A DNA stretch of 59,194 nucleotides, taken from NCBI GenBank assembly GCA_944321565.1, contig CALULT010000012.1, forward strand, positions 1 through 59,194. The letters run 5' to 3'. Source of the DNA: an uncultured Paraprevotella sp. (lineage in GTDB: Bacteria > Bacteroidota > Bacteroidia > Bacteroidales > Bacteroidaceae). Position numbers and translations under genes: made by a program. The notes beneath the pieces are model-generated. The model was not told the origin of the DNA. It ran no database searches and worked only from the letters and a program-made list of their open reading frames with translations. This document shows positions 1 through 59,194 of the stretch, piece by piece (the stretch's first letter is position 1; every line of letters starts with the position of its first letter).

Positions 1-99
1 TTCAAGGCCTGGAACACCCAGTTTCAAGGCCTGGAACACCCAGTTTCAAGGCCTGGAACACCCAGTTTCAAGGCCTGGAACACCCAGTTTCAAGGCCTG
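1..99. repeat. 22-bp tandem repeat array, about 4.5 copies
   Basis: Four head-to-tail copies of a 22-bp unit beginning TTTCAAGGCCTGGAAC lie at 1-21 (first base cut by the window edge), 22-43, 44-65 and 66-87. A partial fifth copy starts at 88 and diverges after TTTCAAGGCCTG. The copies are identical, so the array is recent or is being homogenised. Each contains the near-palindrome TTCAAGGCCTGGAA. It lies downstream of the ABC permease gene that ends at 177 and probably continues outside the window. There are no spacers, so it is not CRISPR. Confidence 0.9.
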
Positions 100-176
100 A
101 AACTTTCGTGCCGATACCATCCGATGCCATGCGAACGCATTGGCTACCCCGCCGCCCCTCTGACGGGCATCCGGCA

Positions 177-1262
177 TTACTGTGCCGTCTTGCGGTAGCT
201 CCACACGGCAGCCACGGCAAACACGACCATGAAACACAGCATCTTACTCAGCTGGAGCCACAAGTCCGACAGGCTGCAACCTTTCAGGAAGAGCATGCGC
301 ATCACTTGGATGAAATAAGTCAACGGGTTGAAAGCGGCTATCCATTGCGCCCATTGGGGCATGCTGCGCACCGGCGTGAACAACCCGCTCATGAGGATGA
401 ACACCATGAGGAAAAAGAACATGACGAACATGGCCTGCTGCATCGTGGCCGAATAGTTGGAGATAATCAGCCCGAAACCGGAAATCGTGAGGATGAACAC
501 ACAAGCGAAAAAGTAAATCAACCCGAAGCTCCCCACCGGCACGATGCCATAGAGCAAGGCGGCCAAAGCCATGCCGATGGTGAGCACCACAAGGCCGACC
601 AACCAATAAGGAACCAGCTTGCCGAGGATGAACACCGACTTGCCAAGGGGCGTCACGTTCAGTTGCTCTATCGTGCCGGTCTCTTTCTCGCCCACGATGT
701 TCAGCGCGGGAAGGAAACCGCAAATCAGCGTCAACAGGATTATCAGCAAGGCCGGCACCATGAATTTCTTATAGTCCAAATGCGGGTTGTAGAGGTTGAG
801 CACGGACATCCTCACCTGCCCGCCCTGCCCCTGCAAGACAAAATCATTGACCACCGCAGTGAGATAGGAGCTTCCCAGCCCACCTTTCGTCCCGTTGACG
901 GCGTTGGCCGAGATTTGCACCCGCACGGGTTGCCCCGTGGCCAAGTCTTTCTCAAAATGCTCCGGAATCTCCAAAATGATGTCAACCTCCCCTCTCTCCA
1001 CGCTCTCCAGGGCATGACCATAATCGGGCGCGTTCTCCACCAGGTTGAAATAATCCGTCGAAGCGACCTTCTCCACCAGCCGGCGCGAAGACATGGAATA
1101 GTCCAAATCCACCACGGCCAAGTTGTTGTACTTGATTTCCAGGTTCGCCGCCCAAGGCATAAGAATCATCATCATGCAGGGAAACACCAATATGAGCTTG
1201 GGAATGACTGGATTCCGCCGCATCTGCCTGAACTCTTTTTCAATGATGTATTTCAATACCAT
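177..1262 (-). CDS. ABC-2 type exporter permease (YbhR/YhhJ-like), distal copy
   Basis: A 361-residue inner-membrane permease. It has one membrane segment near residues 20-40, a large extracytoplasmic domain to about residue 165, and then a hydrophobic C-terminal half with about five segments. The family motif reading GEKETGTIEQLNVTPLG follows the second hydrophobic segment. It is the last gene of an operon running tetR, adaptor, double ATPase, permease, permease, and starts 13 bp after the previous permease. In the related YbhFSR systems the two permeases pair with the fused ATPase and export drugs or other hydrophobic compounds. The substrate here cannot be read from the sequence. It begins with ATG and is full length. 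Confidence 0.9.
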   Translation of the reverse strand: MVLKYIIEKEFRQMRRNPVIPKLILVFPCMMMILMPWAANLEIKYNNLAVVDLDYSMSSRRLVEKVASTDYFNLVENAPDYGHALESVERGEVDIILEIPEHFEKDLATGQPVRVQISANAVNGTKGGLGSSYLTAVVNDFVLQGQGGQVRMSVLNLYNPHLDYKKFMVPALLIILLTLICGFLPALNIVGEKETGTIEQLNVTPLGKSVFILGKLVPYWLVGLVVLTIGMALAALLYGIVPVGSFGLIYFFACVFILTISGFGLIISNYSATMQQAMFVMFFFLMVFILMSGLFTPVRSMPQWAQWIAAFNPLTYFIQVMRMLFLKGCSLSDLWLQLSKMLCFMVVFAVAAVWSYRKTAQ

Positions 1263-1275
1263 CGCCTCTCCTCCT

Positions 1276-2364
1276 CTATTCCAAACGTTCCTTGAAACTT
1301 TTCAGGCTCAGCCCGATGAGCAAAGCCGCCATCCCGGCCAAAATCAGAGCCTCGCGCCACACGGCAACCAAGCCCAAGCCTTCGATCATGACTTTCCTGA
1401 CGGCCTGGATGTACCACCGCGCGGGGATGATGTCCGAAATCCACTGCAACACCACGGGCATGCTCTCCACCGGAAATATCATGCCGGAGAGCAACATCAC
1501 CGGCATCATCAGCCCGATGCCCGACACAATCATGGCCGCCACCTGGTTGCGCACCACGCATGAGATGAGCAAACCCAGCGACAAGGCCACCACAATCAGC
1601 AGCAAGCTTAGCAACGAAAGAACCCACAGGCTGCCCGTGACCGGCACATGGAGCACATAGACCGAGAGCAGCAATATCGTGGCCAGGTTGACGCACGACA
1701 ACGCGAAATAGGGCACCGCCTTGGCCAAAATGATGAAAATGGGGCGGATGGGCGACACGAGCAGCACTTCCATCGTGCCCGTCTCTTTCTCGCGCACGAT
1801 GGAGATGGCCGTCATCATGGCACAAATCAACATCAATATCAGCCCCATCACGCCGGGCACGAAATTGTAGGCACTCTTCATTTGGGGATTGAACAACAAG
1901 TGCGTCTGTATGTCCACCGCCGGCGTACGCCCCTCCTGCAAAGCCTGCCCGATGATGCCCTGCACGTAGCTGGAAGTCATGCTCGCCGTGTTCGGGTCTG
2001 TGGCGTCCACCACCAGCTGGATGCCCGCCTCGCCCGTCTGCAGGTTCTCATCGAAACGGGGCGTGAAAGCCACCACGACATCCGCCTCGTCGCGGCGGAA
2101 CACGGTCTCCATGTCGGACGAAGCATCCAATCGCTTCACCACAGAGAAATAACGGTTCCCGTCAATCCGTTGCGTGATGCGCGTGGTCACGGCATCCCTC
2201 GACGGGTCGAGCACGGCCACGCGGCTGTGGTTGATTTCCGTGGTGATGGCAAAACCGAACAGCATGATCTGCAGCACCGGCATGCCCAACAGAATCAGCA
2301 TCGTCCGCCGGTCGCGGAAGATGTGGAAAAACTCTATCTTGACAAAAGCCCAAAACTCCTTCAT
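1276..2364 (-). CDS. ABC-2 type exporter permease (YbhS-like), proximal copy
   Basis: A 362-residue permease paralogous to the downstream gene, with the same plan: an N-terminal membrane anchor (residues about 22-42), an extracytoplasmic domain to about 175, and five or six C-terminal membrane segments. The motif REKETGTMEVLLVSPIRP precedes the third segment. The start codon lies 3 bp after the stop of the ATPase gene, so the two are almost certainly translated together. The two permeases probably form a heterodimer around the fused ATPase. The family is clear; the substrate is unknown. Confidence 0.9.
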   Translation of the reverse strand: MKEFWAFVKIEFFHIFRDRRTMLILLGMPVLQIMLFGFAITTEINHSRVAVLDPSRDAVTTRITQRIDGNRYFSVVKRLDASSDMETVFRRDEADVVVAFTPRFDENLQTGEAGIQLVVDATDPNTASMTSSYVQGIIGQALQEGRTPAVDIQTHLLFNPQMKSAYNFVPGVMGLILMLICAMMTAISIVREKETGTMEVLLVSPIRPIFIILAKAVPYFALSCVNLATILLLSVYVLHVPVTGSLWVLSLLSLLLIVVALSLGLLISCVVRNQVAAMIVSGIGLMMPVMLLSGMIFPVESMPVVLQWISDIIPARWYIQAVRKVMIEGLGLVAVWREALILAGMAALLIGLSLKSFKERLE

Positions 2365-2367
2365 CGT

Positions 2368-3828
2368 TCATTCTCCATTACGTGTGGCCTCGCGCGCCAG
2401 CCGGTGGAACACCCCGTCCATGTCCTTCTCCCCGAACGTCCGTTTCAGCCCCTCGGGCGTGTCCAACGCCCGGATGCGCCCGTCCACCATGATGGAGACC
2501 CGGCTGCAAAACTCGGCCTCGTCCATGTAGTGGGTCGTGACGAAAACGGTAATGCCCTCGTCTGCAGCACGGTAAATCAGTTTCCAGAATTGCCGCCGCG
2601 TCCCGGGGTCCACCCCGCCTGTCGGCTCGTCGAGGAATACGATGTCCGGACGATGGAACGTGGCCACGGAAAAGGCCAGCCGCTGTTTCCATCCCAAGGG
2701 CAGCGACCCCACCAGCTTGTCACGCTCGGCCTCCAGCCCCAATGTGCGGAGCACTTCCTCCGTGCGGGCGGCTATCACGTCGTCCGCCATGCCGTAAATG
2801 CCTGCGAACAGGCGGATGTTTTCCCTCACCGTCAAGTCGTCGTACAACGAGAAACGCTGGCTCATGTAGCCGATGTGACGCTTGATTTGCTCCTGCTGCG
2901 TACGGATGTCGAAACCGGCCACGCGCCCCTCGCCCGACGTGGGATAGGACAAGCCGCACAGCATGCGCATGGCCGTGGTCTTCCCCGCCCCGTTCGCCCC
3001 GAGGAAACCGAAGATTTCCCCCTTGGCCACACGGAAAGAAATGTGGTCCACCGCCGTGAACGTGCCGAAACGTTTCACCAAGTCCTTCACCTCTATGACA
3101 TACTCGCCCCCCGCATCTGCCGGTTCGCGCACCAGCCCCGGCGGGCACAGGATGTCGGCAAAACGCCCGAGCATCTCCTCCGGGGTGCCGACTCCCTTCA
3201 CTTGGCCTTCATAAAGGAAAGCCATGCGGTCGGTGGCCCTGATTTCATCGGGATAAGGCGTAGAAACAATTATCGTGATGCCCTCGTCCCTGAGGCGGCG
3301 CAGCATGCTCCAAAACTCCTTGCGCGACACGGGATCGACCCCCGTGGTCGGCTCGTCGAGCAACAACACCACCGGTTTGTGAATCAAGGCGCAGCTCAAG
3401 GCCAGCTTCTGCTTCATCCCGCCCGAGAGATGCCCGGCACGGCGTTTGCGGAACGGCTCGATTTGCCGGTAGATGTCTTCCACCAAGTGATAATTCTCGC
3501 GCACCGTCGTGCCGAACAGCGTGGCAAAGAACGTCAGGTTCTCTTCCACCGTCAGGTCGGGATACAGCGAGAAACGCCCGGGCATGTAGCCTAGACGGGC
3601 GCGCAAGGCACGATAGTCTGCCGCCACGTCCAGCCCGTCCACCGTGATGCGCCCTTCCTCGGGCAAAAGCAAGGTGGCCATCATGCGGAACAGCGTGGTC
3701 TTCCCCGCCCCGTCCGGGCCTATGAGGCCGAAGATTTCTCCCCGCCCCACCTCCAGCGACACGCCGGAAAGGGCTTGCACCCGTCCGTACCGTTTCGATA
3801 CATCTTCTATCTTCACTATCGGCTCCAT
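2368..3828 (-). CDS. fused double ABC transporter ATPase (YbhF-like)
   Basis: A 486-residue protein with two nucleotide-binding domains. Domain 1 has Walker A GPDGAGKTT (37-45), signature LSGGMKQ (134-140) and Walker B LLLDEP (155-160). Domain 2 has Walker A GANGAGKTT (277-285), a degenerate signature LPLGWKQ (376-382) and Walker B VFLDEP. The H-loop histidine is present in domain 2 (TTHYMDE) but replaced in domain 1 (STPYPDE), so the two ATP sites are unequal, one composite site being canonical. It would power the two downstream permeases, which start 3 bp after its stop, and it lies 9 bp after the adaptor gene. Confidence 0.93.
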   Translation of the reverse strand: MEPIVKIEDVSKRYGRVQALSGVSLEVGRGEIFGLIGPDGAGKTTLFRMMATLLLPEEGRITVDGLDVAADYRALRARLGYMPGRFSLYPDLTVEENLTFFATLFGTTVRENYHLVEDIYRQIEPFRKRRAGHLSGGMKQKLALSCALIHKPVVLLLDEPTTGVDPVSRKEFWSMLRRLRDEGITIIVSTPYPDEIRATDRMAFLYEGQVKGVGTPEEMLGRFADILCPPGLVREPADAGGEYVIEVKDLVKRFGTFTAVDHISFRVAKGEIFGFLGANGAGKTTAMRMLCGLSYPTSGEGRVAGFDIRTQQEQIKRHIGYMSQRFSLYDDLTVRENIRLFAGIYGMADDVIAARTEEVLRTLGLEAERDKLVGSLPLGWKQRLAFSVATFHRPDIVFLDEPTGGVDPGTRRQFWKLIYRAADEGITVFVTTHYMDEAEFCSRVSIMVDGRIRALDTPEGLKRTFGEKDMDGVFHRLAREATRNGE

Positions 3829-3837
3829 GGCACATGC

Positions 3838-4773
3838 TTACTCGAAATCCACTTCCCCGTACATGCCCAGTTTCAACAGCCCGTCGTTCTCCACTGCAAT
3901 CTTCACGGCATAGACCAGGTTGGCCCGCTCGTCGCGCGTCTGTATGGTTTTGGGCGTGAACTCGGCCTGTCCGGAAATCCACGTCACGCGCCCGGCATAT
4001 TCCCTGCGCCCGTCGGCTCCCTCGTCGGCATAGACCTTCACCTGCTGTCCCAGTTTCACGTTGGAAAGCTGTTCGCCTCCCACGTAGGCCCGCAAAAATA
4101 TGCGTTGCAAGTCGGCCACCTTGAACAACGGCTTCCCCGCAACCGCCACCTCGCCCGCCTCGGCATACTTGGCCAGCACCGTGCCCGCCACGGGACTGGC
4201 GATGCGGCATTTCCCGATTTGGTCGTCCAACTGCATGATCTGGGCCACAGTGGCTTCCTCCTCGCTCCCCACGCCTTGGTTCGTCCGTTCCAACGTGGAA
4301 AGCTGCGCCTCCAATTGCTTCTCCAGCACGGCCAATTGCGACTCCGCGTCATCCAGTTGTTTGCGCGTGGCCGCATCCTGCTGCAAAAGATTTTGCAGGC
4401 GGGCGCGTTCCTTCTTGGCCTTAGCGATTTGTTCGCGCGTGGCAGCCACCTGCTTGGCCACGTCCGCCCGACGGCTCCCGACGGAGCGCAATCCGGCTTC
4501 CAACTGTTTTTTCTTCCAATAAAGCTGGACGGAATCCACATGGCCCACCTGTTGCCCTTCGGCCAGCACGTCGCCTTCCTCCACGTCCAATGCCATGATT
4601 TTTCCACCCGCCTCGGCCGAAACAACGACTTCAGTGGACTCAAAAATGCCCGAAGCATCGAAATCGCGGTCGCCGCCGCCACATGCCACCACCAGGCAGC
4701 CCGCCGCCAGGCCGCACACCCATTGCCATGCGGCCTGCCATCCTGCACCTTCCCGCTTGTTTTCTGCCCTCAT
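3838..4773 (-). CDS. HlyD/YbhG-type membrane fusion lipoprotein
   Basis: A 311-residue periplasmic adaptor. The N-terminus has a hydrophobic stretch ending in a lipobox (LVVAC, Cys31), so the mature protein is probably lipid-anchored. Next come the first half of a lipoyl domain (about 45-75), a long charged alpha-helical hairpin (about 75-175), the second lipoyl half with the motif SPVAGTV, and a beta-barrel domain. Adaptors of this class join an inner-membrane ABC exporter to a TolC-type outer-membrane channel. The gene precedes the ATPase by 9 bp. The expected upstream tolC survives only as a short remnant, so the adaptor must use a channel encoded elsewhere. Confidence 0.9.
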   Translation of the reverse strand: MRAENKREGAGWQAAWQWVCGLAAGCLVVACGGGDRDFDASGIFESTEVVVSAEAGGKIMALDVEEGDVLAEGQQVGHVDSVQLYWKKKQLEAGLRSVGSRRADVAKQVAATREQIAKAKKERARLQNLLQQDAATRKQLDDAESQLAVLEKQLEAQLSTLERTNQGVGSEEEATVAQIMQLDDQIGKCRIASPVAGTVLAKYAEAGEVAVAGKPLFKVADLQRIFLRAYVGGEQLSNVKLGQQVKVYADEGADGRREYAGRVTWISGQAEFTPKTIQTRDERANLVYAVKIAVENDGLLKLGMYGEVDFE

Positions 4774-4784
4774 ATCTGTTTCAT

Positions 4785-4957
4785 TTAATGGTTCAACGTA
4801 TATTTCAAGTCATAAATGGCCTGCGGGCGCCGCAGATCTCGTGCAACGCCCTGGCTTGCCGCGCCCGGCATTCCCCGATGGCCAATTGGGCGAATGCGGC
4901 CTGCGAGGCACAACATGCCACGAGCCACCTCCCCGCTCTTCTCATGGTCTTTTTCAT
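4785..4957 (-). pseudogene. remnant of a tolC-type outer-membrane efflux gene
   Basis: An ATG at 4957 overlaps the tetR stop codon (ATGA) and opens a 50-codon frame to 4805. It starts MKKTMRRAGRWLVACC and reaches the plausible signal-peptidase site AFA|Q, then runs into a short charged tail with no domain. In another frame the last 36 bases before the adaptor gene read AIYDLKYTLNH and stop at 4785, which looks like the C-terminus of a TolC/OMF protein. Operons of this type normally carry a 400-500 codon tolC exactly here. The simplest reading is a large internal deletion that kept both ends. A functional secreted microprotein is possible but less likely. Identification rests on context and signal peptide, not on a full domain. 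Confidence 0.55.
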
Positions 4958-5568
4958 TTTCTCAACCGGCTTAATATCACTTCTATGTTTTCCGCACGAC
5001 GTTGCGCCACAAACTGCCGCACATCCTCTTCATCCATGCCGAAAGCCTCACGCGCAATGGGCAGGCCCGCAAACGTCATGACATTCAGCGAAGCCATGGA
5101 AAACAGCAAATCCGAGGTACGCACAGGCCGCACCTCTCCCCGTTTCAAGGCTGATTCCAACTGCAACCCAAGGTTGCGTATGGTGCCACGCAAGGCATTC
5201 ACCAGCATGGGCAGATAGATTTTGCGCCGCTCCTCGTTGTGGTGGATTTCATTTAGGACGAACATCGGCAAGCGCGGCTGAGCCGCGATGAAATCAAAAT
5301 GCGCACCGGCCAGTTTTGCCACCTGCTCCAAAAACGGCTGCGTATCGTCGAATGTCGCCGTCAACGAACGGGCCAAATCCTGCACCTTGCCTTCGAATAT
5401 CTTCTCAAACAGTTTCTCCTTCGTGCGGAAATAATAATGCAACATGGCATGCGTCACGCCTGCCGCGCGGGCTATCTCTGCCGTCTTGGCCAAAGCGAAG
5501 CCCTTGTCCAGAAATTCCGCTTCGGCCGCCTTCAATATGGCCTGCTCCGTGTGGTCTCCCCTGCTCAT
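4954..5568 (-). CDS. TetR/AcrR family transcriptional repressor
   Basis: A 204-residue regulator. The N-terminal helix-turn-helix spans about residues 8-50 (ILKAAEAEFLDKGF, then IARAAGVTHAMLHYYFRTKE). A variable alpha-helical ligand-binding domain of about 150 residues follows. It is the first gene of the exporter operon and overlaps the tolC remnant by 4 bp. An inverted repeat (5581-5596) lies between its promoter and its start codon and is the likely self-operator. By analogy with other efflux regulators it should repress the operon until an exported compound binds. The inducer is unknown. Confidence 0.9.
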   Translation of the reverse strand: MSRGDHTEQAILKAAEAEFLDKGFALAKTAEIARAAGVTHAMLHYYFRTKEKLFEKIFEGKVQDLARSLTATFDDTQPFLEQVAKLAGAHFDFIAAQPRLPMFVLNEIHHNEERRKIYLPMLVNALRGTIRNLGLQLESALKRGEVRPVRTSDLLFSMASLNVMTFAGLPIAREAFGMDEEDVRQFVAQRRAENIEVILSRLRK

Positions 5569-5580
5569 TATGTTTTGTGT

Positions 5581-5596
5581 TTAACACCGTTGTTAA
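5581..5596. promoter_or_regulatory. probable TetR operator
   Basis: The 16-bp sequence TTAACACCGTTGTTAA has perfect 6-bp inverted arms (TTAACA / TGTTAA) around CCGT. It sits 13 bp before the tetR start and just downstream of the -7 box at 5604-5611, so a bound dimer would block transcription of the whole exporter operon. The assignment rests on symmetry and position. Confidence 0.6.
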
Positions 5597-5603
5597 TGTA
5601 AGG

Positions 5604-5611
5604 CAAAGATA
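5604..5611 (-). promoter_or_regulatory. promoter -7 box of the tetR-exporter operon
   Basis: Read on the minus strand this is TATCTTTG, a match to the Bacteroides -7 consensus TAnnTTTG, 36 bp before the tetR start. The putative operator lies between the box and the gene. The -33 element is not clear. Confidence 0.55.
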
Positions 5612-5677
5612 AAACTTTATAAGGATCACCAAGAATGTCTTTAAAGAACAAATAGAATAATTAATTCTTTTTTAAAA

Positions 5678-5715
5678 CGGCCACGCATCCTTACTTTTCG
5701 AAGAATGCGTGGCCG
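5678..5715 (-). terminator. rho-independent terminator of proS
   Basis: An 11-bp perfect stem (CGGCCACGCAT at 5678-5688 with ATGCGTGGCCG at 5705-5715) encloses a 16-base loop. On the minus strand it is followed by a T-rich run. It lies 46 bp after the proS stop and separates proS from the tetR promoter. Confidence 0.8.
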
Positions 5716-5760
5716 CTATATATAATAAGGTATATAGGAGAAAGGAACTTCTCCGTTTCC

Positions 5761-7242
5761 TTAATAAGACCGGGCTATCAGCACACGGAACTTGGCCGGC
5801 TTGCCGCTCACCATGTCCGTGCCCGGAGTCTGCTCGAACTCGAACGGCACACAACGTATGGTGGCTTGGGTGTCTTCCTTGATTTTGGCTTCCGTTTCCG
5901 GTGTGCCGTCCCAATGACACAGGAAGAAACCGCCGTCTTTCACGCGCTCCTTGAACTCTTCGTAGTCGTCGCACTCATAAATATGCGCATCGCGGAAAGC
6001 CTTGGCCTTCGCGTAAATGTTCTGTTGCATGTCGGCCAACACGTCTTTCACGTAAGCCTCTATACCGTCGAGCGTACGGGTTTCCTTTTCCAGCGTGTCG
6101 CGGCGCATCACTTCCACCGTGTTGTTTTCCAAATCGCGCGCACCCAATACCAACCGCACGGGCACTCCCTTCAGCTCATAGTCGGCGAACTTGAAGCCCG
6201 GACGCTTGTTGTCGGCGTTGTCATACTTCACGGAGATGCCCATTTCGCGCAGACGCGCCGCAATGCCCGCCACCTTCTCGTCGATGGCCTGAAGTTGCTC
6301 CGCATTCTTATAAATAGGAATGATGACCACCTGAATCGGTGCCAGGCGCGGCGGCAACACCAGCCCGTTGTCGTCGGAATGGGTCATGATGAGCGCACCC
6401 ATCAGGCGGGTGGACACGCCCCACGACGTGGCCCAAGCATATTCCAACTTGTTTTCCTTGTTGATGAACTGCACGTCGAACGCCTTGCCGAAGTTCTGCC
6501 CCAAGAAATGCGAAGTGCCGCTCTGGAGCGCCTTCCCGTCCTGCATCATGGCCTCGATGGTGTAAGTATCCAACGCACCGGCAAAACGCTCCGTCTCGCT
6601 CTTCACGCCCTGCACCACAGGCACGGCCATGTATTGTTCGGCAAAGTCGGCATACACCTTCAGCATCATCTTGGCACGTTCCTCGGCCTCTTCGCGAGTG
6701 GCATGCGCCGTATGTCCCTCTTGCCACAAGAACTCGGACGTGCGGAGGAACAGGCGGGTGCGCATCTCCCAGCGCATCACGTTGCACCATTGGTTGCACA
6801 ACAGCGGCAGGTCGCGGTAGCTGTGAATCCAATTCTTATAAGTATTCCATATAATCGTCTCCGACGTGGGGCGGATAATCAGTTCCTCTTCGAGCCTGGC
6901 CGCCGGATCGACCACCACTCCGGTCTTGTCCTCATTGGTCTTCAGGCGGTAGTGCGTCACCACGGCACATTCCTTGGCAAACCCTTCCACATGTTCGGCC
7001 TCCTTGCTAAGGAATGACTTGGGAATCAACAAGGGGAAGTAAGCGTTCTGCACTCCCGTCTCCTTAAACTTGTCATCCAGCACCCGTTGCATCTTCTCCC
7101 ATATCGCATAACCGTATGGCTTGATTACCATGCACCCCCTGACATCGGCCTGCTCGGCCAAATCGGCCTTCACGACCAATTCATTATACCATTGAGAATA
7201 ATTCTCACTCCGTTTGGTTAAATCTTTCAGTTCTTTAGCCAT
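5761..7242 (-). CDS. proS: prolyl-tRNA synthetase, archaeal/eukaryotic-type (ProS type 3)
   Basis: A 493-residue class II aminoacyl-tRNA synthetase that charges tRNA-Pro with proline. Class II motif 2 is seen as [20 protein letters not shown] and motif 3 as [22 protein letters not shown]. An anticodon-binding domain follows (about 290-390), then a C-terminal zinc-like domain ending in tyrosine (LIARSY), as in the type 3 enzymes. The bacterial editing insertion is absent, matching the short form used by Bacteroidales. The ATG at 7242 follows a TAATTTTG box at 7266-7273, and the gene has its own terminator, so it is monocistronic. Confidence 0.97.
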
Positions 7243-7265
7243 AATTTAATATCCATAAACCGCTG

Positions 7266-7273
7266 CAAAATTA
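7266..7273 (-). promoter_or_regulatory. proS promoter -7 box
   Basis: On the minus strand this reads TAATTTTG, matching TAnnTTTG, 24 bp before the proS start. A short leader of about 15 nt is expected. Confidence 0.55.
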
Positions 7274-7316
7274 GCAAAAAGTTTCCTTTTTATTCGGTGG
7301 TTCCATGGAATTTATC

Positions 7317-7324
7317 TAAATTTG
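7317..7324 (+). promoter_or_regulatory. promoter -7 box of the OmpA-like lipoprotein gene
   Basis: TAAATTTG matches TAnnTTTG and lies 32 bp before the chosen ATG at 7357. Its position supports 7357 over the in-frame ATG at 7297, which would lie upstream of the box. Confidence 0.55.
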
Positions 7325-7356
7325 CCTACGATTTTAAAGCAAAAATAGGTATAACT

Positions 7357-8088
7357 ATGAAAGGATTAAAGTTTTATGCGTTCGCATTGAGCGCAGGCAT
7401 GCTGTTGAGCAGCTGCGGAGGAAGTATGAACAATACGGGCAAGGGCTCCCTGATCGGAGCCGGCGGCGGAGCCGCATTGGGTACATTGATTGGGACTTTG
7501 GCCGCAGGAAATAAAGGCAAAGGCGCAGCCATCGGTGCAGCCGTGGGCGTTGCCGTAGGCACGACAGCGGGCGCATTAATCGGCAAACGCATGGACAAGG
7601 CCAAAGCCGCTGCACAACAAGTGGAAAACGCGCAGGTGGAAACCGTGACCGACGTGAACGGCCTGCAAGCCGTGAAAGTCACATTTGATTCCGGCATCCT
7701 ATTCAACACGAGCAGCTCGGCCCTGAGCAGCAACGCCACGGCTTCTTTGGCCAAATTTGCCAGCACCGTGTTGAACCCCAACAAGGACATGAACGTGGAC
7801 ATCAAGGGATATACCGACAACACGGGTTGGAAGAACAGCACGGCAGCCGAAAGCGTACAAAAGAACATCAACCTGTCGTTGGAACGTGCCAACTCCGTGG
7901 CCAACTACTTGAAGCAATGCGGCGTGGCAGCTACGCAAATCGCTTCGGTTGAAGGACTTGGCGAAGCTAATCCCGTGGCCGACAACAGTACGGAAGCAGG
8001 ACGCGAACAGAACCGTCGCGTGGAAGTCTATCTGACGGCTAGCCAGGCCATGATTGAAGCCGCCCAGGCAGAAGCCGGAGCGAACTGA
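7357..8088 (+). CDS. OmpA-family lipoprotein with glycine-zipper segment
   Basis: A 243-residue lipoprotein. The signal peptide ends in the lipobox LLSSC (Cys20). Residues about 30-75 are Gly/Ala-rich, with two glycine-zipper hydrophobic stretches ([18 protein letters not shown] and [17 protein letters not shown]). The C-terminal OmpA domain (about 105-225) carries the peptidoglycan-binding pattern (GYTDNTG ... [13 protein letters not shown] ... NRRVEV). It probably ties the outer membrane to peptidoglycan. An upstream in-frame ATG at 7297 is rejected because it adds no signal and precedes the promoter box. mtgA follows after 7 bp, suggesting a cell-envelope operon. Confidence 0.92.
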
Positions 8089-8095
8089 CCTGCGG

Positions 8096-8770
8096 ATGAA
8101 AAAACTGCAAAAATTATTGCAATGGATTGTACTCCTGTTTTTCGGGAGTACAATCTTTTTTGTTGTCCTCTACCGCTTTGTCCCCGTACCGCTCACCCCG
8201 CTCATGATTATCCGGTGCGCACAGCAAGTGAGCCGGGGCGAACAAATCCGATTGAAACACCATTGGGTGCCGCTAGAAGAGATGTCGAAATACCTGCCCG
8301 TGGCTGTCATGGCCTCGGAAGACCAACGCTTCCTGCAACATCACGGCTTCGACGTGGTGGAAATCCAAAACGCGATAGAAGAGCGGCAGTCTGGCAAACG
8401 GCTGCGCGGCGGCAGCACCATCAGCCAACAGACGGCCAAGAACGTGTTCCTTTGGCCCAAATCTTCATGGGTGAGAAAAGGATTCGAAGCCTATTTCACC
8501 GTACTGATTGAACTATGCTGGAGCAAGGAACGCATCATGGAAGTCTATTTGAACTCCATCGAGATGGGCGACGGGATTTATGGCGCGGAAGCCGTGGCAC
8601 AGCAACACTTCAGCCGCCCGGCAAAAAAACTCTCGCGCGCCAATTGCGCACTGATTGCAGCCACGCTCCCCAATCCGCTCCGGTACAGTTCTAAAAAACC
8701 TTCGCGATACGTCCTGAAACGACAGACCGCCATCATGCGGCAAATGAAACACATCAACCTGCTCAAATGA
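8096..8770 (+). CDS. mtgA: monofunctional peptidoglycan glycosyltransferase
   Basis: A 224-residue GT51 enzyme that polymerises glycan strands from lipid II at the outer face of the inner membrane. It has one membrane anchor (about residues 8-28). The GT51 motifs are all present: [12 protein letters not shown] with the catalytic Glu75, [13 protein letters not shown] (104-116), [15 protein letters not shown], and [11 protein letters not shown]. No transpeptidase domain is present, which separates it from class A PBPs. The start at 8096 is preferred over the in-frame ATG at 8054, which lies inside the OmpA gene. Its stop overlaps that of the convergent DUF1460 gene by 8 bp. Confidence 0.95.
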
Positions 8771-9629
8771 CGCGCACCACACGCACACCGAGCTGCGAAG
8801 GATGCTTCTGCATGTACTGCCGCAACGTCATCGGCTCCAGCACCACTTTCTTGTGGATGCTCGACGCATTGAGCAAATGCAAACGTCCTTCCTTCCACAC
8901 TGCGAAACCGAGATGCGACGTGTCCAGCCCTTTCTTCCGCGTCACGATGGCCAGGATGTCGCCATCGTGGATGTCGTCCAACTCCTCCTGCCCCTTCCCG
9001 AGCCATGACACAGGCACATATCTCACCGCCTGCCCGTCAAACGCCTGCTCATTCGTGCGTATCCGGCGCAACTCGCCCGCATTTCCTTCCAACATGGGAT
9101 AAGCGGAAGGATGTGTGCTCATATAGTCCAGTTCCAAACGCTGCACGGCCACAAAAGGACGATATCCCTCATCCTTCTTTCCCCGGATTTCCTCCACCAC
9201 TCCCAGCTTTTCGTTGCTGGCAATCCATTCGCTGAAGTAATGGTTGCGCGAAGCATAGCCGTCCCTCACCCCTCCACGGTAACGGATTTTTTCCAAGTTC
9301 CGGCAGAACGCGGCAAAAGAAGGTGCCGGTTCCCGCACCGTAAGCGTCAAAGCCACCACGTTTTCCACCAATGTGGTGCAATCCAGCTGGCGCAAGTTGA
9401 CCACCAGTTCTTCCTCGTCGTTCACTTCCAAAGTGGAAGCCACGTAAGGCGTACCGATAAACTTTTCCGCAAAATACAACGTCCAATTCGTCACGTCACC
9501 CCGCAAAGCAGCCTCGGCCAACAAACGCTCCACCTTCAACGAGTCGGCCCGGGTGTAGGTCTGTGCCGACAAACCCATTGAAAGGACGGACACAAATCCC
9601 CACAAAAAAAGCAATCGTCTCATTCCCAT
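8763..9629 (-). CDS. DUF1460 family secreted amidase-like protein
   Basis: A 288-residue exported protein of the DUF1460 (PF07313) family, which has an NlpC/P60-like fold and is described as N-acetylmuramoyl-L-alanine amidase-like. The signal peptide runs [12 protein letters not shown] to about SAQ (residue 23). The probable catalytic cysteine is Cys84 in LDCTTLVEN, and later conserved blocks read [13 protein letters not shown] and HLGFAVWK. The longer frame from 9686 begins upstream of the -7 box at 9650-9657, so 9629 (or 9623) is the better start. It is convergent with mtgA; both act on the cell wall. Confidence 0.85.
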
Positions 9630-9649
9630 GCTATATAAAATCCTACCGG

Positions 9650-9657
9650 CAAAGATA
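9650..9657 (-). promoter_or_regulatory. promoter -7 box of the DUF1460 gene
   Basis: On the minus strand this reads TATCTTTG, 21 bp before the chosen start at 9629. Confidence 0.5.
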
Positions 9658-9776
9658 CGCAAAGTTTCCAAAGAACCTGTTCCCAAAACTGTTTTTTACG
9701 TTCCCATCCCTTTGACGTTTTCAATTTTTTTCGCTACCTTTATGCCGCATAAGACAAACAGACAACAAAAATCCCC

Positions 9777-10814
9777 ATGCAAGGACTAAGCCTATCCATG
9801 TTTTCCGCAGGATGCGCCACAACCTATTTCGCAGTGCAAGCCTGTTCACACCTGCGACGTGACGAACGCACACGCATCCACGTTTTGCTGGGATGGATTC
9901 TCGCCTATTGGGCTGTGGCCAACATGAAAGACCTAGTGCAGGCCGTGCCGGGATGGTACAATCGGCAAACCTTGGACTACATCATGCTGGCCGACGGCTG
10001 GTCGGCCATTACATTTGCCTGTTTCCTGTTCGAACTGACCATGCCCGGATGGGTCACGCGGAAACATGTCGCCCTCCTCTGCCTTCCTTTTGCCGGATTC
10101 ACCCTCGCCTACCTCGCCAAGCCCGGAAACACCATCCTGTATCTCTACACCGCCTTTCTCTCCGCCTTCGGGCTGTTCATCCTTGCCATCGGCTACGCAA
10201 AGGCAAAAAAACATCTCGAATTTATAAAAGAGAACTACTCCAACATTGACGAAATCGACATCTCCTGGATTCGCCGCGTTTACGTAGTGGCATTCCTCAA
10301 CCAATCGTTGTGGCTATTGGTTTCGCTCATCGGCGAAGCCTTCACCGACATGCTCTACTACCTCTCCTCCATCCTGTTGTGGCAGATGATCGTGAACAAC
10401 TGCCGCAACCTGAAACAAATCCGGCCAAGCCAGAACAGCGAATCAAACGACATGGAAATGACACCGGAGAGAAAGACCTACCCCTTCGCCGACACGCTGG
10501 AAAGCATCATGAAGGACGAAAGGCTATACCTCAACCCCGCCCTCTCGCTCTCCGACCTGAGCAGCCGCGTGGGCACCAACCGCACATACCTAAGCCAATA
10601 TTTCAGCAATATGAAACGCCTCACGTTCTACGACTATGTCAACGCCTTGCGCATAGAAAAAATGAGCATTCCCCTTTTGGTGGAACACCCCGAATACACC
10701 TTGGACTACATCGCCAAACAAAGCGGTTTCAACTCACTTTCCACGTTCCGACGGGCTTTCCGCAAACAAACCGGCACAACACCAGGGAATTTCAGGAAAA
10801 AACGAGGTAGCTGA
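9777..10814 (+). CDS. membrane-anchored AraC-family regulator
   Basis: A 345-residue protein with two parts. Residues 1-215 hold about seven hydrophobic membrane segments (for example GWILAYWAVANM, TILYLYTAFLSAFGLFILAIG, SLWLLVSLIGEAF). Residues about 240-345 form an AraC-type DNA-binding domain with two helix-turn-helices (LSLSDLSSRVGTNRTYLSQYF and TLDYIAKQSGFNSLSTFRRAF). It should sense a membrane or extracytoplasmic signal and regulate transcription directly. It stands alone between oppositely oriented genes, so its targets are unclear. ATG 9777 is used; ATG 9798 is possible. Confidence 0.88.
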   Translation: MQGLSLSMFSAGCATTYFAVQACSHLRRDERTRIHVLLGWILAYWAVANMKDLVQAVPGWYNRQTLDYIMLADGWSAITFACFLFELTMPGWVTRKHVALLCLPFAGFTLAYLAKPGNTILYLYTAFLSAFGLFILAIGYAKAKKHLEFIKENYSNIDEIDISWIRRVYVVAFLNQSLWLLVSLIGEAFTDMLYYLSSILLWQMIVNNCRNLKQIRPSQNSESNDMEMTPERKTYPFADTLESIMKDERLYLNPALSLSDLSSRVGTNRTYLSQYFSNMKRLTFYDYVNALRIEKMSIPLLVEHPEYTLDYIAKQSGFNSLSTFRRAFRKQTGTTPGNFRKKRGS

Positions 10815-10820
10815 CCCCAT

Positions 10821-10989
10821 GCCGCGTGGGATTTGTTCCTGCCACGTGGGATTTGCAATCCCACGCAATTAAGTATCAGGATTTTCAATCCGAAAAAAAT
10901 TCTCCTTTCCCGTATAGGTTTTCAGAAAGCCCTTTCGGGCTTGCGGATTCGGAAATCCGCACCTCAATTGCACCGGATTACAAATCCGG
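10821..10989. repeat. cluster of REP-like GGATT-N3/4-AATCC hairpins
   Basis: The 311-bp gap after the AraC gene holds four hairpins sharing a GGATT/AATCC core: CGTGGGATT/AATCCCACG (10845-10865), GGATT/AATCC (10879-10891), GCGGATT/AATCCGC (10943-10960) and CCGGATT/AATCCGG (10973-10989). A further stem AAGCCC/GGGCTT lies at 10927-10942, and a 20-bp near-duplicate block at 10821-10840 and 10841-10860. The flanking stem bases differ while the core is constant, as in REP/BIME arrays. No protein-coding region was seen in the gap. Confidence 0.75.
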
Positions 10990-11054
10990 CGCAGCGGATA
11001 TGCACAAATTCATGTCGCGCACAGTATAAATATGCATGCGAGCTATTCCGTAAA

Positions 11055-11081
11055 AAGCCCGCCAAACGGTTTGGCGGGCTT
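11055..11081 (-). terminator. terminator of the DUF4878 lipoprotein gene
   Basis: A 12-bp perfect stem, AAGCCCGCCAAA (11055-11066) with TTTGGCGGGCTT (11070-11081), closes a 3-base loop. On the minus strand it runs into TTTTTA. It lies 45 bp after the stop at 11126. The stem is symmetrical enough to work in both directions. Confidence 0.85.
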
Positions 11082-11125
11082 CATCGCTATGTGGGAAAAA
11101 CACAGAGGCAACCGCCCCTGTTTCT

Positions 11126-11533
11126 CTATTTTCCAATGTCCAGTTTCCAATTTCCGTCGGCATCTTTGCGCAACTTCATGGTCTCGTCGTCTTCCTCGCC
11201 GTTGGCATAGACAACTTTCATGCCGACCTTGGCCGTCTCGCCGTCCTCGGATATTTCTTCCGAAGTCACCTCATACGACTGGATGCCCTGTTTCTCGTTT
11301 AGAGACGACTCGGCCTTGGCCTGCAGCATGCCGGCCACCATCTTCTTCTCACTTTCCAAATCCTTCCCTTCCTCATTCTCGACATACATCAGGTCCACAA
11401 AGCCTTCATAATCCTTGTCCTGCATGCACTTCGCTGCCTGTTCGGCCACTTTCGTAGGCGTATTGCCGCCACCGCCACAAGCCGAAAACATCAACATTGC
11501 CGCCATCGCGGCTGCCACACACATCTTTTTCAT
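11126..11533 (-). CDS. DUF4878-type small lipoprotein
   Basis: A 135-residue secreted lipoprotein with lipobox MFSAC (Cys19) followed by a Gly-rich linker. The rest is an NTF2-like alpha/beta domain of the DUF4878 type: helices around TKVAEQAAKCMQDKDYEGFV, then beta strands ending DGNWKLDIGK. Proteins of this kind are abundant in Bacteroidales envelopes and their function is unknown. It may be co-transcribed with the upstream permuted-papain lipoprotein, whose stop lies 49 bp before its start. Confidence 0.85.
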   Translation of the reverse strand: MKKMCVAAAMAAMLMFSACGGGGNTPTKVAEQAAKCMQDKDYEGFVDLMYVENEEGKDLESEKKMVAGMLQAKAESSLNEKQGIQSYEVTSEEISEDGETAKVGMKVVYANGEEDDETMKLRKDADGNWKLDIGK

Positions 11534-11582
11534 AATGCTAATCTTTAAGTATGAAACAATCAGTTATAAACTCTGCCCCCGC

Positions 11583-12206
11583 TCAAAACCCGGACACCAG
11601 CCGCAACGCCCTGTCCCGGAAAAAATCGGAAGGCAATATCACTCCGCGCAACGCCAATCCCGGTATGGAGATGTCATGCCGCTCCCCCGTGTGCAGCGGA
11701 CTGCCCGCCGCAGCGTATGCGTATGCCACCAGTTCGCAACAATACATTCTCGTCGTGTCCGCCGCGTCATAATCGTGGTCGAACAACGTACCGCGGCGGT
11801 AAACGTCCTGAGCCGCGGCTGCCGCCCGTCTGGCCACATCCCCGTCCCGGTGACGCAACACGCATCCGATGTCCGCCCGCGTCCCGGCGTAGAACGCCTC
11901 AGGCGATTCCATCTTCACGCGGTCGGGGTCGCCCTCATAGTCCGGCTCGTCCGGCACGGCATGCACGACCCTCAACACCCCCGCCGAGTCCACCACGATA
12001 CCCACGTGGGAATAGTTCCCGGCAGTGTCGGCAAAAAGCACCATCCGGCTGGTAAACCCTCCACCGCGCCTGAACACCACGTCGCCCGCCTCCAACCTTA
12101 CGCCCGAAGGCAATATGTGTCGCGGCTTTTCCTCCCGGCAACCACCCAACAGGGCAACCGCCACCAAGGCCATACCAAGCTTTTCCAAACACAACGCCAT
12201 GTTCAT
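11583..12206 (-). CDS. YiiX-like permuted NlpC/P60 cysteine hydrolase lipoprotein
   Basis: A 207-residue lipoprotein (lipobox LGGC, Cys23). The mature part resembles the circularly permuted papain-like YiiX/YebB family: the histidine comes first (NYSHVGIVV, His67) and the cysteine last (MYCCELVAYAY, Cys156). A neighbouring DHDYD block (143-147) is also typical. Family members are thought to cleave amide bonds in cell-wall peptides or lipids; the substrate here is not known. Two ATG codons lie close together (12206 and 12200). The -7 box is at 12221-12228. Confidence 0.8.
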   Translation of the reverse strand: MNMALCLEKLGMALVAVALLGGCREEKPRHILPSGVRLEAGDVVFRRGGGFTSRMVLFADTAGNYSHVGIVVDSAGVLRVVHAVPDEPDYEGDPDRVKMESPEAFYAGTRADIGCVLRHRDGDVARRAAAAAQDVYRRGTLFDHDYDAADTTRMYCCELVAYAYAAAGSPLHTGERHDISIPGLALRGVILPSDFFRDRALRLVSGF

Positions 12207-12220
12207 CTCCGCCTTGTGTG

Positions 12221-12228
12221 CAAAAATA
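12221..12228 (-). promoter_or_regulatory. promoter -7 box of the YiiX-like gene
   Basis: On the minus strand this reads TATTTTTG, 14 bp before the ATG at 12206, so the leader would be very short. Confidence 0.45.
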
Positions 12229-12546
12229 CATTTTCTTTTGGTAATAATATCAAAAACGCTGCATTTAAAACAGCCATTAAAACAAAAATAACGGTCATCT
12301 GTTTAAAAACAGCGATTCCATCGGACAAAACGCCACCAAATAGGAACGCGCAACTTCACAAACACGAAACCCGAAAAGACTGGCCGCCAAGACAAGAATT
12401 GGATTCCCACAAAAAGTCTTTTCATTCGCTTGATGTATCGTTTTCGTGTGTGCCTAGGCGAAAACTCATCCCAAATCAGCGCGCGATAAATTCAAAGCAG
12501 TTTCCAAGTTTCGTGGGATTTCCTTTTTTCTTTGAAATTATCTCTC
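12229..12546. other. gene-free divergent intergenic region
   Basis: About 320 bp separate two divergent promoters. I see no convincing reading frame. The only structure noted is the short palindrome CTGTTTAAAAACAG at 12299-12312, a possible regulator site for either gene. The segment is more AT-rich than its neighbours. Confidence 0.4.
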
Positions 12547-12554
12547 TATTTTTG
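12547..12554 (+). promoter_or_regulatory. promoter -7 box almost touching the DUF5103 start
   Basis: TATTTTTG matches TAnnTTTG but ends only 4 bp before the ATG at 12559. Transcription starting the usual few bases downstream would give a leaderless or nearly leaderless mRNA. Confidence 0.45.
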
Positions 12555-12558
12555 CAAT

Positions 12559-13815
12559 ATGAGACGCATTGTATTTCTCCTTTGCCTGGCGGGACTTGCC
12601 ATATACGCACCCGCACAACGCCACGAAATCCTGGACGAACGCCTGCACACGCTGCAGGTGGTGGTGAACGACGACCCGCTCCTCCCCCCCGTCATGAACC
12701 TGGGGGGAAGGAACCATGTGGAAATCAGTTTCGACGAATTTTCCCACGAATACCACCGCTATATATATAAGGTGGAACACTGCAATGCCGACTGGACGCC
12801 TTCCGACGAGATTTTCGAATCGGACTACCTGAACGGCTTCAATGGCGAAACCATCGAAGACTACGAGAAGAGCTTCAACACCACAGTCCTGTACACCCAC
12901 TACTCCCTGCGCATCCCGAACGAATATGTCTCGCTCAAACTGTCGGGGAATTACAAGGTAACGGTTTACAACGACGACGGTGACGAGCCGGTGCCCGTGC
13001 TGACGGCCTGCTTCTGCCTAGTTGAGCCGGGAGTAGGCATCGGTGCCACCATCAGCACCAACACGGACATAGACTTCAACAAATCGCACCAGCAACTTGA
13101 TTTATCAATAAACTACGGCCTTACAAAAGTCATTGACCCTCATCGCGAACTGCGAACCGTAGTGTTGCAAAACCGAAGATGGGACAACTGCGTGGTCAAT
13201 CCCAAACCCAATATACAGGCGGCCAACAAAATTGAGTTCACCCACAACCGGCAGCTGATTTTCCCCGCAGGCAATGAATACCACAAATTTGAAATCCTCG
13301 ACCTGCATGTCCCCACGCTGAACGTGGACCGCATGGAATGGTTCGACCCATACTACCATGCCACGCTCTTCCCCAGCCGCACCGCCCGCAATTACCTGTA
13401 CGACGAGGATCAGAACGGCGACTTCATCATCCGCAACAGTGATGACTACGACGTGGAAACCACGTGCGACTACGTGTTCACCCACTTCACGCTCCATAGC
13501 CCGCAACTGCCCGGCGGTGAAGTCTATCTGAACGGAGAATGGACTTGCAACCGCTTCACGCCGCAATACCGCATGACCTACAACCGGGAGAAGCATGCCT
13601 ATGAAGCCACGGCACTGTTGAAACAAGGTTACTACAACTATAACTACTTGTTCGTGCCGGACGGAAGCACGACCGGGGACAGCGGCCCGACGGACGGCAA
13701 CTTTTACGAAACAGAAAACGAATATATCATCTTGGTTTACCACCGCCCCACCGGCGGACGATACGACAAGCTGGTGGGCTACCGGAGAGTAAACTTCAAA
13801 ATCAACAGGCAATGA
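12559..13815 (+). CDS. DUF5103 protein (type IX secretion plug-like)
   Basis: A 418-residue exported protein. The N-terminal signal peptide is MRRIVFLLCLAGLAIYAPAQ. It then follows the DUF5103 family, with an N-terminal beta-rich domain (HRYIYKVEHCNADWTPSDE) and a C-terminal Ig-like half (LPGGEVYLNGEWTCN). A DUF5103 protein has been described as the plug of the type IX secretion translocon, but many Bacteroidales without active T9SS keep homologues. The ATG at 12559 is chosen over 12532 because it begins the signal peptide. Its stop overlaps the next gene by 4 bp, starting a coupled three-gene operon. Confidence 0.85.
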   Translation: MRRIVFLLCLAGLAIYAPAQRHEILDERLHTLQVVVNDDPLLPPVMNLGGRNHVEISFDEFSHEYHRYIYKVEHCNADWTPSDEIFESDYLNGFNGETIEDYEKSFNTTVLYTHYSLRIPNEYVSLKLSGNYKVTVYNDDGDEPVPVLTACFCLVEPGVGIGATISTNTDIDFNKSHQQLDLSINYGLTKVIDPHRELRTVVLQNRRWDNCVVNPKPNIQAANKIEFTHNRQLIFPAGNEYHKFEILDLHVPTLNVDRMEWFDPYYHATLFPSRTARNYLYDEDQNGDFIIRNSDDYDVETTCDYVFTHFTLHSPQLPGGEVYLNGEWTCNRFTPQYRMTYNREKHAYEATALLKQGYYNYNYLFVPDGSTTGDSGPTDGNFYETENEYIILVYHRPTGGRYDKLVGYRRVNFKINRQ

Positions 13816-14768
13816 AAATCGTAGTTTTGGACGGATACGGGTTGAACCCCGGCGACCTGTCGTGGGAACCCATCGAAGCAATAGGCGACCTCACGGTGTA
13901 TCCACGCACCGGAGACGAAGAGTTTGACGACCACGCGGCCAATGCAGACATCCTGCTCACCAACAAGACAGTCATCACGGACGAACGCATCTCGCGCCTG
14001 CCCAAGCTGAAATACATCGGTGTGTTAGCCACGGGATACAACGTCGTGGACACGGAAGCAGCCCGGAAACGCGGCATTCCGGTTTGCAACATCCCGGCAT
14101 ACAGCACACCATCCGTCGCCCAAATGGTGTTTGCCCTCCTGCTAACCATTACTAACCGGGTGGAACATTACGCAAACGAAAACCGCCAAGGACGGTGGAG
14201 CCGCAATCCCGACTTCTGCTACTGGGACACTCCCCTCATGGAACTGGCCGGAAAGAAAATGGGCATCGTGGGGCTCGGCCACACCGGAATGGCCACGGCG
14301 CGCATCGCCCTGGCCTTCGGCATGAAAGTGTATGCCCTCACTTCGAAAAGCCCCAAACGACTCAGGACAGGCATTCATAAGGCCACACTGGAGGAATTGT
14401 TTTCCACATGCGACATCGTCAGCCTGAATTGCCCGCTCACACCAGACACACGCCATCTCGCCAATCATCACACATTGGCCCTGATGAAGCCCGGCAGCAT
14501 CCTCATCAACACCGGACGCGGCCCGTTGGTGGACGAACGTGCCGTGGCCGCAGCCCTCACATCCCACATTCTCGGTGCATACGGAGCCGATGTCATGGAC
14601 ACAGAGCCGCCGGCTGCCGACAACCCGTTGCTGAAAGCACCCAATGCCTACCTCACCCCACACATCGCATGGGCCACGCGCGAGGCCCGCCTGCGCCTGA
14701 TGGACATATGCGCAGACAATCTCCGCGCGTTTCTTAAGGGAAATCCGATAAACGTGGTAAACCCATGA
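13812..14768 (+). CDS. D-2-hydroxyacid dehydrogenase (glycerate dehydrogenase-like)
   Basis: A 318-residue NAD(P)-dependent oxidoreductase that interconverts D-2-hydroxyacids and 2-oxoacids. The Rossmann motif is GLGHTG (154-159). The catalytic trio is Arg236 (NTGRGPLVDE), Glu265 (DTEPP) and His284 (TPHIAWAT). After the second beta strand the usual acidic residue is replaced (YALTSKSPKR), and basic residues follow, which hints at NADP(H) preference. Best match by eye is the hydroxypyruvate/glycerate dehydrogenase group. ATGA overlaps link it to DUF5103 upstream and the TRIC channel downstream. Confidence 0.88.
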   Translation: MKIVVLDGYGLNPGDLSWEPIEAIGDLTVYPRTGDEEFDDHAANADILLTNKTVITDERISRLPKLKYIGVLATGYNVVDTEAARKRGIPVCNIPAYSTPSVAQMVFALLLTITNRVEHYANENRQGRWSRNPDFCYWDTPLMELAGKKMGIVGLGHTGMATARIALAFGMKVYALTSKSPKRLRTGIHKATLEELFSTCDIVSLNCPLTPDTRHLANHHTLALMKPGSILINTGRGPLVDERAVAAALTSHILGAYGADVMDTEPPAADNPLLKAPNAYLTPHIAWATREARLRLMDICADNLRAFLKGNPINVVNP

Positions 14769-15439
14769 TTGAACAACTTCTGCACATCCTGCAAGTGATG
14801 GGCGAGACGTTGCGCATCCCCGCCTCGTTCGTCGTCATTGAGTTTGTCGGCACCATGGCCTTCGCCATTTCCGGCATCCGGCTGGCATCGGCCAAGCGGT
14901 TCGACTGGTTCGGAGCCTACATCGTGGGAATGGTTACCGCCATCGGGGGAGGCACGTTACGTGATGTCATGCTGGGTGTCCCGCCATTTTGGATGACCAA
15001 CTCCATTTATGTCATCTGCTGCGGGCTCGCCTTGTTATGGGTCATCCTGTTCGGCAAGAAAATCATCCGCCAGCAAAGCACATGGTTTATCTTCGACACC
15101 GTGGGGCTGGCCCTCTTCAACATCATCGGACTGGAAAAAACGCTGAACATGGGCTATCCGCTGTGGATGGCCGTCATCATGGGCTGCATCACCGGAGCCG
15201 CAGGAGGCATCCTGCGCGACATACTCATCAACGAAGTGCCGCTCATTTTCCGCCAAGAGATTTATGCCATGGCCTGCATTGCCGGAGGCATCGTCTATAT
15301 CGCAGGTTATGCCGCAGGACTTCCGGCCGAGGTCAACGCCGTGCTTTCTGCCATCACCGTGATTTCCATCCGGCTGTTGGCCGTGAAATACCATTGGCAC
15401 TTGCCTATCCTGAAAGGCAACGAAGAAAAGGACAAATGA
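14765..15439 (+). CDS. TRIC-family (UPF0126) cation channel-like membrane protein
   Basis: A 224-residue inner-membrane protein with about seven hydrophobic segments. It shows the internal repeat of the UPF0126/TRIC family: GGGTLRDVMLG in the first half and GAAGGILRDILI in the second, each preceded by a Gly-rich kinked helix. Bacterial TRIC homologues conduct monovalent cations; the homologue YicG has been linked to glycine transport, so the true substrate is open. It is the last gene of the operon, with a 4-bp overlap with the dehydrogenase. The large palindrome at 15517-15582 lies downstream. Confidence 0.85.
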   Translation: MIEQLLHILQVMGETLRIPASFVVIEFVGTMAFAISGIRLASAKRFDWFGAYIVGMVTAIGGGTLRDVMLGVPPFWMTNSIYVICCGLALLWVILFGKKIIRQQSTWFIFDTVGLALFNIIGLEKTLNMGYPLWMAVIMGCITGAAGGILRDILINEVPLIFRQEIYAMACIAGGIVYIAGYAAGLPAEVNAVLSAITVISIRLLAVKYHWHLPILKGNEEKDK

Positions 15440-15516
15440 AGCCGCCGCGGCCTGCCGTTTATCCTGCTTACCCCCAAAAGGCACTTGGCCGGTTTCCAAA
15501 AGTTACTTACTTACCA

Positions 15517-15582
15517 AAACGAAGATATACTTACTTGCCCATTTAAGATATCTTAAATGGGCAAGTAAGTATATCTTCGTTT
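15517..15582. repeat. 66-bp perfect palindrome with no loop
   Basis: Two perfectly complementary 33-base arms meet at 15549/15550 with no spacer. The right arm begins ATCTTAAATGGGCAAG and ends TATCTTCGTTT. It lies between the convergent TRIC-channel and panD genes and could end transcription from both sides. The core motif TACTTACTTG recurs in the inverted repeat at 46532-46592, and both have TTACCAAAA next to the structure, so they look like members of one dispersed family. No transposase is present. Confidence 0.9.
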
Positions 15583-15603
15583 GCGAGACAGACGTGAATA
15601 CGC

Positions 15604-15963
15604 TCAAATGTCGCTTGGCAAACGGTTTGTTTCCGAATCCGGAAATACCACTGTGGGCACGAAAGATTTTGCTTCCTCAAAATCCATCAACGCGTATGAA
15701 ATGATGATGCAGATGTCGCCGACCTGCACCTTGCGGGCTGCCGCGCCATTGAGGCAGATGCATCCCGACCCACGTTCGCCCTTGATGACATAGGTTTCGA
15801 AGCGCTCGCCGTTATTGTTATTCACGATTTGCACTTTTTCTCCTGCAATCAAGTTTGCCGCATCCATCAAATCCTCATCAATCGTGATGCTGCCCATATA
15901 ATTCAAATTCGCTTCCGTCACACGCACACAGTGCAACTTCGACTTCAACACTTGAATCAACAT
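15604..15963 (-). CDS. panD: aspartate 1-decarboxylase
   Basis: A 119-residue pyruvoyl enzyme that makes beta-alanine from aspartate for pantothenate synthesis. The self-cleavage site Gly24-Ser25 (NYMGSITID) is intact, as are Lys9 and the [12 protein letters not shown] strand with the conserved tyrosine. The length is normal. It starts 21 bp after panC, forming a panC-panD operon that supplies beta-alanine directly to PanC. Confidence 0.96.
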
Positions 15964-15984
15964 AATGAATGAACTTTTTCCCGT

Positions 15985-16836
15985 TTATCCTTTATATTTC
16001 ACATGATCAATCAACCGCACGGGCTGGTTCCCGCAAAACACGGTGATGCAACCCACGATGTAATCCGAATCCGTCCATGCGCCCAAATCCTGCAACGTGG
16101 TGCCATCCACGATGGAAAAATACTGCACTTCCAATCCGACGATGGCATTCAGCGCATCCACCACATAACGCTGCGTTTCTTTCAGGGTGTGGTTCGTGGC
16201 AAAGTTCTTACTCCTGACAAGCACCGCGTTGATGTTGGCCGCCACGGCACGCTCCCCGTCCGTCAGCAAAGTGTTGCGGCTGCTCATGGCCAGCCCGCTC
16301 TCTTCGCGAACGACAGGACACGGCACAATCTCCACCGGCATCTCCAAGTCCTTCACCATGGCACGGATGACGGCAATCTGCTGGAAGTCTTTCTCACCGA
16401 AATAGGCCCTGTCCGGCTCTGCCGCAGCAAACAACTTGCTCACAATCTGGCACACGCCATTGAAATGCCCCGGACGGTAAGCCCCCTCCATCACCGTGTC
16501 CACCGGAGGATAGCTGAACTTGCGTGTGTCCGGTTCGGGATACATTTCCTCCACCGAGGGCGCAAACACCACATCGGCCCCGACACTCTCCAACAAAGCG
16601 CAATCGGCTTCCAAAGTACGGGGATATTTCTCCAAATCTTTCTTATCATTGAATTGCGTGGGGTTCAAGAACACGCTGACGACCGTCAACCCATTCTCTG
16701 CCACACTACGCTTGACCAGCGAAGCATGCCCCGCATGCAACGCCCCCATCGTAGGCACCATTCCTATCTTTTTACCTTCCGCGCGAGCCTGTCCCAACAC
16801 GCGGCGCAACTCTTCTATTGTATGAACTACTCTCAT
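15985..16836 (-). CDS. panC: pantothenate synthetase
   Basis: A 283-residue cytosolic ligase joining pantoate and beta-alanine with ATP. The nucleotide-binding HIGH-like motif is HAGH (34-37, in [14 protein letters not shown]). The pantoate-binding region and the KMSKS-like loop ([11 protein letters not shown]) are both present. It is the first gene of the panC-panD operon and diverges from the GT5-like gene. No clear TAnnTTTG box was found upstream. Confidence 0.96.
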
Positions 16837-16981
16837 TTGCAGCCAATTTTTAAAGTTGTAATCCTAAAAAACGCTGCAAAATAACATATAAAATACCATA
16901 TAACAAAACAAAGACCGGAGAAATAAGTGAAATTTATGCAAAAGAATGCCCCCCCCTAAGGCAAGAAAAGGCAAAATGCCG

Positions 16982-17000
16982 TTTTTTTTTCGTAACTTTG
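16982..17000 (+). promoter_or_regulatory. promoter with a T9 tract beside the -7 box
   Basis: TAACTTTG (16993-17000) matches TAnnTTTG and lies 25 bp before the ATG at 17026. It is preceded by nine T residues at 16982-16990, inside the spacer to any -33 element, with a run of eight C residues further up (16949-16956). Slippage in the T tract would alter promoter spacing. Confidence 0.55.
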
Positions 17001-17025
17001 CAAAAGGAAATCGTAAACAACACAC

Positions 17026-17853
17026 ATGAAGGCTAAGAAAATATTATTCGTGACCCAAGAGATGACGCCATACGTACCCGCTTCGGAATTGGCCGCCTTG
17101 GGAAGAGACCTTCCCGAGGAAATCCAAAACAAAGGCAGGGAAATCAGAACTTTCATGCCCAAGTGGGGCAACATCAACGAACGCCGCAACCAGTTGCATG
17201 AAGTCATTCGCCTCTCAGGCATGAACCTGATTATTGACGACACCGACCACCCCCTGATTATCAAGGTGGCTTCCATCCAATCGGCTCACATGCAGGTCTA
17301 TTTCATTGACAACGACGACTATTTCCTGAAAAGGCAAATGGGGACTGATGAAGACGGCAACGAATATGCAGACAATGGGGAACGAGCTATTTTCTACGCG
17401 CGTGGAGTCTTGGAAACCGTTAAAAAGCTACGCTGGGTGCCAGATATCATCCATTGCGAGGGATGGATGTCGGCCTTGGTTCCCCTGTTCGTGAAAATGG
17501 CATATCAGGACGAGCCTTCTTTCTGTGATAGCAAGGTCATTTATTCCATGTCACACGAGAAGCTGGAACAACCCATGGGCACCAATTTCGGCGACTGTAT
17601 CGCGTTCCGTGACGTGGACAGCTCTGTCTTGGAAGGTTTCAGTCCGGAGATGACTTTCTCGGAACTAAACAAACTGGCCATCAACTATTCCGATGGGCTG
17701 ACCGTGCCAGACACAAGCGCATTCCAAGAATTCGTAGCATACGCCAGTGGAAAAGACATACCGGTATTGGGAGATGTGGATGCCACAAGCGTGGATGCAT
17801 TCGCGGATTTCTACGACAAAGTGTGGAGCACAGGCAAAAAAGAAGAAGAATAA
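17026..17853 (+). CDS. stand-alone GT5-like (starch synthase N-domain) protein
   Basis: A 275-residue cytosolic protein resembling only the N-terminal Rossmann half of glycogen/starch synthases (GT5): KILFVTQEMTPYVPASELAALG, then VPDIIHCEGWMSALVPLFVK. A full GT5 enzyme has about 480 residues with a second domain that binds ADP-glucose; that domain is absent. The KxGGL substrate loop is also changed to PASELAALG. Such short proteins are usually labelled glycogen/starch synthase in Bacteroides. Catalysis by this chain alone is doubtful; a regulatory or partner role is possible. The DUF4270 gene follows after 19 bp, and a full glycogen operon lies nearby on the other strand. Confidence 0.8.
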   Translation: MKAKKILFVTQEMTPYVPASELAALGRDLPEEIQNKGREIRTFMPKWGNINERRNQLHEVIRLSGMNLIIDDTDHPLIIKVASIQSAHMQVYFIDNDDYFLKRQMGTDEDGNEYADNGERAIFYARGVLETVKKLRWVPDIIHCEGWMSALVPLFVKMAYQDEPSFCDSKVIYSMSHEKLEQPMGTNFGDCIAFRDVDSSVLEGFSPEMTFSELNKLAINYSDGLTVPDTSAFQEFVAYASGKDIPVLGDVDATSVDAFADFYDKVWSTGKKEEE

Positions 17854-17872
17854 ACACACCCGTGATCAGGAT

Positions 17873-19285
17873 ATGAAAACCAAGATTCCGTTCATCGCGC
17901 TGCTCGGATTATGGAGCGCGGCATGTGACGACACGACAAACGACATTGGCATTTTTACGGAAGAAGACAATATCAGTGCTTCTACAGCCATTTATGAAGC
18001 CCGCACACGTTCGCTGGTTGCCGACTCCGTGTTGAGCAACAGCAACAATTCCTACTTGGGACGCATGACCGATCCCGAAACTGGGCTTCAGGTGAAAGCA
18101 GAGTTCCTGGCACAGTTTGCTACACTGGAAAACTGGGAATTCCCCGACTACGGCCTGATGGTGAAAAACGCAGAAGGAGAAGTCGAAGCCGACTCCATTG
18201 AAATCCGCCTCTATTACGAAAGGTATTATGGCGACGGCAACAACCCCATGAAAGTGGAAGTGTATGAATTGGACACGACGAACGTGATTCGCGAGGACTC
18301 CACTTATTACAGCAACGCCGACCTGACCCGGTACATCAACAGCAAAGCAAACGGACCTGTTACCAGCAAGATATTCACGGCCACAGATTTCACCTTGTCG
18401 GAAGACGACCGGGAAGAAAGCTCATATTCGCCAAACATCCGCATCGTCCTGCCCAAAGATTACGGCACATTCATCCTTAGGAAGTACTACGAGAATCGAG
18501 ATTTCTTCAGGAATTCCTATAATTTCATCCACCACGTATGCCCCGGGTTCTACTTCAAACTGACGGACGGAAACGGCACCATGGTGAAAATGAGGGTCGG
18601 CGCGATGAACCTTTACTTCAAATACAGAGACGCGGAAAGAGACACGGTATATGTGGGCATGGGACGGTTTGCCGCCACTCCGGAAGTGCTGCAAAACACC
18701 TACGTGGAAAACGAAGGGTTGGATGCATGGATTGACAACAACACCGAATGCACTTATCTGAAAACCCCAGCCGGCGTGTTCACCGAAATGACGCTCCCCA
18801 TCGACGAAATTTATGAAGGGCACGAAAACGACAGCATCAGCCAAACACAGTTCACGCTGTACCGCTACAATGCCGAAGCGGACCAAGCCGAGGCATTCGA
18901 CATTCCACAGACCCTCCTGATGGTGCGCAAGCAAGACATGTATGCGTTCTTCGAAGAAAGGCGGGTGCCGGACAACAGGACTTCGTTCGTCACGTCCTTC
19001 AACAACAGTTACAACACCTACACGTTCTCCAACATCAGCAACCTGATTGCCTACTGCCGCAGGGAAAAGAACTCGGAAGCCGCAAAAGCCGGCCTCACAC
19101 CTGAAGCATGGGCACAAAGCCATGAGGATTGGAACAAAGTGGTGCTCATACCGGTTGAGACAAACGAAGACAACAGCGACAATATCGTGAGCGTAACCCA
19201 CGACATGGGCATAGGCAGCACACGGCTGGTAGGCGGGACAAACGACCGCATCAGCCTGCAAGTGATTTACAGCACGTTCCAATAA
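17873..19285 (+). CDS. DUF4270 family lipoprotein
   Basis: A 470-residue exported lipoprotein (MKTKIPFIALLGLWSAAC, Cys18). The rest is beta-rich and matches the Bacteroidota family DUF4270 (NSNNSYLGRMTDPETG, then repeated strands). The function is unknown. The chosen ATG at 17873 starts the signal peptide; the longer frame from 17747 lies in the previous gene. It is probably co-transcribed with the GT5-like gene, an arrangement I recall from other Bacteroides genomes. Confidence 0.85.
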   Translation: MKTKIPFIALLGLWSAACDDTTNDIGIFTEEDNISASTAIYEARTRSLVADSVLSNSNNSYLGRMTDPETGLQVKAEFLAQFATLENWEFPDYGLMVKNAEGEVEADSIEIRLYYERYYGDGNNPMKVEVYELDTTNVIREDSTYYSNADLTRYINSKANGPVTSKIFTATDFTLSEDDREESSYSPNIRIVLPKDYGTFILRKYYENRDFFRNSYNFIHHVCPGFYFKLTDGNGTMVKMRVGAMNLYFKYRDAERDTVYVGMGRFAATPEVLQNTYVENEGLDAWIDNNTECTYLKTPAGVFTEMTLPIDEIYEGHENDSISQTQFTLYRYNAEADQAEAFDIPQTLLMVRKQDMYAFFEERRVPDNRTSFVTSFNNSYNTYTFSNISNLIAYCRREKNSEAAKAGLTPEAWAQSHEDWNKVVLIPVETNEDNSDNIVSVTHDMGIGSTRLVGGTNDRISLQVIYSTFQ

Positions 19286-19315
19286 AGGAAAATGCAATCC
19301 GAAAAAACATGAACG

Positions 19316-19367
19316 ACAAAAGAAATCCCCGCCGCTCTCTTTAAGGAACGGCGGGGATTTCTTTTGT
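19316..19367. terminator. bidirectional terminator between DUF4270 and GH57 genes
   Basis: A 19-bp perfect stem pairs 19316-19334 with 19349-19367. Its core is CCCCGCCG/CGGCGGGG, flanked by AAAAGAAAT and ATTTCTTTT, so each strand ends in a T-rich run. It lies between convergent stops at 19285 and 19385 and should serve both. Confidence 0.9.
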
Positions 19368-19384
19368 GTGCCCATGCCTTATCT

Positions 19385-20737
19385 TCACCCTTGCTTCTTG
19401 GCCGAAGCCTTGCGGGTCGTCTTCTTAGGCTCGTCTTCAGGAGTGAGTTTTTTCAGACGCGCATTCAAACGTGCGATTTCCTTGTCCTTCACCTCCAGTT
19501 CTTCACCCTGGTTCTTGATTAACGTGAGCAAGGAATTCAGCTCTTCATTGTCAATGTCGCTAGGATACATGCTGTTCACGCGGTTAATGAAATCGCCCAG
19601 GATATTCATGTAGTTGGTGAAGGCATCGTATGGAGAATCATAAATGCCGCGATACATGTTCCAGCTGCTGGGCTTGGTTGTCATGAAGCGGAAATTGTTG
19701 CTCACTTGCAGGTAATCCCAGTCTTGCTGGATTCTCCTGTCGTTGCAGATGCGCACACGGTCTGCCACGCTATACAGCTTGTTGAAAGCCTCACGCTGCA
19801 TGCCGTTTCCCAACCAGCAACTAATGTCGCGCTCCTCGTCCACCCAAGAAATAGGATAAGCCACCTCCAATGCATCCACGGACTTGTGTTGTTCGATAAC
19901 CTCGGACGGAGTGGAGAACGTGATGCCACGCTGCTTGGCACATGCCGGGAAAGCCTTGATGAACTCCAGGATATTGGACGACAATGGCTGGAACATACCC
20001 AACGCGCACAGCTCCATGAAGATGTTGATGACCTGCTCTTCCTCGGGTTCCGAGGCAATCCAATCCATGTATGTGTCTGCAAACAACGGATATTCGTTCC
20101 ACGACTGGTTGCTGAAACGCAGGCAAATGTCATCCGAAAGCTTGTAATCGCGCAACAAAAGTTTCAGATTGGGATTCTGTGCGCAATGATAGACGAAATG
20201 CGGGCTCTTCCAACCCAAGATATGCTTGGCACCTTCCGTGATCATGCCCTTGAAGCCCATCGAGGCCACCGTGCTGCCGATATCATCGGAATAAATCAAC
20301 GATGAATTCCGGAACACTTTCGGCTCCTGTCCGAACAGTTCCTTGATTTTCTTCGCCATCCGCAAGCTCTCCCCCTTGAACGTATCCTCATTGGCCAGCG
20401 AAGAAAGGCCGTGCGAATAAGGCTCTGCCAGGAACTCCACGCAACCTGTTTCATTAAGCTCCTGCAACAACTCAATCACCGTGGGGGCATAGTTTTCCAA
20501 CAATTCGATGGCGCACCCCGAAATGGAGAAAGCCACTTTGAAATAGCCTTGATTCTCCTTGGCCATCTGCAACAATGTCTGAAGAGCGGGGATATAGGAA
20601 TGTTCCACCGTGTCGTTGATGCTCCGCTCGTTCTCGTAATCATCATAATAATAATGATCCGTACCGATATCAAAGAAACGGTAACGCTTCAGATGTATAT
20701 TCTGATGAATCTCGAAATAAAGACAAATCGTTTTCAT
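19385..20737 (-). CDS. GH57 family alpha-glucan hydrolase
   Basis: A 450-residue cytosolic glycosidase of family 57 (MKTICLYFEIHQNIHLKRYR, then FLAEPYSHGLSSLANEDTF, FRNSSLIYSDDIG and GMITEG). The N-terminal His-containing strand and the Glu/Asp blocks fit the retaining GH57 barrel. The last 60 residues form a charged coiled coil with a Lys-rich tail (KKTTRKASAKKQG), unusual for a hydrolase and perhaps a docking element. It is the third gene of the GDE-GT4-GH57 operon and probably trims alpha-1,4-glucan. Confidence 0.88.
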   Translation of the reverse strand: MKTICLYFEIHQNIHLKRYRFFDIGTDHYYYDDYENERSINDTVEHSYIPALQTLLQMAKENQGYFKVAFSISGCAIELLENYAPTVIELLQELNETGCVEFLAEPYSHGLSSLANEDTFKGESLRMAKKIKELFGQEPKVFRNSSLIYSDDIGSTVASMGFKGMITEGAKHILGWKSPHFVYHCAQNPNLKLLLRDYKLSDDICLRFSNQSWNEYPLFADTYMDWIASEPEEEQVINIFMELCALGMFQPLSSNILEFIKAFPACAKQRGITFSTPSEVIEQHKSVDALEVAYPISWVDEERDISCWLGNGMQREAFNKLYSVADRVRICNDRRIQQDWDYLQVSNNFRFMTTKPSSWNMYRGIYDSPYDAFTNYMNILGDFINRVNSMYPSDIDNEELNSLLTLIKNQGEELEVKDKEIARLNARLKKLTPEDEPKKTTRKASAKKQG

Positions 20738-20753
20738 ATCATAGTATTTTTAA

Positions 20754-22034
20754 TTATTTGCATTTTTGAATCGTCTCGTCGTAAAGCCTGCGGATGCGCT
20801 GGCCGACTTTCTCCCATGTGATGCCATCCACCTCTTTCTTGCCTTCCGTCTGAAGATAGTCATGCAAGGATGGATACATGCAAAGCGCATACATGGCATC
20901 CGCCATCGCATCAATGTCCCAATAATCCACCTTGATGCAATTGGAGAGGATTTCCGCGCAACCGGACTGTTTGCTGATAATCGAAGGAACACCACTCTGC
21001 ATGGCTTCCAACGGCGATATGCCAAAAGGCTCCGACACAGAAGGCATTACATACACGTCGCTGTCGCGGAAACATTCAAAGACTTGCTTCCCTTTCATGA
21101 ATCCCGGAAAATGACAACGGTCGGCAATCCCGTAAGCCGCAGCCATCTCAATCATGGCGTTCATCATGTCGCCGCTGCCTGCAAAACAGAAGCGCACATT
21201 GTGTGTGCGGTCCAACACGCGGCGGGCTGCCTCAATGAAATATTCCGGGCCTTTCTGCATCGTGATACGCCCCAAGAAAGTCACCACTTTCTCCTTGCGC
21301 TCCGAACTCGGCTTGCGCTGGTTCACGATAGCCTGCAACTCGGGAGCCAAAGGATAAACGGCATTATGCATGGCAAAGCACTTGGCCGGATCTTGATGGT
21401 AGTGGTTGATGACGGTCTGTCGCGTCAGTTCGCTCACGCACATGATGCAGTCTGCATGATCCATGCCGTTCTTCTCTATCCCATACACCGTGGGGTTTAC
21501 ATTTCCACGGCTGCGGTCAAAGTCCGTGGCATGCACATGGATGACCAACGGTTTCCCGCTCACCTGCTTGGCATGTATGCCGGCCGGATAGGTCAACCAA
21601 TCATGCGCGTGGATGATGTCATACTGCTGTTGGCGTGCCACCACTCCCGCAACAATGGAATAGTTGTTGATTTCCTCGTGAAGGTTATCCGGATAGCGGC
21701 CGGAAAACTCCATGCAACCCAAGTCGTTCACATACATATAGGAGAAGTCTGCATAAATATGGTCGCGGAGGTCATAATACAACTGCGGATCCATATAACC
21801 GCCCACACGGCTCTTCACATACTCCCAATCCACATCGCGCCACACGATGGGCACACTATTCATCCCAATAATCTTCAGGAAACTTTGGTCTTCGTCTCCC
21901 CAAGGTTTGGGAATGCAAAAAGTGATTTCCATATCAGGCTGTACGGAAAGCCCCTTGGTCATACCATAACTGGCCGTACCGAGTCCCCCAAGAATATGAG
22001 GAGGAAACTCCCATCCAAACATTAATACTTTCAT
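20754..22034 (-). CDS. GT4-family glycosyltransferase, glycogen-synthase-like
   Basis: A 426-residue GT-B enzyme. The N-terminal domain begins KVLMFGWEFPPHILGGLGTA, with the Gly-rich loop seen in synthases. The C-terminal domain carries VTFLGRITMQKGPEYF and the nucleotide-sugar motif EPFGISPLEAMQSGVP. In Bacteroidales this gene sits between the debranching enzyme and GH57 genes and is taken to be the glucan synthase. The donor (UDP- or ADP-glucose) cannot be told from sequence. It lies 14 bp after the debranching enzyme and 16 bp before the GH57 gene. Confidence 0.9.
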   Translation of the reverse strand: MKVLMFGWEFPPHILGGLGTASYGMTKGLSVQPDMEITFCIPKPWGDEDQSFLKIIGMNSVPIVWRDVDWEYVKSRVGGYMDPQLYYDLRDHIYADFSYMYVNDLGCMEFSGRYPDNLHEEINNYSIVAGVVARQQQYDIIHAHDWLTYPAGIHAKQVSGKPLVIHVHATDFDRSRGNVNPTVYGIEKNGMDHADCIMCVSELTRQTVINHYHQDPAKCFAMHNAVYPLAPELQAIVNQRKPSSERKEKVVTFLGRITMQKGPEYFIEAARRVLDRTHNVRFCFAGSGDMMNAMIEMAAAYGIADRCHFPGFMKGKQVFECFRDSDVYVMPSVSEPFGISPLEAMQSGVPSIISKQSGCAEILSNCIKVDYWDIDAMADAMYALCMYPSLHDYLQTEGKKEVDGITWEKVGQRIRRLYDETIQKCK

Positions 22035-22048
22035 ATCTGCTCCTCCTC

Positions 22049-23992
22049 TTATTTATAAAACTCCAAGATTTTCACCACACGCAGGATTTCCGCCACATTC
22101 ATGGCAAAAGAAATGGCGCCACGCGCATGGAAAGGCGGATTGCCATCAAACATTTCGGGAATCGTGCCCACGCAATGCGAGAACATTTCTTCCTCGAAAC
22201 CTACCAACACACGTTCAATGAAACTGATCCGGCTCTGCTTGTACAGACGCAAGCAAGCTTCCATGTAGAATCCCGCCAGCCAAGGCCATGCCGTGCCCTG
22301 ATGGTAAGCATAGTCACGCTGGATTTGCGGCCCGACATACATGGGATTGTAACCGCCACTCTTCGGGCTTAGGGAACGGAGCCCCTTCGGAGTCAACAAC
22401 TCTTTCGTGCAAATATCAAACACCTGTTTACGCTCTGGCAAAGTCAAAGGAGAATATTCAAGTGCCACGGCGAAAATCATGTTCGGACGCACACTCCAAT
22501 CCGGACTGTCATTGGTTTCATCCACATAATCGAACAAATAGCCGTATTGGTTGAGGAACACATCACGGAAGGACTGTCCCACCTTCTCGGCCGCATGTTC
22601 CAATTCCTCGGCCCAATAAGTGTCGCTGATTGCCCGGCAAATTTCCGCACTGAACTTCAACGCATTATACCACAGTGCATTAAATTCAACAATGTATCCG
22701 CTTCTCGGAACGATAGGCCTCCCATTGGCTGTGGAGTTCATCCATGTAATAGCTTTTTCTTTTCCTTTGGCATATACCAAACCATTCTCCTTTATCTCAA
22801 GGCTAGGATGCTTGCCGTCATGAAGATATGTCATGATATCCTTCGCCAAGGCACCATACTTCTCCACGCACTTCTCCATTGACACAATCTTTGCATATTG
22901 CTGGATACAATAAATCGTCCAAAGGAAGACATCGGGGTATTCTATCTCATGAATCTTGACGGAAAGAGGCTCGTCCGCCATAAACTGCCGGACACCTTTC
23001 TCCATTGTCTTCATGCACATTTCGAATTGCTCCACTTCATTGTTGACCAATGTCAGCCCCGGCAATGCTATCATCATGTCGCGAGCACGGCACTTGAACC
23101 AAGGATAACCCGCCAAGATATAATTCTCACCGTCCACATGATAATAGAATTGGTGTGCCGAGTTCACAAGGCAATGATAGAAATTGTCTCTTGGCGTACG
23201 GATTTTCACCTCGAAGTCGGCGATTTGCTTCAACTGGGTCGTTTTGATTTCCGAAAGTCCGGCTGAGAACACCACGCTCTCACCTTTCTTAATTTTAAAT
23301 TCGAAATAGCCCGGCACATACAAGTCCTCGTTGAAAGCGTATCCACGTTCCAATTCTTTCGGATATTCCACACCGCGATACCAGTCGGGCTGGAACACGA
23401 AGTCGTTTTTCTTGTTCAGCTGCATATACAACTCAGGATACCCTTCGTACATGCACGTCTTGATGCCGTTGGAGACTTCCTGGCAATTACGGTTCACCCG
23501 CGAATTCTCATGCGTATATTCCCTCACGCAACGGAACGCCAGGAATGGCCTGAGCTTAAGCGTCGTTTCGGAATGCGCGTCCAACAAGGTGTACCGTATA
23601 ATAATGCGGTTCTCGTAATGCTGGAACACTTTTTCCTTTTTCAACACTACGCCGCCCACCCGGTAAATCGTCGTCGGCACTTGGTCACAGTTGAATTCAC
23701 GGATGTACTTATGCCCGTTCGGACTGAAGTTGTTTCCCTGGTACTTATGGAGCCCCAAATTGAACTCCGCACCATGCTGCACGACCGTTTCGTCCAAAGA
23801 AGACAACAGCACATAATTCTCATCCCCCAATTCCGGAATAGGAACCACCAACAAACCGTGATACTTTCGCGTATTGCAATCTACAATCGTAGAGCAAGAA
23901 TAAGCCCCCGAACGGTTGGAACGCAAAATCTCCTTCTGAAGAGACTCTTCCAAGTTCGTCATCAAGGTCTTATCAAAATGAATGTAACTCAT
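22049..23992 (-). CDS. glycogen debranching enzyme (amylo-alpha-1,6-glucosidase)
   Basis: A 647-residue protein of the GDE_N-bacterial plus GH133 (GDE_C) type. The N-terminal domain (about 1-250) starts with GAYSCSTIVDCNTRKYHGLLV. The catalytic (alpha/alpha)6 barrel shows AGYPWFKCRARDMMIALPGL, then GYIVEFNALWYNALKF and YHQGTAWPWLAGFYMEA. It removes alpha-1,6 branch glucose from glycogen. It is first in the operon, behind a -7 box at 24055-24062 with a leader of about 55 nt, and diverges from a Crp/Fnr regulator that may control it. Confidence 0.93.
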   Translation of the reverse strand: MSYIHFDKTLMTNLEESLQKEILRSNRSGAYSCSTIVDCNTRKYHGLLVVPIPELGDENYVLLSSLDETVVQHGAEFNLGLHKYQGNNFSPNGHKYIREFNCDQVPTTIYRVGGVVLKKEKVFQHYENRIIIRYTLLDAHSETTLKLRPFLAFRCVREYTHENSRVNRNCQEVSNGIKTCMYEGYPELYMQLNKKNDFVFQPDWYRGVEYPKELERGYAFNEDLYVPGYFEFKIKKGESVVFSAGLSEIKTTQLKQIADFEVKIRTPRDNFYHCLVNSAHQFYYHVDGENYILAGYPWFKCRARDMMIALPGLTLVNNEVEQFEMCMKTMEKGVRQFMADEPLSVKIHEIEYPDVFLWTIYCIQQYAKIVSMEKCVEKYGALAKDIMTYLHDGKHPSLEIKENGLVYAKGKEKAITWMNSTANGRPIVPRSGYIVEFNALWYNALKFSAEICRAISDTYWAEELEHAAEKVGQSFRDVFLNQYGYLFDYVDETNDSPDWSVRPNMIFAVALEYSPLTLPERKQVFDICTKELLTPKGLRSLSPKSGGYNPMYVGPQIQRDYAYHQGTAWPWLAGFYMEACLRLYKQSRISFIERVLVGFEEEMFSHCVGTIPEMFDGNPPFHARGAISFAMNVAEILRVVKILEFYK

Positions 23993-24054
23993 GGTCTTGA
24001 AAATATATTAAGGTTTCACTTTATCGTTTTGTCTGTCATTTCTTTTATGTCCTC

Positions 24055-24062
24055 CCAAAAAT
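24055..24062 (-). promoter_or_regulatory. promoter -7 box of the glycogen operon
   Basis: On the minus strand this reads TATTTTTG, 63 bp before the debranching enzyme ATG at 23992. Confidence 0.5.
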
Positions 24063-24178
24063 AGTAAATAAATCCATATCTGCGAAATTCTATCGCAGAT
24101 ATTTTTAAGAAAAACTAAAAACTTGCTTTTCGGCATGTTTTTACCTCGCAAATATTTCCGTGCTTAAAGCAGATTTGC

Positions 24179-24186
24179 TAATTTTG
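24179..24186 (+). promoter_or_regulatory. promoter -7 box of the Crp/Fnr regulator gene
   Basis: TAATTTTG matches TAnnTTTG and lies 33 bp before the ATG at 24219. The 226-bp gap holds this promoter and the divergent glycogen promoter. Confidence 0.55.
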
Positions 24187-24218
24187 CATTATTAAACAAA
24201 TCCGCAGCAATCAAGTTT

Positions 24219-24923
24219 ATGGTCAGAATAAAAATGGATAATAAAGAGGAGATATGGAAAAAAATCTCTGATTTATGGGATCCACTCAATCCTGAACAAC
24301 GAGAATATTTGACGCAGAACCTCGTAGTCTATACCTTTAAAAAGGATGAACCCATTTATAGCGAAGGTGATTTTCCCACGCGGCTCATGTGCCTCCTTGA
24401 CGGCAAAGTGAAAATATTCAAAAATGGCACCAGCGGGCGCAACCAAATCATCAGGGTCATTAAACCTGTGGAATATTTTGCCTACCGTGCCTACTTCGCA
24501 CACCAAAGATACCTTACGGCCGCAGCTGCGTTTGAAACGTCCACCATCGGAATGATTCCCATGTCCACCATCATGCATTTGGTGCGCGAAAACAACGACC
24601 TGGCATGGTTCTTTATCCAGCAACTGTCCATCGACTTGGGCATCGCCGACGAAAGAACCGTCAACCTGACCCAAAAACACATCAGGGGGAGGCTTGCCGA
24701 ATCCCTCCTGTTCCTCAAAGAAAGCTATGGATTGGAAGAAGACGGATGCACATTGAGCATATACTTGTCGCGCGAAGATTTAGCCAACCTTTCGAATATG
24801 ACAACGGCCAATGCCAGCCGCACCCTGTCCAATTTCGCCGCCGAAAAAATCATCGCCATCGACGGGAGGAAAATCAAAATCATTGAAGGACATAAGCTGG
24901 AACAAATCTCCAAAATCGGATAA
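24219..24923 (+). CDS. Crp/Fnr-family transcriptional regulator
   Basis: A 234-residue regulator. Residues about 25-130 form a cyclic-nucleotide-binding-type beta barrel (FKKDEPIYSEGDFPTRLMCLLDG). A long dimer helix (about 130-165) and a winged helix-turn-helix (LSREDLANLSNMTTANASRTLSNF) follow. The phosphate-binding signature of cAMP-binding CRP is not obvious, and no Fnr cysteine cluster is present, so the effector is unknown. The start may be 24219 or 24234. It is divergent from the glycogen operon, a plausible target. Confidence 0.9.
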   Translation: MVRIKMDNKEEIWKKISDLWDPLNPEQREYLTQNLVVYTFKKDEPIYSEGDFPTRLMCLLDGKVKIFKNGTSGRNQIIRVIKPVEYFAYRAYFAHQRYLTAAAAFETSTIGMIPMSTIMHLVRENNDLAWFFIQQLSIDLGIADERTVNLTQKHIRGRLAESLLFLKESYGLEEDGCTLSIYLSREDLANLSNMTTANASRTLSNFAAEKIIAIDGRKIKIIEGHKLEQISKIG

Positions 24924-24936
24924 AGCCGGAAGACTT

Positions 24937-25860
24937 TCAAGAAGGTATGATGAAATCAATCCATTCTTGATGTATTCCCACTGTCATCGGCACCGATGCG
25001 TCTTCCCACACCGCACCGTCCAAGCTCACCATGGCTTTCCCGCTATCGTAGAAATCCACCTTTCTCGTCCGATAAGACTTCACGGCTTTATGGTTCAGGA
25101 AACGCCCCCGGAAAAGCATCCACAAAGCTTCCACCATTTGTGACATCTCAGGATGAGCCACCACCGACACGTCGAGCAAACCGTTGTAAGGCACTCCGCT
25201 TGGGGTCTGGCCATATCCCCTCGCACTCCCGACACACACCGTCATCACGCTTTTGTCTATCTCGTCTTGATTGACCTTGAAATGCATCCTGTGTTCCATC
25301 CGCTGAAACAGGAGAATAAACATGGATGCCAAGTGGGATAACGTGAGCATACCCCAAAAACGTCTCGTTTTATGCTTGATATTCATAATGTTGGCAACCA
25401 AACCCACATTCACGCAATTCAGGAAATAACGAGGCTTGACCTCCTCATTTTCAGGCATACAAACACCCACATCCACCTTGCGCACACGCCGTTTCACCAA
25501 CCAGTCTATCGTCTGCTTATAATCGTCTTCCTCAAATCCCCAAAAATGGGCAAAATCATTTCCCCAACCATTGGGAATCACTCCGATGGCTATCCGCCGG
25601 CGCACTTCCTCACCTTGGGTCAACACGCCGTTCAGCGCACGATTTAAAGCCGCATCCCCGCCCACAATTATCAACGTCTGATAGCCGTTGGCAGCCAACA
25701 TGGCAGCCAACCGCTCCACCGACTTCGGCCCTTCGCTTTGGACAAAATCATATTTCACGCCTTTCTCTTCCAAATAAGCGCGTATGGCATCCCATTCCTT
25801 GTGGATATGGCGGACACCTTCTTTCGGACAATAAATAATTCCCCAACGGTCTGGTTCCAT
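24937..25860 (-). CDS. diacylglycerol kinase-family lipid kinase
   Basis: A 307-residue DAGK/YegS-like protein. The nucleotide-binding motif GGDGTxN appears as the variant GGDAALNRALNG; the usual GT is replaced by AA. The block IGVIPNGWGNDFAHFWG and the C-terminal beta-sandwich (GLLDVSVVAHPEMSQM ... VDFYDSGKAMVSLDG) are present. It probably phosphorylates a lipid or sphingoid base at the inner membrane. The GGDAALN change may weaken catalysis. It is convergent with the Crp/Fnr gene and has its own -7 box. Confidence 0.87.
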   Translation of the reverse strand: MEPDRWGIIYCPKEGVRHIHKEWDAIRAYLEEKGVKYDFVQSEGPKSVERLAAMLAANGYQTLIIVGGDAALNRALNGVLTQGEEVRRRIAIGVIPNGWGNDFAHFWGFEEDDYKQTIDWLVKRRVRKVDVGVCMPENEEVKPRYFLNCVNVGLVANIMNIKHKTRRFWGMLTLSHLASMFILLFQRMEHRMHFKVNQDEIDKSVMTVCVGSARGYGQTPSGVPYNGLLDVSVVAHPEMSQMVEALWMLFRGRFLNHKAVKSYRTRKVDFYDSGKAMVSLDGAVWEDASVPMTVGIHQEWIDFIIPS

Positions 25861-25884
25861 AGTTCCTGTTTCCCTATTTTCCTA

Positions 25885-25892
25885 CAAATATA
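25885..25892 (-). promoter_or_regulatory. promoter -7 box of the lipid kinase gene
   Basis: On the minus strand this reads TATATTTG, 25 bp before the ATG at 25860. Confidence 0.5.
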
Positions 25893-26016
25893 CGCAAAGG
25901 CGAGAGACAAGGCAAGGAAAATCCCCATTTTCCGTGGACTTGCCCGAACCACATCCTATATTCGCACCGCAAATATAGCGAAAAAAATCTGTTTTCCACG
26001 CCTCCATTGCAACTAT

Positions 26017-26931
26017 TCACAATGAAAGCCAACGCCTGATTTGTGCGACCTTGTCCTCCATCGGGCTTGATGCCTCCAACCAATGTATTTGGATGCCCCT
26101 GCGCTCCATCCCCCGGAACCAAGTCATTTGCCGCTTGGCAAACTGATGGATGGCGATTTCCAACTTCCTGTACATCTCTTCATATGTCAGTTCCCCAATC
26201 ACATACTGTGTCAAGTATTTATATTCCAAGCCATAATAAATCAGGTTCTCCGCCGGAATCCCCTCGGACAGCAAGTCCCGGATTTCATCCAGCATGCCAT
26301 GTTCCAGCCTTTGCTTCAACCGTTCGCTGATTTTCCTCCGCCGCGTCTCCCGGTCTATGTCAATACCGACGACCAAAGCATGTATAGAAGGAAAATCACG
26401 TCCTTCGGCCGGATGGTTACGGTAATATTCCTCAATCTCGATAGCACGTATGGCACGTTTCGGCGTATCTACATCCGTCGTGTTGTGCAATTGCTTATAC
26501 GACTTCAACATCTCGGTCAGCTCCTCCAGGCTTTTTCCTGCCAACACCGTGCGTAAAGCTTCGTTTTCCGGCACCGGCATCAAACGGTATCCCCGCAACA
26601 CGGATTCCAAATAAAGTCCAGTCCCCCCACATAGTACCGGAACCTTCCCTTCCCCGCGCAGTTCCTCATACACTTTCAGGAAGTCGCGCTGGTACTCAAA
26701 GACATTGTATTTTGTGCCCGGTTCCACGATGTCAATCAGATGGTAGGGCACCTGGATTCCTTCCACTACGTAATCTTCCAAATCCTTCCCTGTCCCCAAG
26801 TCCATCCGCCGGTACACCTGCCGGCTATCCCCGCTGATGACCTCCGTATGCATCTCGTATGCCAACCTTGCTGCCAGCGCGGTCTTCCCCGAAGCCGTAG
26901 GGCCAAGAATGGTTATTAAGTCATATCCCAT
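26017..26931 (-). CDS. miaA: tRNA dimethylallyltransferase
   Basis: A 304-residue enzyme that adds dimethylallyl to A37 of tRNAs reading UNN codons. The P-loop GPTASGKT follows the first strand, then SGDSRQVYRRMDLGTGK, CGGTGLYLESVLRG and the TPKRAIRAIEIEEYY block. The start at 26931 (MGYDLITILGP) is preferred over 26949, which adds only six residues and falls about 10 bases from the -7 box. Many Bacteroidales carry two miaA genes and this could be either. Confidence 0.94.
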   Translation of the reverse strand: MGYDLITILGPTASGKTALAARLAYEMHTEVISGDSRQVYRRMDLGTGKDLEDYVVEGIQVPYHLIDIVEPGTKYNVFEYQRDFLKVYEELRGEGKVPVLCGGTGLYLESVLRGYRLMPVPENEALRTVLAGKSLEELTEMLKSYKQLHNTTDVDTPKRAIRAIEIEEYYRNHPAEGRDFPSIHALVVGIDIDRETRRRKISERLKQRLEHGMLDEIRDLLSEGIPAENLIYYGLEYKYLTQYVIGELTYEEMYRKLEIAIHQFAKRQMTWFRGMERRGIQIHWLEASSPMEDKVAQIRRWLSL

Positions 26932-26959
26932 ATCCTTGTTTTTTTGCATTTCCTGGGTG

Positions 26960-26967
26960 CAAAGATA
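26960..26967 (-). promoter_or_regulatory. miaA promoter -7 box
   Basis: On the minus strand this reads TATCTTTG, only 8 bp after the gapA terminator stem. The upstream promoter half must overlap the terminator. Confidence 0.55.
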
Positions 26968-26975
26968 AGCAAAAA

Positions 26976-26998
26976 GCCATCCTCCGATGGAGGATGGC
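26976..26998 (-). terminator. rho-independent terminator of gapA
   Basis: A 10-bp perfect stem (GCCATCCTCC / GGAGGATGGC) with a 3-base loop, followed on the minus strand by TTTTTG. It lies 26 bp after the gapA stop. Confidence 0.9.
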
Positions 26999-27024
26999 CT
27001 GCATTTTTATTTCTGAACCGGGAA

Positions 27025-28047
<1,023 letters not shown>

Positions 28048-28138
28048 TTAAATAAAGGTTTCAATATGAATTATTATATCTCTCCACTTTCATTGCACCG
28101 GCTCTCCCGCCAATGCCTCAACCTTCTAATCGGCACTG

Positions 28139-28146
28139 CAAATTTA
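28139..28146 (-). promoter_or_regulatory. gapA promoter -7 box
   Basis: On the minus strand this reads TAAATTTG, 104 bp before the gapA ATG. The long leader suits a strongly expressed gene, though a nearer promoter cannot be excluded. Confidence 0.45.
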
Positions 28147-28254
28147 TGAAATTCTTTTGGATTATGGAACAGGAAACCATGAAAAAAATCACTTACCTGT
28201 CATTTCTGATTTTGCAGGACTAGAAAATACCGCCCATTCCTCCAGGGAGCCCAA

Positions 28255-28692
28255 TCAAAAAGAGCGGAAATATAATGTCGTATCCCCCGCACGAAGCACC
28301 ATTCTGTCGCCGTCAAGTTGCACCACATCGAAAGTCACGTCGTCCGACGGGATGCCGAACGCATCCAACTTGCTGATATCGCTCACCTCAACTTGGTCTC
28401 CCCGGTTCCTGAAATCATACATACGCAAGGTGGAAGCTCCTTCGTCATATTCATAACGGCAAAGATACGTGCCATAGCCATTGTGCCCCAAATCCTTCAC
28501 TTCGGACACACCGAGCTGCAAAGCCCAAAACAGGCGGTTGCATTCCCGGCTTTCGCCTGTGGCAGCATTCTCAATCCGTTCCTCTTTCCAATATCCCTCC
28601 AAGTCGGGATATACAGGCGCTTTTTCCGTACATGCAACACACCACACAAGCGAAACCAAGGCCAGCATCGTCCGCCACAAAGTTTTTCTCAT
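28255..28692 (-). CDS. small lipocalin-like lipoprotein (DUF4847-like)
   Basis: A 145-residue lipoprotein (lipobox CVAC, Cys21). The mature part is beta-rich: DLEGYWKEERIE near the start, then alternating strands to DTTLYFRSF. This resembles the lipocalin-like DUF4847 proteins of Bacteroidales, though the family call is by eye. The ATG at 28692 overlaps the stop of the Wzi-like gene (ATGA), which decides the start over 28704 and shows the two are translated together. Confidence 0.7.
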   Translation of the reverse strand: MRKTLWRTMLALVSLVWCVACTEKAPVYPDLEGYWKEERIENAATGESRECNRLFWALQLGVSEVKDLGHNGYGTYLCRYEYDEGASTLRMYDFRNRGDQVEVSDISKLDAFGIPSDDVTFDVVQLDGDRMVLRAGDTTLYFRSF

Positions 28693-30191
28693 TTCTTTAA
28701 ACATATCCCCTCCTTCTTAATCGTAATCATTCCGCCGCCACTGTTGCCCAAGTAATCGCCATAATCCACGGCCGCAGCCAAAGAAAAATGCCAACCGTTC
28801 CACTTCCTTGGCGAATAAGTCACTTCGTAAAGCGAGCTGAACTGGTTGCAAATCTTGTCCAAAGGATTGCCATACGTGCCCCAATGGAGCGCATAGGACA
28901 TCAACACACGGTAGCCCCATTCGTCCGAAGGCGTCCCGCTGAAAGCCCAGTGGTTGGCCCGCACACGGTTGCTACGGTACATCAAGTTCCCATTACTATT
29001 ATATATAGGGCCAGGAAGCAGCGGGTTTCCCATGCCCAAACCATAGTGCGCCCACGACTGATAAAAGAAATTATTATAGTAATTATCCCCGGCACTGATT
29101 TGCGTACCTTGGAAAGCGGCTCCTTCGAAACGTTCGTCCCCGTCATAAAGAATCGGCCCCGATTGGTCTTTTGTGGCCAATCCCTCCCACAACAGAGTGC
29201 TCACCCATCGGTTCTTTGGCAAGGTCACCTCAACGCCTAGATGCCCGTCTTTCCATCGCCCGTACTCCAGAAACATCTGTGAATGGTCGTCAAAATAGTG
29301 CTCATAATACACGCGGAACTTCCAATCGCGCCAATAATAGTTCAAGGCAAAATCCCAACTTCCCACATGGTTGCCTTCCGCATTCACCTGGTCACCGTCC
29401 GGAGTGTCGGCTCCGCCCGCTTTTGCAAAAAACACTTTGGCAAAATTCTTCAGTTTATGTGGCATGCGGTCAACCTCTTCTGTGCCATCCGCACGGAAAG
29501 AATGCTGTTCCCCGCCGAACTGGGCGGACATCATCATCCCCACTTCCGCTTCCAACGGGAACCGCTCTTTGTTGCCCACTTTCAGCATTAAAGCCTTACT
29601 GTGATACAACACTTTCTGTACGAAATCTTGATGATGCGAAGCCGCGAAGTCACGCTGCCAGCGGTCATCAGTGAAACGCCCATATGCGATGTACCCTTTG
29701 AAAGCGAACCATCCCTTCGTGCCCGGCACCGTGTAGTAATCAGCTATCTCTGCACGAATCTGTGGCACGGGGCGCGCATTATTGCCTTCCACCATCCCGC
29801 CGCTGCTCAGCAAAGGGTTCTTTCCCAATGGTGCACGTTCCTTGCTGCCGATGCTCAGGTTCAACACCCTCCACGAAATGTCTGCATACGCCTGCTGCAC
29901 AATGAAGTCCGACGGACTGTTGAACGCCCCCGCCAAGTCCAGCCCGGCCCCGATTTTCCACCCGCGGTTGAAAGCCTGCCGATAAGCCAGCCCCGCCCGC
30001 AAATATCCACTGTTCGGCTCCTGGCTCGAAAGCCCGTTCCGGTTGGCCGTGAACCACAACGGCGCATAGTCGCCTGTGCCGGCATTGGCAGAAGCCTCTA
30101 CCCGGTAAGTCAGCAATGTATCCGTCTGCGCCAGCCCACAAGAAGCCGAGCCCAGGAAAAGGCATATCAGTGTCACTCTAAACCCATTCAT
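28689..30191 (-). CDS. Wzi-like capsule assembly outer-membrane protein
   Basis: A 500-residue protein with a signal peptide (MNGFRVTLICLFLG to GLAQ) and a predicted outer-membrane beta barrel: alternating aromatic strands such as WRDWKFRVYYEHYFDDHSQMF and NNFFYQSWAHYGLGMGNPL. It matches the Wzi family, which anchors capsular polysaccharide at the cell surface. No capsule locus is nearby, as is common for Bacteroidales homologues. A TATCTTTG box lies at 30247-30254. The lipocalin-like gene is coupled downstream. Confidence 0.87.
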   Translation of the reverse strand: MNGFRVTLICLFLGSASCGLAQTDTLLTYRVEASANAGTGDYAPLWFTANRNGLSSQEPNSGYLRAGLAYRQAFNRGWKIGAGLDLAGAFNSPSDFIVQQAYADISWRVLNLSIGSKERAPLGKNPLLSSGGMVEGNNARPVPQIRAEIADYYTVPGTKGWFAFKGYIAYGRFTDDRWQRDFAASHHQDFVQKVLYHSKALMLKVGNKERFPLEAEVGMMMSAQFGGEQHSFRADGTEEVDRMPHKLKNFAKVFFAKAGGADTPDGDQVNAEGNHVGSWDFALNYYWRDWKFRVYYEHYFDDHSQMFLEYGRWKDGHLGVEVTLPKNRWVSTLLWEGLATKDQSGPILYDGDERFEGAAFQGTQISAGDNYYNNFFYQSWAHYGLGMGNPLLPGPIYNSNGNLMYRSNRVRANHWAFSGTPSDEWGYRVLMSYALHWGTYGNPLDKICNQFSSLYEVTYSPRKWNGWHFSLAAAVDYGDYLGNSGGGMITIKKEGICLKK

Positions 30192-30246
30192 TCGTTTTCG
30201 CTTTATCCAAATGATTGCGAGTCGCCATCATTCTTCCAACTCGGCA

Positions 30247-30254
30247 CAAAGATA
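30247..30254 (-). promoter_or_regulatory. promoter -7 box of the wzi-like operon
   Basis: On the minus strand this reads TATCTTTG, 55 bp before the ATG at 30191, with TTTG 12 bp further upstream. Confidence 0.5.
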
Positions 30255-30318
30255 CAATTATTTGAACAAACAGCCATCACAACCCTCTGTTTTTATTCGA
30301 AAGAGGCCGCAACAGCCT

Positions 30319-30354
30319 CCGCTTGGGTCAGAAACTACCTGGACCCGTCAGCGG
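30319..30354. other. interrupted hairpin at the left edge of the BREX region
   Basis: CCGC..GGGTC (30319-30329) can pair with GACCC....GCGG (30342-30354). It sits 23 bp beyond the SIR2 stop and could end BREX transcription, but no T run follows on the minus strand. It may instead be a remnant at the insertion junction. Confidence 0.35.
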
Positions 30355-30376
30355 ATTCATGAGCCGTATATCAAAT

Positions 30377-31447
30377 TCAAATTGTATAAGTGGTTGGATT
30401 AACCTCCAAAAACTTTTTACCTAACTCCTCTTCGTAAAATAGAGGCAATAGGTTTGTTTCCACCTCTCTCCAACTTTCATGCTCTTTTAATTTTATATCA
30501 GATTCTCCCCACCATCCCATCATCTTGCGCTTATACAAGCACTCAACTGTACGTCGTGGGAACTTTGCCAAGTAACTACCATAGAATGAATCGTGAATTT
30601 TATAAGTACAATTTGAATCATGAATGAATTCCTGCCATGTATTGCTTAGTTCATTATGATTAAAACCTGGACGTTCAATGATATCTATGTGGTTAAATCT
30701 TTGAGCAGGAAGATACTTCTCAAAAGCCTCTTTAAGCAATTGAGTAGCTTCTACATCTGATTTGGGAGCACTATAGCCAAAAATAGTGACCATTTTCGCC
30801 CTACACAAATAGCAACTTACATTGATCCATTCCTGTTTGATGAAGGAATTTGAATTGTAATCCTTATGCTTCACGGGATATAATAGTGGCGACTTATGAT
30901 AAGGAGTGCCACAATTATCACACTTGCCTCTTTGTAAGGCACCGAAATGATTACATTGCTCACAATAGCCAGCAGCTACATTACCATGCAAGAATGTAAG
31001 CTTGGGTAGATTCTTTGTAATTCTTGACGCTCTATTATATGCTTGTATCAATAACGGTTCCCAGTTGAATGTCGCAATGATGTCTTTTCTTGTTAGTGCA
31101 AGTACAAGTTTGTCGTAAATTGTGATTTCGTCAGGCAATTGTAGTTTTGAAAAGTAGGAAAAAATAGCGTCTTCAAGTTGCAGACGTACCTCTTTGCATT
31201 CTTCCCCACGCTCATACAATTCTGTATAGATATCTTCTATATTTTCGCTTTGCGTGTCTAATTTGACATTTTGCAGGATAGATTCAAGACCAATATTCTG
31301 TATAAATCCGTGCATAACAGAGCAAGGTATTCCATTTTTATCACCATTGGGTACGGTTGCAATGGTCGCCCCTGCTCCAAGAATAACAACATGTGGTCGT
31401 GTATTCTCTATTTCAACTATTTCATCGTGTGTCAATTCCTTACTCAT
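30377..31447 (-). CDS. SIR2-like protein with zinc ribbon, last gene of the BREX operon
   Basis: A 356-residue protein with sirtuin landmarks in order: the NAD-binding GAGAT (24-28), an Asn in FNWE (128) where sirtuins have QNID, the His-Gly pair of LHGN (154-156), and a CxxC...CxxC zinc ribbon (Cys162, 165, 176, 179) right after it. Next comes a late glycine strand (FGYSAPKSD, 223-231). This order is that of true sirtuins rather than the zinc-less SIR2 domains of Thoeris or DSR. The C-terminal 110 residues are not recognised. Its ATG shares one base with the brxL stop (TAATG), so it is translationally coupled to BREX. It may deplete NAD or deacylate a BREX component; neither is shown. Confidence 0.8.
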   Translation of the reverse strand: MSKELTHDEIVEIENTRPHVVILGAGATIATVPNGDKNGIPCSVMHGFIQNIGLESILQNVKLDTQSENIEDIYTELYERGEECKEVRLQLEDAIFSYFSKLQLPDEITIYDKLVLALTRKDIIATFNWEPLLIQAYNRASRITKNLPKLTFLHGNVAAGYCEQCNHFGALQRGKCDNCGTPYHKSPLLYPVKHKDYNSNSFIKQEWINVSCYLCRAKMVTIFGYSAPKSDVEATQLLKEAFEKYLPAQRFNHIDIIERPGFNHNELSNTWQEFIHDSNCTYKIHDSFYGSYLAKFPRRTVECLYKRKMMGWWGESDIKLKEHESWREVETNLLPLFYEEELGKKFLEVNPTTYTI

Positions 31448-33480
31448 TAAATCATTTTTTGAATAAGCATCTGAGCGTTTGCGTAGAATGGAATATCTGT
31501 TTTGCCAAGGATAGTTGCCGGTAATGTTGCCATTTCCGTCAGATTATCCATGGGGACAAGTACATTTTTAGCCCCATTCTCAGACAGCATAGATACTCTG
31601 TCATTGAAATTGAGAGCTCGCTCGATGGCACCACCGACACTGATGTTACCAATCACACCAAGGCCTGTTTTTAGATTCCTGCCGAAAATGGAAGAAATAA
31701 TCCCGGCAAAGACAGCACTGCCTATACCTTTATGAACACTAACTCCCAAGAGAGTTGTGACTTGTATCGTTACATCGAGGCGATTCAGTGAGTGACCTTG
31801 TGAAAGTAGCGTTTTCTCGTTGGCACGAATATAGTTGTAGGTATTCTTGATATCTTCCTTTGCTTCCGTAGAAGTACTTCCAGTGATGGTCAGTTTTCCG
31901 TTTCCGGTCATCGTGATGACTTCCACTTTCACAAGCGAGACTTTATCGCCATCACTGGTTGCCGTATAGCATGTGCCTGGAGCAAGCGGGGCATCCTCAA
32001 TGAGATGGCTTCCCCGTTCTTCGGGAACAGATACAAAAAATTCCTCCTGCGTTTCTTTGTCAATATAGGAGAAGTTCGTGTCCCAGAACTCCATTCCACC
32101 AATGCGCTTTAACTGCTCTTTTACACGTCGGCGCATTTCAATAGCCCATACCAAGTATGTGCGTACATTCTCTTTGGTATATTTGCCATCGGGATGAAGC
32201 AATTTGATTAAGCCCGACACCGTTTTACGCACAGGTTTCGTATCGCGTTGTTTCATTTGAGAGCCCAAAACAAAGAACTCATCAATCGCATTGGTGTAGT
32301 TCGCTTTGCGCTGCGCATGTAGTAGTTCACTAAAGAAATCCGTACTGAATCCAAAGTGATTGGTGAAATTGCAAGGCGCAAACTTCATGATTTCCCAGCC
32401 TGGCAAGAAAAATCCGATTCGATCCAAAAAGGCTGTATCGTTGCAAATCTTATCACTAAACGGACTAAAGAGATGAGAAGTCTGCAATACAGTTTCTACT
32501 GGCTGGTTGATATTACCATTCAATATGATGGAAGCATTGGCTGATTTCTCTCCGCTTTTCCCTGCCCGAGAGAAGGAGCCGGATTCCATGTAATCTTTCA
32601 TCAAAGGAACCACTTCTTTATCTTTAAAGAGTTCATCGGTAGATTCGTCAAAGCAGACTGCATCCCATTTCCCCATGGCTCCTATTTGTCCATTCGCATT
32701 GTTGACAAATAACGATGCTGCGGTACCCTGACCTCCGGACACCAGCATGGAATAAGGAGAAAGTTCTTTAAAAACAAATGACTTACCAGAACTTCTTGGT
32801 CCTAACTCAGCCATATTGAAGTTGGCTTCTACCAAAGGAATGAATCGGGAAAGAAGGAGCATTTTCATACGCTCTGTCATACCTTCGGATTCCGGTTCAT
32901 AGCCACCACTCCGCAACATCAGATTCATCCATTCTTCATCTGTAAATTGACTACGGCTCTGACATACTTTCTGATCATCAAAGTTGGAAAGTTGAATGGG
33001 TCTGATTTTTGAAATGCAGAATGGATAAATCTTATTGCCTATCATATAAGTAGAATCATAATTAATATCAATGACTGCCCAAATTCCACCCATCATCATC
33101 TTTTCATGCTGGCTGACAAGCTCATCCGAAATATTAGCTTCGCGGATATTTGTATTGGACAGTTCTGCCCAATATTTATCTTTGGATGCGTCCAAACGAA
33201 CTGAAATCTTGTCAATAATTTTATAGTTCCCTCGTTCACGAATCTTTGCTTGCACCAAATTGGCTTCATCCGGATTCACGTAGTGTTCACGCAACACTCG
33301 TTTTACGTTTTCCACTCCTTCTGTAATCTTCTGCTCATCGTCCGTACTGCATGAGTTTGCCAACAAATATTCAAGAACGAATACCGGGACATTGGCTCCG
33401 CCTTTCACTGAGCGAACAATATCTTTACGTACTACAAAACCTTTGAAAAGGTCAAGTAACTTATAATCGAAATCTATCAT
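31447..33480 (-). CDS. brxL: BREX AAA+/Lon-like protein BrxL
   Basis: A 677-residue protein. The AAA+ domain has Walker A GPRSSGKS (227-234) and Walker B WDAVCFDES (272-280), followed by the BrxL block NGNINQPVETVLQTSHLF. The C-terminal 120 residues look Lon-protease-like, but the usual Ser-Lys dyad is not evident: the Ser region reads KGIGSAVFAG and the Lys position reads RALNFND. So it is probably not a protease; known BrxL forms DNA-binding rings. It lies 17 bp after pglZ and is coupled to the SIR2 gene downstream. Confidence 0.93.
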   Translation of the reverse strand: MIDFDYKLLDLFKGFVVRKDIVRSVKGGANVPVFVLEYLLANSCSTDDEQKITEGVENVKRVLREHYVNPDEANLVQAKIRERGNYKIIDKISVRLDASKDKYWAELSNTNIREANISDELVSQHEKMMMGGIWAVIDINYDSTYMIGNKIYPFCISKIRPIQLSNFDDQKVCQSRSQFTDEEWMNLMLRSGGYEPESEGMTERMKMLLLSRFIPLVEANFNMAELGPRSSGKSFVFKELSPYSMLVSGGQGTAASLFVNNANGQIGAMGKWDAVCFDESTDELFKDKEVVPLMKDYMESGSFSRAGKSGEKSANASIILNGNINQPVETVLQTSHLFSPFSDKICNDTAFLDRIGFFLPGWEIMKFAPCNFTNHFGFSTDFFSELLHAQRKANYTNAIDEFFVLGSQMKQRDTKPVRKTVSGLIKLLHPDGKYTKENVRTYLVWAIEMRRRVKEQLKRIGGMEFWDTNFSYIDKETQEEFFVSVPEERGSHLIEDAPLAPGTCYTATSDGDKVSLVKVEVITMTGNGKLTITGSTSTEAKEDIKNTYNYIRANEKTLLSQGHSLNRLDVTIQVTTLLGVSVHKGIGSAVFAGIISSIFGRNLKTGLGVIGNISVGGAIERALNFNDRVSMLSENGAKNVLVPMDNLTEMATLPATILGKTDIPFYANAQMLIQKMI

Positions 33481-33497
33481 AAATATTTATTTTCAGA

Positions 33498-35693
33498 TTA
33501 AAACAAATCATCTATATCCCGAGCATGAGATATTTCTATTGGACAACTATCCAACTGTTCCGTGGTTTGAAAATCAACGATAACGAATTTACACGCTGTT
33601 CCTATCATTTCCAATTCCTTGGATAAGGAGGTCCCGGCTTTCAACGTTTCGACGCTTGAACTCAACAAATTTCCTTGGGTATTATATAACTGCACCTTTA
33701 TTTTCCGAGAAGAGGTGAACAAATCACTTGCATCACCTTCCGCCTTCAACTTGACCGTGAAATAATTACCCGTAACAGCTTTCAGTTCTTCCTTATTGGT
33801 GATTGTTATCTTACAGCCGCTCACTTCAGTTTGGTCTTTATAGAAGCAATAGTGGGGAATGATGCACTCTTGAGGAGTCAGACCGCCATGGGCATAACCA
33901 TAGGTACCTCTACTGACAAATGGTTTGTCCGTTGGAGCAAAGTAAAGATAGGCATACCTCATGTTCCGTCCACTTTTTTCTATGAATGTAGTATCACTCA
34001 ACTGATCATTGCTCAGTATGAAACGTTCGTCCACTTTAATTTCTGTAGCTGACGGCACAGGAATCTTATCAGCTTCGTCCAACAAACCTGTAATGACAAA
34101 GCCATGGTCGGTAGTGAGGTAAACCATGTTGTATCCCATTGCAAGAAGTTGCCTAATTTTCTCAGCCAGCAACACATGATAGCCACTAATGTCCTTCAGT
34201 CCAGCCAGCTGTTTCTTTTCTCCTACCTGGTCGATATCCCCAAAAGTAAGTAGCAGTTTTTCGGCTGTAACACTTTCGTTGAGATTATCAAGTATCATCA
34301 CTTCCAATGAAGGCACTTGCTTTTTGAGATGGGTAAAGCGTACTTGAGCCGATGTTTCTACCTTGTCGCATCCATAGAGCGCACTCATGCCACATTCAGT
34401 GACCGACGGAAGCGAAGAAAAAGCGAAATCACGATTCACCTTTCCGGAAATTTCATTGGCTACGGCATCTGCTATCTCCAACCGCAGTCCATCCCCCACA
34501 ATAACAGCCACTTTACCTGCTTGCAATAAAGCATTGACTACCAATCCCTGTTGCGTGGATTGGTATTGGTCACAAAGACTGAACCACTTGTCGTGAAGCA
34601 CCTTTACTTGTTGTTCATAATGATATTGTAACGGTCGCAACGTGCCCGGATTATTGAGGAAAGCCACATAGAGTAGGCGCATTGCTCTGTCCAAGCAGCA
34701 AAAATGAGTTTGGTAATACTTCGCTAATGCTTCAAGTGAGTTGATTTTGTACAGTTCATTCACATGATCACTCATCAATACCACCAGTTGTTTCAACCAG
34801 TCAGCCTTAAATGATGTCGCATATTTACTATTGACACGTTCATTGATAGCATGAAGGCAAGCGAATGTATCCGCACCATTGAGCAATGCCTGGCTAAGCA
34901 TCTCTGTGAGTTTACGGTCGAGTTGAACAAAAGGATGATCAGGGTGTGCTTTCGTAGGATTGCAATCCGACGGCAACTCGTACCCTTCCATATAAGTCTT
35001 TAGGGCAGCATGAGCTGACACTTTATCAATCAATGTATAATAAAGCTGGAGCAAGTCAGCAGTTATCTTATTTTGAACCAACCCATTAAAAATAGCATGC
35101 ATGATTTCGCGAGCCATCATTTCTGCCGTCTGGTGGGTACGTTGTTTACCCATCAAGTGATAGACTTCATTGGTAAATACTTCGCACACCGTCTCGTCCA
35201 TATCCTTCAGGGTTTGTTGGGGGGCGCAGACAAATTGAACGATATAGCTTTGCAGGTCAAATGGCTTAATGATACCTGCAGCCACACCCTTCCACCAATT
35301 TAAATCCTTATCCAGGCTCAAGCGTGCTGCCATCACCAAACTATCCCCATCTATGCTTGCGTTCACCCCGACAGCAGCAAACAGCCTTGTCTTAATGTAA
35401 CCCTCTATGTCTGTAAGGTCTATCATTCCGCCCGTTTCGGCATATTCCAGCAAATATTTGATTTCGTTTTTGGGCATAGAGGTATAAAAGACCACATCCT
35501 TATTCGGGAAGTCCTTTTCCGCACGATAGCGCACTTCAAGCTCTTCAAGCTCATTATGAGCCGTCATTAGTGAAATAGTTGAGGGCAGCACCTTCAACAA
35601 GAATGCACCGCTACCATGAGCATCGCATACTACAGCTCGCCTCCCTCGGGCTAGAAGATCCTCTATATCATGTCTAAACCATTGTCCTATCAT
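33498..35693 (-). CDS. pglZ: BREX alkaline-phosphatase-fold protein PglZ (type A)
   Basis: A 731-residue protein required for type I BREX. The PglZ core begins at about residue 395: metal-binding Asp401 in VIVGDGLRLE, the nucleophile-type Thr in SLPSVTECGMSALY (428-441), the TTDHGFVITG site (527-536) and His602 in HGGLTPQEC. The N-terminal 390 residues are helical and probably make contacts in the complex. A beta domain closes the chain. It follows the Schlafen gene by 83 bp; that gap holds the repeat structure at 35731-35793. Confidence 0.93.
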   Translation of the reverse strand: MIGQWFRHDIEDLLARGRRAVVCDAHGSGAFLLKVLPSTISLMTAHNELEELEVRYRAEKDFPNKDVVFYTSMPKNEIKYLLEYAETGGMIDLTDIEGYIKTRLFAAVGVNASIDGDSLVMAARLSLDKDLNWWKGVAAGIIKPFDLQSYIVQFVCAPQQTLKDMDETVCEVFTNEVYHLMGKQRTHQTAEMMAREIMHAIFNGLVQNKITADLLQLYYTLIDKVSAHAALKTYMEGYELPSDCNPTKAHPDHPFVQLDRKLTEMLSQALLNGADTFACLHAINERVNSKYATSFKADWLKQLVVLMSDHVNELYKINSLEALAKYYQTHFCCLDRAMRLLYVAFLNNPGTLRPLQYHYEQQVKVLHDKWFSLCDQYQSTQQGLVVNALLQAGKVAVIVGDGLRLEIADAVANEISGKVNRDFAFSSLPSVTECGMSALYGCDKVETSAQVRFTHLKKQVPSLEVMILDNLNESVTAEKLLLTFGDIDQVGEKKQLAGLKDISGYHVLLAEKIRQLLAMGYNMVYLTTDHGFVITGLLDEADKIPVPSATEIKVDERFILSNDQLSDTTFIEKSGRNMRYAYLYFAPTDKPFVSRGTYGYAHGGLTPQECIIPHYCFYKDQTEVSGCKITITNKEELKAVTGNYFTVKLKAEGDASDLFTSSRKIKVQLYNTQGNLLSSSVETLKAGTSLSKELEMIGTACKFVIVDFQTTEQLDSCPIEISHARDIDDLF

Positions 35694-35730
35694 AAACCAA
35701 TCGTCTTTCTTTCAATGTTTTATAATTTTG

Positions 35731-35793
35731 CGCTCGTAAAATCGCTCGTAAAATCGCTCGTAACGGTTTGTAATTTTCATGTTTTTACGAGCG
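35731..35793. repeat. three 12-bp direct repeats plus one inverted copy before pglZ
   Basis: On the plus strand CGCTCGTAAAAT occurs at 35731-35742 and 35743-35754, and CGCTCGTAAcgg at 35755-35766. TTTTTACGAGCG, the inverted copy, lies at 35782-35793 inside the last codons of the Schlafen gene. In the mRNA, CGCTCGUAA near the stop codon can pair with any one of the three copies, giving alternative hairpins between the two genes. It may tune pglZ expression, mark a processing site, or change by repeat slippage. Confidence 0.75.
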
Positions 35794-37435
35794 ACCAAAC
35801 GGATATATTCCCTTGCGTTCTATTCTGAATTTTTTGTTCAGTTCTTAGCTTCCGAAGAATATTATCAACTTTATTTCCTTTTTGCTTATCAGAGAGCTGA
35901 TCAGGCAGTATGTCCCAAAGCAAATTCACAATCTCCTGTTTGGTCAATGAACCGTGATCTTTGAGTGAATCTAACAGTAATGTCTCACACTTCTTGCCAT
36001 CCAACCCTTTGTGCTTGGAGTATTCCACCTTTTTATCGGTAGCTTGAGCCACTTGTTTCGATACATAGATATGAGGTAACCGCCCTTCGACCAGTTTTCT
36101 TTTTCTCAGCATCTTCAACGCCGTATCCGTAATCTGTTTGCCCTTCTGAACCTGATCAAGCAGTACGGCATCAACAAGCGACAAATCCTGATTCTCCATC
36201 AGCATGACACTATAATTCTCATCAATGATTGTACCGGGAAGCGTCAATATGGTCTCCGTGGCTGTAGATTTCTCATAATCCGGCATAGGCAGGAAACGTT
36301 CCTTTTGGCTTTCAAACATTTTATGAATACCAAATCCTTGGGTATCAATCATCTTAATATTCACCATTGCTTTTACAAGAGCTGGATTTCGATAAGATTT
36401 AGGCGTTTTCTGGCCGGTTATATAATCTTGGTAAGAACCGTCATAAAAGGTTCCGTCGTTTTGAAAAACCAGTTGGTCCTTATCTTCCGTTACGATAATT
36501 CTAGCTCCCGCCTCATATTTTTGATGAGCGATGCAATTATGCATGGCTTCCAAGATGCTTTCCGTATCGTATTTCCAGACTTCGGCTGGTATCAGCGAAT
36601 GCCGGGGATAGATTTTGAACCGATAATTTCTGATGCGGCCTAATAATTGGGTGGTAGAACGGATAAAAGGTATAGTATAGATGTCGCCAAAAGTCTGACC
36701 ATCCTGAAAGCATTTCCATACGATTTGTCCGATGTGTCCCAGTTTGTACACCTGTTCTTCCTTGCCGACCAAAAGCATGGTGGTGCGTGTAACATGTCCT
36801 CCATGGGTAAGACAAGCTTTATCCAGAAAGACTTCATCCGTCCATTCATCGCAGGCTGCAGCCAAATTAGGGTATCGCTGCTTATAGCCTTCCCGGGCTG
36901 TCTTGATTGCTTCAGGGTCGAGATCGGCTAACGTAGCATCATCAATGATTTGAGCTGTCCAATCGTAATGTTCTTCTCTTTCTTCGAGGATCGTGTTACG
37001 ACGGGAGTCTGTCAATTCAACCAAAGAGTCATCTATCCGTTGCCACGCCTTGTTATGTGCATAAACCGGACGGCGCATCAGGTGTTTGGGCACATGAATC
37101 ACCCAGACGGTCTTATGGCTATCCGTTGTTACATATTCCTCTACCTGCAATCCTTCTGAAGGAAGGTTGGCGCATTGCGAAATGAGCCGTAAGCGAGCCT
37201 TTTCCACATCATAATTATAGGTGTTGGTACCCACTATTTCCAATGTCTGGTCCACAACCCCCACAATGAGCGTGCCACCCTCCATGTTAGCGAGGGCAGA
37301 TACATACGACACGACATCATCTTTTTCTTTCCCGTTGAAATCGTTCTTCAGATTTTTAAATTCCTTCCACTCACACGCCTCATTTTCCGTTGGATAGTTG
37401 GCGAGTAGATACTGTCGCAATTCTCTTTCTGTCAT
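35777..37435 (-). CDS. Schlafen/AlbA-type ATP-binding protein inside the BREX operon
   Basis: A 552-residue protein. The N-terminal AlbA_2 (Schlafen) domain spans about 5-150 (ACEWKEFKNLKNDF, SYVSALANMEGGTLIVGV). A GHKL-like ATPase domain follows at about 280-380, with an EAMHNCIAHQKY N-box and VFQNDGTFYDG. The C-terminal third holds winged-helix-like segments (DAVLLDQVQKGKQITDTALKML, TKQEIVNLLWDIL). Proteins of this design are often transcription regulators, and some Schlafen domains cut RNA. It lies 29 bp after pglX and 83 bp before pglZ, so it is an extra operon member, not one of the six core BREX genes. Confidence 0.85.
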   Translation of the reverse strand: MTERELRQYLLANYPTENEACEWKEFKNLKNDFNGKEKDDVVSYVSALANMEGGTLIVGVVDQTLEIVGTNTYNYDVEKARLRLISQCANLPSEGLQVEEYVTTDSHKTVWVIHVPKHLMRRPVYAHNKAWQRIDDSLVELTDSRRNTILEEREEHYDWTAQIIDDATLADLDPEAIKTAREGYKQRYPNLAAACDEWTDEVFLDKACLTHGGHVTRTTMLLVGKEEQVYKLGHIGQIVWKCFQDGQTFGDIYTIPFIRSTTQLLGRIRNYRFKIYPRHSLIPAEVWKYDTESILEAMHNCIAHQKYEAGARIIVTEDKDQLVFQNDGTFYDGSYQDYITGQKTPKSYRNPALVKAMVNIKMIDTQGFGIHKMFESQKERFLPMPDYEKSTATETILTLPGTIIDENYSVMLMENQDLSLVDAVLLDQVQKGKQITDTALKMLRKRKLVEGRLPHIYVSKQVAQATDKKVEYSKHKGLDGKKCETLLLDSLKDHGSLTKQEIVNLLWDILPDQLSDKQKGNKVDNILRKLRTEQKIQNRTQGNISVWSLVKT

Positions 37436-37464
37436 AGGGATAATAACGCAAAAAGTGTTGATTA

Positions 37465-40400
37465 CTACCAGTCTGCATTCAGATATTTCTTCATTTGCCC
37501 GGCATTGAGCACCTCGCAGCTCAGCATTTTCCGCTTTTGCAAAGGAGCTATGTTTTTCCCGACGCCATCATCCAGCTTCGGATTATAGCCACTGGCAAGC
37601 AGGTCATCTATCTTGGAGCAAAAATCAGCCAGTTCACGCAGCTGCAGACGAGTCTCTTCCGCTTCCATGCGGGCATTGGCATCGGTTTGTCCTTCGAGTG
37701 CAGATAGACGGTTACGCAAGACGCTGTCACGGTTTCCTGCATATACACTCTTCAAACGATAGAGGTTATCACGGCTCCATTTATAAATGCTGACGTACAA
37801 TTCCAAGGCATGATGTTCACCGCTACTGATATGCCATATAAAGGGCGTCTTGGGCAGATACATAAACAGGTTCAAGTGGTCACTCAACTGCTGGAAGAAG
37901 CGGTTGAGTAAGAACTTGTCAAGCGGCATGCCCAACAGGTTGAAGATAGTACTCATGTGAGCGGGCTGATAGCCGCGTTCATTCAGTTCGGCTTCGATGC
38001 GCATCACCAACTGCTCTTCACCTGTGCTTTCAATAATGGGCACGATACCATCATCGTCTTTAGACAAGATGCTACGGATAACATCCACTATCAGTTCAAA
38101 GGCCAACGTTTGGGTGCGTTGCGCCGGAAGCACGACTTGTTCACGCGCCTGGTGCCATACTTCGATGGGGTTCATTTGATGGCGAATGCAGAATTCCTCC
38201 CAATTGTTATGGCTTTGGTAGAGGATGTCGAAGTCATCAATGCGTGTTTGGTTATCTTCGACAGGAAGCTGCCGGATATAAGCCCATACGTCATCATGAG
38301 GCTTGAAATCTTCTTGTTCGCTGAGCCATTGCAGGTAGCTTGCTTTCGCTGCAGTACTTACCGGAAGAGAACCTACGGGCATACCTTCTTTCTCGATGAC
38401 CATCTGACGGTCATGCTCGTTCAGCTGATAGATGTCAAACACGGTTTCGTTGATGACGGCTTCATTGATAAGTACCTGCGTCAAAAGGGCATTCTCGTAG
38501 TTGTAATAGTTGAGAAGTGCTTCCTTGGGGGCTATTCCTGGGGCAATGGGACTCTGTGTATAAAGTGGCTCAATTAGAGAATATGTATAAATTCTTTTTT
38601 TTATAGCAATGCATTGTTTTACAAGCAAAGAAACTCTTGAAGAATTCGGGTCATTTGGAATCTCAAATGGAATCCGTTTTATATCACCAACTTGTGTTGA
38701 TACCGTAGGGTTTAAACATCTTAAGATATATGAAGTAAGTATTGAGTTCAAGAAACCAAGTAGGTAATAATTATTTAAATCGTTCTCTTTTAGAAAAACA
38801 CATGGACCTTTTTTATCAAAAACATATCTATTTTCTATATATCTAAAACTGTTTCTTGCACCTGTTTGAGAAAATGTTATTCCTTCTTTGAAATAAAAAC
38901 GATTATTATCTGTTGTAGACAATTCTTTGCCATTATCTTCAAAGTTTATAACTAGCCAATTATTTCCATACCATTTATTATATGAACCGCCTTTTTGAAA
39001 ACCGACCCATTTTAATTTATCTTGAGGATAATAAGACGATATTGTTTCATTATTTACTTCCCAAAAGAATCTAAGAAAACGAGGATTATTTCCTGTCATT
39101 AATCCAGTTACAGAAAAACTTTTTTTATCCAATAATGAAGAACTCATTTTGTTTCTGAATTCGTCTGAAATCCAATAAATAAACGGCCAGGTTTGTATTT
39201 CTTTAAGTTTCTCCTGAGAAATATAATAAACATGCCTATTCTTGTTCCCTTGAACAATATCTTGTAAAGCCTGTAAGCAATACATTTTTTTGTTTTTTTC
39301 TTCAGGAGTGCGAGTGTACTGGTCTAAAGATATAAAACATGATTCTTGGGAAGATTGATTTTTTTCTAAAACATAAAAGGCAGGAGCATTTGAGAAGCCA
39401 CCACCATCATTAAACATATTGGTGGAATCTGCTCCATGTTCAACAAATAGGCTGATTCTCATTTTTTCTAATATAAAAATTCGAATATCCTTATATGTTT
39501 TAATGTACATAAAAGACAACGGATGAATCATACCCACCTTACCATTACCCCCCGTCAGTTCACAGCAACGTTTAATAAACGCTGCATACAGATTGGAATT
39601 GAACTTCAGTGGTTTCTTATAATTGTTGTCCACAAATTCTTTCAATTCTGATCCAAAGTCGGCACTGTCCGTATAGGGCGGATTAGCTACGGCGATGTCA
39701 AACTCCGTAGTCAAAATCTCTAAGAACGTTAGCGCATCGGTTACTTTGGAAAGGGAATAAGGATTGCTGCTGATAGCGCTCAACTGATGACGCAAACGCT
39801 CAATGGCGATACGCTTAAAATTAAACATGTCTGCTTTCCATTGATTGGCAAACATATCGTCTGCATTGACAGGAAGCAACCGGTCGAAGGTTTCTTCTAC
39901 ACGTATCAGTGATCCAAATTTATAGGCATTCTGCAAATCCTCCCACACCATTTTGAGCGTGTCCATTTCGGCATCTTCCCATTTATCGCCCATCATCAAA
40001 GCCATTTCTATCTGATCAAAGTCGGGCAATGTGAAGGCGGTAGCAACCACATTGAGGTGTTGCGGAAAGTGCATGCGGCGACCACCCAGCTGCCAGGCTT
40101 TGATGTAAAGAGACAATTGGGTAAGCTGAGCGGCACGTTCATCCAAATCCACTCCATAAAGGTTGTTTTCCAAAATCAATTTGGGTATGTCACGGCGCGA
40201 ATAGTCCGCTCCAAAATTCTTTACCTGGTCTTGATACAAATCGTAGAACACTTCGCAGGCATAAAGCAGGAAGTTACCGCTACCACAGGCGGGGTCAATC
40301 AAACGCACATCTTCCAGTTTCTTCGCCCTGACACCTGCCACCGGGAAAGGAGAAGGAGCGGGAGCATTGGCTACCAAATACTTCTCGCGCAAAGGAGAAG

Positions 40401-41139
40401 AGGGATACATCTCCAAGTACTGTTTCACCAAGGTGTTGTCCACTAAGAATTTCACCACCCAATGCGGTGTATAGACCTGGCTTTGCAGGGAAACTTTGTC
40501 ATATTCAGTCTTTGCCCCCGAATCTTTATGTGCTTGTTTCTCCACTTGGTTGAAGTTCTCGTAGAGCCAGCCTAAGATATCATCCCCCTTCCAAATCTCG
40601 GCACCGCAATCAGGATCCTGTTCCACGGCATTGAATGCCTCGATAATCTGAAACAATTCATCGGCAGTAGGCAACTGCGCATAAGGGTAGTCAGTCCGAT
40701 AAATGGGTAATTTTTTGCCCAATTCCTCAAACTTGTCATTGAGAAAATGCTTCAATCCTTCCCGTTCAGCGTTTCGCTCTTCAGGATGCTCTTCCAGCCA
40801 GGCATTATGGGCAAACGAGCGCCCCGCATGCTCGGTGCGGCGGCGGATAATCTCAGGAAAAAGTTCCTTGTCTTCCATCACCTTGATGGCAGCAATTCGA
40901 TTGAACAGGGTAAACACACACTCACGGATGGTTTCCTGGCGGGCTGATGTATAATCAGCCTGACCAGCCATGTGGGTGGTCAGTATATTATCCAGTTGGC
41001 GACGTGCTTGTTGGCGTTCCGCCGGTAAGTTATCCAAAGGTTGCGCATCCGATGCTTTCAAGCCCAAACGCTCGAATCGGTTTTCAAAAGCTTGCTGTAT
41101 CAAGCTGCGGATGGCAAGTACATGTTGTATCAGTTTCAT
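37465..41139 (-). CDS. pglX: BREX adenine-specific DNA methyltransferase PglX
   Basis: A 1224-residue class I methyltransferase that marks host DNA in BREX. SAM motif I is DPACGSGNF (282-290) and the catalytic motif IV is NPPY (486-489). The N-terminal helical part and the C-terminal 370 residues are conserved-looking. Residues about 535-855, the likely target-recognition region, are encoded by strikingly AT-rich DNA (38580-39530): two 60-base lines I counted (38941 and 39001) are 27-28% G+C, while a line in the catalytic part (40081) is 53%. This suggests the recognition domain was swapped in. It lies 36 bp after brxC. The frame is intact. Confidence 0.95.
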   Translation of the reverse strand: MKLIQHVLAIRSLIQQAFENRFERLGLKASDAQPLDNLPAERQQARRQLDNILTTHMAGQADYTSARQETIRECVFTLFNRIAAIKVMEDKELFPEIIRRRTEHAGRSFAHNAWLEEHPEERNAEREGLKHFLNDKFEELGKKLPIYRTDYPYAQLPTADELFQIIEAFNAVEQDPDCGAEIWKGDDILGWLYENFNQVEKQAHKDSGAKTEYDKVSLQSQVYTPHWVVKFLVDNTLVKQYLEMYPSSPLREKYLVANAPAPSPFPVAGVRAKKLEDVRLIDPACGSGNFLLYACEVFYDLYQDQVKNFGADYSRRDIPKLILENNLYGVDLDERAAQLTQLSLYIKAWQLGGRRMHFPQHLNVVATAFTLPDFDQIEMALMMGDKWEDAEMDTLKMVWEDLQNAYKFGSLIRVEETFDRLLPVNADDMFANQWKADMFNFKRIAIERLRHQLSAISSNPYSLSKVTDALTFLEILTTEFDIAVANPPYTDSADFGSELKEFVDNNYKKPLKFNSNLYAAFIKRCCELTGGNGKVGMIHPLSFMYIKTYKDIRIFILEKMRISLFVEHGADSTNMFNDGGGFSNAPAFYVLEKNQSSQESCFISLDQYTRTPEEKNKKMYCLQALQDIVQGNKNRHVYYISQEKLKEIQTWPFIYWISDEFRNKMSSSLLDKKSFSVTGLMTGNNPRFLRFFWEVNNETISSYYPQDKLKWVGFQKGGSYNKWYGNNWLVINFEDNGKELSTTDNNRFYFKEGITFSQTGARNSFRYIENRYVFDKKGPCVFLKENDLNNYYLLGFLNSILTSYILRCLNPTVSTQVGDIKRIPFEIPNDPNSSRVSLLVKQCIAIKKRIYTYSLIEPLYTQSPIAPGIAPKEALLNYYNYENALLTQVLINEAVINETVFDIYQLNEHDRQMVIEKEGMPVGSLPVSTAAKASYLQWLSEQEDFKPHDDVWAYIRQLPVEDNQTRIDDFDILYQSHNNWEEFCIRHQMNPIEVWHQAREQVVLPAQRTQTLAFELIVDVIRSILSKDDDGIVPIIESTGEEQLVMRIEAELNERGYQPAHMSTIFNLLGMPLDKFLLNRFFQQLSDHLNLFMYLPKTPFIWHISSGEHHALELYVSIYKWSRDNLYRLKSVYAGNRDSVLRNRLSALEGQTDANARMEAEETRLQLRELADFCSKIDDLLASGYNPKLDDGVGKNIAPLQKRKMLSCEVLNAGQMKKYLNADW

Positions 41140-41175
41140 ATCGTTTGATTAGTCTAATTAAAGGGCACTTAAGTA

Positions 41176-44100
41176 TTAATTATCAAAGTCAAGATCATCA
41201 TCAGCACCAAAGCTGTTAAGCAGGGTCAGCTGTTGCTTCAACCATTGACGATACTCGCCTACAGAAAGTCTTCCAGAAGGCATTTTCTGTTTCATGCTAC
41301 GCACTTTGGGCTGCGGCTGAGAATCAGCTTTGCTTTCAGAAACATCCGGCCGCTCTTTCGCTTTGGGTTTCGGCTGAGAAGTCGGATCAGTGGTCACAAT
41401 CTCGGTTTCTATAACCGCCAAAGAGGTTTCGTAAGCACTCACCTGACTGAAGGCATAACTCATATCCCGAAGCATCAGCCCGCTCTTGGCACATTTCGTA
41501 CTAAACCCATTGAGCACTACTTGAGGAATCTGGTTTTTCTCGCAAATCTTCTTTATGTCTGCAATCTGATTGAGCAGATTCTTATTCCATGCTTCCGGAT
41601 AAGCACTTATGCGCTTTTGAAGTGCGCCCAGTTTAGCATGCAAATCGGCATAACTCATAGTCACTTCTTCGGCATAATGCTTCATCAATATAAAATAATG
41701 ATCCTTTACCTGCTGGGTAATTTGGGACATCTTATTGGCATTGGCTACGATGTTGATGGCATACATTTGCATGAATTGTTCCTTTAGCGGCATAAAGGAG
41801 CTTTTATCGCAAGATGACTTATCCAGTTCGTCTTCCACTTCTTCAATGAATTTAGCCTTTTCACGAAGTGCCGGCAGGTCTTCGTGAATAAACTTCAAGT
41901 CTTTGGCTGCATGTTCCACTGCATGGACGAATTCATCTTGATTGTTTTCGTCCAGAAACTGCTTGGCAGTTGCAAAATAGTTGCTGTCTGTCACCGTATG
42001 GCTATAATCGGCAAACACGTTGCGGGCTGCTACAGAGAGTTGGAACTTCTTTTCCAATTCTTCATCACCCATAATGCTATCCACGATGCGTTTGCTGATT
42101 TCACGGGAAAGTGTGCGAATGGCATCTACCAATTCGTAATCATTCATCTTGTAATTCACCTGTTCACCCGTCCACTTTTGGTAATGACAATCATCTCGAA
42201 GCACCTCTACAATTTCTTGCTTTTCATTATAGGTCAAGCTTTTGGCTACGGCTTTGAAAGAAGCTTTTGCAAATTGTTTGGAATTACTGAAGGCAATATG
42301 GGAGTCTGCATCACTGGCTGCATGGTACTCTGCCCCCCCATGCTTGACAATAATCTTGTTAGCACGGAACAAAGCCGCCAGGGTTGTCACAAGCGTACCG
42401 TAACTATAACCTGTAGGAGGCCCCGAAAGCGTCTTTTCTAAATCTGCTCCAACTACATAGCCTTTCAAAGCGGTCATAATCTCGGCCACCACACTGAGCT
42501 GTTCTCCAGCAAAGTGACCTTGTGAATCAAAGAACTTGAAATCATCACCGGAAAATAAATTCCGGAGTTGATTGTCTGCGCACTTCAGCACTTTAGGGGC
42601 TAAAGAGTCCGACAGTTGTGAAGCAAGACGACGAGTATAGATGTTGTTATACATTTGTCGCTGCAACTTATCCAGTGTCGTCTTGTAATTATCATCATTC
42701 AACAGTGAAGTGTTGTAACAATATACAAGCGTAGCATGGTTATAGGCTTTGGCAATCAACGCTTTTACCTGTTCTTGTTTCTCAGGAATGGCGTTCACCA
42801 GTCTGGCCTGCACATTTTTCTCTTCTTGAGTGGCATACGACTTGGTTTTCAAGTCGTTCATTTGCGCCAACTGTTCAAGCAATTTGTATATCTCGTTGGC
42901 ATCCTTTGTATCCGGAATGAGACTAATGGCATTCTTGGTTGCTTGCGTTTCCTCCTTAACCTGCTCAATATACTTGTCACGGTCTGCTTGTGCTGCAAAG
43001 ATTTCATGGAAGACAATGTTCAAGTCATTGCCTTGAACATTAGACAAAGGCTCATCGTTATTGGTCTTCACCGCAAAATCCACACTAAGGGCATCCACCG
43101 TGCAGGAAGTCGCATGCCGTGTAATAGAAAGACTTTTCAGTATTTTTACGGCATCCGATTTGATACGGTAACCCGGAATGGCAAAGCCATTCAAATCATT
43201 GATGATTCGTTGTTCAATTTCACTGGTAATACGATATTGATTACCCGTTAAAATCAAAATATTAACCTCTGTCAGTTGATCGAGTGCTTTGGTTACTTCT
43301 GCCTTCACATGGTAGTAATCATCCGGTGAACTTACATACGATTTGGCAATGTTTTCTGCATTGGTGCTGATTACCTCTGCCTGTGTCAGGAAGTGAATGG
43401 TTTGCAAAAGGTCACGGCCTTTTACAAACTTGTATTCAGGTTCTTTAATGAGACCTGCTGCTTGTTCATACCGATTATTAAGGGAGTCGGATACATTGTC
43501 TTCAGCCTGACGGCAAAGTTGGGCGGCATTCACATGAGTAGTCACATCTTCTTCTTTGACAGCTTCTTTCTTCAATATGTCAAAAGCAGAGAGCAGCATG
43601 CCGCGTGTACCGATTTGTGTCTTTACAGTAGTCTGAGTACCAAAAAGGAAATACTGCAACATCTTGAACTGGTGTTCAAAGAAAGGATAATAATCCGCAT
43701 AGGTTTGGGCAGAAACCGTTTTCTTCAAATTGGTCGCATTGATATTGGTCAGGTCACCCAGCATGCCGCTGTTTTTCTCAAAGTACCCTTTTAACTGTTT
43801 CTCGCCTTCATCGTTTTTAGCCAACAATCGATGACGAATAATTGTTTCTACTTCTTCGGCTTTGATATCAATATGATTTTTAAAGCGGTCACGTATCTTG
43901 GTCAGCTTATTCTTATCTACATTGGCAGAGTTAATGACATCGTCCAACCGTTGTTGCGCAATGGCAATCGTCCAAATGCGTTGTCCACTATCGGCCAGTG
44001 CTTCTGCCATTCCTTCCAAATCAAGAAGATTGATTTTGTGCTGGGTAATGGCTTCACTCACTTCGTCAATCATGAACACCACACGTACATCATTCTTCAA

Positions 44101-44826
44101 ATCAAGGAAACGCTGCAAATCAGCACGCAACTTATTCGCATCGTAGTTTTGGATACGTTCTTCAATGAGTTTTTTTGTTTCCAGATAATTTTCATTATCA
44201 ATGCCAAGAGCTGCAAGGCCCATCTTTAAAGCTTTTACCACTTTGGTCATGGATTTGCGAGCTTCAGACCAAGGAAGCCCCGCACCTTCCTCGACTTTTT
44301 GGATAAAGGTGTTGTATTGTCCGTTAATGAATAGGTCATACTCCCAAAAGCCTATTTGATTGTCTGCAAAGCCCAAAGAGCGAAGGAAAGCAGCCATCAT
44401 CATATAACTGATGCCATGTTCCCCATGTTCCTTGGCAGAATCAAACAGTACCACATGGTTCGCCGTCCTCCCTATAGAATCAATCGAATTCTCTAAAATG
44501 TCTGCATCGTTCAATCCTTGAAGCTTAGGAAGAAACCGCTCTCTCACTGGAGTTCCTGCAATAATCCGATTGTCAAGCAACAAACCTACCATCTTGGCAA
44601 AATATGATTTACCGGAACCATAAAAACCACTCAGCCATAAGCCCGGTTGCTTCGTGCCACTTCGATAAATATCACAAAAATCAGAGAGGTGCTTTGCCAA
44701 ACTTTCTGTGAGGATAAAGCCATTAAGCTCCTCCAGTATGCTTTCTTCACTCTGCGAATTAAGGTCAATGACACTCTTTATATCATCTTCTAATTGAATA
44801 GAAAGTATATCTTTAATCTTAGCCAT
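41176..44826 (-). CDS. brxC: BREX P-loop ATPase BrxC
   Basis: A 1216-residue ATPase, core component of type I BREX. Walker A is GFYGSGKS (67-74), with the flanking LWLSGFYGSGKSYFAKMVGL typical of BrxC. A Walker B-like VVFMIDEVSE (near 250) and an arginine-finger region follow. The C-terminal half is largely helical and coiled-coil, with an acidic-proline stretch near residue 1150 (PTSQPKPKAKERPD). It starts 15 bp after brxB. In E. coli and other systems BrxC is needed for both methylation and defence. Confidence 0.94.
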   Translation of the reverse strand: MAKIKDILSIQLEDDIKSVIDLNSQSEESILEELNGFILTESLAKHLSDFCDIYRSGTKQPGLWLSGFYGSGKSYFAKMVGLLLDNRIIAGTPVRERFLPKLQGLNDADILENSIDSIGRTANHVVLFDSAKEHGEHGISYMMMAAFLRSLGFADNQIGFWEYDLFINGQYNTFIQKVEEGAGLPWSEARKSMTKVVKALKMGLAALGIDNENYLETKKLIEERIQNYDANKLRADLQRFLDLKNDVRVVFMIDEVSEAITQHKINLLDLEGMAEALADSGQRIWTIAIAQQRLDDVINSANVDKNKLTKIRDRFKNHIDIKAEEVETIIRHRLLAKNDEGEKQLKGYFEKNSGMLGDLTNINATNLKKTVSAQTYADYYPFFEHQFKMLQYFLFGTQTTVKTQIGTRGMLLSAFDILKKEAVKEEDVTTHVNAAQLCRQAEDNVSDSLNNRYEQAAGLIKEPEYKFVKGRDLLQTIHFLTQAEVISTNAENIAKSYVSSPDDYYHVKAEVTKALDQLTEVNILILTGNQYRITSEIEQRIINDLNGFAIPGYRIKSDAVKILKSLSITRHATSCTVDALSVDFAVKTNNDEPLSNVQGNDLNIVFHEIFAAQADRDKYIEQVKEETQATKNAISLIPDTKDANEIYKLLEQLAQMNDLKTKSYATQEEKNVQARLVNAIPEKQEQVKALIAKAYNHATLVYCYNTSLLNDDNYKTTLDKLQRQMYNNIYTRRLASQLSDSLAPKVLKCADNQLRNLFSGDDFKFFDSQGHFAGEQLSVVAEIMTALKGYVVGADLEKTLSGPPTGYSYGTLVTTLAALFRANKIIVKHGGAEYHAASDADSHIAFSNSKQFAKASFKAVAKSLTYNEKQEIVEVLRDDCHYQKWTGEQVNYKMNDYELVDAIRTLSREISKRIVDSIMGDEELEKKFQLSVAARNVFADYSHTVTDSNYFATAKQFLDENNQDEFVHAVEHAAKDLKFIHEDLPALREKAKFIEEVEDELDKSSCDKSSFMPLKEQFMQMYAINIVANANKMSQITQQVKDHYFILMKHYAEEVTMSYADLHAKLGALQKRISAYPEAWNKNLLNQIADIKKICEKNQIPQVVLNGFSTKCAKSGLMLRDMSYAFSQVSAYETSLAVIETEIVTTDPTSQPKPKAKERPDVSESKADSQPQPKVRSMKQKMPSGRLSVGEYRQWLKQQLTLLNSFGADDDLDFDN

Positions 44827-44841
44827 AACTTGAACTTTAGC

Positions 44842-45390
44842 TTATTTTACTACCACACAGCGGTAGTGTGAAGCTACCTGATGGTCGAGAAACACAATTT
44901 TATCTTGATGAATGACAGCTGGATAGAAAACCACCAACGGAATAGATGAATGCATAACCGCATCTTGCTCCATAATATGGATATTGGAAAATCCCATGCC
45001 AAAAATAACACCGGTATGTATCAATACAGGGATTTTTCCCTGGGCAAAACTTTCACTGATGGCATGCATAATGCTGCGGTGAAAAGTCTCTTCAAAATTC
45101 GCACTGGAAAAAAGTTCGGTGCTGAATTCCTGATAAGCTTCTTTGAATTCATCCCATCCTATATTGTCTATGAACTCCACATACAATTGACGCAGGTCTA
45201 TAAAGTCACATCCCGACAATTGCGCTTTTGCATCGGCAATATACGACTCTTCGTCAATGGGCGGATAAACAAACAAGATGCTTCTTCCTCCATTGGCATC
45301 CACAGAAAGTTTCGCTAAATCAGCGTGAATGGCTAACTTTAAATCCTTCATTAAACGGTTATGTTCTACCGCATAGTTACTCGTGTTCAT
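44842..45390 (-). CDS. brxB: BREX protein BrxB (DUF1788)
   Basis: A 182-residue protein of the DUF1788 family (RLMKDLKLAIHADLAKL, SILFVYPPIDEESYI, then IPVLIHTGVIFGMGF and a C-terminal VVFYPAVI). The length is normal. Its ATG overlaps the brxA stop (ATGA), and brxC follows by 15 bp. It is a core type I BREX gene, thought to act in a complex with BrxC and PglZ; its biochemical role is not well defined. Confidence 0.92.
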   Translation of the reverse strand: MNTSNYAVEHNRLMKDLKLAIHADLAKLSVDANGGRSILFVYPPIDEESYIADAKAQLSGCDFIDLRQLYVEFIDNIGWDEFKEAYQEFSTELFSSANFEETFHRSIMHAISESFAQGKIPVLIHTGVIFGMGFSNIHIMEQDAVMHSSIPLVVFYPAVIHQDKIVFLDHQVASHYRCVVVK

Positions 45391-46109
45391 AGGCTCTTTA
45401 AATCAATAGTAACCTCATTGCCCATTTGAGTTATATCCCAGTAAGGAATGAATTCTATTTTTTTTAAACGGTTAATCAAAATCATTTCATCAAGAAAAGC
45501 AAACTTAATAAATGGATTCTTCAAGGTCTTTTCGTTTGGACAAACCAACTGGCACCAACGAATAAAATAGACAAACAAAGCATCACCGATGACGGGATAT
45601 TTGATTTCTTTACGCTGATTACCAGTTGCCAATCCCAACTTTTTAAGAGCTGTGAGATACTTAGAGCCTATAATCTTCAGTGTAGTCTCCGACCAATTCA
45701 ACTCTTCCGCATTCTCCTTCTTTAAGTAACGAACATAGCTATAAATATCATTCGTACTCAAACTACTCTTGCCTTGATAGACTGCTTTCATGAAAACCTC
45801 GGCTGTGATGTCATAAAAGAGTTGATTCCCATAAAGCATCTGCCAATAAATCATAAGCAACTTATCATTTTCAGAAAAAGCATTGTCCACTAAAGAATCA
45901 TAGAAAAACTGTTTGTGCTGTTTACTTTTAAACACTAATACAGCATCGTTTATCGCCTTAATGAAACGACCCAAAGATTTAGCCGTTCGAAATTGGAAAG
46001 ACTTGTATTCAGACGGCACTCCAGTGTATTCTTCAATCATATATTCTATCATTGAAGCATAGTTTGGAATGCTTCCCATCACATTTATACTGGAATTATA
46101 TTTACTCAT
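45387..46109 (-). CDS. brxA: BREX protein BrxA (DUF1819)
   Basis: A 240-residue protein of the DUF1819 family, all-alpha and NusB-like (EYTGVPSEYKSFQFRTAKSL, then MIYWQMLYGNQLFYDIT and YVRYLKKENAEELNWSETTL). BrxA of another species has been shown to bind DNA. Start and stop both overlap neighbours by 4 bp (the XRE gene upstream, brxB downstream), tying the regulator and the first two core genes into one translated block. Confidence 0.92.
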   Translation of the reverse strand: MSKYNSSINVMGSIPNYASMIEYMIEEYTGVPSEYKSFQFRTAKSLGRFIKAINDAVLVFKSKQHKQFFYDSLVDNAFSENDKLLMIYWQMLYGNQLFYDITAEVFMKAVYQGKSSLSTNDIYSYVRYLKKENAEELNWSETTLKIIGSKYLTALKKLGLATGNQRKEIKYPVIGDALFVYFIRWCQLVCPNEKTLKNPFIKFAFLDEMILINRLKKIEFIPYWDITQMGNEVTIDLKSL

Positions 46110-46408
46110 GAGCTCAAGTCTTCTTTTATCAATTCAATTGCTTTTGCTGTTACTGATGTAGATTTACCTTCAGTAAGTTGCTGCATTTTATCAGCCAACT
46201 GTAAAGCATATAGCTCTTCTGAATCAATTTCATAGTAATTAGCAAGAGTTTCCAGCTGTTCAGATTTCAACGTTCGTTCTCCTCGCTCAATGCGACTATA
46301 GAGTGGCGGCTCTACACCTATCAAAGCTGCTATATTCTTTGCAGGAATGCGTCTAAGTACGCGCAATTGATATATCTTATCTGCTAATCTACTTATCTTG
46401 TTTGCCAT
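46106..46408 (-). CDS. XRE-family regulator at the head of the BREX operon
   Basis: A 100-residue protein with an XRE/Cro helix-turn-helix at about residues 10-65 (LRVLRRIPAKNIAALIGVEPPLYSRIERGERTL) and a short helical tail. It is the first gene of the operon, behind a TATCTTTG box, and overlaps brxA by 4 bp. Other BREX loci are often controlled by WYL-domain BrxR proteins; here the small XRE protein probably fills that role by autoregulation. Confidence 0.88.
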   Translation of the reverse strand: MANKISRLADKIYQLRVLRRIPAKNIAALIGVEPPLYSRIERGERTLKSEQLETLANYYEIDSEELYALQLADKMQQLTEGKSTSVTAKAIELIKEDLSS

Positions 46409-46428
46409 AATTACTCATATTTATTCTT

Positions 46429-46436
46429 CAAAGATA
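46429..46436 (-). promoter_or_regulatory. BREX operon promoter -7 box
   Basis: On the minus strand this reads TATCTTTG, 20 bp before the XRE start, with a TTTG 12 bp further upstream. No second promoter was seen within the operon. Confidence 0.55.
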
Positions 46437-46531
46437 TAAATTAATTGCCAAATATCGGAAAGTTTTTCAAAAAACAATCCCTAACCTATACTTTTCTTGA
46501 AAACTGCTTCAAAAAGACACATGGAGATATA

Positions 46532-46592
46532 CCTCCCCGAAAAAGGCAGTAGTACTTACTTGGCAAAGTAAGTACTACCTTTTGGGGGGAGG
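46532..46592. repeat. imperfect inverted repeat related to the 15517-15582 palindrome
   Basis: Arms CCTCCCC..AAAAGG...TAGTACTTACTT pair with AAGTAAGTACTA..CCTTTT..GGGGAGG around a short GGCA loop. TACTTACTTG is shared with the 66-bp palindrome 31 kb away, and TTTTGGTAA follows within 25 bp (TTACCAAAA on the other strand), as it does there. It lies between the BREX promoter and the vapE leader. Confidence 0.8.
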
Positions 46593-46673
46593 TTGCTCTT
46601 TTGGTAACTAATGGGACACCCGGTCGGGGAAAGGGGCCTGAAGACCGCCTCTGTCCGGATAGCCAATACGGTC

Positions 46674-46698
46674 TTGCTGCGGGGAATGATTAGCTGCG
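46674..46698. repeat. left copy of a 25-bp direct repeat flanking vapE
   Basis: The unit begins TTGCTGCGGGGAATGATT and ends GCTGCG. A second copy at 48401-48425 matches at 23 of 25 positions in the same orientation. The two copies bracket the vapE gene and its leader. Each unit also has an internal partial repeat of GCTGCG. Confidence 0.75.
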
Positions 46699-47021
46699 AG
46701 GGATTTTCAGATGGATGCCGTATGAAAATACTGTCCCGCCTGAAAGGGGGAACGACCCTTTTGGGGTTCTAAGAACCCTTTTGTTCGCCATGCGGATGAT
46801 TGCTTCGTGGATGTGAAACCCCTCCGGCCCTGCAAGGCGGAGGAGTATTTGTGACGGACTGTGAACCCTTTTAGCCTAAGGGGTTCACAGTAACCTGCTG
46901 TAAACCAAGCGATGTGAACCCGTGAACCCTTCACGGAGGAAAACCGCTGTAGGGAGGTGTGAAGCGGTTCCGGAACAGTTTACGTCAATCCATTTTTTTC
47001 AAACTATTTCGTCCCGGGGGC
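46699..47021 (+). other. hairpin-rich gene-free leader upstream of vapE
   Basis: In the 676-bp gap between the XRE gene and vapE, this part holds at least four strong stems: GGGTTCT/AGAACCC near 46755-46771, CCTCCG/CGGAGG (46821-46843), CTGTGAACC/GGTTCACAG (46859-46890) and CCGTGAA/TTCACGG (46920-46936). The word GTGAACCC recurs three times. No convincing ORF was found. It could encode a structured RNA or a long regulated leader. Confidence 0.5.
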
Positions 47022-47052
47022 TTGACAAGGGCTTTTCCATGTTGTATATTTG
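47022..47052 (+). promoter_or_regulatory. vapE promoter with sigma70-like and Bacteroides elements
   Basis: TTGACA (47022-47027), a 17-bp spacer and TATATT (47045-47050) form an almost ideal sigma70 promoter. TATATTTG (47045-47052) at the same place also fits the Bacteroides -7 box. It lies 33 bp before the ATG at 47085. A perfect TTGACA is unusual in this order. Confidence 0.55.
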
Positions 47053-47084
47053 CAGTCGGAAAAACATTAAAACCACCCACGCCT

Positions 47085-48371
47085 ATGGAACTCAAGCTGA
47101 TCGTCCGCCGCGCCGTCTTGCGGTGGAAGGGGAAACAATCCGCCGCACGGAAAATGGAAAACGCCGCCGCGCCCGTAGGGGAAAAGACCACGGAACACCC
47201 TGCGGAGAAGGACGCGGCGGAGACCGCCGCGCCCGCCGCACAGTTGGAGGACAAGCTCGGGCGCTTTCTCTCCGCCCGTTATGAATTCCGCTACAACCGC
47301 CTGACGGGAACCACGGAATTCCGCCACAAGGATGGCGAGGGGGACGAGGCCTTCCGTCCCGCCACGGACCGCGAGCTGAACGCCATCTGCGTGGAAGCCC
47401 ACCGCGCGGGCATCCCCTGCTGGGACCGCGATTTGGCGCGCCTGATCAATTCCGCACACGTGAAGGCCTACCATCCTTTCCGGCAATACTTCGACGGCCT
47501 GCCCCGCTGGGACGGCCGCGACCGCCTGCACGACCTGGCCGCGAGGGTGTCTGCCGACAGCCTGTGGATACAAGCCTTCCACCGCTGGATGCTGGGCCTG
47601 GCGGCGCAGTGGGCGGGGCTTTCCGACGGCCTGTACGCACAGTGCGTGGCTCCGCTGCTGGTCAGCGATGCGCAGGGAATGGGCAAGTCCACCTTCTGCC
47701 GCGCGCTCATGCCGCCCGAGCTGCAAGGCTATTACTCGGACAACATCGACCTGGCCCGCCCCGAAAAGATAGAACGCCAGCTGGTGGAGGCCGGGCTGCT
47801 CAACCTGGACGAGTTCGACCGCATCCCGGCACGGAAGCACCCGCTGCTGAAGAACCTCATGCAGCTCTCCGCACTCAACCTGCGCAAGGCCTACCAGCGC
47901 CATGCCAGCGCCATGCCCCGCATCGCCGCCTTCATCGGCACGTCCAACTCACACGGGCTGCTCACCGACCCGAGCGGGAGCCGCCGCTTCGTCTGCGTCC
48001 TCGTGGAGCATCCCATCGACAGCACGGGCATCGACCATGCCCAAGTGTATGCCCAGCTGAAGGCGGAGCTGCTGGCCGGCGAACGCCATTGGTTCAGCCA
48101 TGAGGAGGAGGCCAGGCTGCAGGCACACAACGCCGCCTTTTACCGCGTGTCGCCCGCAAGGGAACTGTTCGGCAGCTGTTTCCGCGCCGCACGTCCGGGC
48201 GAGGAGGCACAACTCCGGTCGCTCCCCGACCTGTTCGAACGAGTGAAGCGGCAACAGCCGGGCGCGATGGCAGGGTTGAACCTCGGCAGCTTCGCCCAAG
48301 CCCTCACGGAGGCAGGAGTGGAGAAGGTGCACACGCGCTATGGCAACCGCTGGAGGGTGGTGGAGGTGTAG
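47085..48371 (+). CDS. VapE/VirE-type P-loop ATPase (phage/plasmid primase-helicase-like)
   Basis: A 428-residue protein. Residues about 75-170 resemble the region before the VirE domain (YHPFRQYFDGLPRWDGRDRL). The ATPase shows Walker A SDAQGMGKST, Walker B LLNLDEFDRI, a sensor FIGTSN and an arginine motif GSRRFVCV, in the order of the virulence-associated E family, related to SF3 helicases. No primase domain is present. The ATG at 47085 is preferred to 46959, which precedes the promoter. The gene is G+C-rich, unlike the adjoining BREX genes. Its role is unknown; relatives occur in mobile elements and as solitary genes in Bacteroides. Confidence 0.87.
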   Translation: MELKLIVRRAVLRWKGKQSAARKMENAAAPVGEKTTEHPAEKDAAETAAPAAQLEDKLGRFLSARYEFRYNRLTGTTEFRHKDGEGDEAFRPATDRELNAICVEAHRAGIPCWDRDLARLINSAHVKAYHPFRQYFDGLPRWDGRDRLHDLAARVSADSLWIQAFHRWMLGLAAQWAGLSDGLYAQCVAPLLVSDAQGMGKSTFCRALMPPELQGYYSDNIDLARPEKIERQLVEAGLLNLDEFDRIPARKHPLLKNLMQLSALNLRKAYQRHASAMPRIAAFIGTSNSHGLLTDPSGSRRFVCVLVEHPIDSTGIDHAQVYAQLKAELLAGERHWFSHEEEARLQAHNAAFYRVSPARELFGSCFRAARPGEEAQLRSLPDLFERVKRQQPGAMAGLNLGSFAQALTEAGVEKVHTRYGNRWRVVEV

Positions 48372-48400
48372 CGTTCTACATTTCTTTCTGCATGGGTAAT

Positions 48401-48425
48401 TTGCTGCGGGGGATGATTTGCTGCG
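48401..48425. repeat. right copy of the 25-bp direct repeat flanking vapE
   Basis: Matches 46674-46698 at 23 of 25 positions, same orientation. It lies 29 bp after the vapE stop and 11 bp before the end of the convergent crcB gene. Confidence 0.75.
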
Positions 48426-48436
48426 GAAACTCATCC

Positions 48437-48823
48437 TCACCGCCCGGCAAGCCACGAACCGCACCATCCACCCGCAAAGGCACAGGCCACACCGGCCGCC
48501 ACGCTCGCCACGACATAGAGCATGAAAACGGCATAATGTCCGCCACGAAGCATTTCCATCCCCTCGTGGCTAAACGTGGAAAAGGTGGTGAAACCGCCAC
48601 ACAACCCCGTTGTGAGCAACAACCGTGTCGTTTCCGACAAATTAAAACGCACCGCCCACACGTAGAACAAACCGATAAAGAAACTACCGAGAATGTTGAC
48701 CCCGAACGTAGCCCACGGAAAGAGGAACGGCACGACCAAACGATGCAAGACACACTGCGCCCCGTAGCGCATCAGGCTTCCGATGCCACCACCCAAGAAT
48801 ACTGCCAATAAAACCTTCCACAT
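48437..48823 (-). CDS. crcB: fluoride exporter CrcB/Fluc
   Basis: A 128-residue inner-membrane fluoride channel with four hydrophobic segments. The family motifs are GGGIGSLMRYG near the start, GVNILGSFFIGL (mid-membrane Asn) and GLCGGFTTFSTFSHE (the Phe box). The length is normal for a dual-topology Fluc subunit. It follows the guaA terminator. No fluoride riboswitch was recognised upstream. Confidence 0.95.
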   Translation of the reverse strand: MWKVLLAVFLGGGIGSLMRYGAQCVLHRLVVPFLFPWATFGVNILGSFFIGLFYVWAVRFNLSETTRLLLTTGLCGGFTTFSTFSHEGMEMLRGGHYAVFMLYVVASVAAGVACAFAGGWCGSWLAGR

Positions 48824-48842
48824 ACTATTCCATAAAAAGCAA

Positions 48843-48875
48843 TCAGCAGCTTAAAGGCATGCCCCAAGCCGCTGA
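48843..48875 (-). terminator. terminator of guaA
   Basis: TCAGCAGCTT (48843-48852) pairs with AAGCCGCTGA (48866-48875) with one G-U type mismatch around a 13-base loop. On the minus strand it is followed by TTGCTTTTTA. It lies 44 bp after the guaA stop. Confidence 0.65.
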
Positions 48876-48919
48876 CTATCGCTTATCCCAATGTTTATCT
48901 TTTATTCATACACGAGATT

Positions 48920-50443
48920 TTACTCCCACTCAATCGTCGAAGGCGGCTTGGAAGAGATGTCGTAGCATACGCGGTTCACCCCTTTTACCTTATTAATAAT
49001 GTCGTTGCTCACCTTGGCCATGAAATCGTAGGGCAGATGCGCCCAGTCGGCCGTCATGGCATCCGTGCTGGTCACGGCACGCAAGGCCACGGCGCGTTCG
49101 TAGGTGCGCTCGTCGCCCATCACACCCACGCTCTTCACCGGCAGCAGGATGACACCAGCCTGCCAGACCTGGTCGTAAAGCCCCCAGTCGCGCAGCCCCT
49201 GGATGAAGATGTCGTCGGCATCCTGCAACACGCGCACTTTCTCCCGCGTGATGTCGCCCAAGATACGCACGGCCAACCCCGGCCCGGGGAAAGGATGGCG
49301 CGTAATCAAATGCTCGGGCATCCCCAGCTGGCGGCCTACGCGGCGCACCTCGTCCTTGAACAACCACTTCAGCGGCTCGCAAAGCTGCAAATTCATTTCC
49401 TTGGGAAGCCCACCCACGTTATGGTGGCTCTTAATGGTCTTGCCCGTAATGTTCAGGCTCTCGATGCGGTCGGGATAGATGGTGCCCTGTGCCAACCACT
49501 TGGCATCGGTGATTTTCCGCGCCTCGGCATCAAACACTTCCACGAAATCGCGACCGATAATCTTACGCTTCTGCTCGGGGTCGGTCACGCCCTCCAAGTC
49601 CTTGAAGAACTTCTCGCTGGCATCCACGCCAATGACATTCAGCCCCAGGCATTCGTAGTCGTGCAACACGTTCTTGAACTCGTTCTTGCGCAACATGCCG
49701 TGATCCACGAAGATACACGTCAACCGGTTTCCGATGGCACGGTTCAGCAACACGGCGGCCACCGAAGAATCCACGCCTCCGCTCAATCCGAGGATGACAC
49801 GGTCATCGCCCAACTGCGCTTTCAGCTCGGCCACTGTGGAGTCCACAAACGAAGCCGCACTCCAGCTTTGGCTGCTACCGCAAATGTCCACCACGAAGTT
49901 CTTCAGCAACAACGTGCCCTGCACGGAATGGAACACCTCCGGATGGAACTGCACTCCCCATAGCTTCTCCCCCTCGGCCTGATAAGCCGCGTTCTGCACC
50001 TTTTCGGTCGAAGCAATCACCTTGAAGCCTTCCGGCAAACGTGTGATGGTGTCACCATGGCTCATCCACACTTGGGAATTGTCTTCGAAACCCTTAAAAA
50101 GAGGGTTTTCCTTGTCAAACCATGTCAGGTTGGCTCGCCCATATTCGCGTGTGCCCGCCGGTTCCACCGCGCCACCCAACACATAACTCATGTATTGCGC
50201 CCCGTAGCAGATGCCCAGCACGGGATACTTCCCGCGAATCTCATCCAAATCTATCTTGAAAGCCTCCTTGTCATACACACTGAAAGGCGACCCGCTCAGG
50301 ATTACGCCTATCACGTCCGGGTCATCCTTAGGGAACTTGTTGTAAGGCAATATCTCGCAGAAAGTATCCAACTCGCGCACCCGCCGCCCTATGAGCTGCG
50401 TGGTCTGCGAACCGAAATCGAGAATGATGATTTTCTGTTGCAT
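48920..50443 (-). CDS. guaA: GMP synthase (glutamine-hydrolysing)
   Basis: A 507-residue enzyme converting XMP to GMP. The N-terminal class I amidotransferase has Cys79 in LGICYGAQ and His167/Glu169 in QFHPEV. The ATP-pyrophosphatase domain carries [10 protein letters not shown], and the C-terminal dimerisation domain ends KPPSTIEWE as in all GuaA. All catalytic residues are visible. A TACTTTTG box lies 29 bp before the ATG. Confidence 0.98.
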
Positions 50444-50471
50444 AAAAAAATACTAATTCGAATTATAGGTG

Positions 50472-50479
50472 CAAAAGTA
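50472..50479 (-). promoter_or_regulatory. guaA promoter -7 box
   Basis: On the minus strand this reads TACTTTTG, between the nucleotidyltransferase stop (50487) and the guaA ATG (50443). Confidence 0.55.
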
Positions 50480-50486
50480 CAACATT

Positions 50487-51242
50487 TTATCGTGACTGGC
50501 AACATTCCTGCGCCAAAAACTCCGCCGCCTGTGCCAAGGAATCCTGCTTCCCCACGTCCAAAATCTTCAATCCCGGAAGCGGACAAGCACGGATGTCTTC
50601 CCGCTCGCATACGGACAGATAAAAATCAATGATAGAGAACTTTTCCGGCCAACGGTCGAAATAAGCAAACAAATGGGGCGAAAACGTGTGGATGCCTGCG
50701 AAAGCGAACTTGCGGCAAGCGGCTACGTCAAGATTTGGATAAGGCGACTTCACCTCCCCCGTCTTCACATTCGTCCACCCCACCAAGCGGTTCTCCTCGT
50801 CAAACAACAGATAACGCTGCGTCTGACGCTCGCTCACCAGCAACAATGCGGCCACGTTTCTCCCACGTTGGTAAAAATCCGCCAAATCCACATTGCTCAG
50901 AATATCCACATTGTGAATCAAGAATGGTGTCCCGTCCACATTGCCTGCCGACAAAAGAGGAACGGCATGCTTGATGCCCCCGCCCGTGTCCAACAAGCAT
51001 TCGCGCTCGTCGCTAAACCGCACGTTTGCTCCCAATCCGTCATGTGTCTCCACAAACTGCACAATCTGGTCTGCAAAATGGTGGATGTTGACAACCATGT
51101 CCGTGAAACCCACAGCCACCAGCTTGCGTATCAATATTTCCAACAACGGTGTCCCGTCCACCGTCACCAATGCCTTGGGCATCGTGTCCGTCAAGGGCTT
51201 CAGGCGGGTGCCCAGTCCCGCCGCAAATACCATCGCTTTCAT
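50487..51242 (-). CDS. sugar nucleotidyltransferase (MurU/RmlA-like)
   Basis: A 251-residue NTP-transferase. The signature GLGTRLKPLTDTMPKALVTV binds the nucleotide, and HNVDILSNVDL gives the metal-binding Asp. The size fits single-domain enzymes that activate hexose 1-phosphates, such as MurU or mannose-1-phosphate guanylyltransferase; the sugar and base cannot be decided. It starts 13 bp after the end of the RelE-like toxin gene. Confidence 0.88.
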   Translation of the reverse strand: MKAMVFAAGLGTRLKPLTDTMPKALVTVDGTPLLEILIRKLVAVGFTDMVVNIHHFADQIVQFVETHDGLGANVRFSDERECLLDTGGGIKHAVPLLSAGNVDGTPFLIHNVDILSNVDLADFYQRGRNVAALLLVSERQTQRYLLFDEENRLVGWTNVKTGEVKSPYPNLDVAACRKFAFAGIHTFSPHLFAYFDRWPEKFSIIDFYLSVCEREDIRACPLPGLKILDVGKQDSLAQAAEFLAQECCQSR

Positions 51243-51255
51243 GGCACAGATAAAA

Positions 51256-51597
51256 TCATTTTAAACCATTCCGTTTCAACAGTTCCAAAATCTCATCCGC
51301 TGAAACACTCTCTCGCTCCGCCTTGTCATAAATATAAAGAAGGTCTATCTCTGTTTCGTCAACAGCCGCCAATACTGTAAACGTAATCACCCTTGCCCCA
51401 CTGCTCTTGCCTTTCCCTTTCGAAGCAATACGCATACGGATTTTCCGCAATCCACCGCCCAAATCTGTGCCAAGGAAAGGATTTTCCAAGAGCTCCTCAC
51501 GCAACTTTATAATGTCTTTCGCAATCGAAAGATAACGTTTACCCAACCGTTTGACTTCCCTGTCAAATGTGGCCAAAGATTCTATCCTATATCGCAT
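51256..51597 (-). CDS. RelE/ParE-type toxin
   Basis: A 113-residue protein with the RelE fold pattern: an N-terminal strand (MRYRIESLATFDREVKRLGKRY), helices, then the basic central strands (LRKIRMRIASKGKGKSSGARVI) and a terminal LLYIYDKAERESV. It probably cleaves mRNA on the ribosome. Its ATG overlaps the antitoxin end by 11 bp, the usual coupled arrangement. Confidence 0.85.
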   Translation of the reverse strand: MRYRIESLATFDREVKRLGKRYLSIAKDIIKLREELLENPFLGTDLGGGLRKIRMRIASKGKGKSSGARVITFTVLAAVDETEIDLLYIYDKAERESVSADEILELLKRNGLK

Positions 51598-51841
51598 CGC
51601 GTTCCAATTCCTTAATCAATTCCTCTATTGGCCTCTTTCTTCCCGCTTTCAAATCCTTCAACCCCGCATCTATCCCCGCAAGGATTTCCTCCTTGCTGAT
51701 ATATTCTCGTTCTTCCTCGCTCTCGCGAATGTCTTCCTGCAACTTATTGGCCAGCCACTTCCGGTTACTAAGCGAAAGTGACTGTATCGTCTGCCACAAG
51801 CTGTCCAAAGAAATGGTTCCTTTCATCTCTCGTTCCTCCAT
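51587..51841 (-). CDS. antitoxin partner of the RelE-type toxin
   Basis: An 84-residue acidic-basic helical protein (GTISLDSLWQTIQSLSLSNR, then EYISKEEILAGIDAGLKDLK). It precedes and overlaps the toxin gene. The start may be 51841 or 51826 (MKGTISLD). It resembles small Bacteroidales antitoxins encoded beside RelE-like toxins. The assignment rests mainly on gene position and size. Confidence 0.75.
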   Translation of the reverse strand: MEEREMKGTISLDSLWQTIQSLSLSNRKWLANKLQEDIRESEEEREYISKEEILAGIDAGLKDLKAGRKRPIEELIKELERDAI

Positions 51842-51898
51842 ATTCCCTAATTAAGATTACAAATGTAATAAGAATCAGTCAGAGGACAAAAGAATCGC

Positions 51899-54800
51899 CT
51901 ATAAAACCACCTTTTTCTTTACTTGTTGTTTCAAGGGCATGAAAATGGGCATGACGAAAATCAAGGCCAAGATGGAAAACAACAACCCGCCGGAAGTGCC
52001 GATGGCAAAAGAGAACCAAAAAACTTCGTCCTCCGGCCCGTCAATCAGGAACGGCACCAACCCCAGCACGGTGGACAACGTGGTCAGGAACACGGGGATA
52101 ATCTTGTGGTTGTAAGCCCGGACATAAAGATTGCCGGCCTGCACAGGAAGCTTCCCGCGAGCCGCCCGCTGATTGTTGTACTCATTGATGATGTAAATCC
52201 CGGCATTCACCACGATGCCGCTCAGCAACACCAACGAGGCGAAGCCACCCGTGCCGAACTTCACCCCTGAAATATAAAACGTGAGGAACGTACCGATGAA
52301 CGACACGGGTATCAGCGTGATAATGACCAACGGCAAACGCAACGACTCGAACAGGATGGCACACAGAAAATAGATGATAACCACGATGAGCAAAATCAGC
52401 CAATATTGTGTCCCTTCGTCCTGATACCAGCGCATCGTGTTGTTCAAGCAACGGTAACCTACCGGGAAACGTCCATTGAACTCGTCCGTCACTTCTTCGA
52501 TGTACTTGGCAGTGTAATTGTACGACCCCAGCACATTGAACGCCACCCGCAACACATACTCCTGGTTCTTCTTGGGAATGCTGTTCTTGGCCTCCCGCCA
52601 GTCCATGTCCATGAAAGGCGGAAGCCACACGTCACCGTCCGCCGTCCTGACGTGGGCATGTTCCAAGTCCCACACGTTGAAGCGGTCTTCCTGCAAGGAA
52701 CGCAGGCGGACATCCGTGCGGATGAATTCATCTTCATAAGGTTTCTCCAAATCCACGCCCGACAGCAACCCGCTCAACACGCTATGCATGGCCGACGGCT
52801 GCCACCCATACAAAGCGAAATTTTCCGGAGTGTAAACCATGTAAAGCTCATCTTCCTGCCGCTCGTGCCCCGGTGTCTCGATGATGACGTCCATCACGCG
52901 GTGGTTCTGCTTCAGCCGGGCGCAGATTTCCTCCGCATAACGATAGAGCGTGTTGTAATTATATCCTGCTATTTCAATCCGGTTGGAACGGTATTGCAGG
53001 TTCAGCGAATTGCTGAACCCGCGTTCGCTCACCCCGTGTGTACTCCAGTCCGCCCCACCGATGGAGATGACTTTTCCGATGACCTTGCTCTCCAGCACGT
53101 AGGGAAAGGACGTGTCACGGTATTCGTCCTTGAACTCCACCGTGACCGTGGCTCCCCACCGCTCCACGCGCGTTTCGAAACGTTCTATCTCGTCGAACTC
53201 CACCAGGAAATTTTCCAGTATCTGCACTTTCTCGTTCAGTTCCTGCACCGTGCCGCCCAAAGGCATTTGAGCGCGGACATGGAGCTTCATCTCCTCCTCT
53301 TCCTCGGCGTAGGTATCCGCATCCAGCGACTCGGCAAAAAGGCGCATTGTCCCGCCAAACACCTTGGAGAGCGGCTCTTTCAGTTCCGTCTGGAAAAAGC
53401 GTGTTCCGAAAGTAGCGTTGTACGCCCGCTCATACCAAGGTCGGCTTTCCCCCTCGTCATCGTAGTAATACACCCGCTCATCGTCCCATTGGTCGGGCAA
53501 GGCATGGAAGGGGATGCCGAAGGCCAACACCAACAACACATAATACACCCATTTGCGCCGCTGCGTGAAAGCGATGTACCGGCGATAGAAACGCGTCCAA
53601 CCCACCACCAGCCGGGAACGCCCCTTCCGCCCCACCGGCATGCGGCTGCTATAGCGAAACTGCGTCACCAGCGGTGGCACGAACAACAAGGCCACAAGAA
53701 GCGCCACCGAAAGGTTGATGATGATAATCCACGAAAAGTCGTACAAATCGCGCTGGATGTATTCCGGCATGAAGAAGACCACCACCAGCGAACCGATGGT
53801 TGTGAGCAGGGCGGCCAAGATGGCCAAAAAGGCTTTGCGGTTGCGGTAGTAACTGTAATGGTCCACCATTACGATGGCCGCGTCAATAATCAACCCCAGC
53901 GATACGGTAATGCCCGCCAGCGAAAAGGTGTGCAGGCGCATGTCGAACACATAGTAAGCCATGACGGCTATCAACACGTTGGCCGCCAGCGTGATGGCAA
54001 TGATGGACAGGTATTTCCAGCTCATCCGCACCAAATAGACGAACACCAGCAGAATGGCCAGCGACATGAGCGTCCGGCTGATGAGTTTTTCCAGCTCAGA
54101 CTGTTTTTCCTTCGCCCCGTCATGGGTCAGCGTCAGGTACATGCCCTCACGCAGCCGGGGCTTCAGTTCCTTGATTTTGTCCCGCAGTTGTTGCGAAAGC
54201 ACTATCTCGTTGGCATCCGCGTCCACATAAATGTTCATATAGATGGTGTTCAGCCCGTTGACGCGGTAATAACTGCCAGGCAGACGGTCTTTGTATTCGA
54301 ATGTGGCCAAGTCGTTCAGATAAATGATTTTACCGTCCACCGTCTTCAGGGGCATCTCGCCAATCTGACGGGCAAAGCGCGAGGTCTTCAGGTAGAGGGT
54401 GACGCGACTCTCCTCGCCGTCCTCGTCCACCGCCATCACATCGCCCACGATGTCGGATTTCCCGATGAAACTGCGTATGCCATCGGCCACATCGGCCACC
54501 GTCAAGCCATAGCCCGCCACCACCAGCGGGTCGTAAGTGATTTCCAAGTATTGCGAAGTGCCGCCGGTCACGTCCACGCGCTTCACCTCGTCCCACGCCC
54601 GCACCACCGGCTCCACATTTTTCTGCACGTATTCCTTGATTTGCTCGCCCTTCAGGTTGGAGTTCACCTGGTAGGTCAACAGGTGGCGCAGCGTGTTTTC
54701 CCTTTCCCCGCCGTCCTCGTTCACCACTTCCCCGCCGGAGAGCACAGGATAGGACACATCTTCTGGCAATTTCTTGCGCACCTGTTTCAGCAGGGAGGAA

Positions 54801-55132
54801 ATCTCGAACTTCACAGCCGAAACATCGGCTTCCTTTTTCAACACCACCGTCACCCGCCCGGAACCGAAGTTGGACACCGAAGAAACTTCTCCCACTCCCT
54901 TCACTGCCGACACCAACCCTTCGATTTTCGAAGTCACTTCCTGCTCCACCACCTTGGGCGAGGCATTCCTCCAACTGTAGCTGATGGTGAGCGTCTTGCC
55001 CTGGCGAGGCTTGGGCGAAGAACCCACGTCCACCAAGGGTATCAAGACCGCCCCGATGACCATCAGGATGACCAGCGTGAGCAGCAGGCTGAAAGGCGAG
55101 ATACGGTCCAATATGTTCTTGTTCTCCGCCAT
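51899..55132 (-). CDS. RND efflux permease, second of the pair
   Basis: A 1077-residue inner-membrane transporter of the AcrB/CzcA superfamily: one N-terminal segment, a large periplasmic domain (about 40-335), segments 2-6, a cytoplasmic loop, a second periplasmic domain (about 570-870) and segments 8-12. Transmembrane helix 4 carries SLGLIIDAAIVMVDHY, where one of the usual paired aspartates is replaced. Long acidic stretches (DEDGEES, YAEEEEEM) stand out. GTG at 55141 overlaps the previous stop; ATG at 55132 is used here. It pairs with the first permease to make a heteromeric pump. Confidence 0.9.
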   Translation of the reverse strand: MAENKNILDRISPFSLLLTLVILMVIGAVLIPLVDVGSSPKPRQGKTLTISYSWRNASPKVVEQEVTSKIEGLVSAVKGVGEVSSVSNFGSGRVTVVLKKEADVSAVKFEISSLLKQVRKKLPEDVSYPVLSGGEVVNEDGGERENTLRHLLTYQVNSNLKGEQIKEYVQKNVEPVVRAWDEVKRVDVTGGTSQYLEITYDPLVVAGYGLTVADVADGIRSFIGKSDIVGDVMAVDEDGEESRVTLYLKTSRFARQIGEMPLKTVDGKIIYLNDLATFEYKDRLPGSYYRVNGLNTIYMNIYVDADANEIVLSQQLRDKIKELKPRLREGMYLTLTHDGAKEKQSELEKLISRTLMSLAILLVFVYLVRMSWKYLSIIAITLAANVLIAVMAYYVFDMRLHTFSLAGITVSLGLIIDAAIVMVDHYSYYRNRKAFLAILAALLTTIGSLVVVFFMPEYIQRDLYDFSWIIIINLSVALLVALLFVPPLVTQFRYSSRMPVGRKGRSRLVVGWTRFYRRYIAFTQRRKWVYYVLLVLAFGIPFHALPDQWDDERVYYYDDEGESRPWYERAYNATFGTRFFQTELKEPLSKVFGGTMRLFAESLDADTYAEEEEEMKLHVRAQMPLGGTVQELNEKVQILENFLVEFDEIERFETRVERWGATVTVEFKDEYRDTSFPYVLESKVIGKVISIGGADWSTHGVSERGFSNSLNLQYRSNRIEIAGYNYNTLYRYAEEICARLKQNHRVMDVIIETPGHERQEDELYMVYTPENFALYGWQPSAMHSVLSGLLSGVDLEKPYEDEFIRTDVRLRSLQEDRFNVWDLEHAHVRTADGDVWLPPFMDMDWREAKNSIPKKNQEYVLRVAFNVLGSYNYTAKYIEEVTDEFNGRFPVGYRCLNNTMRWYQDEGTQYWLILLIVVIIYFLCAILFESLRLPLVIITLIPVSFIGTFLTFYISGVKFGTGGFASLVLLSGIVVNAGIYIINEYNNQRAARGKLPVQAGNLYVRAYNHKIIPVFLTTLSTVLGLVPFLIDGPEDEVFWFSFAIGTSGGLLFSILALIFVMPIFMPLKQQVKKKVVL

Positions 55133-55137
55133 GGACT

Positions 55138-58100
55138 TCACCCTCTCTTCCTATAAATAAGGTAATAGAACAACGGGATGAAGAACAGGCTCACCAACGT
55201 ACCCGCCACCATACCCACGATGAGCGTCAGCGACAAGGGAAACTGCAAGGCGGAACCCATGTCGCCCCGGCTCAGGAAAGGCACGACGGCCAGGATGGTG
55301 GTGAGCGAAGTCATCAGGATGGGACGCAGGCGGCTGTGCCCGCCACGCCAAATAGCTCCTATCAGCGAACGCCCCTCGCGATGCCAAAGCCGGTTCATGG
55401 TATCCACTTTCAGGATGGAGTCGTTGATGATGATGCCACTCATCACCACCAGTCCGATCATCGACATGATGTTCAGCGACTCGCCCAGCATCCACAACAC
55501 GAGGAACACCCAAAACACGTCGATGACAATCTCCGAAAGGATGACCAACGGCTGCACGATGCTCTCAAACTGTGCCGCCAAAATGAAATACAACAAGGCC
55601 ACCGCCACGCTCAACACCATGGCCAGTTCGCCAATCATCGCATGGCTTTCATAATAACCGCCCGTAAAGGAAGCCGAATAGCGCGCATCCGACTTCACGA
55701 ACCGCTCCGTGAAGTCCACGATTTCCTCCACCTTGCGGTCGTCGGCCACAATCCTCACCGGATAGTAATCCCCGCCGTTTCCCGAATACAAGCGTTTGAA
55801 GTCCTCGCCCCTAGTCTCCCTGACCAAGTAGCTCAGGGGTATCTCCACACCGTCGCTGTTGCGCACGGTGTATTCCAGCAGTTTCCGGCTGTCCACGTGC
55901 CGCTCGCCGATGATAACCGGCATCGAGCGCGCCCCTTCGTTGATGGAATAGACCTCGTTCTGGTTCACCAGCATCTTCAGGCGGGACAACAGTGAGGCGT
56001 ATGGCACATGATAGGCCGCCATCTGCTCCGGGTCGGCCACATACTGGATGTTGCGTTCCGCCACCACGGGCTGCACCAGCACTTCGGGAAAACGGGCAGC
56101 CAACGTGTCTATGAAAGCCCGCGCCCCGTGTACATCCGGCCGCCCGCCGTCCTGCCGCTGCAGGCGGATTTCCAAGTCGGCCTCGTCGCCCGAGAAGATG
56201 AGGTCGAAAATGTTGCCCGAAAGGCCGAAATCCACCGTACCTTTCGGATAGTGCGCCTTCAGGTAGTCCGTGATTTTCGTCTGTGCCTTCCGCAAGTCGT
56301 CCCCGCTGGCCGCTTGCAGATAGACCACGGCCTCGGAGGTGGTGAGGTCTTCCGTGTGCGACAGCACGAAGTCCTGCACCCCCACCATCGAAGTGGACGC
56401 CGTCAGCAGCCCGTCGGCCTGCCGCAACAATTCGCCCACCCGCCGGTCGTTCTCCTCCACCGAGATACCCGCGTTCCAGTCTATTTTCATCAGCGCGTCG
56501 TCGTGCTCCATGTAGGGCAGGCGTTCCTTCTCCAAATGCTCGTAGATGAAGAAGATGGCGGGAATGGCCAGGCAGAAAGCCACCATGCTCTTACGGGGAT
56601 TGCGCAACGTCCATTTCAGCCCCTGCTCGTAGGGCGCATAGATATTGATGTGGAACTTACGGTCGAGCATGCTCCCGTCCGGACACGACTTGGCCCGCTT
56701 ATATAAGAGGTAGAAATAAACCGGGATGACCAGCACGGCCACGAACAGCGAGGAGAACAGGGCGATGGTCACGCCCATGGCCTGGTCGTAAAACAAGGCA
56801 CCCGCGATGCCGCTCAGGAAAATCAAGGGGATGAACACCGAGCAGGTGGTCAGCACGGAACTCAGCATCGGGACGAACACCTCGCCCGTCCCCTTCTCCA
56901 GCGCGGCTGCGAGCGGCATGCCCTGCCGCCAACGCTGCATTGCGTTGTCGATGACGATGATGGAGTTGTCCACAATCATGCCCGTGCCGAGGATAAGCCC
57001 GGAAAGCGAGATGATGTTCAGCGAAATGTCTAGCAGGTGAAAACAAAGCAAAGTCACGATGAGCGACAGCGGGATGGTGATGATGATGAGCGCGGGCATC
57101 CGCCAGTCCCTCATGAAGAGGAACAGCACGAGACAGGCCAATATCGCGCCCACGTAGAGGTTCTGCCCCAAGTTGTCCATGGAGAAGGTCAGCAGCCGGG
57201 TCTGGTCGCGCGTCAGGTCGAAGCTGATGTCCGGATATTCGTTCCGCAGGCTCCCCACCAAGTTGTCAATGCTGGCCTGCAGGTCTTCCATCTGTGCGTC
57301 GTTCTGTTTGATGACGGCCATTGTCACGGCGTTCCGCCCGTCGTGGCGCACCAGGCCAGCCCGCGAGGCCAACCGCTCTTCCACACGGCAAAGGTCACGT
57401 AGCTGCACCAGCCGCCCTTCGTGGTTGAGATAGACGTTTTCAATGTCTTCCTTGGTGAGCAGCTGGGAGTCAAAATGTATGTTGTAGCGATACAGCCCGT
57501 CCACCACCGAGAGGGCGCCGAGCGTGATGTTGGCTCCCTGTATGGCATTCGAAAGGTCTTCCATGTCCATCCCCATGGACAGGAGTTTCGCCTCATCGGG
57601 AATGCAAATGATTTCCGCCCCCGTGGTGCCCGAGATGTCCACCATGGCCGTCTGCGGCAGTTGCTCGATGCGCTTGCTCACGATGTTACGCGCAAACTCG
57701 CCCAGCTGCGCGAACTTCATGCCGGCCTTCGGCAGGCTCCCGTCCGCCCCCGTCCTTTCATCCTTCAGTGATAAATCCAGGTAGAAGGCCGGGATGTCCA
57801 TCGCACTGGCCTTGACCACCTTGGGCCGCTCCAGTTCCTTGGGCATACGGTTCATCGCCCGGTCTATCTTCTCATTCACCTCGATGAAGATGAGGTCCAC
57901 GTTGCTCCCCGGCTCGAACTCCATGAAGATGGTGCCCGCGTCCATCCGCGACTCACTGTGGATATCCTTCAGTCCCGCCACCTGCATCAGCTGTCCCCTG
58001 AGCGGCGACACCACCTCGCCGTCCACCTCGCGGGCCGATGCGCCAGGATAGGACACCTGCACTGTGATTTGCGGGATGTCGATGTCCGGCATCAGCGACA

Positions 58101-58197
58101 CCGGGATGTATTTGAAAGAGATGCAACCGATGGCGACCAGCGCAATCAGGCACATCGTCACCGCTATCGGGCGGCGTATCAAGTTACGTACAATCAT
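55138..58197 (-). CDS. RND efflux permease, first of the pair
   Basis: A 1019-residue RND transporter with the same two-repeat plan. The N-terminus reads RNLIRRPIAVTMCLIALVAIG, then PDIDIPQITVQVSYPGASA and PLRGQLMQVAGL of the porter domain. Helix 4 carries GLILGTGMIVDNSIIVIDN, with Asp in the proton relay. It follows the adaptor gene by 16 bp and is coupled to the second permease (GTGA). Substrate is unknown; paired RND permeases elsewhere export drugs, metals or lipids. Confidence 0.92.
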   Translation of the reverse strand: MIVRNLIRRPIAVTMCLIALVAIGCISFKYIPVSLMPDIDIPQITVQVSYPGASAREVDGEVVSPLRGQLMQVAGLKDIHSESRMDAGTIFMEFEPGSNVDLIFIEVNEKIDRAMNRMPKELERPKVVKASAMDIPAFYLDLSLKDERTGADGSLPKAGMKFAQLGEFARNIVSKRIEQLPQTAMVDISGTTGAEIICIPDEAKLLSMGMDMEDLSNAIQGANITLGALSVVDGLYRYNIHFDSQLLTKEDIENVYLNHEGRLVQLRDLCRVEERLASRAGLVRHDGRNAVTMAVIKQNDAQMEDLQASIDNLVGSLRNEYPDISFDLTRDQTRLLTFSMDNLGQNLYVGAILACLVLFLFMRDWRMPALIIITIPLSLIVTLLCFHLLDISLNIISLSGLILGTGMIVDNSIIVIDNAMQRWRQGMPLAAALEKGTGEVFVPMLSSVLTTCSVFIPLIFLSGIAGALFYDQAMGVTIALFSSLFVAVLVIPVYFYLLYKRAKSCPDGSMLDRKFHINIYAPYEQGLKWTLRNPRKSMVAFCLAIPAIFFIYEHLEKERLPYMEHDDALMKIDWNAGISVEENDRRVGELLRQADGLLTASTSMVGVQDFVLSHTEDLTTSEAVVYLQAASGDDLRKAQTKITDYLKAHYPKGTVDFGLSGNIFDLIFSGDEADLEIRLQRQDGGRPDVHGARAFIDTLAARFPEVLVQPVVAERNIQYVADPEQMAAYHVPYASLLSRLKMLVNQNEVYSINEGARSMPVIIGERHVDSRKLLEYTVRNSDGVEIPLSYLVRETRGEDFKRLYSGNGGDYYPVRIVADDRKVEEIVDFTERFVKSDARYSASFTGGYYESHAMIGELAMVLSVAVALLYFILAAQFESIVQPLVILSEIVIDVFWVFLVLWMLGESLNIMSMIGLVVMSGIIINDSILKVDTMNRLWHREGRSLIGAIWRGGHSRLRPILMTSLTTILAVVPFLSRGDMGSALQFPLSLTLIVGMVAGTLVSLFFIPLFYYLIYRKRG

Positions 58198-58213
58198 GCC
58201 CCTGATTTTTTAT

Positions 58214-59194
58214 CTATTCCGCGTCCTTCTTCATGCGCGGGATGACCTCCGTGCCATCGGCCAGGTTCAGGTTGCCGGAAGTGATCACCACGTCGCCGTC
58301 TTCTATCGTCGTTTCCTTGCGCTTGCTGCCCGTCACGGCATACGAGCTGATGTTGGCATACACCACATCCACGTAAGTCCACACCGCGCGGCCGTCCCGG
58401 TAACGGAACAACACGTGGAACCCATCACGCATCAACACGGCATCCTTGGGCACGACGAACATGTCCGGCACGGACTTCTCGACCACCACCCTCACGTTCA
58501 TGCCTTCCATCAACGCGCCGCCGCGGTTCCTTATCCTCGCCCGGACCTTCACCTGTCCTTTCTCGTCGATGGAGGGATTGATTTCGGTCACCCGCCCCGC
58601 GAACTCCTGCTCTTCGTCCACGAAGGGCGACACGGTCACTTCCTGTCCCACCGCCACCGACTGCAGCTCGGCTTCCAGGATGCTGAATTCCACGTCGAAC
58701 TGCGAATCATCGATCAACGTACAGAACTTCTCCTTGGGCTGCTGGTAGAGCTTGCAATCCATGTCCGCCACGCGCCCGGCGAAGGGAGCATGCAGGTCGC
58801 AACGTTCCAGGTTGATGCGGGCCGTCTGCAGGGCGTATTCCGCCGAAGTGTATCCCGAAGTCACCTTGGCCCGCTGCAGGATTTGCGCCGGTACGCCTTC
58901 CATGCTTTCGTCATAACCTTGTCCGATGAGCTTGTCCACCAGGTCCACACGCGCTTTCTCCATGTCCTGTTGCGCCTTCTCCAGCTCACGCTCCGCGTCG
59001 CGTTTGTCCGCCGAGGCCAGCAACGTGCCTTTGGCCACGCGCTGCCCGTTCCGCACCCGTATGTCGTGCAACACGCCCGTGGCCTGCATGGACAGTTCGC
59101 TCTTGGCCGCCGCGCGCAGCTTGCCGTTGCACTTGATTTGTTGGTTGAACACCTCCTTGCGCAGCGTCATCGTGTCCACATAGTTCTCGTTCAG
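58214..59194 (-). CDS. RND efflux periplasmic adaptor, 5' end cut by window
   Basis: At least 327 codons of a membrane fusion protein; the frame is open to the window edge (LNENYVDTMTLRKEVF), so the true start lies outside. Visible parts in order: lipoyl half (ATGVLHDIRVRNGQRVAKGT), alpha-helical hairpin (about 75 residues, rich in Glu/Lys/Arg), second lipoyl half (HAPFAGRVADMDCKLYQQ), beta barrel and membrane-proximal domain (GMNVRVVVEK, FVVPKDAVLMRDG). It precedes the two RND permeases by 16 bp. A TolC partner may lie upstream of the window. Confidence 0.92.
   Translation of the reverse strand: MNENYVDTMTLRKEVFNQQIKCNGKLRAAAKSELSMQATGVLHDIRVRNGQRVAKGTLLASADKRDAERELEKAQQDMEKARVDLVDKLIGQGYDESMEGVPAQILQRAKVTSGYTSAEYALQTARINLERCDLHAPFAGRVADMDCKLYQQPKEKFCTLIDDSQFDVEFSILEAELQSVAVGQEVTVSPFVDEEQEFAGRVTEINPSIDEKGQVKVRARIRNRGGALMEGMNVRVVVEKSVPDMFVVPKDAVLMRDGFHVLFRYRDGRAVWTYVDVVYANISSYAVTGSKRKETTIEDGDVVITSGNLNLADGTEVIPRMKKDAE

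Follow-up and report, generated by a model that had tools for sequence, protein, structure and literature searches.

Schlafen and SIR2-like genes in a Bacteroidales type I BREX operon occupy two accessory positions that turn over among related loci

BREX is generally described as a defence in which the phage is excluded and the cell survives. It is established for the family that the core machinery methylates adenines as a mark on host DNA and keeps unmarked phage DNA from replicating (PMC11341690, PMC13326643). Abortive genes can also be stored in BREX or restriction–modification loci; the available text of PMC10799925 describes PARIS and BxaP in these terms, and that of PMC12839542 also covers PARIS. 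Both resemble the locus described here in having a backup effector in or beside an exclusion locus, but their effector domains differ. Insertion of a Schlafen gene in BREX is an already catalogued association: a 2026 survey (PMC12839542) reports Schlafen genes inside or next to such loci, BREX and its relatives, from at least 1017 taxa. The Schlafen–HATPase–wHTH gene described there is of the kind found here and shows close linkage to the core loci of BREX and related systems. The terms sir2, sirtuin and nad each occur 0 times in the main text of that survey, as available to a term search. Judged by title and abstract opening, none of the literature matches listed deals with a BREX operon that carries a SIR2 or RES gene, within a scope that leaves out bioRxiv and most subscription papers. 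Antiphage SIR2 proteins are known from SIR2-HerA (Nezha), KomBC, SPARSA, ThsA and DSR2. Their partners or fusions were not seen at the present locus, whose SIR2 family differs from them in its size of about 340 residues, its zinc-ribbon-like cysteines and its frequent position beside modification genes.

The window (the whole stretch of DNA analysed, 59,194 nucleotides) contains a nine-gene operon that runs from 46408 to 30377 on the minus strand. Its genes, as read from their positions, are in operon order:

46106..46408, minus strand: XRE-type (HTH_3) regulator, the first gene (Pfam HTH_3, 2.8e-7)
45387..46109, minus strand: brxA (Pfam BrxA 40.9 bits, cut-off 23; PADLOC 1.4e-45)
44842..45390, minus strand: brxB (PADLOC BrxB, 2.8e-33)
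41176..44826, minus strand: brxC, P-loop ATPase (PADLOC 3.1e-296; NF033441 428.9 bits, cut-off 400)
37465..41139, minus strand: pglX, N6-adenine methyltransferase (NF033452 BREX-1 PglX, 566.9 bits, cut-off 500)
35777..37435, minus strand: slot 1, Schlafen AlbA_2 plus HATPase_c_4, candidate RNase-type effector (Pfam)
33498..35693, minus strand: pglZ, divergent (Pfam PglZ 38.5 bits, cut-off 25; PADLOC PDLC02545 1.4e-168)
31447..33480, minus strand: brxL with BrxL_N, ATPase and Lon_C domains (TIGR02653 790.3 bits, cut-off 628.25; Pfam)
30377..31447, minus strand: slot 2, SIR2-fold protein with zinc-ribbon-like cysteines, candidate NADase (predicted fold)

By these coordinates, XRE and brxA overlap by 4 nt, as do brxA and brxB; the gaps from brxB to brxL are 15, 36, 29, 83 and 17 nt, and the brxL stop shares 1 nt with the start of the SIR2-like gene (TAATG). 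The original prediction of six core BREX genes in the classical order behind an XRE regulator, all on one strand with small gaps or overlaps, is thus borne out by positions (overlaps of at most 4 nt, gaps of at most 83 nt) and by Pfam, PADLOC and NCBIfam matches. As in type I BREX, brxA, brxB, brxC, pglX, pglZ and brxL follow an XRE gene in one operon, and three proteins (PglX, BrxC and BrxL) score above the cut-offs of curated BREX models, that of PglX being BREX-1-specific. BrxC has a Walker A motif (GFYGSGKS, residue 67), and PglX has DPACGSG at 282 and NPPY at 486. The differences from type I BREX are the two extra genes, which were correctly predicted to be non-core additions, and PglZ. 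The latter is recognised as a PglZ protein by Pfam and PADLOC, but falls under the NCBIfam subtype cut-offs (type B 79.3 versus 400, type A 57.1 versus 270.35). The best reading is a BREX-1 locus with two exchangeable accessory slots, the pglX–pglZ interval and the position directly after brxL. The operon was probably acquired horizontally.

The case for the single visible promoter that had been proposed is weak. A TATCTTTG box lies upstream of XRE, and a sigma-70 scan gave one 9/12 match before that gene (46451–46423); sigma-70 sites are, however, no commoner than in shuffles (40 versus a mean of 38.0), and the strict Bacteroides-type promoter pattern is absent from the operon head, with 4 matches window-wide against a chance mean of 1.0. 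We infer that the nine genes are co-transcribed. In Parabacteroides faecalis, an XRE gene (L135, 1654–2025) likewise precedes brxA; its product is 54% identical to that of the window.

As predicted, a Schlafen/AlbA ATP-binding gene occupies the interval between pglX and pglZ. Its protein matches SLFN_AlbA_2 (3.4e-12, 47.4 bits, cut-off 25.3), the domain expected of a Schlafen RNase, and HATPase_c_4 (4e-13). It carries E17, E22, K27 and D62, which are candidate active-site residues. Across nine aligned proteins including the window copy, the acidic residues are found in 9/9 (E17), 8/9 (E22) and 5/9 (D62); by comparison with the positions in animal Schlafens, these three are a putative active-site triad. 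The gene is probably an RNase-type backup effector.

The terminal gene was predicted to encode a SIR2 protein, an assignment that is supported by fold, without sequence-family support. The protein had no Pfam, PADLOC or NCBIfam family match at the limits used, and a SIR2 profile run against PDB sequences gave a best E of 0.22, to an unrelated protein. A confident model (pLDDT 89) has the SIR2 fold expected of an antiphage SIR2 NADase; a single-sequence fold (pLDDT 35) was of no use. By Z, the nearest structures are antiphage SIR2 NADases, and the lowest Foldseek E-values belong to Sir2 deacylases. N128 and H154 are kept in 63/63 aligned members; from motif context, they are candidates for the catalytic-type Asn and His of known enzymes. 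The terminal gene encodes a defence-type SIR2 that would most likely hydrolyse NAD+. The window protein goes unrecognised by the scanned model libraries, and the gene is little described.

Genome contigs scanned with the single SIR2 sequence gave no match; a profile scan did find relatives, 174 in number, of which the best 80 were read with flanks of up to 10 kb (many contigs end sooner). BREX proteins of the window served as BLAST queries for recognising BREX genes at these loci. Among the best 80 of 174, the P. faecalis locus (L025) is the sole type I BREX operon, and one further relative sits downstream of pglZ–brxL–pAgo. By the proposed test of occurrence far from BREX, a BREX-specific SIR2 family is therefore rejected for the loci read. 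The family does recur beside DNA-modification operons: methylase or restriction genes accompany at least 7 of the 80 relatives read, including one in-frame methylase–SIR2 fusion, and SIR2 overlaps or is fused with methylases in three loci other than the window and P. faecalis operons. No same-strand gene lies within 120 nt upstream in 43/80 loci; 4 others start at a contig end. Five plasmid records hold relatives, and no BREX gene was recognised in four fetched plasmid stretches. Phage records gave no SIR2 match, and viral contigs one short partial match (L010, 37% over 50 residues). A gene-order search with the single SIR2 sequence found 5/393 genomes, the window genome included; three others of the five comprise two weak matches and one at a contig edge.

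Both accessory slots turn over among BREX loci. SIR2 follows brxL in 2/19 evaluable loci, the window counted. In the second, that of P. faecalis, SIR2 overlaps brxL by the same 1 nt and is fused to a RES-like domain, and no gene stands between pglX and pglZ. A RES domain also occupies slot 2 at L106; both RES matches are under the Pfam cut-off. A RES remnant in the window gave no match below E 0.6. At L105, a Sel1/GNAT-like gene, unrelated by eye, starts 4 nt after brxL. At L026, an intact SIR2 gene stands behind a 13-residue brxL relic (10/13 residues matching), with no BREX gene recognised in the 21 kb of this locus. This brxL tail has a tblastn E of 0.12 alone, but it lies within a continuous DNA match of 79.9% over 1108 columns. 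Chance adjacency of SIR2 and brxL was rejected because of this tail and the identical overlap in P. faecalis. The brxL–SIR2 DNA is 75.7% identical, while pglZ is not alignable. Each of the four close loci has a BrxL 85–88% identical to the window protein, whereas PglZ reaches only 45–50% in the three that allowed comparison. Since these values are alike with or without SIR2, the brxL–SIR2 similarity shows only co-inheritance, and a block moved by recombination was discarded.

Nor do Schlafen and SIR2 form a fixed combination. P. faecalis has the SIR2 gene without a Schlafen gene between pglX and pglZ; its Schlafen homologue (53% identity) sits elsewhere, in a stretch of 19 kb where no BREX gene was recognised, and an inseparable pair in BREX was therefore rejected. 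Schlafen genes are present in 4/80 SIR2 loci, where a density of 54 domain matches per 92 Mb or so would predict about 0.8, the two counts coming from separate searches with different models and the size being a sum of rounded values. General clustering in defence islands could explain this excess.

A layered defence made of BREX plus two extras is a reasonable reading. With moderate confidence, we favour a BREX-1 system with backup effectors in its two exchangeable slots, one probably of RNase type and the other probably acting by NAD depletion. This reading builds on gene content and order, the SIR2 fold, the active-site-type residues and the recurrence of the family in BREX and in methylase/restriction operons. 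The BREX core would methylate adenines in host DNA and block replication of unmarked phage DNA, and the Schlafen protein would probably act as an RNase-type backup. Should a phage overrun or inactivate the modification and exclusion machinery, SIR2 would most likely hydrolyse NAD+, whose loss would stop the infection but sacrifice the cell. SIR2 would be controlled by BREX proteins or triggered by their failure; no sensor domain was seen in the operon. Several observations count against this explanation: the mostly non-BREX setting of the family, the 2/19 frequency after brxL, E130 (see below), the sub-cut-off RES matches, the missing strict promoter pattern, the plasmid relatives without a recognised BREX gene and the intact SIR2 at L026.

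It is possible, if rather unlikely, that SIR2 and Schlafen each defend the cell independently, as one-gene systems that are carried along in the BREX operon under its promoter, with no mechanistic link. Most SIR2 relatives read do stand outside BREX, the L026 gene is intact next to a brxL relic, the P. faecalis Schlafen homologue is away from BREX, and SLFN_AlbA_2 is a common domain, matched 54 times across 31 genomes. That SIR2 overlaps brxL by 1 nt in two species argues against mere riding, as do the methylase overlap or fusion in three other loci and the repeated placement in modification operons. More doubtful is a family of portable guards of DNA-modification systems (BREX, Eco57I-type methylase–helicase operons and type III restriction–modification): a latent NADase, docked to or silenced by the methylase or exclusion complex and freed when a phage inhibits it. 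Such a SIR2 would parallel the PrrC anticodon nuclease but act by depleting NAD. On this reading, the exchange of SIR2, SIR2–RES and RES at one BREX position would make the 3' side of brxL a socket for NAD-killing effectors. Very improbable is a window copy that is weakened or inactive and on its way to loss. At position 130, beside the catalytic-type Asn, it alone has Glu where 62/63 members have Asp, which might lower activity, and it lacks the RES-like extension of the P. faecalis copy; its reading frame is nevertheless full-length, and the remaining near-invariant positions checked are retained. Least credible is a SIR2 that works inside BREX as a regulator or as a protein deacylase, with BrxL or PglX as possible targets, rather than as an NAD-depleting effector. 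The Sir2-like layout, the zinc-ribbon-like cysteines and the Foldseek E-values point that way; against it speak the antiphage NADases, which align best by Z, and the presence of RES, another NAD-type domain, in slot 2 at L106 and L025.

Should BREX and other modification operons indeed incorporate NAD-depleting enzymes, they would defend in two stages, one of them suicidal, and a phage protein directed against BREX could be a trigger as well as a means of escape. The SIR2 family, with its methylase–SIR2 fusion frame and its SIR2–RES fusion, offers a concrete test set for this possibility.

The original prediction of a complete BREX-1 operon in the classical order, with an XRE regulator in front, holds: nine genes run on the minus strand from 46408 down to 30377 in the order XRE, brxA, brxB, brxC, pglX, Schlafen, pglZ, brxL and SIR2-like. 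PglX, BrxC and BrxL score above curated NCBIfam thresholds, BrxA and PglZ above those of Pfam, and BrxB is matched by PADLOC models; all core motifs searched for are present (Walker A in BrxC and BrxL; NPPY and DPACGSG in PglX). The small gaps and overlaps also predicted were recovered, with junctions from 4-nt overlaps up to one 83-nt gap, and the SIR2 start codon begins on the final base of the brxL stop (TAATG). The largest gap, between Schlafen and pglZ (35694-35776), contains about 2.7 tandem copies of the 12-nt unit ACGAGCGATTTT. Pfam also matches a PglZ domain, more strongly than the operon's, in a 538-aa frame elsewhere in the same genome (locus L001, G000:C44:14055-14639), possibly a PorX-type response regulator.

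Operon genes have a GC content of 0.35-0.44, against 0.50 window-wide. In the congener G456, the Wzi-like capsule gene and crcB that flank the operon region align with only about 180 nt between both matches; the window thus has some 18 kb of additional DNA (about 30.1-48.4 kb). A second congener, G435, is uninformative here, its capsule gene and crcB being on separate contigs. No tRNA was found in a search for one, and there is no integrase among the ORFs scanned. The extra DNA also includes:

46959-48371, plus strand: VapE-like gene with DUF3874, divergent from the BREX operon, GC 0.64, inside DNA absent from G456

Because its GC is far from that of the operon, vapE may have arrived separately. 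The stretch from vapE to the XRE start contains a large imperfect inverted repeat (46531-46593), in which 21-nt arms surround a perfect 13-nt hairpin, GTAGTACTTACTT/AAGTAAGTACTAC; it may serve as a terminator or as an operator for XRE.

The pglX-pglZ interval is a variable slot. It is readable in 15 fetched Bacteroidales BREX loci (14 plus the window), and holds a Schlafen gene in five, an OLD-type gene in one, a Fic gene in one (Pfam 2.3e-19) and an unlabelled 189-aa gene in one; seven are empty. Loci L127 and L133, outside this count, have other genes there by eye; those of L133 (5915-11303, a Bacteroidales BREX locus) are motor-like and OmpA-like and resemble Zorya by eye. The window's Schlafen gene carries SLFN_AlbA_2 and HATPase_c_4 (Pfam). 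Its association with BREX is already known: the BREX survey PMC12839542 describes Schlafen RNases that carry a minimal histidine-kinase domain and a wHTH as fusion partners, located inside or next to BREX and related loci in at least 1017 taxa, and ranks them among suicidal backup effectors. The terms sir2, sirtuin and nad are all absent from its main text, and among the matches listed (titles and abstract starts, without supplements or preprints) no paper has SIR2 in BREX as its subject.

The position after brxL is readable in 19 loci (18 plus the window). SIR2 occurs there twice and RES twice, one SIR2-RES fusion being counted in both, so that NAD-type domains follow brxL in 3/19; in L105, L126, L127 and L133 the position has other close same-strand genes. 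For the clade of close BrxL relatives, at least 84% identical to that of the window, the share is three of four evaluable loci: SIR2 in the window, SIR2-RES in Parabacteroides faecalis (L025), RES alone in L106, and, as the fourth, a Sel1/GNAT-like gene in L105; L107 runs into a contig end. All these numbers are small. The fusion (L025:10001-12253) continues from SIR2 into a RES-like domain just under the Pfam cut-off (22.7 against 23.2 bits). That of L106, also under it (18.5 bits), is 36% identical to the L025 domain over 280 aa, and both share the R, Y and E of the block R-x9-Y-x10-E, the spacing of RES toxins.

A profile scan of an 84,980-species collection gave 174 SIR2 relatives, of which the best 80 were read in context (flanks of at most 10 kb, many contigs ending sooner). 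Among these 80, BLAST with the window's BREX proteins, which may miss very divergent genes, found a type I BREX operon around SIR2 only at L025. There SIR2 overlaps brxL by 1 nt, and the species' BREX is split over two contigs (XRE-brxA-brxB and the brxC start, L135; brxC-pglX-pglZ-brxL-SIR2 on the other). At L026, a 13-residue brxL tail is directly followed by SIR2, with no further BREX gene recognised. The SIR2s of the window, L025 and L026 form a single fully supported branch. An Oscillospiraceae MAG (L027:2-10900) encodes, on one strand, pglZ and brxL from a different type of BREX, then a 949-aa gene, pAgo, an unknown 402-aa gene and SIR2.

In draws of 151 genomes of the window's family, the SIR2 family (E <=1e-20) occurs in 6 and a BrxL relative (E <=1e-100) in 8, overlapping in the window genome only; among 393 genomes of its order, a BrxL relative (E <=1e-80) occurs in 14 and a SIR2 match to a single sequence in 5. 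SIR2 relatives also occur on five plasmid records; the four stretches fetched from these yielded no recognisable BREX gene.

Upstream of the 80 SIR2 genes (best 80 of 174), a same-strand gene lies within 120 nt in 33 cases and farther off in 30; 13 have an opposite-strand gene and four a contig end. Domains in 31 such neighbours that were scanned (Eco57I methylase 5, ResIII 2, Mrr_cat 2, BrxL 1, RloB 1) indicate that restriction or modification partners are frequent but far from universal. In L031, a helicase-Schlafen-methylase operon, SIR2 and the methylase share 14 nt in different frames and a 213-aa gene is next; in Prevotella sp. P5-92 (L042:6614-11011), an Eco57I-type methylase and SIR2 share one 1465-aa frame, apparently either a natural fusion or a sequence error. 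Further contexts are helicase-methylase (L095); SNF2 helicase, Schlafen, N6/N4 methylase and ResIII (L055); methylase, unknown gene, SIR2 and a Schlafen with 46% identity to that of the window (L083); a methylase-type gene before and a ResIII-type gene after (L061); type IIG-like (L069); and DUF4391 before with N6/N4 methylase after (L121). At L120, SIR2 follows an RloB-like gene (labelled from the one matching neighbour of the 31 and by eye); its SIR2 is identical in L045 and L047. In streptococci and Lachnoanaerobaculum (L033, L034, L035, L036, L039, L044, L075), SIR2 and an unknown gene of 495-498 aa share a 20-nt overlap, a candidate two-gene system.

In the best-supported reading, phage exclusion by BREX would be the first layer; if it fails, two exchangeable add-ons, Schlafen and SIR2, would stop the infected cell, where we infer the steps beyond gene content and fold. 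The main rival holds that the add-ons are independent defences merely stored in the operon, and L026, with an intact SIR2 beside a dead brxL, somewhat favours it. The window's SIR2 copy may also be weakened, given D130E (Glu where 62/63 family members have Asp). Schlafen in BREX is familiar; the part worth pursuing is the SIR2 family, portable and linked to modification systems.
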